A stretch of 64,000 bases of DNA from Daphnia pulex. Its lineage: Eukaryota; Arthropoda; Branchiopoda; Diplostraca; Daphniidae. Location: NCBI RefSeq assembly GCF_021134715.1, contig NC_060027.1, forward strand, positions 992,001 through 1,056,000, given 5' to 3'. This document shows, one piece after another, positions 1 through 64,000 of the stretch. The first letter of the stretch is position 1, and each line of letters begins with the position of its first letter. The notes under the pieces were generated by a model, which saw only the letters and a list, made by a program, of their open reading frames with translations, made no database searches and had not been told where the DNA came from. The translations under genes and the position numbers were made by a program.

Positions 1-1212
1 TTAAATTCATACTAGCCAATTCAAAGTGGCCATGCCTGTTGTACACGTGTTCAAAATGTCGTCTCTTGCTCCATGTTGCACGTTTCGTCACACGTCAAAG
101 TACTTTAGAACAGTACAAGTAATAATGTTGAATAACTTAATAATACTAAGACTTCGTTTCCATATTAAAATTCTGTAATTGAGTTTGAGATTGAGTTTTT
201 TTATATAACTAATTATTAAACATTTGTTGTCTTAAGTTACACATCATTTGGAAATCGTTTCTGTGATTTCTTTTTGTGAATTTTTGCAGTTGAGAAATGC
301 ACTTGAATAAAGCTTGTGAAAGCATGCACAGTTAAGAATAATTAGAGAAGTTTCTTTTACTAATCTAATTTATTTTTTGACAGGATGGTGGAGATGTTTC
401 TCAATGTGCAGTGCAGATGAGTGCCCTGAAGTTCTGCAAGATGTCTGTAATTGTATCATGTTGCGAGATGAAAATGGGAAGAAAATGGAAATCTGAAATG
501 GTAACAATTTACGTGAAAAACACCTTCAGTGGGTTTGCATTTTGCTCAACTTGCTGTCTGTGTTCTTTGCTTAGAAATAAGTAGGGCATAATACTTTGAT
601 TTAGATGACATTCGACAATTACTAATTGTGTCTAATTAGAGCCTTTGTGAAAAGTTGTAATTTTCTCTAAACAGTAATTTTCTTTGACAGAATTGAATTT
701 TAATTTTTTGATTCATTTGAAAATGTTTTTGGTTAACTTGTGTTCTTTTGCTTTATTAGATTCCTTGGTAAATTTGGTGTTGAAGCTGTCAATGGTGGTG
801 ATTTCTGGTGTGCAGTGGTGTGGCAGTCATTTTCTGATTGAGAAATGCACTCATATGAAGCTTCTGCAGACTTGCTGTTCAACATCAGACTTGAAAAAAC
901 AATGTTGGTGTCGATGCAGTGTTGAGCTGTTGTGAAAAATAGTTGGTGTTGTCAGATGACTCTGGCATTTTGTTGGTGTGTTCTTCTGCTTCCTGTACAC
1001 ATGTTGAGGTAATGCTGGATGAAAAGTTTTATTCAATTATCGACTTTAACGAAATCTCTGTTCTTGTTTCAGTTCAATCGGACGCCGCCGTTTCAGACTT
1101 GATCCACTGGTGAAGCTGAGGAGAAGTTGTTATTCAAGACTGAATCTGATAGATTATTATTCAGATTTAAACAAATTAAAAATGCAAATCTATTGTCCCT
1201 TTTCCCTAAGTA
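1..1212. other. Left-edge flank, no supported gene
   Basis: AT-rich sequence left of the first palindromic element. Several short splice-like segments occur, for example an acceptor before 384 and a donor-like site near 500. No reading frame longer than 83 codons exists and none resembles a family I know. It could be untranslated exons or introns of a gene lying outside the window. Confidence 0.4.
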
Positions 1213-1226
1213 AACAAAATGAATGG

Positions 1227-3031
1227 CGGTGAAATAGGACCTAACGAAATAGGCCCCTACAAAATAGGCCCGTCAAATAGGACCTACAAAATAGGACCCT
1301 ACAAAATAGGCCCACTATAGAAAATATTTCTAAAGCGGTCCTATTTCTACCAATTGATGGGCCTATTTCTCCTCAATATTTCCAAGTCTCATAAGAGACA
1401 AGGAAATTTTTCAAAAATTAGCCAACCAAGTCTCTGGGCGAGAGAAGGCGGCTTGATTATGAGTGAAACAGCCACTCTCTATATACTTTGCCGTAGCTCA
1501 AACAGCATGACATCTGATATCACTTTACCGTCTTGTAAATCACACGTTAAGTAGCCGGATTCAAGTTTTAATTTTTTAAACATATTAACCGTAATCATAA
1601 CTATTAAGTTCATTTGTTAAAAATTCCAGTTTCATTTCAGAACTGATTTATTTTAAAGAATAAGTAAATAAACGTGCTCGCTCTGCAGTTTTTTCTCCCC
1701 TAGCCAGATCTCCCCTTCGGCCTTCAACGCGTCGCTTGCCCAGTGCATAGGCCATAGGTGAAGAATTCAATCAAACAATTTCGATGAAATAATTTGTACT
1801 CTTTTATTGAAAACGTTTTTATTGACAATTAAAATGAAACGAATTTTTGTTTTGTATAATATTTTAAAATGCTGGTTTTAAAAATTCCCCATCTATCGGT
1901 AAAAGTCGGTAAAAGGCGCTTGGTTCGATAGCGTCATGAAGATGGCGTCATCTGTCCATCATCAACCATTAACCATCAACCATCATCGACTCTTACGCAT
2001 TTAATGAAAATGTTTTTTATAAATTATTACGAGGTCTTAAACGAATTTTTCAATGTGGTTTAATTTTTGATTCTATTTGTGTAAAGATTTCCATCTATCG
2101 GTTAAAATGGCGTGGTTCATTAGCGTCATGAAGATGGCGTCATCTGTCCATCAATCCATCATCAACCTCATCGTTAATTTACAAATACAAACAAGAAAAA
2201 GTAAAGTTATAAAATAAAAATAAATTTCATTTTATTATTGATCATTTTTAATAAATATGTAAATTGTTTTTTTTGAAACATTTGATTTGTTAGAAATCGA
2301 TTTTGAATCGTTTTTATGTCAAGCAGACGCCAAGCATCTTTGAATAGCGTGGTCTGTGCTCTATGATAAGTGTTACTGCTGGAGTGAGCAATTTCAGGTA
2401 AATAAGGTTATAATGTTGTCAATATTTATTCTAATTGGAATGCTCAACTTGGTTGAAAAGATAGCGTCATGATGGCGTGCCCCGTTAGCGTCATGATGGC
2501 GTGCCCCGTTAGCGTCATGGTTGGCGTGCCCTGTTAGCGTCATGGTTGGCGTGCCCTATGTAAGCGTCGTGATTGGCGTGCCCTGTGTTAACACAATATG
2601 CTTTCTTTATTCGTGTGCTGGTATGTGTGTGTCTGCAATTCATTTTGCATTATTTCAAACTAGTTAATCTCCATACTTCTTAGTGATTTCAACACCAGCA
2701 TTGGTCAGAGGAGACTCGCAAGCAGCAAGCTAGAACCTCTTCATCAGCCAGAAGCTTGCTACAAAGAAGTACACAGGTTGATTGCATTATTTGTTAGTTT
2801 GATTAAAGTTGGCTTTTAATCTCTTTGTTTTCTTTATAGTACAGGGGCTGCACAGATGTGCAACAATTTTATCGAGCCATGGCATCTGAGTGTGATGGTG
2901 CCCTGTCAATTTATAATATGCCAACCCCTAACTAGCCTAGGAGTAAACAGGTTGATTTGCATTATTTGTAAGTATAACCATTTTCAGATTCCTTGTTAGC
3001 AGATGTAACAGTTGAAAACATTGGCATTCCA
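1227..3031 (+). repeat. Left inverted arm of element 1
   Basis: Nearly perfect reverse complement of 5813-7617. From the tip inward it holds six forward AAATAGG subrepeats (1231-1316), two inverted copies (about 1336-1375), an AT-rich part with short GCGTCATGAAGATGGCG motifs, a 24-27 bp tandem array (2463-2586), then unique sequence. ORFs here, such as 1354-1554, are mirrored in the other arm and look non-coding. Confidence 0.85.
2463..2586 (+). repeat. Five-copy 24-27 bp tandem array in left arm
   Basis: Units begin with AGCGTC at 2463, 2487, 2511, 2536 and 2563 and contain the core GCGTCATGATGGCGTGCCC with small changes. The mirrored array is at about 6258-6382. Element 2 has a short degenerate version near 10137-10172. 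The units could be binding sites for a transposase or host factor, but nothing in the sequence proves a role. Confidence 0.75.
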
Positions 3032-3946
3032 AATATTACTTCCAAAACAGATTCACTAGGATCTATTGGTGGTTCAGCTCTTATGCCCTCGCTTTCGTAA
3101 TTACGCCTGGATACAGATGGTAACGATAGATCAGCAGTTGCCTGTAACGGATATGTTTATTATTTTAAAAACGAGTCTAATTTAGTCATGTTGTCAACTT
3201 ACTAATGAATGCTCGGCTTCGGCAGGAGAATTCTGATGTCGGACTTCTTGCAGAGGGGTCTGGACACGTTCTCTTCGCTGTGGCGGAGTAGAAACTTCAG
3301 GAGATCGAATTGGAGAGGCTAATACCAAATCAGGAGAAATTATTTGTGATAAAGAAAGAGGAGATGAATGTGCAATAGGAGTTGCTCTGTTTGGGGAAGG
3401 TGATGGTGATTTCTGCCGATTAGCAGCAACCGAAGTACGTCTGGCTACATGGGAAGGATCAAGGATCTCCCGACGCTTAATGGTCCTTTTTGGACGCCCT
3501 GCAGCTCTTGCAGCTACCGCTTCCACGTCGTTCCCATCATTGGATCCACCAGCCACCGCTTCTTCAAGATGCGCATCAGTACCGCGGGAAGCCGGGGTTC
3601 CTTCCACCATAGAAAGACTACCATTCGCCTAGCGTTAAAGGTGACCATTAGTAAAATAAGGACATAATTCAAGCAAATTTCGTTTACTAAAAATAACAAG
3701 ATAAAATTTTAGACTTACTGGATCTGCATCATCCGCAAGAGTTTCTCTACCAACACCTTCAACGCACTTCGTACAACGATAGTTACTAGAATATTCTTTC
3801 CATGTTAGTGTACCACCTCTAGCAAAGACAACTCCGCAACAGGCACGGTGAAGTGGAACTTTACAAACGAGACACCGACAGAATTGCTTCCGGCTGGAAA
3901 CGTCACAGTCACAATGAGAACACTTTGAAACAGAAGAGAAAGCCAT
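2962..3946 (-). CDS. Unidentified zinc-finger (PHD/RING-like) protein in element 1 loop
   Basis: A three-exon minus-strand model: about 3726-3946, about 3194-3636 and 2962-3140, with donors GTAAGT after codons ending near 3720 and near 3200. The N-terminus has a Cys/His cluster (CSHC, then CRCLVC, HRAC and CTKC) spaced like a PHD or RING-type zinc finger. The middle is basic and Ser/Pro-rich (GRPKRTIKRRE, SPSPSPN). The last exon runs into the left inverted arm and stops at 2962. I do not recognise the family. It may be an element-encoded accessory protein or another captured host fragment. No transposase motif was seen. Exact acceptors are uncertain. Confidence 0.5.
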
Positions 3947-3969
3947 GGTGAGTACTAGAATGTTAGTAG

Positions 3970-4600
3970 CGCTGGACTAAAACAGAGACTAATACTATTT
4001 TTGAAAAAAGAGACTTCTTATATAGGAATGATTCAACTCGAAGGAGGAGCTACCGAACATATTGGTGGTTGTCGATCTCTGAATCGTAGAGAGCCAAGAG
4101 TATGTGTTCGCCGATTTTCCAGAAGTCTTGTTAGTGGCGTGTGAGATAATGGTTCCCTTGGGAGATTACTTGGTATATGGTGGAAGTTGTGATGAAGCCG
4201 GCAAAATTCCTTTTCTTGGTACTTGGTGTATGGTAGAAGTTATGTGATGAAGCCGGCAAAATTCTTTTGGTACGGTCAATAGGTTACAATGGCGGTCTTT
4301 ATAGAAAAAATGTGTAAAGGCTTACTTGGTTATCTATAACCAGTTACGAAAAGTAACATTGCAAATGGAAGTTGAATGTCGATAAATAGTATTTATTTAA
4401 ATCATTATAATACAAACAGTATGAAAAATAATGAACATTTCTAACAATAGTAACTACCCATCCCATTTAAAAAATGCGAGAATCACACAATTAAATATTT
4501 AATTAGAAATCTACACGTTTGATGTAATTGTACACTTCGTGTAAGGAATTCTTCGCCGATTGAAAATTCTTAATCTTGAATTAAATCCATTGTTGACCAC
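3970..4600. other. Loop spacer of element 1
   Basis: Non-coding spacer between the zinc-finger gene and the P4-ATPase fragment. It contains two imperfect copies of a GAAGTTNTGATGAAGCCGGCAAAATTC segment, near 4183-4212 and 4230-4263. I see no gene here. Confidence 0.4.
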
Positions 4601-4659
4601 GCTGCCTGCGGAATAGTCCAATCACTGAAAATAAGACAAAAACTTTAGATAAATTAATT

Positions 4660-5812
4660 CAATCCTTTGTCAAAATCATTTGCCTTACAAGTCGTAAGCG
4701 CAAAAAACTACTACAATGGCGGAGAAACCCAGGAAAATTGAGACGGCGATTGAGACAACGAATACATGAGTCCAGTAGCGTGAACAAGAATGAAAGTAAA
4801 CATTCCTTTAAATTAGACACCCATGCTTGACAAATGATCGTTTCTGTAGAATAACAAATCCGTTCCAAAATATATCACAAAAGCGTGCCAAAGTGCTAAA
4901 ACGATCAATTTCAATCCAATATAACAAAACCTTACATTCTGTTATAGTGCAACATTACCGAGACCATTCCATGTGCGAATTTTGTAAGTGAGAAACAAGA
5001 TTATACCTCGGCTTTTTGAATGGGTGACATCCGGCAACAGACGACAGCTTCACAGTGTTTCGTCACTTCGGCTACAACATTTCGGTGGTGAGTTAATGCC
5101 ATAGATAGACAATGGCAATCTATTACCATTCCATAATGACGATCCGGTAGATCTCGTATTGATTTGCTGTTAATGATTTCTCCGTTACACATCATCAATT
5201 AGTTTTGAAATCACTGAACACAAAATTTACCTGGACTGGAACAACATTTCTTCGACTTCTTCTGATGAACTCAATTCAAAAATGTACATCCCTCGTTTGA
5301 AATGACCGCAAGAATGTGCAATATTAACAGCAGTTTCAAATTTATCACCAGTTAACACCCATATCTTTAAAAAAAAATTATCAATTGTTGAATTGGGAGC
5401 ACATTAAAATATGAATAAAGTAATATGGTTACTTGAATTCCAGAAATTTTTTGAGATTCTAGAGTCTCTTGTACTTCCTCTTGAAGTTGGTCCTCCACTC
5501 CTGTTGCTCCCAATAATGTTATATCAACTTCAATCACATCAAAGCATCTCGCTAGTTCCGTTTGTCGATCAACCATTGATTGGCGAGCACCGCAGTCCAA
5601 GCTTAAATATAAACAAAACATCAAAAATACTGCAGATTTAAGGAAATATTTGAATTCTTTTACCATTGCGTAATCCTTAATGTGTTGTTCTGTTTCGTCG
5701 ATTGATCCTGCAACACACTTGAGTAAAACTGTACTTTCGGCGCCTTAACACAGAAGCCAAATAGAGTCGTCAGGAAATTGAACAATCACCGACCAAGTTT
5801 TTTGCTCCAATG
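4660..5812 (-). pseudogene. Captured P4-ATPase (phospholipid flippase) fragment
   Basis: Minus-strand exons encode consecutive parts of a P4-type flippase cytoplasmic region. Order: SVIVQFPDDSIWLLC then a stop codon where families have Lys before GAES (about 5730-5810); LLGATGVEDQLQE (about 5450-5600); TGDKFETAVNIAHSCG, the P-domain hinge (about 5240-5370); and CCRMSPIQKAEV (about 5001-5190). A weak YWTHVF transmembrane-like piece follows near 4690-4790. Introns are retained, so capture was at the DNA level. The ATP11-like class is my best guess. N-terminal membrane segments and the DKTGT aspartate region are absent. The fragment begins exactly at the right arm border. With the in-frame stop and missing ends it cannot make a working flippase. 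Confidence 0.8.
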
Positions 5813-7617
5813 TGGAATGCCAATGTTTTCAACTGTTACATCTGCTAACAAGGAATCTGAAAATGGTTATACTTACAAATAATGCAAATCAACCTGTTTA
5901 CTCCTAGGCTAGTTAGGGGTTGGCATATTATAAATTGACAGGGCACCATCACACTCAGATGCCATGGCTCGATAAAATTGTTGCACATCTGTGCAGCCCC
6001 TGTACTATAAAGAAAACAAAGAGATTAAAAGCCAACTTTAATCAAACTAACAAATAATGCAATCAACCTGTGTACTTCTTTGTAGCAAGCTTCTGGCTGA
6101 TGAAGAGGTTCTAGCTTGCTGCTTGCGAGTCTCCTCTGACCAATGCTGGTGTTGAAATCACTAAGAAGTATGGAGATTAACTAGTTTGAAATAATGCAAA
6201 ATGAATTGCAGACACACACATACCAGCACACGAATAAAGAAAGCATATTGTGTTAACACAGGGCACGCCAATCACGACGCTTACATAGGGCACGCCAACC
6301 ATGACGCTAACAGGGCACGCCAACCATGACGCTAACGGGGCACGCCATCATGACGCTAACGGGGCACGCCATCATGACGCTATCTTTTCAACCAAGTTGA
6401 GCATTCCAATTAGAATAAATATTGACAACATTATAACCTTATTTACCTGAAATTGCTCACTCCAGCAGTAACACTTATCATAGAGCACAGACCACGCTAT
6501 TCAAAGATGCTTGGCGTCTGCTTGACATAAAAACGATTCAAAATCGATTTCTAACAAATCAAATGTTTCAAAAAAAACAATTTACATATTTATTAAAAAT
6601 GATCAATAATAAAATGAAATTTATTTTTATTTTATAACTTTACTTTTTCTTGTTTGTATTTGTAAATTAACGATGAGGTTGATGATGGATTGATGGACAG
6701 ATGACGCCATCTTCATGACGCTAATGAACCACGCCATTTTAACCGATAGATGGAAATCTTTACACAAATAGAATCAAAAATTAAACCACATTGAAAAATT
6801 CGTTTAAGACCTCGTAATAATTTATAAAAAACATTTTCATTAAATGCGTAAGAGTCGATGATGGTTGATGGTTAATGGTTGATGATGGACAGATGACGCC
6901 ATCTTCATGACGCTATCGAACCAAGCGCCTTTTACCGACTTTTACCGATAGATGGGGAATTTTTAAAACCAGCATTTTAAAATATTATACAAAACAAAAA
7001 TTCGTTTCATTTTAATTGTCAATAAAAACGTTTTCAATAAAAGAGTACAAATTATTTCATCGAAATTGTTTGATTGAATTCTTCACCTATGGCCTATGCA
7101 CTGGGCAAGCGACGCGTTGAAGGCCGAAGGGGAGATCTGGCTAGGGGAGAAAAAACTGCAGAGCGAGCACGTTTATTTACTTATTCTTTAAAATAAATCA
7201 GTTCTGAAATGAAACTGGAATTTTTAACAAATGAACTTAATAGTTATGATTACGGTTAATATGTTTAAAAAATTAAAACTTGAATCCGGCTACTTAACGT
7301 GTGATTTACAAGACGGTAAAGTGATATCAGATGTCATGCTGTTTGAGCTACGGCAAAGTATATAGAGAGTGGCTGTTTCACTCATGATCAAGCCGCCTTC
7401 TCTCGCCCAGAGACTTGGTTGGCTAATTTTTGAAAAATTTCCTTGTCTCTTATGAGACTTGGAAATATTGAGGAGAAATAGGCCCATCAATTGGTAGAAA
7501 TAGGACCGCTTTAGAAATATTTTCTATAGTGGGCCTATTTTGTAGGGTCCTATTTTGTAGGTCCTATTTGACGGGCCTATTTTGTAGGGTCCTATTTCGT
7601 TAGGTCCTATTTCACCG
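5813..7617 (-). repeat. Right inverted arm of element 1
   Basis: Reverse complement of 1227-3031, of equal length by hand alignment. It contains the mirrored 24-27 bp array (about 6258-6382) and the mirrored AAATAGG subrepeats (about 7527-7617). The arm join with the loop lies at GGAATGCCAATG (5814-5825). Confidence 0.85.
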
Positions 7618-7633
7618 GCTACCAACAAAATGA

Positions 7634-8604
7634 CCTCAGTTGTGTGTAAACCAGGAATGTTATGATGGAATGGGGAATTGCAATGAGATATATTTATGAG
7701 AAGTTAAACCACAAACTGAAATGTTCCAACACTTTCTGCTTTTAATCAATAACATGAACTCATTAAAAAATAAACCATTGAAATCAAAATTGTTTTCTCT
7801 TGCATATTAATCACACATATTTTTTACATAAATCCCAAACATCCAATACTTTTTTGTAAATAAAATAATATCCAGCCAAAATTTTTATTAAATTTTAAAA
7901 TTTGCTAAAAACAACCACCCATTTATTATTTTACTAAGTCTTTTTCGCAAAAAATTGGCGATGTTCATTTATCCCATGTTTTCTCTTGTTTTAAAATTTA
8001 ACAATTTTTTATTTATTTTAAATTTTTTATTTATTTTAACACAACCACATATATTTTATGGCCCCCAGGGAGGGGGGGGCCTGTGACTTTCCCAACCGCG
8101 ATAATAACATGTGCCGTTATTATTTTGTTGGTGCAGAAAGCCGGAATTTAATCTAGCAGTTGTCGACTATGTCAAATCTGACATGGGGTCAGATTGCCAC
8201 AATCGTATACTGCACATTGCACAAGTAAGAAGGCAAAAGACAACAGATGAAACCAATTCAAATCAGAAACTCACTGGCAGAGCAAAACCACAAATAAAAA
8301 GGGATAAAAATATTTAAAGTCAGCAACACAGGATACCACTTGCAAAGCAAAAAACACAAATGAGAACAGACATAAATATTTAAAGTCAGCAACCCGGATA
8401 TCACTGGCAACTTCAGGAGACCGCCAGCACAGCTACTTCTGGGTAACACTGGAACCATATGCTGCATACAACAGTTCAACTAGTCTTCATCACATCTTAC
8501 ACCATCAGGCTGCAACAAGGTAACCAACAGCGGACCTATTTAAGAAAATAAAAAAATTACCATCGGGGAAACACAGTGTGTACACAATTAAACAGGACTC
8601 ATTA
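7634..8604. other. Spacer between the two palindromic elements
   Basis: About 1 kb of mostly AT-rich DNA separating the two insertions. No coding sequence is supported. The right half holds a short tandem repeat (separate entry) and a G-run near 8071. Confidence 0.5.
8272..8401 (+). repeat. Two-copy 65-bp tandem repeat
   Basis: Units 8272-8336 and 8337-8401 share the CACTKGCARAGCAAA start and the ATATTTAAAGTCAGCAAC end. A third partial copy starts at 8402 (CACTGGCAACTTC). Confidence 0.7.
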
Positions 8605-9478
8605 GGATAAAAGGAAGCCGGAGATATAGGACCGGTCGAAATAGGCCCCGACGAAATAGGCCCGGCAAATAGGACCGGACGAAATAGGACCCTACGAAAT
8701 AGGCCCACTTTTAAAATATTTTTAAAGCGGTCCTATTTCTCCGTCAAAGTGGGCCTATTTCTCCCAATTATTTCTAAGTTCCATAAGGTACTCTGAAATA
8801 TTTAAAAAATAAATTCGACCTACTCTACATGAGCGAGAAGGCGGAATTATCTGCGAGAGATCCGCCACCGTATATATTCATTGCCGTAGCTCAAACCACG
8901 ATGATTGATTTCACACATTGCCGTTTCGTTTTTCACATGTTAGGCAGCTGATTCCCGTCTTTATTTTTTGATGAACGTATTCCCCTTTATCTTAACTGTA
9001 AAATTCATTTTTTACAAACGTCGTTTTCACTTATTAACTATCGCTAATTTAAAAAAATGAACAAATTTCCGTGTTTTCTTCGCCATTTATTTGTTCCGTA
9101 GCTCGATCCCCCCTTCAGCGGCTCAGCCTTGAACGCGTCTCTCCCCTTTCAGCGGCTCAGCCTTGAACGCGTCTCCCCCCTCTACCTATGCCAGTACTCA
9201 GGTGAAGTAGGAAATGAACATGTTTGATGAAATAAATCTTACGGATTGATTTCAAACATATCCATAACAATTTAATGTTTTTTTTTTTAAGCAACAAACG
9301 CATATCACTTTTAAGTTTCTTGTTTTATGGGGCTGACGCGAGGTGCTGCTCAAGCCGGCCAGAAGGGTGGTCGAGCGGGGGAGGCTGCACGCACTCATGG
9401 GAGAGGGGTGAGTGAAGGGGGGTTTACCTGGGCCATACCATACACGCCCATGTTTTCCCTTCTCCGTATATGTTAAAG

Positions 9479-9541
9479 GATGGAATAGTGGTTAGCAACT
9501 CGGGCTATGAATCTCAAGCGCCGGTGTTCGAATCTCGGCCA
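9479..9541 (+). repeat. tRNA-like segment (possible SINE head), left arm
   Basis: The stretch has an A-box-like TAGTGGTTAGCAACTCGGG and a B-box-like GGTGTTCGAATCTCGG at tRNA spacing. Stems are imperfect, so this looks like a degenerate tRNA or tRNA-derived SINE rather than a working tRNA gene. An identical mirrored copy lies at 13918-13980. Confidence 0.45.
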
Positions 9542-10390
9542 TGTCGATAAAGATTTGTATTTACAAAATATTTTAGAAAATTAATAGCTCAACAGCATAA
9601 AGCGGTGTGGAACTATCCTGGCGAAATTGATGGTTTTTTCTTTTTTTAATTGATTTAATATACAGCACGAAAAGGAAATTTCTATTATAGTTGAATACCA
9701 AATGTGGTTTTGAAGATTTCCATCTATCGGTGATAGTAGCGTCACTAGCGTGGTTCAATAGCGTCATGAAGATGGCGTCATCTGCTCATCGTCAACTTCA
9801 GCGTTTAATTTACAAATAAGAAATAGAAATCTTATAAAAAAATTAAAATAGCTTCAAGATGTGTACATTTTATTTTTAATCATTTTAAAATTTGAATTGC
9901 AATTTTCGTTACATTTGATCTGTAAGAATTCGATTCTGAATCATTCTCATTTCAAATCGATTCACACACATAGCAGACGCTAACACATCAAGCGTCATCA
10001 ATAGCGTGGTCTATGGTGCAATGCTATCACTGGAGTAAGGCGTTTATCTTCTATTCGGGTATGTTAGAGAACTCTTATCATGTTATTTTCAATCTTTAGT
10101 TTCTAATATTGTAATTATCAACTTGTGTGGATAGGTAGCGTCATGATTGGCCTACCCTGATGGCGTCATGATCGCTGCTGATTGCCTTTCAAATAGGTTT
10201 TCAGCATTCTGCTTACACCTTTGGCATAGAGTCACATATTTCACAATCCAACATCAATTGGTACCAACAGCAGCCCTTCTCTCCATCATCCAGAAGGGTC
10301 TGAGATCAGTGTTGGAGATGTGTGTGACAATTTTAATATGATGAAATTTATCTACCACCAAATTTTTACTCTTATGTTTTTGTTTTTCAG

Positions 10391-10794
10391 GATGGTTCGG
10401 AACAACCCATGGAAAGCTTATCAGTCATTGATGCTGTGATGCCTGATGTTGTTGCAAGTCGTCAACAGCAAACCCAGAACAAACAGAAACCACAAGTGGT
10501 AAAGACAGAACCACCAAATTCCAATGGAGATGAACCCATGCATTCCAATCGTAAGATAGTCACTACTTTTTTTTGATCCCCTGAACTGCTTACTTATTTT
10601 CCCTTCAACTATTTAATGAAGGCTGGGAAGAGGAAACAGAAGTAGAGATACCTGCCAGCAAATCTACTGTACTTCGTGGCCATGAATCTGAAGTTTTCAT
10701 CTGTCTGCGCCTGAACCCAACAACATTCAGAAGGGTGGAACTGAAGTTCCGAGCAACAAAGATGTCACCTCACTTGACTGGTATGTAAGTTGTG
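10391..10794 (+). pseudogene. Captured TBL1/ebi fragment, left arm copy
   Basis: Two exon pieces (10391-about 10551 and about 10621-10794) with the intron kept. The first encodes PMESLSVIDAVMPDVVASRQQ, typical of the region after the LisH/F-box-like part of TBL1 (ebi), a subunit of the NCoR/SMRT corepressor complex. The second encodes ASKSTVLRGHESEVFIC, the start of the WD40 propeller. After NPTT the frame shifts: another frame reads GGTEVPSNKDVTSLDW, a later TBL1 segment. The first WD repeat was therefore deleted and the fusion is out of frame. An identical inverted copy sits at about 12681-13071. It is not a working gene. Confidence 0.85.
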
Positions 10795-10922
10795 CTATGT
10801 AATGCTATGTGTAATGTAATGTGTATGTAAGCAAGTGCTTTTGACGGAAGTGTAAGTTTGGTTTTACTATTTCATTCGATTTGTTTTAATTTTATTTCAT
10901 TTCAAGGTATTTGCTGGGATAA

Positions 10923-11950
10923 CTGAACAGAAGTTTTAAAGAAAGACAGAAACAATTGACAAGGCAAAAGATTGGGAACCTGAATGCTATTCAGGTAACT
11001 AGTGCCAATACATTTTATACATCAATAAAAATAAGATAATGTGTTCTAAAATTCTTCGTCACGAAAATGTAATTAAGTATCTCTACATTAATATTTTTTG
11101 TTTCTGATTTTCTTCTTTTTATCTGAACAGAGTGCAGGCGAGAAGCTTAAAGCTGCACTTGAACATACAGTGACGTCCTTAAGAAGCATTGTAGAAGAAA
11201 TTCGTACTAAAGAAGATACTATACAAAAACTTCAAACGCATATCGAATCTATGCCACCTTCAGTACTAACAAGGTAATAAACTTTTGTTATCCACTTGAG
11301 TAACGAGATAGTTGTATCTCTTTCTTTTTAGAACATTTTATACTCAAAGAATACTGAGTATCGTAGCCAACGTCAAGAAACAAAATGAAGAAATGCATCG
11401 GGTGCTTCAAGATGTAAAAAGTGTGCAGCGTGAAATCAATTCAATACAGGGAAAAGTTGAGCGTACGTTTACCGTTACGGATGAAATTATTTTTCGGGTA
11501 TCTATTACTTACTATCAAAATGCTGATATTATTAATAAAAAAATGTTGTTACCTTTTTCTTTTTTTATTAGATGGCCAAATCGGATGAGACTGCCCGGCG
11601 TATTTACAAGTATTTGATTTCATTGCAAACTGATTGCTCTGACATCCAAAAATTAGTGAAAGAATCTGGCAACTTGTCACGAGAGATAAAGGATTTAGAA
11701 GAACAAGTATGTTTCGCTAATTTTTGTTTGTTTGTTTGCATTATTGTCAAATAATGTCAAATAATGATGCTGTTTGTTTCGTAATCAGGCGGAGATCGAA
11801 TTACGTAAGAATATTGCTACCAAAATTAGGCGACTGCAAAGTGACCTCGAACAGATACGGACGGAAAATCAGATTTTAGAAGAACGAGTCGGTACTAAAA
11901 TTAAATTATTCATCTTAGTTTGTTTCCAGTCAGCCTCACTTTGTTCAAAT
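10923..11950 (+). pseudogene. Captured CCDC22 C-terminal fragment
   Basis: Exons at about 10940-10993, 11131-11273, 11332-11497, 11572-11706 and from 11789 keep a continuous frame through GT-AG introns. The protein has the CCDC22 coiled-coil signature: RILSIVANVKKQNEEM, SVQREINSIQGKVERTF, VTDEIIF, IYKYLISLQ and EIKDLEEQ. CCDC22 belongs to the Commander/CCC endosomal recycling complex. The N-terminal calponin-like half is missing and the first exon starts inside the inverted arm, so this is a captured 3' part. No stop breaks the reading frame until 11951 or an unused donor at 11890. Expression as a truncated or chimeric protein cannot be excluded. Family match is clear; status as a pseudogene is my inference. 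Confidence 0.75.
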
Positions 11951-12220
11951 TAAATTTTTCTCACTTCAATAAAGTTTAACATTCCAATATTCCATCTCAT
12001 TAAGTGGCCATTAAGTGGATTGTACATTATACAAAGCTACTATAATGCATTGATTGTAACCTTGTACTTTGTTTAAACAATCAAGAAGCTACCAAAAAAT
12101 TAATTCGTTACGATGCAAGTTACTAACGACGATAAGCTAAGCTATTAAATAAGCCATAAATCAGATTTCCTTCGTATTACGTTGGAATTGTTGAATTAAA
12201 TGATTAATTGTTCCATGAAT
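11951..12220. other. Loop spacer of element 2
   Basis: AT-rich spacer between the CCDC22 piece (plus) and the formin-like piece (minus). It could be the 3' flanks of the two captured genes. Nothing else is visible. Confidence 0.35.
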
Positions 12221-12223
12221 GCA

Positions 12224-12482
12224 TTCTGCATTGCCAACACTTTCTCCTTTGCTTCAACTAGAAATCCTGAGAAAAAAGTGTAAAAATTAAGTAAAGAAAT
12301 TACACGTTCCAGTAAAAATATTAACAGACCTTTCATAAAATCGATAAGATCGGGATCTGCAACTAACAATTCCTTCTGAAGGTCATCAATCTGTGATTTC
12401 CATTCTCAAACTTCTGTTGCCAGTGTCTCAAGACTCAGCCTGCTCGCTTCTTTTACAGAAGCCAGTTGGACGGTGAAATCTA
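12224..12482 (-). pseudogene. Captured 3' end of a probable formin FH2 gene
   Basis: Minus strand. The first exon (about 12331-12482) reads VQLASVKEASRLSLETLATEV, then an in-frame TGA, then SQIDDLQKELL and DPDLIDFMK. After an intron, the exon 12200-12270 reads FLVEAKEKVLAMQNAFMEQ and stops. The ASRLSLETL pattern followed by a short helical tail resembles the end of formin FH2 domains, actin-nucleating proteins. The match is by eye only; another coiled-coil protein is possible. The stop codon marks it as broken. It adjoins the right arm at 12495. Confidence 0.45.
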
Positions 12483-12494
12483 GAAGAGATGGGT

Positions 12495-14845
12495 CTTGTC
12501 AATTGTTTCTGTCTTTCTTTAAAACTTCTGTTCAGTTATCCCAGCAAATACCTTGAAATGAAACAAAATTAAAACAAATCGAATGAAATAGTAAAACCAA
12601 ACTTACACTTCCGTCAAAAGCACTTGCTTACATACACATTACATTACACATAGCATTACATAGCACAACTTACATACCAGTCAAGTGAGGTGACATCTTT
12701 GTTGCTCGGAACTTCAGTTCCACCCTTCTGAATGTTGTTGGGTTCAGGCGCAGACAGATGAAAACTTCAGATTCATGGCCACGAAGTACAGTAGATTTGC
12801 TGGCAGGTATCTCTACTTCTGTTTCCTCTTCCCAGCCTTCATTAAATAGTTGAAGGGAAAATAAGTAAGCAGTTCAGGGGATCAAAAAAAAGTAGTGACT
12901 ATCTTACGATTGGAATGCATGGGTTCATCTCCATTGGAATTTGGTGGTTCTGTCTTTACCACTTGTGGTTTCTGTTTGTTCTGGGTTTGCTGTTGACGAC
13001 TTGCAACAACATCAGGCATCACAGCATCAATGAGTGATAAGCTTTCCATGGGTTGTTCCGAACCATCCTGAAAAACAAAAACATAAGAGTAAAAATTTGG
13101 TGGTAGATAAATTTCATCATATTAAAATTGTCACACACATCTCCAACACTGATCTCAGACCCTTCTGGATGATGGAGAGAAGGGCTGCTGTTGGTACCAA
13201 TTGATGTTGGATTGTGAAATATGTGACTCTATGCCAAAGGTGTAAGCAGAATGCTGAAAACCTATTTGAAAGGCAATCAGCAGCGATCATGACGCCATCA
13301 GGGTAGGCCAATCATGACGCTACCTATCCACACAAGTTGATAATTACAATATTAGAAACTAAAGATTGAAAATAACATGATAAGAGTTCTCTAACATACC
13401 CGAATAGAAGATAAACGCCTTACTCCAGTGATAGCATTGCACCATAGACCACGCTATTGATGACGCTTGATGTGTTAGCGTCTGCTATGTGTGTGAATCG
13501 ATTTGAAATGAGAATGATTCAGAATCGAATTCTTACAGATCAAATGTAACGAAAATTGCAATTCAAATTTTAAAATGATTAAAAATAAAATGTACACATC
13601 TTGAAGCTATTTTAATTTTTTTATAAGATTTCTATTTCTTATTTGTAAATTAAACGCTGAAGTTGACGATGAGCAGATGACGCCATCTTCATGACGCTAT
13701 TGAACCACGCTAGTGACGCTACTATCACCGATAGATGGAAATCTTCAAAACCACATTTGGTATTCAACTATAATAGAAATTTCCTTTTCGTGCTGTATAT
13801 TAAATCAATTAAAAAAAGAAAAAACCATCAATTTCGCCAGGATAGTTCCACACCGCTTTATGCTGTTGAGCTATTAATTTTCTAAAATATTTTGTAAATA
13901 CAAATCTTTATCGACATGGCCGAGATTCGAACACCGGCGCTTGAGATTCATAGCCCGAGTTGCTAACCACTATTCCATCCTTTAACATATACGGAGAAGG
14001 GAAAACATGGGCGTGTATGGTATGGCCCAGGTAAACCCCCCTTCACTCACCCCTCTCCCATGAGTGCGTGCAGCCTCCCCCGCTCGACCACCCTTCTGGC
14101 CGGCTTGAGCAGCACCTCGCGTCAGCCCCATAAAACAAGAAACTTAAAAGTGATATGCGTTTGTTGCTTAAAAAAAAAAACATTAAATTGTTATGGATAT
14201 GTTTGAAATCAATCCGTAAGATTTATTTCATCAAACATGTTCATTTCCTACTTCACCTGAGTACTGGCATAGGTAGAGGGGGGAGACGCGTTCAAGGCTG
14301 AGCCGCTGAAAGGGGAGAGACGCGTTCAAGGCTGAGCCGCTGAAGGGGGGATCGAGCTACGGAACAAATAAATGGCGAAGAAAACACGGAAATTTGTTCA
14401 TTTTTTTAAATTAGCGATAGTTAATAAGTGAAAACGACGTTTGTAAAAAATGAATTTTACAGTTAAGATAAAGGGGAATACGTTCATCAAAAAATAAAGA
14501 CGGGAATCAGCTGCCTAACATGTGAAAAACGAAACGGCAATGTGTGAAATCAATCATCGTGGTTTGAGCTACGGCAATGAATATATACGGTGGCGGATCT
14601 CTCGCAGATAATTCCGCCTTCTCGCTCATGTAGAGTAGGTCGAATTTATTTTTTAAATATTTCAGAGTACCTTATGGAACTTAGAAATAATTGGGAGAAA
14701 TAGGCCCACTTTGACGGAGAAATAGGACCGCTTTAAAAATATTTTAAAAGTGGGCCTATTTCGTAGGGTCCTATTTCGTCCGGTCCTATTTGCCGGGCCT
14801 ATTTCGTCGGGGCCTATTTCGACCGGTCCTATATCTCCGCCAATC
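12495..14845 (-). repeat. Right inverted arm of element 2
   Basis: Mirror of 8614-10963, including the TBL1 fragment on the minus strand (about 12681-13071), the tRNA-like segment (13918-13980) and the AAATAGG subrepeats near 14752-14845. The mirrored ORFs 13117-13311 and 13691-13885 are repeat sequence, not genes. Confidence 0.85.
12681..13071 (-). pseudogene. Captured TBL1/ebi fragment, right arm copy
   Basis: Inverted copy of 10391-10794 with the same internal deletion, intron and frame break. Both arms carrying it shows that capture came before, or together with, formation of the palindrome, or that conversion copied it from one arm to the other. Confidence 0.85.
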
Positions 14846-14854
14846 GGATAAAAG

Positions 14855-16592
14855 AATACAAGGAGTAAGACAAAACTCCGCAGTCCAACAGATCTCTCTG
14901 ATATCTCAAATTTTACAAAGGAAGTTAGAATTGGCAAGGTATTCAAATTGCAAATTGATCTCTAGTCATATAAACAAAGTACTGTAGTAGGAAATTGAAT
15001 AAAAATAATTACTTTTGCTTTTGCATGGGACGAGACGTACGGGTACAGGCAGCAAGACACACGAGGCACGACATTTCGGCAAAATGAACAGGCACTCAAA
15101 TCCGAGTTAGATGATTTAACAAATTGGTATTGAAATCACCTGTAAATTTACACATCGAAATTTAAAATTCAGTATTTAGAACCCTAAGAAATCATTCAAT
15201 TAACAAGAAATACCTTTTCATTTTTGGAAACGTCACGACCGACACCTCACTTCTGCTGCGTCAAGGATCAAAATGGCCGAATTTAGTCCCTGAAGATTGA
15301 CTAGCGCCACCTAGCGACAGCCAATTGGATTGCTTGCTTGCAGACAGCACGCAGCAGCTAAATTTGAATTCGTCACGCCTTTCAGTCTTTCACTAGCTAC
15401 GAAATGAATCAAGTGGGGATGGACACTAGATTACTCCAGCAGCTTTCCCTATGACACAACACACAAATTCTTTAGTTAGCTATTTTGGATCATTCTCCTC
15501 AACTTTTTCAACACAACAATCTATAATATTATAAGCAAGTATGGAGGGTCATTAAGACAAATAATACAACTTACAATTTTGTGAAGAAAACAATCGTTTT
15601 CCTGCCTGTGGCTGAAAGGCAGCAGTAACAATTATCTGTGTTTGAGTTAGAGTTCCAACTAACTTTGGCATCAAACAGTTATGCATGTTGAATCTAAAGG
15701 AAATATGTCAATAAACATTCCAACAATAATGCAATAAACTAAAGTTAATTGCTACCTACTGCTTGAGTAAAAAACATTCAGGAAAATACAACACATGTTG
15801 GTATGCGCCCTGCATCTTTATGTGAATTATTTAAGTTGCCTGATGAAGATTACCCATGGCCTTGATTATGTTCCCAATTTCCCATAGCTTTCTCTATGAA
15901 AAAAAATAACATTTCATGATATCAAATTAAAGTTCAAAATTTATGAAGGGAGAATAATACTCGTCTTTACTTGTAGAAACATGTTGGAAAAAACAACAAG
16001 TGTCCACACTGGGGTATAAAAAGACCTACCAACATCAATAGAGTAATTACGATAAATATTAACTATCAATGTAAAGAGGTATTCACACAATTGTGCCTAA
16101 ACTGTTATGGGTTTCTACCTGTATTAATAGGGTGGAGCATTCAGCAGAACGACGATTTTAATGAAAGAATTGATGGTAGGCTACTTGTACTTGGCTAGTT
16201 GCCTTCCGCGTTCCTTCCTACACGTTATAACAAGAAATATGAAAGGTGATCCAAAACACATAGGGAAAAAAACACATCACAAACAAGTTGCACAGAAATC
16301 AACTTGAATTTACTTATGAATTCATCGGTAAAAATGGGAAAATATGGGAAAACTTTTGACAACCATTCAACAATCTGCCATCACAAGATAAACAAAAACA
16401 CCTATGTCATCTATTGGACACCTCCGACACTTCAAGTCTCAAAAGCGCAATTTAGTTTTTTTTAGAAACAACATTGAATTTTTTTAATTCTAGTGATATT
16501 GTAGATCTTAAATAACATACATTACTGCTTTGCATTATTAAAAATATTCATATATAGAGTACCAAAAATTTTTTCACCGCCACTAGTGTGAT
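14855..16592. other. Intergenic stretch right of element 2
   Basis: No supported gene. It holds a CTCF-like motif at 15301-15322 (separate entry). Most of 15400-16560 is AT-rich without long reading frames. Confidence 0.45.
15301..15322 (-). promoter_or_regulatory. CTCF-like binding motif
   Basis: The minus strand reads TGTCGCTAGGTGGCGCTAG, close to the known animal CTCF core (CCASYAGRKGGC). It lies between the mobile elements and the P450-HAUS6 gene block. Motif match only; binding is not shown. Confidence 0.35.
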
Positions 16593-16820
16593 TGGTATGG
16601 CGACCGTAGAACTCCAACGACAGTAGACCTCCAAAGACATAATTCCTTTTTAAATATTAAAAATACCCGACAATAGAACTCCAGTGCCCGTGCCCGACAG
16701 TAGAACTCCACTACGACAATAGAACTCCAATGAATTTTTAAATTATTTTCATGTTCGACAAAAGAACTCAATTGAATTTTAAATATTTTAAATGTGGGGT
16801 TCTACTGTCTTTGGAGTCCC
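16593..16820. mobile_element. 228-bp miniature inverted-repeat element
   Basis: The segment holds at least four forward copies of a GACARTAGAACTCCA-type phrase (16602-16729) plus a degenerate one, and ends with the inverted phrase TTCTACTGTCTTTGGAGT (16799-16816). GTGTGAT flanks both sides (16586-16592 and 16821-16827). Forward subrepeats at one end and inverted at the other copy the end design of the large palindromic elements, with a different repeat phrase. I infer a MITE-like relative. The 7-bp flank repeat is weak evidence. Confidence 0.55.
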
Positions 16821-17320
16821 GTGTGATCTGCCATGTAACTTAAGCAATTCAGTTCTATAGATACCGATATAACTTGAACGGTGCACTTTTATTTGCCTAA
16901 ACCTAGCTTGAAATCTTGAGAATAGTACAGAGGACAAAGCTCACTTGCTAGTTTTATGCAAATTTTCCGGAAGTATACCGGAAGTAAGCGATAGCGCCTC
17001 AACAATTGAGCTGCCGACAAAATAAACCAAATATTTGTGATCTCCGTGAAATTTGGGGTCGATTATGTGTAATTTTAACGAAATCCAAAATTTTGTCAAA
17101 ATCACGAATTTTCCTGAATTCAGGATAATTCTCGAAACTTTTTGTGTCATTTTCAAAAAAAAAAAAAAAAAATAGCATATGACGGTTAAAAAGTCGCTAA
17201 TGGCCGAAATAAGACAAATTAGGTAATAACGATGAGCGCAGTTCAACTAATTTGTGTAAATCTGTGACATAACTATGTGTGGAGAAAGGATAAATCCTTT
17301 ATCTCACGATCAATTTAAAA

Positions 17321-19219
17321 TCAATTGGTTCGCTTGGGACGAGATTCATTTCGAGTATCATGAAGATGTCCTTTAGGGTCACTGAGAGAACTTCGTATTT
17401 CAAAATTATCTATAGACGCAACAGTAAACTAGTCAGAGTCACCTTACACAACACTGATTACGTTTCTCGTTACCTCAGCGATACCGAGAAGAATTTCCTG
17501 TTCAGCAAATCTTCTTCCCGGACACATTCGTGCTCCGTGACCAAAAGGTAACGATATGAAAGGGTGAGGTACTTCCGCTTTTTGAAGCCAGCGCCACGGA
17601 TCGAATTTTAAAGGGTTTGAGAAATGGCAACCCATTCTGCTAATGACTGGATTAACGCCTACTACTAGCGTCTGTAAATATTAATAAAACGTTTAAAATT
17701 TGTTAGCATTAGCACATGTTAAAATTGAAACTTACTCCTTTAGGAACATGATAGCCAGATAACACAGCGTCTGAATCGATGATCCGAGAACTTCCTCCTG
17801 CAGTGGGATGTAATCGAAGCGTCTCTTTGAGACAAGCTCTCAACAAAGGAGAAATCTGACCTGGTTTCATTTTGTTCTTCATTAAATCTTCGTAAATAGC
17901 AGTCTGGATTGATGAATTTCTCGCTAATTCGTACAGCATCATGGTAATTACAGTGCCCGTCTAAAAACCAAAATAAGTTATGTAATCATTTAACTCTGTT
18001 GATTAATTGAATAATTACGGCGTCGATTCCACCTTGGAATATTTCTGTTACTAGGAGATTTTTTTCGGTTTCAGAAAGATTTTGGTTTTCAAGTAGATGG
18101 TATAAAATAGGATCCTCTTCTAAGAAAAGATCCGGGTTTTCACTTAGTTTTTTTCGAGCAGCCTCCAAGTATTTAACGGCAGTTCTGCAAAAGAAAAATA
18201 TCGTAATATTGCTTTTAAATTTAATTTTCTGATCAAATAACTGATAATGAAATACTAACGCCAACATGAAGTCTTGGGTCGATTCAATAACTTTGTAAGC
18301 TTTTGTCCTCCACAATTTCCACCATGGCGGTTGATGGAAGGTTTCGCCAAGTGCCTTCAAAAATTGTACATTTGCTTGCACAATAGCCTTATTAACTCGA
18401 CTGTCTTCGGAATTGTTGGAAAAGCAATTTAATCTTTTTCCGTAACAGACTACACCAATTGCTTAAAAAATAATTTAATTGCCAAAGATTGTAAAAAAAA
18501 AAAAAAAAAACTATTAAAACTTAACAGACCTTCAAGAGAATATTGAAAAGCATGCTGTATAAAATCTTTAACAATGCCATCAGAATTCATTTTTGACAAC
18601 AGACCAGCAGAAAACTCTTGAGCTACAGTCTGTTGTCTGTTCCAGTAGCTGTGAACTGTTTTGAGCTTGAGTAAAGTCTGTACATTTTGCCGCAGTCTAT
18701 ACCATTCTTTGCCATTACTAAAAATATGAAATATTAAAATTTAGAATTTTCATCTATATTCTTTCAAATCTTACTCTGGGACAACACCAACACATTGATA
18801 CTTCTTTTTTCTGTAATCCTTTAGTGCTTCAAATGTTGGTCTTTGAGGGTATTTCCCTTCATGCTGGAACATGGAACGAATGTCATCTGGGTTAAATATC
18901 AAAAGAGAGATTTTATTCCCCATATTCAATTTAATAATGTCGCCATACTGCTTCTGCAAATCGGTAAACCCATCTAACAATCTTGAAACATTGTAAGGAC
19001 CTGTTTGACAAGTCAAATAAGAAAAAAGTATTACAACAAGGGCATCCAAAATAAAATTAATTTTTCACTATTGTTGAACAAATGTTTACCTAATGGGGAA
19101 AATAGGAGAGCATTGCCTACTAAGGGCAATGGTTTTGGCCCAGGGATATCTTGGAATGACTTGTTGACACTATAATTCCTACTAATGTAAACAAATTTAC
19201 GGATGAGTAATGAACGCAT
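17321..19219 (-). CDS. Mitochondrial-clan cytochrome P450
   Basis: Eight exons: 19090-19219, 18775-19000, 18530-18717, 18260-18471, 18019-18184, 17736-17960, 17474-17673 and 17321-17428; 484 aa. The start is the ATG at 19219. The N-terminus is basic and suits a mitochondrial presequence, followed by IPGPKPLPLVGN. Visible P450 marks: I-helix GGIDATGTV, K-helix KETLRLHP (ExxR), and heme loop PFGHGARMCPGRR with the cysteine ligand. Mitochondrial-clan enzymes take electrons from adrenodoxin, and arthropod members make ecdysteroids or clear xenobiotics. PQRPTFEAL followed by DYRKKK recalls CYP302A (disembodied), but assignment is unsure. The last exon (36 codons) is the least certain part. It is divergent from the TBL1-like gene at 19835. 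Confidence 0.85.
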
Positions 19220-19834
19220 AGTGGCCAAACACTAATCCGGCACTAACACGGCGTGCTACTAATTAAGACACAAAATGCAGAACTAAACTGTAAACTGCTC
19301 TAAATAAATCGCAGCAGACGATTTCTTGTTTACAAACTGCAACAGCTGACTCAGCTCGACCCGCCCTTTTTCAAACACCCTTAAGCGCGAGGCGTTTCTT
19401 TTTATAACTGTTCCTACGTAGCAAAAAGCTTTTGGAAGAATACCAAAACACGTGAGATCTGATAACGAATTTTTCGCATTACAAAACTAAGTTGCTGGCA
19501 TTTTATCTTCATGTGTGGAATGCGGTCAAATTATATGGCAGGTTGGTCTTACTCTTACTCTTATTTCTGGCATAACAGGAATTTCACCACTTCAAAACAT
19601 AAATACGTCATCTATTGGAAGAAAATCAAACGACAGTTGGGAAACTACGTAACACAGGAAAACATTCCGAGTTTACGTGATAAACATTTGGAACTTAAGC
19701 AGCTCCCTGTGGCGGAACCCCGTGTGTGGTGATAAAAGAAACAACGAAAACGGCACTGATTATAGCACAACTTCAGACCGTGGTATCCTTTTTATGTTAC
19801 TAGGCTATTGTTGTAAGTTGTAACACAAATTTAA
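19220..19834. promoter_or_regulatory. Divergent intergenic region between P450 and TBL1-like gene
   Basis: About 615 bp separating two start codons on opposite strands, so it probably contains both promoters and 5' UTRs. I see no clear TATA box. Plus-strand ORF 19511-19732 lacks family features and is probably not coding. Confidence 0.45.
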
Positions 19835-21582
19835 ATGGCTTCATCAAATACTCAACACTGTGCAGAAAGCGAAGATAATTCGAAAGACGACCAAAGTTCG
19901 TCCATTAAGAAACAAAAGGTCGATCACGGTGAGCTTAACTTATTTCTAATCGTTTGCCCAAAAAGCTAACTTACTTTTATATTTTAGATCTCTTTAAACA
20001 AACTGAGATACCTTGTTTCGAGGAAAAGGAAGAAAGGTGTTCGGGAACCCGATCCGTGTACTTTTCCTGTTTCAATCCAGTCTGGCCAATTCTAGCCTGT
20101 GGATTAAGCGGCGGAACTACTCTAATTATAGAAGGAGAAAAGAAAACAGACTTAGTGGCCACATGGGAAAATAAAAGGTGGTTCAACATAAATGCAACTT
20201 CAGCTACGACAGATCTTGGATGGAATGTAAAAAATGTTTCGTTGCCTTTCCCAGATTCTTTATAACTTAATAATTGTTTAGATGGACGGCACTCTGTTGC
20301 TGACCGCATTTTTAGATGGAAAACTTGTACTTTGGAACAAGGATACTGAAAATTTAATGGAAGTAAACGATACCAGTGGTGAACAAGTATGGGCCATCAT
20401 TTGGAATCCTTTCCTTCCGTACCTGTTCGCTACTCGCAACAATAAGGTACTATGTTACTCAAGATTTTTTTTTCTGGAAAAGAGTTCAAATGAACATAAC
20501 AAACAATTTTTTAACGTTTCAAACAGACTGTTTTAGTCTGGGATAATGCAAAGGATCAACCCAGACTTCTCGAAAAAAAATTTGCGCTTCATACCAGTAC
20601 AATAAGAGACTTTGTGTGGATTTCAGTTGATCAGTTTGTTTCGTGCTCCGATGACGGGTTAATCTTGCTATGCCATACTGAAAAAGATTCCCCATTAAAA
20701 TCATTCAGTCACGAGGTAATTTAATTGGTAAGTTAATCATAAAATACTTATTCGGCTGCAAGAAATTGTTTTCTCCAGGAAGCTATTTTAACTCTGTCCT
20801 GGAACAATATTTCAAATCTCTTGGGATGTTTATCACGCGATGGGACCTTAACGGTAAAACAATATCAAATTATTTGTTAGCACCGTGATAAAAATTTTCC
20901 AGTTACACATGTTTAAATAGGTGTTGGCGATGACGAAAAACGAGCCTGAGTTTGTATCCAAAAATGAAAGAATGAAAAGGCCCACATGTATCGCCTGGTA
21001 TCCTACTCACAGCTCGCAAATAACTGAATCCAATAGCACGTTAATAGCCTGGTAAACTTACATGATATTGTTCCGATTAATCTGTGGAAATACGATGTTG
21101 TTGTTTTTCAAAATCATTAACAGTGGTATGGAAAATGGATCTGTAGTTTTTTGGGATATCCGTGGAAAAGGCGACCCAGTCCGATATCTTCTTGAACAAA
21201 CAAATTCAATCTGGGATGTTTCATTTTCTCCTGACGGCATGTTTCTAACTTCAATTGACTTACAAGGGGAACTAGTTATCTGGTCGACAGAGGTAAATCA
21301 ATACTGAACATTTATTGGGTTAAAAGGAGGTCAAATTAAAAGGTTTTTCAAATTAGACTTGGGAAATTATTTTCAAGTCAAAGCTCTCCTTCCGTGCATC
21401 AAAAGGAATCTTGCAATGGGGAGGTGATGGACATAAATTGGCTATTGCAAATTCAAGCGAACAGGTATTTACTTACCTTTAAACGATAAAATACGCTTAT
21501 TAATCAATTCACATCCATTTGCGGCAATTTTTGCTTTTAGATTCATATTCTTGAAGCAGTTGAAGCTAGAGAAAAACACTAG
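19835..21582 (+). CDS. TBL1/ebi-like WD40 repeat protein (divergent paralog)
   Basis: Nine exons: 19835-19928, 19988-20226, 20282-20446, 20527-20715, 20779-20853, 20921-21051, 21124-21292, 21357-21464 and 21541-21582; 403 aa. WD-type blades are visible: LDGKLVLWN, TVLVWDN, ISVDQFVSCSDDG, SLSRDG-type turns, GSVVFWDIR, VSFSPDG and ELVIWS. Order and spacing follow TBL1/TBL1XR1: TTDLGWNMDGTLL matches the VTSLDWNSDGTLL position, and DFVWISVDQFVSCSDDG matches the VDWQSNNTFASCSTD position. It lacks the N-terminal LisH and F-box-like part, so it may not join the corepressor tetramer. I infer a fast-evolving paralog of unknown partner. HAUS6 starts 478 bp downstream on the same strand. Confidence 0.75.
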
Positions 21583-22060
21583 ATTTCTAAAAGAACTTCA
21601 ATAATAAATTAATGATTTCTTCTAATGTCAACATGTCTTGAATTCAAGCATGAAAGAGTTGCGTGCTACCGCGTTCAGTTTTCACCCATCGAGAAGGACA
21701 AATACTGAAATACACAGTGTCAACATCAATAATTTATACTTAATAATTTCTTTGACTCAAAATACTCAATTGGTAATAATTTCAAAATTATTTTACTTTT
21801 TACAATCACCGGCTTCGCCGCAAACCGCAATCACTTACAAAATCTAGAAATCCATTTTCGTTAAATTTGGCAACGCGCGCAGGTTTGATTTTTCGGGTTT
21901 TCAAAATCAGTTGTCAAAAGTAAGTTGTGATCTGTGATGACAGTCGGTAATTGTGTTGAAAGTCGAAGGTGTTACCTTAAATCGTGAAGATACCACGTTT
22001 TTTGTTAGCGTTTATAACAGTTAAATTCCTTCAGGCTAATTGGCTGCTCTTTATCACAAC
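21583..22060 (+). other. 3' UTR / HAUS6 upstream region
   Basis: AATAAA-like signals occur near 21600 after the WD40 gene. The stretch 21880-22060 is probably the HAUS6 5' UTR, GC-richer and ending just before the ATG in an ACAACATGG context. No other gene is visible. Confidence 0.4.
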
Positions 22061-24912
22061 ATGGCCACCAGCAACCTCTCCATGTTAAATTTTGAAGCAA
22101 GCACCCCTGTGGAAAATGAAGTTAACATTGATTTAGATTTTTATCATACACTCTTCATTTATATGAGACTGCTTAAATTTGACAACAAAACCATGTCGGA
22201 AAAACATAAGATGAAGTTTGACAAAGATCTTTTCAAGGTTCCGAATCAAAGAGCCTTTCAATTGGTAGTACATTTTCTTTTCACTAAACTTGATGGGCCA
22301 AGATCGCAGGATATTTTCAGAGATGTATGGCCCATCATTGAAAGAAAACAAGAAGCAGAATTCAGGAAGAAAGTAAGGTTGTGGTTAGTTGAAGTGCAGG
22401 AGGTAAAATTTTATGGTAGTAATTGAAAATGAATGATAGTTAAAAATTAACTTACATTATTTTTATAGACTGACAAGGATGCCTTCCAGTTCGATGGTCA
22501 CATCAATCCTTCAATGTTCCTTTCTCCAGGGGGAGAAAAGTTTGCACAACTAATGTGTGCTTTAGCCTCACATGTTCTTGGGAAAATCCCACTGAGAAAT
22601 CCTCCTCTGGAACCATCACCCGTTTCCAGCACAAACTCCCTTGTCACATTCCTGAAACTACAAGTACTCAAAGGACATCTACATTCTGAATTTGAAGCCA
22701 AGACCAAAATGACAAATAGTTTTCAAGAACAATATCTACAGTATAAAATGCTTGCAAGGTATCCCATATTCAATATCTATCTGTGTTATTAAATGTCCAA
22801 CTGCATTTCTTTCTTTACAGAGAACTCCAATCAGAGTATAGAGAACTATGTTCAGAAGAGGTAGCTGCTAAAAAGGATCTCTGCTCAACAGTTGCAAAGT
22901 CATCTATGGCCGAATCTAAGAAACGGGCATTCCTTGATCTCGAAAACGAAGAAATCTGTCTTGGTATTTTTCATATTTTAAAACTTCAATGAAATAAAAA
23001 AATAATAATTAAATAAAAAAAAAATAATGAAATCAATAAATTTTTTTTCAGAATTGGAATCTGAAATAGAAGAAAAACAGGAAAAACTTAATATGCTAAT
23101 GAAGGAATTGTTAACTTGCGAGAAAACATTCCAAGAATCATGGGACGTTATCAAAGGTGTCATTGACATGAAGAAAGGGCGGCAGGCATGCATCAATGGA
23201 GGAAAATTAATCAATGCGTTTCCTGCTGATTACATCGAACAATACCAAACCATCCATAGTGTATGCTAACAACGATCTATATAATGCTAAATGTGTCATG
23301 GTTGTAACTGTTTTTAAATTCAGGGAAGCGGTTTAGAGCTGCAAAAGAAAGGAGGGTGCTACGATTTCGTACCTTTGATGAATTTAGTTCTGTTTTCCGT
23401 CACAGCAGCGAAGAAGATCTCGAACAATTTTAATTTTCCATCCCTAGAAGGTAATATCTGCTAATTCGGTTATTATGTTAACATCACGTGTTAAAGTTTT
23501 GTCTCTTTAATTAGATGAACTTGGCAAGTTGGGTCATTTTCAACTATCAATTGGATCCCAAACGGAAGTCGCCAACCAGTTGCATACTCGCTGGAGCAAA
23601 ACTGTATGGGCATGATCTTTAAATTATAGCAAAGATGGTAGAATTAATTGTATACATATTCTCCTGCTGCAATTAGTTCAACGAGCAGACGGAAGCGATC
23701 GACACGATGCTTAGCTCCAAATTTCAGGGCAACATGCCCATGGCACTGCAGTCGGTCACACCCTTCCGCAACGTTCTGATTCCCGATAAGAATAGCGCCG
23801 AGGCCACTACTCCAGCCGCTCTACGAGAAGCTCTAGGGATGACGCCTGTCGAAATGGGCGCCAAAGCGAAAATGCGACTTAATCAGCTGAATTCCGGGAG
23901 ACCTAGTCTAGATCTGCTGACTCGGCGTTCCGTCCGAGGTGACAAAGCCTGTTAAAAAAGTAGACCATTTCTTTTCTTTTACACTAATTCATTTAAAATT
24001 AACTACTAGATGGTCGTGGTGGTCGACGCATTAGTGGTCAACAGAATGGCAATGGCGCCGTGGGTCGGGTGGCTTATGAGAAACCTGAACTACGAATGAT
24101 GGATAAACGTCGGAGCCAAGAAGTGCGTACTAAATTATTAATTACTTCAAGCAGCCGTCATAAAGCTACGTTTGTCGTTCTAGATGAGTAATTCCGGGCT
24201 AGAACTGTGTCGAAAGCGGTCGTTGACGCCGGAGCCGAGCAGGAACTCTACACTAAATAGGACTCCTATAGGAACAATGTTTTTGCCGACCCACAATAGA
24301 GTGAGTCGTCCTAGTAGCTTGGCTGCAAGCCCAGTTACCCTCGCTCCAGGATCCCACTCGCAGAAGCAGCAAAAACCGCGATTGTCACTGCCACAGGTTG
24401 CCCAACAGTTGGAGGCGGAGGCACTATTGACACCCCGGATGACCAGCAGCAGCGGGGTTTGGGACCAGGCAGCTGAAAGCATAGTATTCGATTTGGTCCG
24501 TTTCGACAGTCCAGTCGCTCCTGCACATGGATTCATAGACCCCAACAGTTCCTTTGGTATCACAATCAATCCGTAAATAAGTTGTTGGTCTGTTTTCAAG
24601 CTAACGCCCCATTTCCACTAAACAGAAAAGGGCGCCTTCATCAGCCGGAATTTGATTCAGTACTCACCTGAAAGGACGGAGGAGGAGTTTAAATCGTCAA
24701 GTAACCTGGATTTGTTGAAAGTATTAGAGACCAAATTCGTATCACCTCGACGCAGTTCGCTGGTAAGCCGGCCCGGATCACGAAACAATTCGCCACTTCC
24801 ACAGGACTGGATGGATTCTGCTGGAAATGTATTTGACTTCGAGAAGGGATTGCTGGATGCCAGCAGCGTATCTTTAATTGACGACATCCTAGATTTTTCG
24901 CAGGGGCTCTAG
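22061..24912 (+). CDS. HAUS6: HAUS augmin-like complex subunit 6
   Basis: Ten exons: 22061-22402, 22469-22758, 22821-22963, 23052-23260, 23324-23450, 23515-23603, 23677-23938, 24010-24122, 24184-24556 and 24626-24912; 744 aa. The N-terminal HAUS6 domain is clear: LFKVPNQRAFQLVVHFLF, FRDVWPIIERKQEAEFRKK and MFLSPGGEKFAQLM align with the conserved N-terminal region of vertebrate HAUS6. A coiled-coil middle (about residues 210-330) is followed by a low-complexity Ser/Pro-rich tail with SPxR-type sites, as usual for the family. Augmin recruits gamma-tubulin to spindle microtubules for branching nucleation. The donor at 24557 is preferred to one at 24573 because only it continues the frame to the end. 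The ATG at 22061 is the first in-frame ATG. Confidence 0.9.
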
Positions 24913-25408
24913 TAAATGATCGTTAATTTTCTGCTTTGTGTATTGTTATAGTAGCATTTCTTTTCTTTGCCTTGATCCACTTGAAGACTCAATAAGAGTC
25001 TAATAGACGGAAACAAATAATAAGAAAAATGTCTGCCATTGTGGCCATTAACAACTGAAACAAACTTAGTCGCATACACACATTCGCTTTGTAACAAGAA
25101 TAAAAGAGTGACTTGTATCAGCAAAAGAAAACATTTGCCGGAAGGGGGAAAAAAGCGGGCACACATGCTGTTACAAATGCGCACGTCATTATGACGTGCA
25201 TTCGAGGCAGCTCACATTTTTGTGTTTGTGTTTGAGCAGATAAATATGCAGTGTTTCACATTCTTTTTGAAGAATTTTCAACAAGATATGAACCTATATG
25301 TAAATACACTAAAACTAGTAAATGAGGTACAACAATTGTTGGGCTTTTTTTAAAAAAAAAACCTAACAAAAATTGGAATTTTTTTTTCTTTTTCAAAGTC
25401 GTAAAATA
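24913..25408 (+). other. HAUS6 3' UTR and convergent intergenic region
   Basis: Contains AATAAA at about 25099-25104 after the HAUS6 stop. It ends where the duplicated block begins at about 25409. HAUS6 and insulin receptor copy A converge here. Confidence 0.5.
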
Positions 25409-25809
25409 TTTGCACTGTATAAATATTATTCGTAATTTTAACACGCATACAAACAAAGCATCGTTGACCAGTCTGTTTTTCGGCATCTGTGTTATCCACA
25501 CAACGTCGTTTTTTCGGCAGCTGCAAAATTCATTTTTAAAACATATGTACAGCATAAAATTATCTATATACATCGTAAATATAAGTACGTCCAGGAAACA
25601 GTACACTGGAAAACAAACAAACAAATATTTTGTCAGAAAACGAATGAGGGAGATATTTAACGAGACTTTGTTTTTTGTTTGCAAATTCACTGGTTTGTTT
25701 CCGTTATGAGCTAGTCCCTGTTTGTGGGTAACTGACAGACAAAACATTGATTTGCACGAGGTAGATTTACAAATCGGAGAAGACTGAGAGAGAAAGTGGA
25801 GTTTCAACC

Positions 25810-28800
25810 TTACGTGTTGTTATACCGACGCTGTTTCAAAATGCCCAAGACGTAACCGTTGGACGCACTGCCGTTGCTAACATAACTTCCTTTACTATCT
25901 TCACTAGCCATGGAGGTAGTGCCTTTGGAGCTTTCGCTCTTGCTGCCATTGCCGTTTGCAGCAATTTGACCACCAGGATTTGTAACGTAAATTATGGCTC
26001 GCCTTTCATGTGGAAATAGAACAGGGACATGATCGTCATCACCTACCTCGTCATCCCTGATACCTTCTTCGTGTTCCGCTCTTCTGCTATTCCCAAGTTG
26101 CAGGCTGGAAGGTGGTCTCTGATCTTTGAAAATGTGTTGTTCATTGTCAATCTGCAGAATCTGATCACTGGTGTAACAATGGTTTTGGGATAAAGGGTCA
26201 TTCACTAGCAAATCACCATTGCCATCGGTCAGTGTTTCGTGCAGTGGTGTCGATGGATCGTTGAGACGTTGAGTTTCTTGCTCGTAGTAAGCCCTGAGTG
26301 TCGCCCGAGCACTAATACCGGCGTCTGAATGAAAAAACGAAACGCTTGCAAATTGCGACGAAACCTGTTGAAATCAAACAACAATTATTCAATAAGATAA
26401 AATGTTTGTTACATTCAGAGTCCATATACTAACGTCTGGCAAAAGGTTTTCGACGAGTTCTATGAAGGTAGGTCGTTTCTTCGGATGATGTTGCCAACAG
26501 CTTTCCATAAGAATGTAAAGCCTGTTTGGGCAACCTTCGGGCCGTTCCATAACTCTGCCATCCATCACATACTTGACAACCTCCTCGTTGGGCAAACCCT
26601 GATAGGGTTGCGATGCCAGAGTTGCCATTTCCCATAACACGACGCCAAAACTCCAGACGTCACTCGATGAAGTGTAGACATTGTCACGAAGTGATTCGGG
26701 TGACATCCATCGGACAGGCAACAATCCTTGAGCATCTCCTCTCCGGTAATAATCCGTTTCGTAAACATCACGCGTTAGTCCGAAATCGCCAATCTTCACG
26801 GTCAGATCACTGGCCACCATGCAATTCCGAGCAGCTAAATCACGATGAACGTACTTCTTCTCCGATAAGTACATCATGCCATCGGCAATTTCGATGGCCA
26901 TCTTCAATATACACTGAACAATTCAACGAAATCGATGAGGAAATGAAGGTGACGAAAAGGGCAACTTTTTAGCCTACCTTAAGAGTAGGCGGTTGTCGAC
27001 CTTGGATGACATTTTCCTCGCAGTCAGGTCGACGTGAGCGTAAGTAAGTCTTAAGGTCTCCATTAGCCATCAGCTCCATGATGACCAATGTAGGTTGAGC
27101 TTTAGATACAACACCCAATAGTTTGAGGACGTGGTGAGCGTTAAATTCTCTGAAAATAAAATAAAAAAATAAAATTACAAAATATGTTTCAACAAATCTA
27201 CCAATAATGTTGTTACTTCATGACGGAGGCTTCGTTGAGGAATTGGATCCTTTCAGTTACATCGGCTTTTTCGTTAACGGTTTTGATAGCGCACTTAGTT
27301 TCAGATCCGTTGCTACGTAATATGCCTTCATAGACCATACCAAAAGATCCCTGACCCAATGGACGAATAGTGACAACATTGTCGCGAGCCACTTCCCAAT
27401 CGTCAGGGACGTATCCTACACAAAAGATAGTAATAATAAGCAACTGCTTTGAAAAATATGACGGATACAATGTTTAAAATATTACTATGATAATCAGGAT
27501 TGATAGAGACAATGCCCTTTCCATCCTTGTTCTTTTTGTTTTTGATGAAAAAATATCCCATTAGTGCGCATAAGAAAACCACAGCGAAGAGGACCAAGAC
27601 GAATATGGATACAAGGCTATAATTTAGTCCACTCACGGGTTCCTAGTTAATTAAAAAAACAAACACAAAGCCATTACTTACAAACCAAATGAAGTTTTAG
27701 CCATTAATAAGTAGTCAAACCTCGATAAGGAAACAAACGTCCTTCGTAGGTGGTCCAGGCCCAGCCAAAGAAAAAGCTCGAGCGTGAACGCAGTAATTGC
27801 CCGGAATTAGGTCAGCCATTAGTCGGGTCTTATTGCTTTCAACAAAGTCCTTCCGGCGAATGCATTCTCTGACAACTTTGCCCTTTTAATGATGATCTTG
27901 ATAAGTAAACAACCAGGACATTTCAAACAGAAATCAGGCTTACGTTGTCAGTTCGTTTGTATTCAAGAAGATATTTTGTGACAAGTCCGTTGGGATCCTC
28001 CGGTTCACTCCAACCAATTTTGATCGATGAAGTCGTGGAATTCGAATCGTATCTCACTACACCACCAACGATATCATCCGCAAAATCTGAAAAGGGACGA
28101 AATCAAAGTTACACACCAGGTAATCACAGACAAATGACAAATAACAAAATAAATATTTACCACTCTGTTTGGTGCGAGCTGAAGTCACGGCCGTTAAACT
28201 GCAAAGGCTCCTATTCCTGACGGGATCGTGGTCGTGACAGGCGACCACTTGTATTGTATATTCGGCGTAGTGTCGTACACCGACCACAGTGTAACTCGTA
28301 CCCGTCACTTTTTGATAAAAAGTGACCAACCGATTATTTTCGTAGGTGTTGGTGTGATTTTCACCTGGCACAATTCCAATTGCTTGGTTGTGAGAGGAAT
28401 TAATCGTAATCTCGGGGAATTCTTCTACGATGTTGTTGTCATGGTTGTTGTCATGATCTCCAGTTTCAGTCGTCGCATCAGCTTGTCGTTTTTTTCGGCC
28501 GTGGACACTGTGACAACGGCAAACAATTTGTAAATTCATCTCCTGAAGTAAAAGTTACGCAAAATAGAAATGGACTAACACGGGGTCTTTGATGTAGATT
28601 TTATCATGGAGAAAGTTTTCAAATTCAATTTTGAATTGTTGCTCTTTTTCCTTCTTCTCCAGAGTCACTTTGTCATTTGTCCCAGTGCATTGGCAACATT
28701 TGCCTTGCTGAGCACTGCCACTGCCGCCGCCACTTTCGGGGTTGTTGTTTCCTTCAGGGGACCCTCCAAAAATACTTGGATCGCCGAATATTGAAGTCCG

Positions 28801-31800
28801 ATTATCCGGTGATGTCTCCTCTAAAACTGGCTTCTTCGTTTCGCTAACAACCAATGAACTAGCATCTAAAGTAGGAACCAAATTTGAGATCAGAAGATTG
28901 CAATAAGTTTTATCAAAAAGAGATATTTTTTATTTTATAATATGAAAAGTCTCACGTTCAGCGCAAGCGTCGAGCTTGTCAAAGTAGTCTTGGTCGTCTT
29001 TACGCCAACTGCCAGTGACGATGTAATGTGTCACAATTCCGTTAGGATTAATCGGGGGTTTCCATTCTATAACGAGTTCGGAGCTAGAGTTGGCAGAAGC
29101 TCTTAAATCTTCTGGCTGATCGGGTTCTATAAGAAAATGACAACAAACATGTAAGAATCAACATAAAGCAAAAAAAAAAAAAAAAAAAAAAAACTTATTT
29201 TAGTTATTTACCTGCTGGACTAGTTCTTTCGTACAAAATTGGACTTCGGGCGCCTACCCGTTTGCCCATTTGTTGCAGTGCGACTGTATACGTTTGGACG
29301 TAAATGGCGTATTGGGTGTAAGGCTTGAGAAAAGTAATAAGGTGCATTTGATTTTCGTCAGAATGAGCATCAAGATTAGCAGCAACATTGTTGACCCTCC
29401 ACCTTTAAAAAGGCATTTTAATGAATATCAAGACAATAGTATAAACAAAACAAAAACTTACCCGTCACCACCACAAGCGTCACGTCCATCGTAATAAGAG
29501 ACATTTGCAAAAGGAGCCTCGATATAAGAAATAATATAGCCCAGCAATTGGCGTTTATCATCCAACATTGCTCTGAAATTGTCCCAACTTAACAGCATTC
29601 CAACAGAGGACTTGTTAACAATAGTGACGTTGAGAACTTGTTCGTCACACGTCGCCTTATCGCCATTTGACCAAGGTGAAATGTCCACGTCCGAGTGCTT
29701 AAACGCCAAAGTTCCTGGAACGGTACTGGAGTTGACGAGCTCTTCGATTAAATTCAAACACAACTTGGGATTGAAGTGGAACAACATCTTTTTATAGATT
29801 GTCAAATTCTGTGTCTTGGGCCACAGCTGCTGCAAATTTTGATTGTCCTGAACAGTCAACGCGTATCTAGAAACATAAATAAATTGAGGAATTTAAAATA
29901 TTGACATATTCACAAGGGAAACTAGGCACTTACTCGTCGTCGAAATTTTTGCTCCCACTGGAATGTTTCGGTTCCGGTTTCCCGGTAATGGTCCTGAGAC
30001 TTTTGAAGAAACTGAGCGACAAGATGGGAAAGGAGCGCGTGATTTTGAGAACTCCTTTAATCACTTCGATGCTGCCGAGACTCCTTTCCAGTTCCTGGAT
30101 GATGTTGTCGCCTCCTTTGATCTGCATTTCCAGGTCGCCATCGATTGTTGTGCATCCGCGCAACTTTTGGACCGTTTCGATGTTGCTAACGAACAATCCC
30201 TTGCACACCTTGGGACAAGGACCTGATCGAAATTGGAAAATGGAGAAATTGAGGCAAGTTCCCAGTCAATAAATCAATCGAGAAATTTACCTTGACAGGG
30301 AACGCAGGTAAAATAATGTAGAGTATCAGTGTGATTTATTTTTTTTTCCTGAAAGCCTGGCGGACATTCCTGGATTAAAATGAATGGCAATTAAACAATT
30401 AATCAATCAATTCGGTGCAATAGTTTTAATGCATCACAAGAATTCACAGCCGGAAATTCCATTACTTACCAAGATGCATTCTCCCGACTCAGCAAAGACC
30501 TTCCAATTCTTTTTGACGTACGGATATTCCTGGACAGATTGGCGTGGGGGTAGCATGGTGATGCACTCGACGTCGGTGACGCATCGCCGCTTCATAAACT
30601 AAACACAAGGCAAGAAGAAAAGAAGAAAATATTTTCAAATGAAAGTGGCGACGATTGGATTCCCTTCCAAACTGGTCGACGTGCACAGGAAAGAGCAGCT
30701 CGTGTGTGTTTGATCGTTTGAATGTAATTGAATAGGAGTCAGATAGTTAAACAACCAATTGGCGACGGCGGATCAAGTGCGCCCGCTCCGCAATTCGAAA
30801 CTAGAACACGTCCAATGAACGAGGCCAAGAGAGAAAGTTTCCTGCAAGATGTGGAGGTGAAAAATTCTTACCAAGTAATGGCCAGGAGGACAGACGGATC
30901 GGCATTCGTCGTTGTGGATGACGTGTTTGCAAACGTCGCACTGGTTGCTCTGGCCGCCACTGCACCCACCGGCGCACTCCTCGTGACAGCAGCGCATATC
31001 GGACGGACGCCCAACATCCCTCGTCATCACGCTGCACGCTCCGCTGACGCCTTGACCGCATTGGTCGCAAACTATCAACAAATCAACACCAAAGATTATT
31101 TTTAAATTTCAAAATTTCAATAAAGCCAAAATTAAAAATAAAAAACAAAATAAAGGAATCGGAAAAACGAATGAAAAATGAGATGTCCCGCCCCGCCGAT
31201 TGAAAATGGCCCGTCGTCGATAAACTTGCGACCAAAGAGACTCCCGTTACTCACCAACCATTTAAGGACACAACAGCGACCGAGTGAAATGATTGCCATT
31301 TCTCGTTCCGTCCCCCCAACAGACGATGATTTCATTATCTTTTCCTATCGTCGAAATATTTCGAAACTTAAAACAACAAGTCAATAATCTCCAGAGACCC
31401 AAAGTTGTTGCCATTCAGGGTCGCCGTTTTTAATGATCTTGTCGGTTTAAAGGGCAAGTCGCTCGTCCGCTCGATCGCCAGATGAATCAGCAGCTCGTAT
31501 TTGGGTTAGAAACTTATCGATCCAAGTTGGTGGTGTCTCCAAAAGATTGGAACTCTCGTCTCCGGATGTCGCCGCTGTCGTCGAACCTTTTCTTCTTCTT
31601 GTTTTCATTTATCCCCTCTCTCTCTCTCTTTCTCTCGCTGTTGTTTTTCTTTCTTTGCGTAAGGAATTCCAAAAAAACAACAATAAAAAAGAGCAGAACA
31701 ACAACAACAAGAGGAAGGAGAAATCCAAGTCATGGCCGCTGGCAGTGCCAAGGCTTTGCCACAACAACTCGATTTGACAATCATCTCGACAGCTTTTTTT

Positions 31801-34002
31801 GGCATTCAATTCCCCCCCCCCCCCCCCTGGTACTCAAGGCAAAACAGCAAATGCCCCTCGAGCCTTATCGTCTTTTCGAATCCTCGTGTTGTTGATTTAT
31901 TTTTGTTTGTCCAAGTGGTTGGCTGCCCTGAACGCACGACTCGACCAACTGGTTTCTTCCTTAACCGTTTTCGGCGGTAAAGGGGAGGGGGGATTCAATT
32001 AAACGCACTAATAACTCGGATAGAGCGGCGCATGATTCATTCATTCATCATGGGAAATGGCGTGGCAAGAAACCGCAAGAAAAACTGACCTTTCTGACAG
32101 TCGTCGTTGTTCCAACAAAGTCGGCGACCATCTCCACCGGCTGGACAACGATCCTGACATTTCGGACATTCGCTGGCCCTTTTATTACCCTGTAAATAAC
32201 AGAAGGAAAGCAAATGAAAAATGAGATCAACAAATAAGTCAAGAACAAGACACTGCCGTCCCGAACAGAACAGAATCTGATGGACGGCCAAGCGTCTCCG
32301 CCGGGAGTTTTCGATGCCGCAGTTACGCGAGACCGGAAAAGTCGAAGATATTCGACATCCGTTCTTCGACTCAGCTCCTTCATCTTCCAGTTTCATCCAT
32401 TCGCATTTTCGAAATTCCGGATGAAACGAGGAGGCGCAAACTCGCTCTCACATTCCTTTGAGCCACACTAGATGGCATTTGGTCAGATTCTGGGCTGGGC
32501 TGGGCTCAATCTCATTCTCTCCTTTGCAAATGAAACAAAACAGCCAAACAAACACGAAAACCGGTTGTCCCGATTCCCTTCCATGACGAACAAACAACAC
32601 GAGTGTCACGCAGGCACACAAGACACACTTCCACTTAAGGCGAAAGAATGACGAAAAAACCGTCGACACAATTCAAACAACGTAAATAATGACCTGGATG
32701 AAATGATTGAGGCGGCCGGAATGACCAATTCGGCCCCAATCGATCGATTCCACGTAGCAGAGATTTGGATTTTTTTCAATGAGGACGGATCCGCGCTGCA
32801 GTTCCGCCAACGATTTCAGTCCAATTTCCTGTTGGGTGAATCCGAGATTCACCCAAATGTTAAAACAGATAAATCGACACGACATATTAGCAAGAAACGC
32901 CAAATTAACCAAATAAAATGAACGTACCTGTAGTTGCATGAGTTCATAAACGACGAATGAGAAATCGAAAAGGAGCTGCTGGCCGCGGATGACGGCCAAA
33001 TTGGGAAACAGTTGGCCGATGGAGCGTAGGCCAAAGACGCGGTAAAAAAGCAAATAGCCCGTGATTTCCCGCAAGGCCGGGAAGCTGCGATTATTCAAGT
33101 CGCTGGCAAAGTCCAAATTTTCCATCAAAACAATGTGAAGGAAACCTTCCACCACTCGGCAGCCCTCCAATTCCGAAAATTGTTGGGGGCCGTTCCGGAC
33201 TTCGATACTGGGACAAACTGGTCGAAACGAGAACAATTGGTTACACAAACTATTTCAAAAACACTCGGTGGGCGTGAACCCAACGAACGTGCGCCGCTTA
33301 AATTGCACACCACAAAAAATGGCATCCCCCCATCATTGCCCCATCAGCTTCGAATCGGAATCATCTTGGCGCCAGTAAATCGATTAAAAGTTAAAAGTAA
33401 AATAAGAGATGAAAAGTTCAAATTTCGTAAAATGACCCAGCGGTCAGGAATTTAATTCTGCTCCTATTTGACCGAAATGTCAAATGAAATCTATTAAACA
33501 TCTCATCTCATCACCCCGGATGAAAACATTTGAAACTGAGACTGTTGATTATTCTGGTTTGAGAAATCCACAGAGTCCCAGTCGACTCGGTACGGTTCGC
33601 CCCGACACCTGACAATATCGTCAGTGACGTCACGCATGTGCGTGTTTTGTTGTTTTCTACTCCAGGACGATAATGAGAACGGATGTGACGACGACGTTTG
33701 TTGACTTTCTCGTTGCGACTACCAACCGTGGAACCAAGATGTGACGTCAAAGAAGACTTACTCTCTTTCTCCCTGAGAGGCTGATAGGCGTCGATGGACG
33801 AAATGGGAAGGGCCGGTAGAGCCTGGCCGAGAGAAGTGGCTCCAGTCACGTCGAGAAAGATCACGAAAACGACAAGGATGGCCAGGAAAAAGCCTCCTCG
33901 CCGTCGACTCCTTAATGCAGGACATGTTCTGCGATCGACTTGACGAAACGAGCCGCCAATCAACCGATCCGGATCGTTGGTTATCCGATCGTCAACGACC
34001 AT
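25810..34002 (-). CDS. InR: Insulin-like receptor tyrosine kinase, copy A
   Basis: Twenty exons: 33762-34002, 32928-33217, 32694-32828, 32090-32189, 30872-31071, 30470-30598, 30291-30369, 29934-30222, 29462-29866, 29212-29402, 28956-29126, 28582-28865, 28161-28542, 27944-28086, 27721-27882, 27486-27642, 27217-27415, 26978-27149, 26434-26913, 25810-26364; 1587 aa. Signal segment about 37-55, L1 about 81-222, furin-like Cys-rich 223-390, L2 391-560, fibronectin III domains with alpha/beta cleavage site GRKKRQ near 855, transmembrane about 1073-1100, NPDY 1115, kinase about 1125-1405. Kinase marks: [33 protein letters not shown]. The loop after YETDYY is RRGDAQ instead of the usual RKGGK. The tail is long, Ser/Gly/Asn-rich. 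It binds insulin-like peptides and signals through IRS/PI3K. Longer than the human receptor (about 1380 aa). Confidence 0.93.
28543..28581 (-). other. 39-nt intron of receptor copy A
   Basis: Minus strand begins GTGTTAGTCC and ends TTTTACTTCAG. Reading through gives a stop (TAA) in frame, so it must be spliced for a full receptor. It is extremely short. In copy B the same place has lost GT and AG. Confidence 0.65.
33625..33749. promoter_or_regulatory. Two CRE-like TGACGTCA palindromes in receptor A intron 1
   Basis: TGACGTCA at 33625-33632 and TGACGTCA at 33742-33749, inside the first intron beside exon 1. The octamer is the known CREB/ATF site. Copy B has both at about 47710 and 47827. Confidence 0.35.
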
Positions 34003-37000
34003 TTTGTCTGTCAGTTCACGTAATTTGCACTGGCACTTTTCTTCTTCTTCTTCTTCTTCTTCACCTTTTGATATTCCTCTTTAGTAGGTGGTGGTGGTGA
34101 TGGCAAGGATTTCAAGTCAACCGGTATCCATCGTATCCACTCGCCTTCAAACCTGAAAACAAGGAAAAACATTCACTTTAAAAAACTTGAATGAAACGTC
34201 AATCCTTCACAATGAAATCAAAATTCCCATCGTTTGTTGGAGAACAATCCACGTGTGCAGGTAGACTTTGAACCGGTCATTATCATCACCACTACGTAGT
34301 ATCGAAGCAAACATGTTTATTAGACACTTAGACAGATAGAAATCAACTGTATCCGTTGTATTTTAAGAGAGACCGGCCGCTTTTGAAAGAAAGAAAGAAA
34401 GAAATCCATTGGGAAACGGAATTGCTGATGGATTCTCAATTGAATTAACTCTGAAATGGGCGAAAAATAAAGAAAGAGGTCCGTCACGTGTAGCAAACGC
34501 AAACGGACGGGTTCAACGACCGATTGTTTGTTTGGTTTGGTTGTTTTAAAAAGAAGACGGAAAATTCATTTTAAAATGGAATTCATTTTGGCCGTTTCCT
34601 CCTTCAGAGGCCGACCTTCAAACGAACTGCTCGTGACTCTTTTACGTTCCACCCGCGAGTCATAGCGACGACATTCCATTCATCCCGCGTGACACCACCA
34701 CACATCTGGTCCGTTTTCATTTTATTCTTAGACCACAACACCAGAAAAACATTCAATCCCAAAAAGCGAAATCGACCTGGAGAAATGGCCGAAAAACAAA
34801 GGATCGTCAAAACTCATTTTGGCATATTAAACAACAAATGGGAGTCCGACAGCACGAAATTCTTGGCCACTGAATTTTGACTTTATATCAAAGAGAAAAG
34901 AGACTTTTTTGGGTGCATCCTTTTTCTTTCTCGCTTCAATGGGGGGAACAAATCGCCAGACTCGTCGAGTTCATTGCCCTCGTCGGCCGGCCGACGCATC
35001 AAAACAACTCGCGGACAACAAGTCAACATTTCAAAAATGTGCCGAATTAACGAGAAATCCAAAATTGATAAAAATGAACAAAATTAAAGAAAAATAAAAA
35101 CAGAAATTCCATTCAAAAATTCTCGTTTTTTTTCTTCTTTTTTCGTCATTTGTTGTTATTATCATTAGATTTTTGTTTTGTTCATGACGTCATGAGGCAA
35201 CGACCACAAAACGCCATGCCACCCACCGACCGGCGTCTCGTCTCCTATCTCAGTCAAATAACTGGCGGGGGGAAAATCCAGAAATATTTCCACGTCGCAA
35301 ACTGAAATTAAAACGGGGAACTGAAAATGGGCCAAGCAAATTCAATGGGTTCAAACGGATCGGCCCAATCCAATAACTGGGAAAAAAAACAAATGATTGT
35401 CTGCCCCCGCCAATAAACAACAACGACGGACCATTTCCACTATATCTATTATCTAATGACGCTCGTAAAAGAGCAAACAAACAAATAAGTGCGTGAATTC
35501 GTGCGGGCGGTCTCGTCCCGTTTCTTTCTTCCGCACCGACGACCGAAATTAAAAAAAAAAAATGTTTTCATTCGAGTCGATTCAAAGCGGCTGCCGTCAT
35601 CCTCATTCACAATTTCCGTCACGAGCCATCCATTTTATTTAAACTAAATTCCTCCCCTAGTTACTCCCGTCCAATGTTGAGTAGAAGAAGAAGAAGAAAA
35701 GATTTCAAGTTTCACGCCAGTTACGGTTAGATGAGGGCGCCGTCTAAATTTAGACGACGACGGCTATGAAATGGCGTCGTAGCGAGCGACTCATCGTCTG
35801 GTTTTGTCTTTTTCGAAAATGAGCCACGCCTCCACCCAATTCGATGGTGGGCGTGGTTTCGCTACTCGTCGTGTGACGTCAGTGGCGCACACACCCCCCT
35901 CTAGCCGCTTCTTCTATCGATCCCACCCCCTACCACCACCCCACCACTCGACGTTCGAGTGCGTCCACGAAGGACGGTGGGAATTGGCGGTGTGGGATGT
36001 GACGTCATAACGTCAAACCCCGACTGAATTATTTTCAAAAGGCCGCTAGAGGTCATGGTTTAATGCGACGCACGTTTCCCGTACAATGTCTGTGGTGCGT
36101 AAATAAAAGGCAAGAGGGGAAACAACACGCATTTTTGATGGTTCATACCTTCAGTGACAGCTAGCGCCACCGCTGCTCCGTCCCAGACACACACACTGGT
36201 CAATATCCAACGGTTCACGACGCCGTGTCGGTGTTGTTTCTCTCGCCGCAACCCGGCCAATCCAACACGCAATTCATCACCAAAAAGGCAACAAAATCTG
36301 GCCGACTTTCAGACACAACTTTTTCTTTGGCAACCAATAAACGAATCGAGACGTCCAGACGAAAAAGTCACGACGCAAAAGATGGCCGCCACACTGTTGT
36401 CTGTCTCTCTCTCTCTGCGTGTTGTGTGGATAGGGGAACGAGGAGGTTTTTTGATGCACCACACTTTTCTCACACACACACACACTACAACACCATTTCA
36501 CTTTATTAGGAAACTGCCCAATAATCTTTTCAGTTTCTCTCTGGCAGCACACACGACGACACTGTTTTGAAGCACTTTCGTACGGATAATTATTGGCTTC
36601 CACTGGGGGGTCGTTCTAAATGCCCAAACAACTTTTGAGGACGCCTAGAAAGACGAAAACAAAACTCAGACTCGAATCAGACGACGACCGAGATACGAAA
36701 ACTCAAGAATGCGACGTGTGGACGAAAACACTCGACAGCAGAAAACGGAACGACAACATTCATCGCCGAGTCCCTGCCACTACTGATGTGGTTCTTCCCA
36801 AGGTTGCTTATTGCGTCGTAGGGGCTGGCACTGGCACACTACAGAGGACGGGTTTGGGTGGGCGGGAGCCGTCTGCATTTCTTTTCGAACAGCGACGTGT
36901 GCGCCATCTAGCGGCCAAAATTAGAACCAAGTACAAAAGTGGAACGACAAATAGAAACTAGAGGCCGCCGATGCGATCTCGTGCCCGCAGTTATTCAACA

Positions 37001-38325
37001 CTCGCGCGTACTGCGTAGGGGAATCGGCCGAATCGCAGTTCAAAGTGAAGAAAGATATACGAGTGCAAAAGACCAAAAGTAATAGAGAATATCATAATAA
37101 TAAATAATAATAACAAGAGAAAAGGAAGGAAAACCGTTAGGCAGGTAAAACCGGTTGTGATTTGACTCTGTCCGCTGCCTCTGCGAATCATCGTCACATC
37201 CAGCCATCCAGGGCGGAGAAGGAGAGACAAGAAATTTCTATTTGCTTGGTTTTTTTTAATTTTTCAACACGCCCAAGGGGAAACAGAAAAGAAAAGGCTG
37301 ACATGCCAATTAACATCCGGTCTAGGAGGTTGGGCTGGATTGTTGGTATGAGGAAGAGCTGGCGGCGTCACGAATAACAATTTTCGGCGCCTATGAAATA
37401 ATTTGTGCACGTACGACAACGTCTCCTGGTGGATCCTGGGGCAATCCTGGACGATATCTATTGAGCCATCGTCTGCCCGTCACTCACTGACAGTTTCAGA
37501 AAACAAACAAACAACAAACATCATCTCCCTCCTCATCCACCCACCGACCTCCCCTTATGGCTTCGATAAGACCGCAGATGAGAGTGGCCGGTTGGTTTGG
37601 GTGGCTGACGATGTTGGGTGACACCACAGACTCACGACGGACGGAACAGACAGACTCACGACGACACGATCGATCACAAGGCAGCAGCTCCCGCGATTCC
37701 CAAATTTTCATCTTCACCGCAACAACTTTGGGTTGTTGTTTCTGTTGCCGGCCCTCCTATCTGATTACCATTCGCAGCATTCCTGCCCATCACAACCTCC
37801 TCCTACCCTCCCGCCCGTCTCACAAATGATGGAACTTTGATCTCGTTTCGACGAATCCAAAAAGGTCAATCCGTTTTTGCATCCGTGGCGTTACAAGAAT
37901 AAATTCAATTGATGCTCAAGAATTGACCCGATCTGAAACTGGGAAATTTGGAGAATTCCGGAGAAATTTTTCAATTCCGCTCGAGTACATTTTACCGATT
38001 TTAAATACCGTAGTCAATGACGCATTTGGCCATTTCTTATTTTAAAATTTTTGCCCAATAGCCAGCCCCACCCATTTCTGTGTGTTTGTTCTTGTTTTCA
38101 TTTCTCGCTCCGTTCCCGTTTGTTGTTGTTGTTTGTGTCGACGTGCCAGTCACTTGTGAACCCGGAGCTTTTACGTTTCAACCTCCGGGGCACAATCAAA
38201 GTTTCAAAACAGTTCTCGTTGATCTGCTTCAGATCTACCCAGCTAGAGAGGCCTACGTGCCATCGTCACAAATTAATGCCACGAAAAGCTTGCGTGACAC
38301 ATGACACACATTTCACATTACACTG
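34003..38325 (-). promoter_or_regulatory. 5' UTR and upstream region of receptor copy A
   Basis: The first coding exon extends to 34152, where a CAG acceptor shows at least one upstream untranslated exon. I see no coding sequence in the 4 kb beyond. CRE-like TGACGTCA sites lie at 35185, 35874 and 36000. A perfect local palindrome, CGTCTAAATTTAGACG, lies at about 35742. A CTCF-like motif is at 36900-36918. A CT-rich/CA-rich stretch is at 36400-36485. All are repeated in unit B, so regulation of the two copies was probably alike at duplication. Confidence 0.5.
36900..36918 (-). promoter_or_regulatory. CTCF-like motif upstream of receptor A
   Basis: The minus strand reads TTGGCCGCTAGATGGCGCAC, which fits the CTCF core closely. 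The same motif is in unit B at 50981-50999. Occupancy is not shown. Confidence 0.4.
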
Positions 38326-39431
38326 CGCTTAAATGATTAATGACGACGAAAGAACGGCATCATTTTTTAATTTTTCAGGATTGCGTATGGAAGAAAAGTT
38401 ACATTGAGTTAACAGAATGTACAATAAACTTAATGGGTCATCTATAATTTGTACTCCAGTTGTTGAAACGCCTTTGTGTTTTCGACATTTTCTCTTTTTT
38501 CCTAAGTGCGCGTCTTCCACTTAAATCTTGATGAATTGTGTCCCTGTTGTTTTTGAGCGAGAGTAGAACGAAACGAGAAAAACAGGATATGTTCTAAATC
38601 TATGCTATCGGTTGCAACACCAGAGAAAATATTCAAAAATCCTGTAACGAAGCTTGCCCTACATCGAAAAGGAATTTTCTCTCATTAATGCAGCCTTTTG
38701 GCAATTCGCACTACTGAAACAATGAAGGTATCAGTATTACGAAGTCGGAAACGAGTTAACTGTGACAAGAACGTACAAGTACGATCCACCGACTCTACTG
38801 CGGAAAGACATACAAAGTTGGAACGGAAAAGTGGGATTGAACAGCCTACTTGAAACGGAAAATGGCAATTAACACGCAACAGTAAACCCAAGGCTGAGAC
38901 TGACGTTGAGACTTCCTCCAACACATTTCGACTCTATTAGACTTCCAAGTACCTGACAAGAGAACTGCTAACACTGTGTGGTAACATTTTAAAAGCTTTG
39001 AACATGGGGGAGTGCATTACTCGGAAAAGCTTTTGCCTTTTACATCAAGTGCATTCAACCATAGTTAAGAAATGAACGGGAATCTACTCACTTGCATGTG
39101 TGTTGTGATCACAATTCCAAGATTCGTCCAACTATTTCCAAGAGTTGATTATGGTCCATGTAAAATTCAACTTCTGGATGCAACTGCAACTGCAAGCCCC
39201 CGCGCTTGACAAACATGAACAAACAAGCGTAAAAGTGAATACAAAGTTACTTACGAATCTTTCAAACGGTATACGATACAATAATGATACAATACCATTC
39301 AAACAAACCTGTTTGTAGTTACACAATTCCTGAAATAGAGCTCCTGAGAATAGGGGAAAAAATATATTCCGATCCGATGTTTTAGAGAGAGAAAAGAGTC
39401 AAATCAATTTTTGAATGAAAGAGATTTCGAA
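38326..39431. other. Spacer between duplication units
   Basis: About 1.1 kb unique to this place, between the 5' end of unit A and the 3' end of unit B. No supported gene or repeat. It could hold the old 3' flank of receptor B or the breakpoint remnant. Confidence 0.5.
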
Positions 39432-39852
39432 ATGCACTGTATAAATATTATTCGTAATTTGACACGCATACAAACAAAGCATCGTTGACCAGTCTGTTTT
39501 TCGGCATCTGTGTTATCCACAACGTCAGGGGGGTATTTTTTTTTCCTTCTTTCCGGCAGCTGCAAAAGTCATTTTTTTTTTTGTTTAAACAGGGCGTATA
39601 TACATTGGCTTGAGGTTACATGTATAGATATATACATTAATATATAAGTACAAAGAGTACACTGAAAAAAGAAAATGGTCAGAAAATGAATGAGGGAGAT
39701 ATTTAACGAGACTTTGTTTTTTGTTTGCAAATTCACTGGTTTGTTTCCGTTATGAGCTAGTCCCTGTTTGTGGGTAACTGACAGACAAAACATTGATTTG
39801 CACGAGGTAGATTTACAAATCGGAGGAGACTGAGAGAGAAAGTGGAGTTTCA

Positions 39853-42800
39853 TCAACATTCCGTGTTGTTATGCCGACGCTGTTTCAAAATGCCCAAGAC
39901 GTAACCGTTTGACGCACTGCCGTTGCTTACATAACTTCCTTTACTATCTTCACTAGCCATGGAGGTAGTGCCTTTGGAGCTTTCGCTCTTGCTGCCATTG
40001 CCATTCGCTGCAATTTGACCGCCAGGATTTTTCACCAAGATGTAGGCTCCGCCCCTATCGTGTGGAAAAAGGACTGGAACATGATCGTCATCACCGACCT
40101 CTTCTTCCCTTATACCTTCTTCACCACCTTCGTCACTTCTTCTACTCTCTAACAGCAGGTTAGAAGTCAGTGGAATCTCTTCACCCGTGTGTCGTTCATC
40201 ATCAATTTGCACAATCTGATCACTAGCGTAATGACGAAATCTGGATAAAGGGTCACCCATGAGATACTCATCAAACTCTGAATCTCCTTCGGGTAGCGAC
40301 ATCAACGTTTCGTTCAGGAGTTGAGTTTCTTGCTCATAGTGGGCCTTGGGTGCCGCCCGGGCACTCACGCCGGCGTCCGAATGGAAAAACGAGACACTGG
40401 CAAACTGCACTGGAACCTGTTCAGAGGAAACAAATCAGAGATCTTGATAGAAGAAATACATCATCGTTACGACGCCAATCTGATGTTACGTCGGGCAAGA
40501 GATTTTCGATGAGGTCGATGAAGGTGGGTCGTCTTTTGGCAACATATTGCCAACAGCTTTCCATGAGATTGTAGAGCCTGTCTGGACAACCTTCGGGCCG
40601 TTCCATAACGCCGCCATCAATCACGTACTTGAGAACCTGCTCGTTAGTCAAACCCTGATAGGGTTGCGAGGCGAGAGTCGCCATTTCCCACAACACGACG
40701 CCAAAACTCCAGACATCGCATTGAGAGGTGTAGACACCGTCTCGTAGTGATTCGGGTGCCATCCATCGAACGGGTAAAAGTCCTTTGCCGCCTTTGCGGT
40801 AATAATCCGTTTCGTAAATATCGCGCGTTAGCCCAAAATCGCCAATCTTGACGGTCATGTCGCCAGCCACCATGCAATTCCGAGCTGCTAAATCACGATG
40901 AACGTACTTCTTCTCCGATAAGTACATCATGCCATCGGCAATTTCGATGGCCATCTTCAATATGCACTGAATAATGAAACGAAATGGATGAGGAAATGAA
41001 AACGATTAAGGGCAACTTATTTCATTTACCTTTAGGGTAGGCGGTTGTCGACCTTCGGTGACGTTTTCTTCGCAGTCTGGACGGTGAGAGCGTAGATATG
41101 ACTTCAAGTCTCCGTTAGCCATCAACTCCATAATGACCAAAGTGGGTTGAGCTTTAGAGACAACTCCCAATAGTTTGAGGACATGATTAGCGTTAAATTC
41201 CCTGCGACAATGGTGAAAAGTAAATCAATCAATTCAAACGGGATGAAACGTTTTGAACTATTTTACTTCATGACAGAAGCTTCTGTAAGGAATTCCATTC
41301 GCTCCTTCACATTGGCTTTTTCATTGACCGTTTTGATGGCACATTTCACTTCAGGCTGGTTAGGAACTGTGTTACGTAGAAGGCCTTCGTAGACCATACC
41401 GAAAGAGCCCTGACCCAGTTCACGGAGGATGACGACATTGTCACGGGCCACTTCCCACTCATCGGGGACGTATTCTAATCAAACAGAATCGTGATTACAG
41501 ACCAAATAAAATAATTTTGATGAAGACAAATTACTGTGATAATCCGGATTAATTGAGACCGTTCCATGGTCATCCTTATACTTTTTGTTTTTAATAAAGT
41601 AATATCCAAGAACAACGGCCAGCAAAATCACAACCAATAGGACGACGACGAAGATACCCGATATCATGCTACCAGTCATTCCATTAAAATGTTCCTGTAA
41701 GTTAAATAGATGACGGTCAATCGAAATTCAATTACAAGTCGTAAGGACAAGACAAAATCACACCTCGATGAGGAAACAAACGTCCTTGGTAGGTGGTCCA
41801 GGTCCAGCCAAAGAAACCGCTCGTACTTGAACGCAATAGTTACCCGGTATTAAATCGACCATTAATTTAGTGCGTTGGCTTTCCACAAAGTCCTTCCGGC
41901 GAACGCATTCTCTAACAACTTTGCCCTGAACGATAGAAATTTCTAATCAGGAATTTGTTTCGAGAAAGTAAACAGAATGCAGATCTACATTATCTGATCG
42001 TCTGTACTCCAGGAGATATTTTTTAATTAGTCCGTTGGGATCCTCCGGTTCATTCCAACCAATTTTAATCGATCGAGACGTGTTATTCGATTCGTATCTC
42101 ACTACACCACCAACGATATCATCCGCGAAATCTATTTGTAAAAATTGGTAAAAATTTAATCTGAAATTACTGACCAGGACTTAATTGAACATTATTTATT
42201 TACCACTCTGTTTAGTGCGAGCCGAAGTCAAGGCGGCAGTCATACTGCACAAAGTCCTATTTGTGAAGGGATCGTGGTCGTGACAAGCAATCACTTTGAT
42301 AGTATATTCGGCGTAGTGTCGTACACCGACCACAGTGTAACTCGTTCCCGTCACTTTTTGATAAAAAGTGATCAGCCGATTATTGCCATCGTAGAAATTG
42401 GTGTGATTTTCACCGGGCGCAATTCCAATGGCTTGATTGTGAGAAGAATTAATCGTGGGCTTGTCTTCGGGGAATTCTATGGCGTTGTTGTCTGGATCTC
42501 CAATTTCAGTCGTCGTATCAACATGTCGTTTTTTGCGGCCGAGGACACTGAAACAACGGGGAACAATTTGCAAATTAATCTCCGATAGAAAACAAAGAGG
42601 CAAAATGGGAAAAAAATTGACTAACATAGTGTCTTTGATGTAGATTTTATCATGGAGAAAGTTTTCAAATTCAATTTTGAATTGTTGCTCTTTTTCCTTC
42701 TTCTCCAGAGTCACTTTGTCATTTGTCCCAGTGCATTGGCAACATTTGCCTTGCTGAGCACTGCCACCGCCACTTTCGGGGTTGTTGTTTCCTTCAGGAG

Positions 42801-45800
42801 ACGCTGCAAAAATACTTGGATCGCCGAATATTGAAGTCCGGTTATCGGGCGATGTCTCCTCCAAAACTGGCTTCTTCGTTTCACTAACAACCAATGAACT
42901 AGCATCTAAAGCAAGAATCAAATTTGATAAAATCAGTTAAAGTGTTTTTTGTTTTTTGTTTTTTTCTTTTTTAATCAACAAGAAATATCTTTAAAGTATG
43001 AAATTCTTACGTTCAGCGCAAGTATCGAGTTTGTCAAAGTAGTCTTGGTCGTCTTTACGCCAACTGCCAGTGACGATGTAATGTGTCACAATTCCATTAG
43101 GGTTGATTGGAGGTTTCCAGTCAATAACCAGTTCTGAACTGGAATTCGCAGAAGCCCTCAAATCTTCCGGTTGGTCGGGTTCTATGCAAAAAAATAAAAA
43201 TAAATAAAACAAAACAAAAAAAGTGATGAAAGAAAGAAATAAAAATATTTCAACACAAGACTGAATACATTACATGAATCATGACTTATTTACCTGCTGG
43301 ACTTGTTCTTTCGTATAAAATTGGACTACGTGCGCCAATTCGTTTGCCAGTTTGTTGGGGCGCTACTGTGTACGTCTGTACATAGATGGCGTATTGAGTG
43401 TAAGGCTTGAGATAAGTAATAATGTTCATTTCGTTCTCTTCGGGTTCAGCATCATGATTAGCAGCGACATCAATTGTAGTCCATCTAATAAAAGGAAAAT
43501 TGATAATTCATGAAAAATTATATGAACGATAATGGTAAACATACCCATCACCACCGCAAGCGTCACGACGGTCAAAATATGAGACGTTTTTATAAGGCGC
43601 CTCAATGTATGAGATTACATAACCTAATAACTGACGTTTGTCAGCCAATGTAGCTCTGAAATTATTCCAGCTTAATTGCATGCTTTTGTCCGACTTATTA
43701 ACAATAGTGACGTTTAGAACTTGTTCGTCACACGTCGCCTTATCGCCATTCGACCACGGTGAAATGTCCACGTCCGAGTGCTTAAACGCCAAAGTTCCTG
43801 GAACGGTACTGGAGTTGACGAGCTCTTCGATTAAATTCAAACACAACTTGGGATTGAAATGGAACAACATCTTTTTAAAGATTGTCAAATTCTGTGTCTT
43901 GGGCCACAGCTGCTGCAAATTTTGATTGTCCTGAACAGTCAACGCGTATCTAGAAACATAAATAAATTGAGGAATTTAAAACATTGACATATTCACAAGG
44001 GAAACTAGGCACTTACTCGTCGTCGAAATTTTTGCTCCCAATGGAATGTTCCGTTTCCGGTTTCCCGGTAATGTTCCTGAGACTCTTGAAGAAACTGAGC
44101 GACAAGATGGGAAAGGAGCGCGTGATTTTGAGAACTCCTTTAATCACTTCGATGCTGCCGAGACTCCTTTCCAGTTCCTGGATGATGTTGTCGCCTCCTT
44201 TGATCTGCATTTCCAGGTCGCCATCGATTGTTGTGCATCCACGCAACTTTTGGACCGTTTCGATGTTGCTAACAAACAATCCCTTGCACACCTTGGGACA
44301 AGGACCTGATCAAAATTGGAAAATGGAGAAATTGAGGCAAATTTCCAGTCAATAAATCAATGGAGAAATTTACCTTGACAGGGAACGCAGGTAAAATAAT
44401 GTAGAGTATCATTGTGATTTATTTTTTTTTCCTGAAAGCCTGGCGGACATTCCTGGATTAAAATGAATGGTCATTAAACAATTAATCAATCAATTCGGTG
44501 CAATAGTTTTAATGCATCACAAGAATTCACAACCGGAAATTCCATTACTTACCAAGATGCATTCTCCCGACTCAGCAAAGACCTTCCAATTCTTTTTGAC
44601 GTACGGATATTCCTGGACAGATTGGCGTGGGGGTAGCATGGTGATGCACTCGACGTCGGTGACGCATCGCCGCTTCATAAACTAAACACAAGACAAGAAG
44701 AAAAGAAGAAAATATTTTTCAAGTGAAAGTGGCGACGATTGGATTCCCTTCCAAACTGGTCGACGTGCACAGGAAAGAGCAGCTCGTGTGTCTTTGATCG
44801 TTTGAATGTAATTGAATAGGAGTCAGATAGTTAAACAACCAATTGGCGACGGCGGATCAAGTGCGCCCGCTCCGCAATTCGAAACTAGAACACGTCCAAT
44901 GAACGAGGCCAAGAGAGAAAGTTTCCTGCAAGATGTGGAGGTGAAAAATTCTTACCAAGTAATGGCCAGGAGGACAGACGGATCGGCATTCGTCGTTGTG
45001 GATGACGTGTTTGCAAACGTCGCACTGGTTGCTCTGGCCGCCACTGCACCCACCGGCGCACTCCTCGTGACAGCAGCGCATATCGGACGGACGCCCGACA
45101 TCCCTCGTCATCACGCTGCACGCTCCGCTGACGCCTTGACCGCATTGGTCGCAAACTATCAACAAATCAACACCAAAGATTATTTTTAAATTTCAAAATT
45201 TCAATAAAGCCAAAATTAAAAATAAAAAACAAAATAAAGGAATCGGAAAAACGAATGAAAAATGAGATGTCGCGCCCCGCCGATTTAAAATGGCCCGTCG
45301 TCGATAAACTGGCGACCAAAGAGACTCCCGTTACTCACCAACCATTTAAGGACACAACAGCGACCGAGTGAAATGATTGCCATTTCTCGTTCCGTCCCCC
45401 CAACAGACGATGATTTCATTATCTTTTCCTATCGTCGAAATATTTCGAAACTTAAAACAACAAGTCAATAATCTCCAGAGACCCAAAGTTGTTGCCATTC
45501 AGGGTCGCCGTTTTTAATGATCTTGTCGGTTTAAAGGGCAAGTCGCTCGTCCGCTCGCTCGCCAGATGAATCAGCAGCTCGTATTTGGGTTAGAAACTTA
45601 TCGATCCAAGTTGGTGGTGTCTCCAAAAGATTGGAACTCTCGTCTCCGGATGTCGCCGCTGTCGTCGAACCTTTTCTTCTTCTTGTTTTCATTTATCCCC
45701 TCTCTCTCTCTCTTTCTCTCGCTGTTGTTTTTCTTTCTTTGCGTAAGGAATTCCAAAAAAACAACAATAAAAAAGAGCAGAACAACAACAACAAGAGGAA

Positions 45801-48087
45801 GGAGAAATCCAAGTCATGGCCGCTGGCAGTGCCAAGGCTTTGCCACAACAACTCGATTTGACAATCATCTCGACAGCTTTTTTTGGCATTCAATTCCCCC
45901 CCCCCCCCCCTGGTACTCAAGGCAAAACAGCAAATGCCCCTCGAGCCTTATCGTCTTTTCGAATCCTCGTGTTGTTGATTTATTTTTGTTTGTCCAAGTG
46001 GTTGGCTGCCCTGAACGCACGACTCGACCAACTGGTTTCTTCCTTAACCGTTTTCGGCGGTAAAGGGGAGGGGGGGGATTCAATTAAACGCACTAATAAC
46101 TCGGATAGAGCGGCGCATGATTCATTCATTCATCATGGGAAATGGCGTGGCAAGAAACCGCAAGAAAAACTGACCTTTCTGGCAGTCGTCGTTGTTCCAA
46201 CAAAGTCGGCGACCATCTCCACCGGCTGGACAACGATCCTGACATTTCGGACATTCGCTGGCCCTTTTATTACCCTGTAAATAACAGAAGGAAAGCAAAT
46301 GAAAAATGAGATCAACAAATAAGTCAAGAACAAGACACTGCCGTCCCGAACAGAACAGAATCTGATGGACGGCCAAGCGTCTCCGCCGGGAGTTTTCGAT
46401 GCCGCAGTTACGCGAGACCGGAAAAGTCGAAGATATTCGACATCCGTTCCCCGACTCAGCTCCTTCATCTTCCAGTTTCATCCATTCGCATTTTCGAAAT
46501 TCCGGATGAAACGAGGAGGCGCAAACTCGCTCTCACATTCCTTTGAGCCACACTAGATGGCATTTGGTCAGATTCTGGGCTGGGCTGGGCTCAATCTCAT
46601 TCTCTCCTTTGCAAATGAAACAAAACAGCCAAACAAACACGAAAACCGGTTGTCCCGATTCCCTTCCATGACGAACAAACAACACGAGTGTCACGCAGGC
46701 ACACAAGACACACTTCCACTTAAGGCGAAAGAATGACGAAATAACCGTCGACACAATTCAAACAACGTAAATAATGACCTGGATGAAATGATTGAGGCGG
46801 CCGGAATGACCAATTCGGCCCCAATCGATCGATTCCACGTAGCAGAGATTTGGATTTTTTTCAATGAGGACGGATCCGCGCTGCAGTTCCGCCAACGATT
46901 TCAGTCCAATTTCCTGTTGGGTGAATCCGAGATTCACCCAAATGTTAAAACAGATAAATCGACACGACATATTAGCAAGAAACGCCAAATTAACCAAATA
47001 AAATGAACGTACCTGTAGTTGCATGAGTTCATAAACGACGAATGAGAAATCGAAAAGGAGCTGCTGGCCGCGGATGACGGCCAAATTGGGAAACAGTTGG
47101 CCGATGGAGCGTAGGCCAAAGACGCGGTAAAAAAGCAAATAGCCCGTGATTTCCCGCAAGGCCGGGAAGCTGCGATTATTCAAGTCGCTGGCAAAGTCCA
47201 AATTTTCCATCAAAACAATGTGAAGGAAACCTTCCACCACTCGGCAGCCCTCCAATTCCGAAAATTGTTGGGGGCCGTTCCGGACTTCGATACTGGGACA
47301 AACTGGTCGAAACGAGAACAATTGGTTACACAAACTATTTCAAAAACACTCGGTGGGCGTGAACCCAACGAACGTGCGCCGCTTAAATTGCACACCACAA
47401 AAAATGGCATCCCCCCATCATTGCCCCATCAGCTTCGAATCGGAATCATCTTGGCGCCAGTAAATCGATTAAAAGTTAAAAGTAAAATAAGAGATGAAAA
47501 GTTCAAATTTCGTAAAATGACCCAGCGGTCAGGAATTTAATTCTGCTCCTATTTGACCGAAATGTCAAATGAAATCTATTAAACATCTCATCTCATCACC
47601 CCGGATGAAAACATTTGAAACTGAGACTGTTGATTATTCTGGTTTGAGAAATCCACAGAGTCCCAGTCGACTCGGTACGGTTCGCCCCGACACCTGACAA
47701 TATCGTCAGTGACGTCACGCATGTGCGTGTTTTGTTGTTTTCTACTCCAGGACGATAATGAGAACGGATGTGACGACGACGTTTGTTGACTTTCTCGTTG
47801 CGACTACCAACCGTGGAACCAAGATGTGACGTCAAAGAAGACTTACTCTCTTTCTCCCTGAGAGGCTGATAGGCGTCGATGGACGAAATGGGAAGGGCCG
47901 GTAGAGCCTGGCCGAGAGAAGTGGCTCCAGTCACGTCGAGAAAGATCACGAAAACGACAAGGATGGCCAGGAAAAAGCCTCCTCGCCGTCGACTCCTTAA
48001 TGCAGGACATGTTCTGCGATCGACTTGACGAAACGAGCCGCCAATCAACCGATCCGGATCGTTGGTTATCCGATCGTCAACGACCAT
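39853..48087 (-). CDS. InR: Insulin-like receptor tyrosine kinase, copy B
   Basis: Nineteen exons: 47847-48087, 47013-47302, 46779-46913, 46175-46274, 44956-45155, 44553-44681, 44374-44452, 44017-44305, 43545-43949, 43294-43484, 43011-43181, 42204-42905, 41989-42131, 41764-41925, 41535-41694, 41267-41474, 41030-41201, 40490-40966, 39853-40416; 1605 aa. Domain order equals copy A: signal segment, L1, furin-like, L2, fibronectin III, cleavage site GRKKRH, transmembrane segment (about 1090-1110), NPDY, kinase, tail. Kinase loops are canonical: [42 protein letters not shown]. The exon 42204-42905 fuses two exons of copy A because the 39-nt intron equivalent lost its splice sites and reads openly, adding about 16 residues before the cleavage site. 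The ligand-binding half is almost identical to copy A; the kinase half is not. The protein ends NNTEC. Confidence 0.93.
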
Positions 48088-51000
48088 TTTGTCTGTCAGT
48101 TCACGTAATTTGCACTGGCACTTTTCTTCTTCTTCTTCTTCTTCTTCACCTTTTGATATTCCTCTTTAGTAGGTGGTGGTGGTGGTGGCAAGGATTTCAA
48201 GTCAACCGGTATCCATCGTATCCACTCGCCTTCAAACCTGAAAACAAGGAAAAACATTCACTTTAAAAAACTTGAATGAAACGTCAATCCTTCACAATGA
48301 AATCAAAATTCCCATCGTTTGTTGGAGAACAATCCACGTGTGCAGGTAGACTTTGAACCGGTCATTATCATCACCACTACGTAGTATCGAAGCAAACATG
48401 TTTATTAGACACTTAGACAGATAGAAATCAACTGTATCCGTTGTATTTTAAGAGAGACCGGCCGCTTTTGAAAGAAAGAAAGAAAGAAATCCATTGGGAA
48501 ACGGAATTGCTGTTGGATTCTCAATTGAATTAACTCTGAAATGGGCGAAAAATAAAGAAAGAGGTCCGTCACGTGTAGCAAACGCAAACGGACGGGTTCA
48601 ACGACCGATTGTTTGTTTGGTTTGGTTGTTTTAAAAAGAAGACGGAAAATTCATTTTAAAATGGAATTCATTTTGGCCGTTTCCTCCTTCAGAGGCCGAC
48701 CTTCAAACGAACTGCTCGTGACTCTTTAACGTTCCACCCGCGAGTCATAGCGAACGACATTCCATTCATCCCGCGTGACACCACCACACATCTGGTCCGT
48801 TTTCATTTTATTCTTAGACCACAACACCAGAAAAACATTCAATCCCAAAAAGCGAAATCGACCTGGAGAAATGGCCGAAAAACAAAGGATCGTCAAAACT
48901 CATTTTGGCATATTAAACAACAAATGGGAGTCCGACAGCACGAAATTCTTGGCCACTGAATTTTGACTTTATATCAAAGAGAAAAGAGACTTTTTTGGGT
49001 GCATCCTTTTTCTTTCTCGCTTCAATGGGGGAACAAATCGCCAGACTCGTCGAGTTCATTGCCCTCGTCGGCCGGCCGACGCATCAAAACAACTCGCGGA
49101 CATTTCAAAAGTATGCCCAAACGAGAAATCCAAAATTGATAAAAATGAACAAAATTAAAGAAAAAGAAAAAAAACAAACAGAAATTCCATTCAAAGATTC
49201 TCGTTTTTTTTCTTCTTTTTTCGTCATTTGTTGTTATTATTATTAGATTTTTGTTTTGTTCATGACGTCACGAGGCAACGACCACAAAACGCCATGCCAC
49301 CCACCGACCGGCGTCTCGTCCCTATCTCAGTCAAAGAACTGGCGGGGGGAAAATCCAGAAATATTTCCACGTCGCAAACTGAAATTAAAACGGGGAACTG
49401 AAAATGGGCCAAGTGAATTCAATGGGTTCAAACGGATCGGCCCAATCCAATAACTGGGAAAAAAAAACAAATGATTGTCTGCCCCTCGCCAATAAACAAC
49501 AACGACGGACCATTTCCACTATATCTATTATCTAATGACGCTCGTAAAAGAGCAAACAAACAAATAAGTGCGTGAATTCGTGCGGGCGGTCTCGTCCCGT
49601 TTCTTTCTTCCGCACCGACGACCGAAATTTAAAAAAAAAAAAATGTTTTCATTCGAGTCGATTCAAAGCGGCTGCCGTCATCCTCATTCACAATTTCCGT
49701 CACGAGCCATCCAGTTTATTTAAACTAAATTCCTCCCTAGTTGTTCTCGTCCAATGTTGAGAAGAAGAAGAAGAAGAAGAAAAGATTTCAAGTTTCACGC
49801 CAGTTACGGTTAGATGAGGGCGCCGTCTAAATTTAGACGACGACGGCTATGAAATGGCGTCGTAGCGACTCATCGTCTGGTTTTGTCTTTTTCGAAAATG
49901 AGCCACGCCTCCACCCAACTCGATGTTGGGCGTGGTTTCGCTACTCGTCGTGTGACGTCAGTGGCGCACACACCCCCCTCTAGCCGCTTATTCTTCTATC
50001 GATCCCACCCCCTACCACCACCCCACCACTCGACGTTCGAGTGCGTCCACGAAGGACGGTGGGAATTGGCGGTGTGGGATGTGACGTCATAACGTCAAAC
50101 CCCGACTGAATTATTTTCAAAAGGCCGCTAGAGGTCATGGTTTAATGCGACGCACGTTTCCCGTACAATGTCTGTGGTGCGTAAATAAAAGGCAAGAGGG
50201 GAAACAACACGCATTTTTGATGGTTCATACCTTCAGTGACAGCTAGCGCCACCGCTGCTCCGTCCCAGACACACACACTGGTCAATATCCAACGGTTCAC
50301 GACGCCGTGTCGGTGTTGTTTCTCTCGCCGCAACCCGGCCAATCCAACACGCAATTCATCACCAAAAAGGCAACAAAATCTGGCCGACTTTCAGACACAA
50401 CTTTTTCTTTGGCAACCAATAAACGAATCGAGACGTCCAGACGAAAAAGTCACGACGCAAAAGATGGCCGCCACACTGTTGTCTCTCTCTCTCTCTCTGC
50501 GTGTTGTGTGGATAGGGGAACGAGGAGGTTTTTTGATGAACCACACTTTTCTCACACACACACACACACTACAACACCATTTCACTTCATTAGGAAACTG
50601 CCCAATAATCTTTTCAGTTTCTCTCTGGCAGCACACACGACGACACTGTTTTGAAGCACTTTCGTACGGATAATTATTGGCTTCCACTGGGGGTCGTTCT
50701 AAATGCCCAAACAACTTTTGAGGACGCCTAGAAAGACGAAAACAAAACTCAGACTCGAATCAGACGACGACCGAGATACGAAAACTCAAGAATGCGACGT
50801 GTGGACGAAAACACTCGACAGCAGAAAACGGAACGACAACATTCATCGCCGAGTCCCTGCCACTACTGATGGTTCTTCCCAAGGTTGCTTATTGCGTCGT
50901 AGGGGCTGGCACTGGCACACTACAGAGGACGGGTTTGGGTGGGCGGGAGCCGTCTGCATTTCTTTTCGAACAGCGACGTGTGCGCCATCTAGCGGCCAAA

Positions 51001-52395
51001 ATTGAAACCAAGTGCAAAAGTGCAACGACAAATAGAAACTAGAGGCCGCCGATGCGATCTCGTGCCCGCAGTTATTCAACACTCGCGCGTACTGCGTAGG
51101 GGAATCGGCCGAATCGCAGTTCAAAGTGAAGAAAGATATACGAGTGCAAAAGACCAAAAGTAATGGAGAATATCATAATAATAAATAATCATAACAAGAG
51201 AAAAGGAAGGAAAGCCGTTAGGCAGGTAAAACCGGTTGTGATTTGACTCTGTCCGCTGCCTCTGCGAATCATCGTCACATCCAGCCATCCAGGGCGGAGG
51301 AGAGACAAGAAATTTCTATTTGCTTGGTTTTTTTTTTAATTTTTCAACACGCCCAAGGGGAACCAGAAAAGAAAAGGCTGACATGCCAATTAACATCCGG
51401 TCTAGGAGGTTGGGCTGGATTGTTGGTATGAGGAAGAGCTGGCGGCGGCACGAATAACAATTTTCGGCGCCTATGAAATAATTTGTGCACGTACGACAAC
51501 GTCTCCTGGTGGATCCTGGGGGCAATCCTGGACGATATCTATTGAGCCATCGTCTGCCCGTCACTCACTGACAGTTTCAGAAAACAAACAAACAACAAAC
51601 ATCATCTCCCTCCTCATCCACCCACCGACCTCCCCTTATGGCTTCGATAAGGCCGCAGATGAGAGTGGCCGGTTGCCCGGTTGGTTTGGGTGGCTGACGA
51701 TGTTGGGTGACACCACAGACTCACGACGGACGGAACAGACAGACTCACGACGACACGATCGATCACAAGGCAGCAGCTCCCGCGATTCCCAAATTTTCAT
51801 CTTCACCGCAACAACTTTGGGTTGTTGTTTCTGTTGCCGGCCCTCCTATCTGATTACCATTCGCAGCATTCCTGCCCATCACAACCTCCTCCTACCCTCC
51901 CGCCCGTCTCACAAATGATGGAACTTTGATCTTGTTTCGACGAATCCAAAAAGGTCAATCCGTTTTTGCATCCGTGGCGTTACAAGAATAAATTCAATTG
52001 ATGCTCAAGAATTGACCCGATCTGAAACTGGGAAACTTGGAGAATTCCGGAGAAATTTTTCAATTCCGCTCGAGTACATTTTACCGATTTTAAATACCGT
52101 AGTCAATGACGCATTTGGCCATTTCTTATTTTAAAATTTTTGCCCAATAGCCAGCCCCACCCATTTCTGTGTGTTAGTTCTTGTTTTCATTTCTCGCTCC
52201 GTTCCCGTTTGTTGTTGTTGTTTGTGTCGACGTGCCAGTCACTTGTGAACCCGGAGCTTTTACGTTTCAACCTCCGGGGCACAATCAAAGTTTCAAAACA
52301 GTTCTCGTTGATCTGCTTCTTGATCTACCCAGCTAGAGAGGCCTACGTGCCATCGTCACAAATTAATGCCACGAAAAGCTTGCATGACACATGAC
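48088..52395 (-). promoter_or_regulatory. 5' UTR and upstream region of receptor copy B
   Basis: Near-identical to 34003-38325. The acceptor for the first coding exon is at 48238. CRE-like TGACGTCA sites are at about 49263 (TGACGTCA), 49956 and 50082. A CTCF-like motif is at 50981-50999. I see no coding sequence. Confidence 0.5.
50981..50999 (-). promoter_or_regulatory. CTCF-like motif upstream of receptor B
   Basis: Duplicate of the 36900-36918 motif. Confidence 0.4.
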
Positions 52396-53453
52396 ACAAT
52401 ACACTACGCTTAACTTATTTACTTGTAAATAACTTCGTTTACGTGAATTTCCGTAATAAGTAACGTGAAATTAGTTTTAGTAAACTAAGAAATGAAAAGG
52501 AAAAAGAGACGATATTCTTTCCGCCTGAATTCAATTACCGGTTAGACTGGGGGAGACAGCACAGTCGAGAAATCAATCCAATTTATCTTGTCGAACCTTT
52601 TGCGTCGTACGTCTGTCCTTATTCTTTCGGCGTCTTATTGTTATTCCTTTTCTGTTTGCGTGTACTCGTGTCCTACTGTCCTTGTCTTTGAATCGATGAA
52701 TCGCACCCTCATGTTTTTTGTACAGTTAAGCACAACAAAACAATTCTCAGATCAAAGTTGCCATCTTTACCGCCAGATGGCAGCGCCTGGCAGAAACAGG
52801 AAAGAAAACAAACAAACTGAATAACACCGGGGATTCGAGTTAAATAGGTAAATAAATATAGAATTTAATAAATAGCTTAATTGATTAACTAAAACAGTTT
52901 CTTCATTTAGGACACTATCACACTATAAAAAGAAAATCGAGGGTTTCTTTACCAAGAAAATACAGTCTGTTCTCAGGATTTCACAAAGGTAATAAACATT
53001 TTGCATTAGACACACGGGGGTTGGAAAGGAAACGTGCAGGTCGACTAAGCTAAGCAAAACAAATGTTATGATGGTCATTATCGATTAAGATTCGCCTATA
53101 CTCCCACAACATGTTCCAGAAATGAATGACCTTGCATTGGGTGTGGTTAGTTTTAACGATTTTCACCCTTTCTAAAAACGTTTTTTACTACTTCACTAAA
53201 TATCATATTCAACCTGTTATTCAGACAATTGAAACGGAATGACCATAAATTTTAGCTTCAACTTAGTAGAGTATCTTAATTCAGACATTGAAATAAATCA
53301 TTAATAGTTCTTTCTACGATTAAATAGGTATACCTCAATGACTGTGGGATGACCCTCTGACAAATTGCATTCAAGTACGAATCAATAAGGTAGTCAACAA
53401 TTGGATTTGCCTAAATAACTACTTGGGTTTCTCACGTTTTGCTTTTCAAACAG
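52396..53453 (+). other. Upstream region of COA1-like gene
   Basis: No coding sequence is supported; the ORF 52588-52824 shows no family features. A CTCF-like motif, CCGCCAGATGGCAGCGCC, lies at 52770-52787 just outside unit B. At least one untranslated exon of the next gene must lie here, since a CAG acceptor precedes its coding exon. Confidence 0.4.
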
Positions 53454-53465
53454 AAAGACACAAAG

Positions 53466-53870
53466 ATGGTGACGAATAGAACTCTTGGCAAGATAGCAGT
53501 GATTGGAGGATTTTTCGCTTTGGGTTCAGCCAGTGTCTTCCGCTGGAAAATCGAATCGTCCATCAAGAAATCGGCCTACTTTGAGTTGGCCATCAAAGAA
53601 CTTTTGGCCAGCAAGGCTGCCACCGCCGTCCTGGGCGAACCTGTTCTCGTTGGCAGCATCGATTTGGGCGATACACGAACAAACTTTTGCGATGGCCTTC
53701 AGGCCCATTTTAAAGTTTCAGTCAGAGGGCCCAAGAGTTCGGGATTCATGACCTTCGATGCCTCGAGAAATCCGCCCAGCCAGCCGGAATGGAGGTTGAA
53801 CACGGTCGAGCTCACCGACAAGGAGGCCACCAAGAAACTGATGATCGTGAGCCCCACCTCTGCTGATTGA
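53466..53870 (+). CDS. Cytochrome c oxidase assembly factor COA1-like
   Basis: Single coding exon, 134 aa; start ATG at 53466, preceded by the splice acceptor CAG at 53451-53453, so the 5' UTR is spliced. A short N-terminal hydrophobic segment (IAVIGGFFALGSASVF, about residues 10-25) suits an inner-membrane anchor. It is followed by a Coa1-type domain: YFELAIKELL, AVLGEPVLVG, FKVSVRGPKSSGFM and WRLNTVEL, matching the family pattern of helix, LGEPI/V, and GPKGxG strand pairs. Human COA1 (MITRAC15) is of similar size. It helps early assembly of respiratory complex IV and is also linked to complex I. AATAAA at 53888-53893 ends the transcript. Confidence 0.75.
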   Translation: MVTNRTLGKIAVIGGFFALGSASVFRWKIESSIKKSAYFELAIKELLASKAATAVLGEPVLVGSIDLGDTRTNFCDGLQAHFKVSVRGPKSSGFMTFDASRNPPSQPEWRLNTVELTDKEATKKLMIVSPTSAD

Positions 53871-54767
53871 AATTCACTCTAGCCAAAAATAAATTTAAAA
53901 GTAAAAGTATAATAAAAGAAAAGAACAAATCACACATAGTCAGTTTTGTTTTTTTGAGGAGGGGTACTCATCTAAAAGAATTTATTATTCGATACCCAAA
54001 TAGATGTTATATTGTACATGGTATTTTTTATTTTTTTATATTTGTCTCGTAATAAAATAAAAAAAGGAGAGGATGCAGTCGCATTTGGATTCGCCACCGG
54101 AGGGAGGGGAGGGGTATAACAATTGAATTTCTAAAACACAAAAATTCTAATTTTTTTTTTTTTTTTTTTTAGTAGCCGATATCCATTTGCGTAACTGTAC
54201 AGGTCTGCATCGTCAATCTTTTATTTTTTTCTTCTTCGTGTGGGTTGTTTTCTCCTTCTTCCTTTTTTCCCATTTTGAAAAAAAAAACTTTCAACTTGAC
54301 GTGAATGTTTTTTCGTTTCTGAATTCAAAATCAGAACGGGGGGAAACCAAAAAGCATTCAAATTTGTTTTTTTTTTTAGCAGGTTTTTAAAAATCACTGC
54401 AGGCACTGGGAGGAAAGATGAATACAAACGAGTCAGATATAATAATTATCAAATAAAACACAAATTTGTTTAGCGGGATTCTTTTTTCGGGGGGGGGGAT
54501 AGATAAAAATGAGGGGGGGGCACGTTGCTGTCTTGTGACATACGTAATGGTATTATAGCAGGATTATTAAAACGTGATTGAATCAAGAGAAAAGAGAGGG
54601 GGGATTAGAGATTTGATTGCTGAGACTCGGGTCGTGAAAAATTTGAAAAACAAAAAAACAATCGGGGGAAACAAAAATGAAACGGAGGATTTTTGTTTTT
54701 TATAATATCTAAAAAATATTTTGTTTGGTTGATTTGCTTAATTTTCTTTAAAAACATTGATTGATTT
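53871..54767. other. 3' UTR region between convergent genes
   Basis: Low-complexity stretch: a poly(T) run at 54152-54171, and several G-runs near 54490-54520. It probably contains the 3' UTRs of the COA1-like gene (plus) and the acidic surface protein gene (minus). No gene is seen. Confidence 0.5.
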
Positions 54768-57050
54768 TTAAGCCAGCAATCGGGCCACGACAGCCGACAG
54801 GATCAGCGCCATCGCAGAGGCCATCATCGTCGATCCGCTCGAATGAGGTTCTAAAATAAAAACAAAATAAAATGTTTTAATTTTAATGAGTTAATCATCT
54901 TCAAAAGGATTAACAAATCAGGCAAAAAAACATGCTCTCACAATCCATGCGCAATCTTCCTATCACAAGCTAATTGAATTCGAGCCGCTGAATTTTCAAA
55001 CACGCGCGCGCGCGCGGGAAAAACCGAAAAATTCGAAAAAATTCATTTCGGTTTGATTTGTGGGGGGTTGCGATCGTGCAATCGTGCTGGCTTCTAACCT
55101 TCCGTCGCTTCATCGTAATCATCATCATCGTCGTCGTCGTCGTCGTCATGGTGATTGGTCATGGATGTCGGATGAGGACTGGATGAGGCGTGATCGTCGT
55201 CGTCATCTTCCATCTCGTACGTCGTGTCTTCCACGACGGGCGCCGCCACCTGTCGGTGGTGAGCCGATTCCTCTTCATCGTCATCTTCGTCGTCGTCGTC
55301 ATCTCGGTCGTCGGCCGTGTTCTGCTGGGCCGTGTGCCCGCCACTCTTGTGGTGATCGTCTTTCTCAATCTTGACGTGTTTCACCGTTTTAGTGGCGGCC
55401 GCCGTAGCCTCTTCTTCACCATCATCATCTTCATCCTCTTCATCTTCTTCATCGTCGTCAATCGATTGCATGGCCGCCGGCCCGTCTCCCACCATCATGT
55501 CATTCCAGTCGACCTGGAGTTGATCCGGCCGATAACCCGCCATCACCAAATCAGCGTTGCCTTCCATTTCTTGGCCGCCATCTTGGCCATCGTCGTCGTG
55601 CACGAAAGCGTCCTTGATGGCCAAGTAGGTCACCACCGGCTCCTCATCTTCTTCTTTTGCCCATCACGCCAAAAAGGAGAGAGAGGAGCCATTATAAAAA
55701 GGGGGGCCCGACACACACAGTAACCCCGGCCCTTCTCAGATTGCGCACAGGTACATAACATCCACCTCATCAATCTAAAACAGCGACTTTCTCTTTTTTC
55801 TCTCTCGGCATTTTCTCTTTGAAATGATTTTTCTTTCTCCCGTTACATTTGAATTAGAGACAAAATCTGGCGAGCGACTCATCGAACGTTGCGTGTGACA
55901 CACACACAACAATCGGACGCTGATGACGTCAAAGACGAAAGAGAAAAAAAAAGTGGCTGAAACAAACGATCGTGAGAAAATCACGAACGAACGAAAAGTG
56001 AAAACGGTTCGTAGAGCTCTACACGGGCAGTTAAGTTTTTTGTGTTGTGTCTGTAGGGAGGTAGATAATATCATTGGCCGCTGGCCACACCTTCACACGG
56101 CCAGCAGTTTCCTAAGATTTTTTTTGTTCCGCCGATATATCCAATTTTATTGGTTATTGCGCACGGTGCGTAATACTTATCGTATTGCTGGGCCGCCCTC
56201 GTTTCTTTATCTCTCACGCACCTTTTTTTTATTTTTTGAGGTTATATTGCACATTCTCTTTCTACTATCGCCTTTTATGGGAATTACAAAAAATATTAGA
56301 AATGATGATTGAATTTGGTTACCTCGATTTTCTGCCGCTGGCCGGGCAGAGTGCTGCTGCTGGATGCTGTTGCCATTGGATTCCTCCTCCACGTCGGCCT
56401 TGGTTTCCTCATCCACGGGTTTCAGCACGGGAATCTCCTCCTTGGGTTTCTGTAAATTCTGGTTATAAAGAAATGGGATGAATATCAATTTTTCGTCGAT
56501 TTCCCAGATTCAATTTCAGATGATTTATTATTATTATTTTTACCTGTAAATCGGTGGCATCCGTGTCGACAGGCTCGACAGGTTTGGGCTCGGGTTTGGG
56601 CTCCGGCTCCGGCTCGGGTTTGGGTTCGGGCTCGGGTTCGGGTTCCGGTTTGGGTTCGGGTTCCGGCTCGGGTTTGGGCTCCGGCTCGGGTTCCGGTTGA
56701 GATTGAGGCTCCTGATAGTCGGGTTGGGCTTCTTCCTTCTCCGTTTCATCTAAAGGAATGACGATGGGAGCCGCATCGGTCGTCGTCGATGTCGTCGATG
56801 TGGTTGTCGATGTTGTTGTGGTGGTTGTTTTAATTAATTGTTTCTTGTCGGCCGAGGATGAGACGGAAGCCGAGGCCGATTGCTGGACCGACGACGAAGA
56901 AAACGAAGCCGAAACCGACGAGCTGCTCGACATGGTCTGACTGTTGGCCAGTTCGCCGGCCGGCAGGGAAACGGCCAAACCGGCCAGCAAACAGCAGACC
57001 AAAGCGGTGGCCACCGTCAATCGCCTACAACTACTTCTCGATGACGTCAT
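54768..57050 (-). CDS. Acidic repeat-rich, probably GPI-anchored secreted protein
   Basis: Four exons: 56544-57050, 56323-56449, 55099-55653 and 54768-54850; 423 aa. Start ATG at 57050. A signal peptide is clear ([20 protein letters not shown], residues 11-30). Then a Ser-rich part (about 38-70), Thr-rich run (about 75-90), a [12 protein letters not shown] repeat (about 115-155), Glu/Asp-rich parts and a poly-Asp run near the end of exon 3 ([17 protein letters not shown]). The last exon gives [25 protein letters not shown] and stop: small residues followed by a hydrophobic tail, the layout of a GPI-anchor signal. I know no family for it. It may be a mucin-like or calcium-binding surface or cuticle-associated protein. 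Tandem repeats probably vary in length between individuals. Confidence 0.75.
56560..56700 (-). repeat. PEPEPK-coding minisatellite
   Basis: About twelve degenerate units of GGYTYGGGYTCS-like sequence on the plus strand, coding Pro-Glu-Pro-Lys/Glu on the minus strand. In-frame length change would not break the gene. Confidence 0.7.
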
Positions 57051-60000
57051 TTTCTCTATTTCAAAACAAAAACAAAACAAAACAAAAACAATTGAAAACA
57101 TTTCCATCGATTACGCGTGTCCGCACATTTGACACAAAAGTCCTTTTTAGGGATCGATTTTGAAATCCTGCCAGCGAATGAATCAGCCCCTTTGGCATCA
57201 GCACCCGTGACTCTGACGGTTAGAGGAGCGACACCATTTCGGTATTAACCCGTCGGGTAAAATAAAAATTTAGTTTTCCTATTTTACGGCGTCCAAAAAC
57301 TCGTAAACTCTTGGTCAGTTCCTTGTTTTCTTATTTTGCTGTTAAACAAAAATGGAGGAAGAATTTATTGTCCAGCAACAAGCACACACAAAAGGGGGGA
57401 AAAAGGAAGAGGTGCACCTAGAGTACGTGTAGTATATCTACTTGGTATTTATAGTTAGGCCATTTGCGGTTGAGGTGAGTGTCGGGAGTCAGCCAAAAGC
57501 ATTTGAAACGAGAGAGAGTCTATATATGTGTCTCACAAGACGCTTTTTCCCATCTTCTAGGAGAATCCGGGCCAACAGCATCTAGAAACCCTGGCCGGCT
57601 AGACTCTCTTTTATATTTACTCTAGCCGTTGTCATCCGCTGGCCAGAAATACACAAACAACAGAGACGTGGGGAGAGACAACAACAACAGCAACAACATC
57701 ATTCTCTAATTTGGGATGCCAAATTCCGATGTAGCCAGCGACTACGTTACATGTACTGTGTGCCATCATAAAAATTCTTATTCCGGATCCAATAAATTGA
57801 TTAAAATAAAATAAAATAAAAGAAGAGAGGGGGACCCCAATTTCATCATTATTTCGCCCGTTCCGGTCTAGTTCAACACTTTCAAACGAATGAGCGAACT
57901 GGTTGGTTGATACATACTTCCTTGCAACGCAATTTGCAGAGAAAATAGACCGTGCGATTGTGATAGAAGTAAGGCAATTGATTGGGTTAACTTGAGATGA
58001 CTGGCGGTGAAAATCTAATAACACAGTCGAGTCGACAAAAAAAATTTATGTAATAATACGCGGTGCGCGCCCTCCTTTTAATTTGATTTTCTCTTCTTTC
58101 TCCCAGCTCGCTGCTGTGTTTAGCCAAAATATGTGGGTCACGACCTGCGCTGGCGGAAATGAAAAAAAATAAATAAATTTTTCCCCATTTTATTTTTAAA
58201 AAACATCTTCTTCTTCTACACCGCAAATGGTGAGCTTTTGTTGTTGGATATTTATTGAAATCTCTTCAAATATTTTTAGTCGTCGACCGCTTGACCTAAT
58301 CCCCGTGGCCGTTTCCCGCCCGATAGTCTCAACCTGCTGCCGCCGTACTCTCCCGCCGATAAATATATTATCCAAACGAACGACACACACCTCTCCCTGC
58401 TGCAACAAACACACACACATGTTACAACAGTTAACCTACTTTTTTGGATGATGATTATTTTTTCGGGTGAAAAATTCCCAGGGCCCTGCGGAGTCGAAAT
58501 AAAAATAAGGAAGAACTTGGGCGAGGATATTACAAAAGCCCCTGCTATTTGTTCGACATGCAAAACTATACCCACCTGTGTGTATAGTACCTACCTAATG
58601 ACCTCTGTTGTCTTTTGTTCAACTCGCATTTTGAACCGTTACATTTTCAAAAAAAATAGAGTCTCTCTGACTCTCTTTGTGATTACGAGTGTCGGGAGCC
58701 TTTGACAACGGCGTGATTGCCACGCCGGGATGGACGCACACACATTTTGTCGGTTGTTTATCCACACCCATTTTTAGCTTGTGTGATTACGTCCGACATC
58801 TGTCTGATTGGGAGCGGCACGGTTTCTAATATAACGTGTCCGTTGAACTTTGATCAAACAAGTTTCTAATGGAATCCCGAAAGAATTCCGATCGACGCCA
58901 GAGGCGAATCACAAAACAAATTCATTTTTGAATGAACAATTGAAGACTTATAGTTTACACAACTGGCGATGATTGACATTTTTCATCCGGCCAAAAATTA
59001 CGTCACGATCGTCCGGTCGGGACAACATTTTGGGTTTTTAGCTGGGACTCGTCCGCCAGGTGATTTTTCGAGGATGAACGACCTCTGCTGGTTGGCCGTT
59101 TTGGTGAATATGGTCACACACGGCGACGACGACGACGACGAAACGGGTCGTTACCTACTTCTCGTTAGTTTATTGCTCTCGGTCGTAATAATAACCCGTG
59201 AAACAAACCCGAAAAAAAATAGAAAATGTTGACCCGCTTTTTTCCTTCTCATTCCATCGCGCAACATTTTTTTCAGCCCATCACACTGCGTATTGGCTCG
59301 TTGCATCATTCCTTCCGGTTATGACTCATTTCGCCTTTTGCAACAACAACCCAAAAGAAATTTTTTGGGGAAGAAATAAAAATGACATCCACCCCTTGAA
59401 AAAACCTTGAAATTTAATAAAATGGCAACCGGAACTAAACCTCGTCCATCTGACGTACATTCTTATGTCATCATCACATGTTCCACCTCACTAACTAACA
59501 ATTTTTTCCAGGTAAGATTTTCTGGTGTGTGTCGGCAGAAAACTCTCGGCTGATGATGATAGGAGAAACAACAACTGCTGCTGAATCCTCCACCCACCTC
59601 GAACATTCCGCCCCAGGGTTCTTATGCATGGCTTTATCACGTTAGGAGAATCTAACCTTCCTCCTCCCGGTGTAGTATAGGTTGAGCTCCTGGAGCCGTT
59701 TCTGCTTGGGAATGCTCTTCTACAAGAAGAAGAAGATGGTACGTGTATTATAACCTTGGGGACTTGTTGAACCTCATCAGCGCGAGCTATACCAACCGCC
59801 CAGGGCCAAATACACACACACAAAACACGTATGTATGCTGCGCTCCTTTTATATAACATTGGAAGAAAAACTCTCCTGTGTGTGTGTTCTAACTTGGCTG
59901 CGGTTCAAATTCTTTTATATACACAAGAGAAGACCTCAACCCAAAAAACCCGAGGCATCTCCCTCCCCCCAGCCCGTCTGGTGTATCTTCTGCCGTACCG

Positions 60001-63000
60001 GTCGGTGCCAGCCAGGCAGCCCCCGTGTAAAAATCAAATAAAAATGTTACGACATTATATGACGAGATTTTCTTTTCTTTCTCTCTGCACCTTTCGCCAT
60101 CAGATGGTTTCTCCATCCATTTCACATTTTCATGTTGGGGAAAGAAGAAGAAGAAAGAAAATGTTTGAATAGAAACGAAGGAATGCGTGAGGCATTCCCG
60201 TATATGGCCGCAACCATCACACCATCGCAGCCGAGACGCGCAACTTTATCCAGGCGGCGGAACCTTGAATTGGGAAATTACACGCGCGGGAGTAGAGAGA
60301 GATGGTCGTCGCCTACACGAAGACGCCCGCAAACGATGAAAACAGGCACAAGGCTAAAGCAGAAGAAGAAGAAGAAGTGCAGAATAACATTGGGAAAATG
60401 GGAGAAACAGTTGGCAGCAGACGACAGCAGCAGAATAGCTGGGCGACAACATGTACTAGGTTATATCAGCTAAAATTAAACCAAAGCTCCGCTGTGTCTG
60501 CTCGGGCGAAAAAGAAAAATCTCATTTCACGGGACGACGCGGGAAATACAAAAAAGAATTCAAACAAATATTTAAAAAAAAACAAAAATTAACACCCAGT
60601 GAAAGTCAATCGTCTGCCCAACGGGATTCAGAAGATGATAATTATCCTGGAAAAAAAAAGTGATGGCGTGAGCACAGACGCTCGTGTTGCATAGACGACG
60701 CCGTCGGTCATGTGCGATTGGAGCGAATTCAACTGCAAACAAACGCCACGGGTCAATCAGCTTTCCCAAACGTTCGGGAAAAAAAAAACAAAAAATTGCG
60801 CGAGCGGGAAATCAATTATAAAAAAAATGAAGAAATCAAAACCAACAAACCAACCAAAAAATTTAAGTGGCTAGACACTCAACTCACGCCTTCACAGCCC
60901 GTCAGGCAGAAAACTCAAAAATACTAAAAAAGAGAAATTTTTTCGGCGTTTGGTAAAGACTATCCAACAAAATGTTTGTCCAGCATTTCTTTCCGGCTGG
61001 TCTATTCACCTGTCGTATTTCCAGTCAATTGAGAAAACAAACAGCAATATTCCTTGGACCGTCACTTTGTCTATAGTGTCTCAATTTTTCTTTTTAATTT
61101 GAATTGAATGAAAAACATTTTGTTTGCGGTGCTTGATTAGCATATGATAAAGAGAGACGTGAAAGCGCGTTCGACACACAAAAGAGAGGTATGCCAATGT
61201 TAGAGACGGTCTAGTGTACAAGAGCGTGTGTCTTTCTCTGGCCTGAGCAGCTTTCGATTTCTATTTTTGAGGGACACCTATAGAAATGAGCCAGGCAAAG
61301 AGAGAGAGAAACAAAAAGGGTGTGGGGAGCTGATCGGAGAAAATCCCACGGTCTTTTTATAGCATTGCAAAGGTAAGAGAAGAATAAAAAATAAAAGAAT
61401 TTGGTTCTAGCTTAGAGAAAATAAAAGGGGGGGGGGATATTATTATTCAACTAGGTGGTGATGGTGGTGGTACGTATCTTTTCTCTTTTCTGTGGGGGGG
61501 AGAGAGAGAGGCGCCTAGAGTGTTTTTTTACGTCAATTTTTCTTTAGTCTATAACTTTCAAACCCCCCCCCCCCCACATACACATTCCTTTTGTGTAATA
61601 TATAACTAAACACTGGGGGTAAGGTGTCGCCAACGGCGAGAATAATTTGAATTTCTTTTTCTATTCCCAAGTTATTATTAATTCGAAATTTAGGGATGGA
61701 ATTTTCTGGGCTTGTCGTCTCTTACCTGCTGTTGAGATTTCGGTCAAGTTGAGTTGTCTCCAACCGCCTTTTCAGTTTAACCAAATTCCTAACACAATCG
61801 AAAGAGACACACGGACAACTTTAGAGAAAAGATGCACACGACCACACGTTTTAAATTTTTTTAAATGAATTAAAACAAAAAACACACTTTTGGATTAAAA
61901 TTAAAGTGGATGAGAGTGGAGAGAGAACACACCTGGCACCTAGGAGCAACTGGTTGATAATGGACACACGGCGAAGCGCTCCGGGTTTTCGCCTTTCCCC
62001 CCCACCTTCTCCTTTACCACTCCTCCTCCTCCTATCCAGCAATAGACTCAACAACACACGCAACAACCAACGAACGAACGTGGAAAGAAAAAAGAAAAAA
62101 AAAACGAGCGGAGGAGAATGGCGGGCGGCGTTATTTCTTAGCCAGGAGCAACTTCTCTTTTTTCGTAACACACGAAAGAAAAAGAAAAAGAAGTGTGTGT
62201 ACACTAAGCGCCAAGCCAAAGAAAATTTTTAAAAAAATCTTTTGAAATTCCAAACATTAAACAAAAAAATTATTTTTTATAAAATTTTAACATTTTTTTT
62301 TTTTTATTATTTTGGCAGGTGACGATTTCACTGGAAAATGCGGGAAATAAATTTTTTTTTTTAATATTCCGCCCGCATTTATTTTGTCTCGCTTCATTTC
62401 CTCTTTTGCCAATTTCGTAATAGGCCAAACAAATTATATTTTTGTTTTTTAAGAAGAAAAGTTTTAACTAGAAAGCAGCTCAAAGTCGAAATGTGTTCAC
62501 CGGAATTAGTTCAGTCAGTTGTATATAGCAAGCAGCAGCCCAGCGTTTGCGTTTGCTTCATTTTCTCACGCTAGTTTGACGGTCGGGAATAATATAATAG
62601 AACGAAAAAAAAAAATTTGCGGTGAAAAGAGAACGGCCTCTACTATATACTACAGTACACAGACTATTTAGAAAAAAAGAAAAATAGGGATCGAACAAAC
62701 TGGGTCGTCGGGCTAATGAATTATCATCACCCGATGAGAAACTTTGGGGGTTGCCGAATGATTTGTTTCGTCAGAGAAGAAGAAAAAAGAAAAATTCTCC
62801 CATTTTGCGGTTAATAGTTGTCGAGGGATCGTTCATTATAGATCGGCCGTATTACGTATAGTAACTCGGCCGTTTGCCTTGACAATTGAGCGTGAGAAAC
62901 TCTCCCACCTTTTAGCCGACATTCCCCCGGCCACCAAAACTCTTACCGAAAAATAAAATTTTTGCCCATTTGTCGTTTGAAAAATAATTTCTTTTTTTAA

Positions 63001-63834
63001 GAATAAATAAGAAAAAAAAGGAAATGTATTGATCTTTTTTTCTGACACACAATAGTCTGGGCTTGTATAACGGCACATATCTCAATCAATACACACAAAA
63101 TATTGGTGGGATTACAAATGAAAAAAAATTTCTGTTTGACGGGGGGAATGTATTATTATTATTATTATATAACTTAAAGAAAAATTGGAAATTCGCTACG
63201 GATGTCTTGTGTGTGTGGATAATATAACGGGAGAGAGTTTCCTTTTTTTATTATTAAAAATTCTATGGCCGATGATGTCAACAACGATGGTCGAGCCTCG
63301 GGAAATGATTCTACTAGGAAAATCTCAAAAGAAGAAAAAAGAAGGTTCTGTGTTGCAACATTTGCGGAAGAAGGAATAATAATGAAGAATTTTTTTTCAT
63401 TTTGGCCGGGAGAAAGTGCAAATGGCCCATTCTCTCCTTTTTTATAAGATGACGAGGCTCGTCCCCGAGAGAGAGGAAAAAATGACGAAGCGAATTCTCA
63501 ACTTCACAATCATTGAGGAAAAGAAAATGTTATTTATGTACATCAAGAAAAGGGAATTAAAAATTAGTATTTTTTGGATGGGGGGGGAGAGGAGAAGGAT
63601 ATACGACGCGTTCGTTGTATCTAAAAAAAGACCCGGGTCAGTGGGCCAATTCCAAATGGCACACATGGAGGAATTATATTTATTTTTAAAATTGAAAAAT
63701 CAAATGGAAATGAATTAAAAACGAGAGAATTTTGTCCGGAGGGTTGACATGACTTTTTTGTTTCTTATATCGAAGAAGAAAATGAATTGATGTTGAACAA
63801 AAACAATGGCGTTTAACTCTAAATTAAAAAATGT
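57051..63834. other. 6.8 kb without supported coding sequence
   Basis: Low-complexity DNA with many simple repeats, for example C-runs at 61564-61577, G-runs at 61429-61437, and TTATTATTATT near 63153. 57051-57250 is probably the 5' UTR and promoter of the acidic protein gene (CRE-like ATGACGTCAT at 57041-57050 spans its ATG). On the minus strand, a donor-like CAACAG/GTAAGAG near 61735 could belong to a 5' or internal exon of another gene. A TCAGTC start-like motif at about 62511-62516 with TATATAGC downstream could be a promoter. Nothing is convincing. Confidence 0.4.
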
Positions 63835-64000
63835 CTACGAGAGATGAGATGTTGTTGGTGGTGGTGGTGGTTGTTTCTTGTCGGTGGGAACTTTTTTGTG
63901 ATGATGATTTTTCTTCTTCTTGTTGTTGTTGTTGTTGGATTTCTTATTCTTGTCGTTGGCCAGTGTCCGGCTGAGATGATCCGTTTCTTTCTTGTCGGCG
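63835..64000 (-). CDS. 3' end of an unidentified minus-strand gene (partial)
   Basis: An open frame enters from beyond the window and stops at 63835 (TAG). The 55 visible residues run DHLSRTLANDKNKK, an Asn run, a Lys run, HHHKK, PTDKK and a Pro run, ending TTSHLS. It is basic and low-complexity, like a disordered C-terminal tail. No family can be named. The frame is open across repeats in AAC, AAG and CCA codons, which supports coding moderately. Confidence 0.4.
   Translation of the reverse strand, partial: ADKKETDHLSRTLANDKNKKSNNNNNKKKKNHHHKKVPTDKKQPPPPPTTSHLS

Follow-up and report, generated by a model that had tools for sequence, protein, structure and literature searches.

Several transposon systems described to date combine long terminal inverted repeats (TIRs) with host-gene cargo. 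MULEs unite long TIRs, 8-10 bp target-site duplications and host-gene capture (PMC5225508), with duplications of 8-11 bp given elsewhere (PMC6446971). In plants, Pack-MULEs and long-TIR MULEs carry fragments of host genes, and acquired sequence can join their extended TIRs (PMC3310237, PMC5225508). On the animal side, Muta1 leaves duplications of 8 or 9 bp (PMC5225508), and the Mutators of Daphnia pulex are Phantom-like (PMC2884549). Among 100 animal reference genomes surveyed, 370 Pack-TIRs but no Pack-MULE were reported, with a single Foldback Pack-TIR case from fly populations (PMC8277862).

Drosophila provides the closest Foldback parallels. Ssk-FB4, a Foldback Pack-TIR, has long arms (~700 bp) and carries a host gene at several sites; it differs from the elements presented here by its 9-10 bp duplications and its one gene, and the available part of that report mentions neither a captured gene in both arms nor constant unlike tips (PMC8277862). 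Some copies of Galileo, from the P superfamily, have very long near-identical TIRs, but its duplications are mostly 7 bp (PMC4168063). Tetris of Drosophila virilis is non-autonomous, with 8-10 bp duplications and an unknown transposase, and its TIRs contain internal tandem repeats of ~220 bp (PMC4079207). For neither of the two is host gene cargo reported in the accessible parts of these papers.

Here we describe two complete Foldback-type transposons, E1 (1221-7623, 6403 bp) and E2 (8613-14845, 6233 bp), found in a window of 64,000 nucleotides of D. pulex NC_060027.1. E1 is flanked by AACAAAAT at 1213-1220 and 7624-7631, E2 by GGATAAAA at 8605-8612 and 14846-14853; both duplications are 8 bp long, not 9-10 bp as the initial annotation had it. 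The arms of E1 (1227-3034, plus strand; 5810-7617, minus strand) span 1808 nt each and enclose a loop at 3035-5809. Those of E2 (8619-10963, plus; 12495-14839, minus) measure 2345 nt, which bears out the earlier description of neighbouring elements with almost perfect inverted arms of 1.8 and 2.35 kb. Both arm pairs were 100% complementary in the initial palindrome output; between positions 10 and 1085, with the first 9 bp left out, the arms differ at 2 positions in E1 and none in E2, and the inner 1500 bp hold 1 and 2 mismatches, respectively.

This symmetry stops before the ends. In E1 and E2 alike, four positions within the outermost 9 bp differ, contrary to the proposal that the arm ends match. 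E1 starts with a T-type tip, GAATGGCGGTGAAATAGG (1221-1238, plus), and finishes with an A-type tip, GGTAGCCGGTGAAATAGG (7606-7623, minus); E2 has its A-type tip, GGAAGCCGGAGATATAGG, on the left (8613-8630, plus) and its T-type tip, GATTGGCGGAGATATAGG, on the right (14828-14845, minus). Subterminal 15-bp tandem repeats, AAATAGGACCCTACA in E1, lie at 1232-1310 with a mirror copy at 7534-7612, and at 8626-8703 and 14755-14832 in E2. They are putative transposase-binding sites.

The genome holds nine more two-ended elements, dispersed as the arm search anticipated by the annotation required, so the family has at least 11 two-ended copies. The arms of the further copies are 96-99.9% alike in eight cases and 72% in one chimera. 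Five members of a related family bring the sample to 16 elements, from which a 17th close tip pair (C5:5066418-5066644) is left out. Each of the 16 pairs a T tip (GATTGGCGG type) with an A tip (GGAAGCCGG type), the types being assigned by eye and two tips having small changes; since the elements share descent, this count does not amount to 16 independent trials. An exact 8-bp duplication flanks 13 of the 16, versus none of 240 swapped pairings, the exceptions being L012 (9 bp), L013 and L051 (none). In L009 a left arm of E1 type (98.3%) is joined to a right arm of E2 type (93.5%); this chimera carries an E1-type tip and an exact 8-bp duplication.

Large palindromes are known assembly hazards, and the structures might be imagined as assembly or chimeric-read artefacts, or as ordinary segmental inverted duplications. 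We regard this as extremely improbable, because artefacts do not create own-site duplications and unlike tips, and 13 of the 16 copies each occupy a separate site, flanked by an exact 8-bp duplication of their own, and have unlike tips. Long inverted arms forming much of the element, target-site duplications and several dispersed copies place E1 and E2 among the Foldback-type DNA transposons, in our view non-autonomous ones, and their presumed mobility is upheld.

The E2 loop contains a CCDC22 piece (11052-12219, plus; Pfam PF05667, 1.8e-25) that is 94.4% identical to C4:6716233-6717395 and keeps its intron. Next to it, a piece at 12222-12494 (minus) matches C4:6717931-6718201 at 96.3%. It is probably derived from a formin, as indicated by an FH2 match (E=0.0012) under the Pfam cut-off and by the adjoining C4 stretch at 96%. 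In E2, 535 bp of the donor C4 locus are absent between the two pieces, which form one capture. The same loop occurs at five sites (E2 and L010-L013), 98-99% alike and in identical orientation relative to the tips in all five. Four of these sites, all except L013, have their own duplication; the cargo thus travelled with the element.

The E1 loop carries other material. A P4-ATPase piece (4620-5793, minus) is collinear with C9:3376181-3378172 in four blocks of 74-86%; its exon at about 5421-5588 matches ATP11C, with a PDB sequence match of 4e-7. Just upstream of this exon, reading by eye suggests an in-frame intron read-through. A further piece with PHD-like cysteines, again recognized by eye, lies at 3399-3952 (minus; ORF 3638-3976, minus). 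This is the "zinc-finger gene" first proposed; its sole relative is diverged (C12:5257365-5257939, two blocks, 70-76%), and Pfam and protein-relative searches with the piece gave no match.

In E2 a host gene has also reached the arms. A TBL1 piece with introns kept occupies 10186-10791 (plus) of the left arm and is mirrored at 12667-13272 (minus) of the right arm, where its boundaries follow from symmetry. The piece is 84% identical over 72% of the query to TBL1XR1 of Daphnia carinata; a search of its peptide against the PDB gave no match. TBL1 sequence, introns included, is found in both arms of seven elements. From the most complete TBL1 gene of the genome (C11:3228801-3230691), the E2 piece differs by about 5% substitutions and many indels. 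This gene need not be the direct source, as shorter TBL1-like pieces are closer to the E2 arm than C11 (87%): C10:4737462 (90%), C10:4505487 (88%) and C2:8426501 (97%).

At least three captures account for the four named genes, one of TBL1, one of CCDC22 together with the probable formin and one of P4-ATPase; the piece at 3399-3952 comes in addition to these. Of the four host genes initially listed, CCDC22, TBL1 and P4-ATPase could be matched, while the formin is probable only and shares its capture with CCDC22; the view that intron-bearing host pieces sit in loop and arms is upheld. Related loci exist outside the elements (CCDC22 on C4, TBL1 on C11, a P4-ATPase relative on C9), and the CCDC22 loop was amplified by transposition to its five sites, as in Pack-TIRs. 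The Daphnia family is a further variant within the Foldback/Pack-TIR elements already known. It joins a multi-copy, long-arm make-up with several separate captures of host genes, of which TBL1 is present in both arms. Such elements had been thought not well described: among the open-access literature matches listed, no paper treats them in Daphnia, but animal Pack-TIRs, including the Foldback Ssk-FB4, have been published (PMC8277862).

How do the arms stay alike? In nine of 11 elements, the nearest relative of an arm is its own sister arm. Across nine elements (E1 and L009 left out), 44 private substitutions are present in both arms, versus 16 in a single arm. Extreme youth without active homogenisation might suffice for some elements, such as E2 and L010-L013, whose arms and loops agree at about 98-99%. 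As a general account we find it unlikely, given those shared private substitutions and three elements far closer between their own arms than to the arms of others: at positions 10-1085, L016 and L017 lie 2.5% from the closest other arm and E1 1.4%, their own arms being 0.28%, 0.74% and 0.19% apart, respectively. Homogenisation is not universal, as follows from the unlike arms of L009 and from L014, whose own arms differ by 2 whereas L014 and L015 differ by 1. An apparent new palindromisation in L015 was discarded, its inner 591-bp arms being the TIRs of a nested 2.8-kb transposon.

We propose a mechanism for the family, to which we assign a probability of roughly 80%. A transposase made elsewhere would recognise the 18-bp tips, one of T type and the other of A type, and leave 8-bp duplications. 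The shared chassis would comprise about 1.3-1.6 kb per arm, with tip, subterminal AAATAGG repeats and arm. Host DNA would enter this chassis internally, probably via template switching in gap or fork repair. Captured into the loop, it would travel along with the element; reaching an arm, it would end up in both, because gene conversion or fold-back repair would keep the arms alike. The last 9 bp stay different, probably because an element whose tips were both of one type would be immobile. That unlike tips are constant outside arms otherwise homogenised points to a transposase requiring a different end on each side.

As to that transposase, long TIRs and the observed duplications (exactly 8 bp for 13 of the 16 elements, 9 bp for one, none for two) are of MULE type, although other superfamilies share 8 bp, and TIRs above 100 bp are typical of MULEs (PMC5225508, PMC6446971). 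No transposase was detected in the scanned parts of T/A-tipped elements (a scan that left aside L010-L013 and L017 as such and covered the loops of L014, L016 and L009 on one strand). A Pfam scan for autonomous copies, covering 20 of 56 ORFs of at least 130 aa, gave no DNA transposase; it returned an endonuclease-reverse-transcriptase domain above cut-off and sub-threshold matches to RVT_1, Integrase_H2C2, IBR, DUF6710 and Baculo_F. The MULE domain is absent from these scanned parts and ORFs, and none of its 55 genome-wide matches falls within 10 kb inside a tip.

With no transposase in the scanned parts, MULE membership is no more than possible; an unseen MULE of the Phantom/Muta kind is our guess, at about even odds. 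Muta1/Phantom MULEs, in contrast, have known autonomous copies (PMC5225508, PMC6446971). The Pack-MULE parallel drawn at the outset extends to long TIRs, host gene fragments and acquired sequence that can join the TIRs; the Daphnia elements differ from plant Pack-MULEs in their tips and animal host, the MULE link being a guess.

The same anatomy could instead belong to another superfamily making 8-bp duplications, namely Kyakuja-Dileera-Zisupton (KDZ), P/Galileo, hAT or Merlin, a conceivable but somewhat doubtful assignment. Galileo is itself a long-armed Foldback (PMC4168063), and 8-bp duplications suit Zisupton and Dileera, though Kyakuja makes 7 bp (PMC12730594) and no duplications were detected in Pristionchus (PMC9297572). 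KDZ domains have 20 matches in the genome, one of which, in L055 (CxC3 3.7e-28, KDZ 6.4e-12), is found some 6.9 kb inward of an A-type tip. However, this is the only one of the 20 inside 10 kb, weakly above chance (~0.095 expected), and by our own reading the L055 arm resembles a left-truncated neighbour element; with so weak a positional link, L055 was withdrawn as proof of a KDZ origin. A CxC3-like piece in L050, under the Pfam cut-off, was also set aside, as it sits in a separate nested element of 3457 bp with its own tips, 737-bp TIRs and own 8-bp duplication. Unlike in Zisupton/KDZ transposons, the KDZ matches of T/A-tipped elements are thus nested or ambiguous, and a protein-database search with the KDZ N-terminus gave no match.

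TBL1 is a chromatin co-repressor, and its place in both arms raises an improbable reading: E2-type elements may be mobile hairpin-RNA genes aimed at TBL1. Transcribed by read-through, such an element would then yield long double-stranded RNA, each of its arms containing TBL1 exons. Combined with the constant T/A tips, the result would be a transposon family converting captured genes into inverted repeats that homogenise themselves and are directed against the parent genes. In a clonal laboratory animal, the family makes gene capture by DNA transposons, the lasting likeness of long arms and a possible feeding of parent-gene RNA silencing by captured inverted repeats open to test. The E2 arm could feed small RNAs damping TBL1, since it shares with the host gene ten exact runs of at least 21 nt, 401 nt in total; of these, 358 nt lie within the TBL1 coding blocks, in nine exact runs.

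The initial annotation had placed two neighbouring elements with inverted arms in the window, and both were recovered as inverted-repeat pairs: the arms span 1227-3034/5810-7617 in element E1 and 8619-10963/12495-14839 in E2. A scan for the tips sets the borders at 1221-7623 (E1, flanks AACAAAAT) and 8613-14845 (E2, flanks GGATAAAA). Across the 133.2-Mb assembly (13 contigs), in which the window occupies C11:992001-1056000, a 301-base tip query returned 40 scored matches. Nine of the 20 regions fetched hold two-ended elements of 2.5-7.0 kb (L009-L017); the remaining 11 (L018-L028) have a single recognisable end or are degraded copies. The tip pattern, with up to two mismatches, occurs at 108 places in the genome versus 39 for the reversed control pattern. 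Among the matches listed in this pattern search is a related family, whose tips read GATTGGCGGTGATTTAGG and GGTAGTCGGTGAAATAGG and of which five close tip pairs were fetched (L050-L054); the copy counts of both families are lower bounds. Tip-like matches in opposite orientation, ~227 bp end to end, also lie at C5:5066418-5066644, possibly a miniature relative.

The flanking duplications described earlier for E1 and E2 are present, but measure 8 bp rather than 9-10 bp; we read the extra length as chance agreement of adjacent bases. Identical 8-bp flanks border 13 of the 16 two-ended elements, with 9 bp in L012 and none in L013 and L051. When left and right flanks were swapped as a control, they agreed in 0 of 240 pairings. 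Every two-ended element (16/16, sharing common descent and so not independent trials) combines one T-type and one A-type 18-bp tip, the types being assigned by eye, with changes in L013 (A tip) and L054 (T tip). Since the tip pattern includes both types, like-tip pairs could also have appeared among the matches. The outermost 9 bp differ between the two ends at 4 or 5 positions in E1, E2 and L009-L017, and positions 10-60 at 0-4; in L050-L054 the corresponding values are 3 for the outermost 9 bp and 6-7 for positions 10-30. At locus L049, from 6496 onward (C2:7576995), the ORF that comes after a T-type tip matches ubiquitin hydrolase (UCH, 3.3e-13) and may be a further captured gene; a MULE domain lies ~4 kb outside this tip.

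Arm identity inside an element is 98.3-100% for E1, E2 and L010-L016 and 96.0% for L017, with L009 far lower at 72.6% (547 columns aligned). When arm positions 10-1085 are compared, the nearest sequence is the sister arm in 9 of 11 elements, the exceptions being L009 and L014, the latter with 2 differences between its own arms versus 1 to L015. Private substitutions, scored in the nine elements other than E1 and L009, fall in both arms in 44 cases and in one arm in 16. This is the pattern that concerted evolution gives; sister-arm closeness and two-arm substitutions suggest that the arms are kept alike through gene conversion or fold-back repair. L015 carries a nested 2.8-kb transposon (2289-5112, on C11) at the exact centre of its outer palindrome, and the TIRs of this transposon make up the inner 591 bp of the L015 arms. 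No direct duplication flanks the nested transposon, which has close copies at C10:7784415-7787240 and C1:450726-453562.

In L009 the left arm is of E1 type (98.3%) and the right arm of E2 type (93.5%), with a right end that is E1-like over roughly the first 120 bp and E2-like beyond. As it is flanked by an exact duplication, this chimera with unlike arms has probably transposed.

Pieces of host genes, as first proposed, could be aligned to host loci for CCDC22, TBL1 and the P4-ATPase. By tblastn, TBL1 pieces occur in 8 of 11 elements (E2, L009-L014 and L016), running from tip to centre and present in both arms in seven of the eight carriers; that of L014 extends to residue 397 of 492. The one named protein match is Daphnia carinata TBL1XR1, which exons of the host TBL1 gene match at up to 98%, pointing to a Daphnia host, probably D. 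pulex. That gene, on C11, is the most complete TBL1 and 87% identical to the E2 arm; shorter pieces elsewhere fit better (88-97%). Aligned with the C11 gene, the E2 arm keeps the introns; the 581 columns include 29 mismatches and 46 gap columns, and ten exact runs of ≥21 nt add up to 401 nt, of which 358 nt fall in coding blocks. Because gaps disrupt the frame, we read the element pieces as probable pseudogene copies. TBL1-like pieces outside the fetched elements (C10:4504402-4506056, C10:4737317-4737820, C2:8426008-8427034) are possibly decayed elements or TBL1 pseudogenes. The TBL1 match starts within CTTTCAAATAGG (e.g. ~2740 in L014), which resembles the subterminal AAATAGG repeats, a possible capture microhomology.

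In E1, positions 1586-2759 of the loop are collinear in four blocks with C9:3376181-3378172, a P4-ATPase piece with an exon matching ATP11C (4e-7). Patchy relatedness between E1-type and E2-type arms extends to roughly position 1575 of the E2 arm, beside the TBL1 start, so the two types seem to be one chassis with different cargo.

The E2 loop holds two pieces derived from C4, 11052-12219 (94.4% to C4:6716233-6717395) and 12222-12494 (96.3% to C4:6717931-6718201), between which 535 bp of donor sequence are absent. Pfam identifies the first as CCDC22, in two frames separated by an intron-sized gap; the second has a sub-threshold formin FH2 match. In E2, no more than 3 bp separate the right edge of the capture from the palindrome edge. 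Host DNA may have been picked up by template switching. At the junctions of the CCDC22 piece microhomology is not clearly seen, and its two parts are separated by a 2-base filler. The loop is common to E2 and L010-L013 (98-99% alike), covering 1-1406 of 1531 in two parts in L010 and 1-1487 in L012. Its orientation relative to the tips is constant in 5/5 elements; such a lack of loop flips, in this small sample, would fit conversion without crossover.

The novelty first claimed needs narrowing: the sections of PMC8277862 drawn on here already describe animal Pack-TIRs (DNA transposons carrying host gene sequence), hAT and Tc/mariner being dominant, and report that none of 100 reference genomes holds a Pack-MULE and that flies provide a single Foldback case. 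The present elements stand as a new variant of these.

No transposase was found in the left arm and loop of E1 and E2 or in L050 2001-5602 (six frames), in the loops of L009, L014 and L016 (three frames), or among the 20 of 56 longer ORFs scanned. The evidence for a KDZ origin did not hold up on closer inspection: the KDZ-like piece of L050 sits in a nested element, and L055 may be two neighbours. Within 10 kb inside any of 63 tips we found 1 of 20 KDZ and 0 of 55 MULE domain hits, where the chance for a random point (0.0047) predicts ~0.09 and ~0.26. Different superfamilies are believed to give rise to Foldback structure, according to the part of PMC4079207 used here. Our guess is that a MULE transposase may mobilise the family, given the 8-9 bp duplications, long arms and gene capture (excerpts of PMC5225508 and PMC6446971) and the Phantom-like Mutators of D. 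pulex (excerpt of PMC2884549).

The nested element of L050 (2079-5535, on C7) is a foldback element in its own right, 3457 bp long, whose 737-bp TIRs match almost perfectly; it has tips CAACTTGATC and an 8-bp duplication AGAAATAG, and its KDZ-like cysteine-rich N-terminal piece scores below the Pfam cut-off. Elsewhere in the window, 25600-38000 and 39700-52000 form a tandem duplication with a spacing of ~14.04-14.09 kb, 80-100% alike in the 20 repeat blocks listed of 26.
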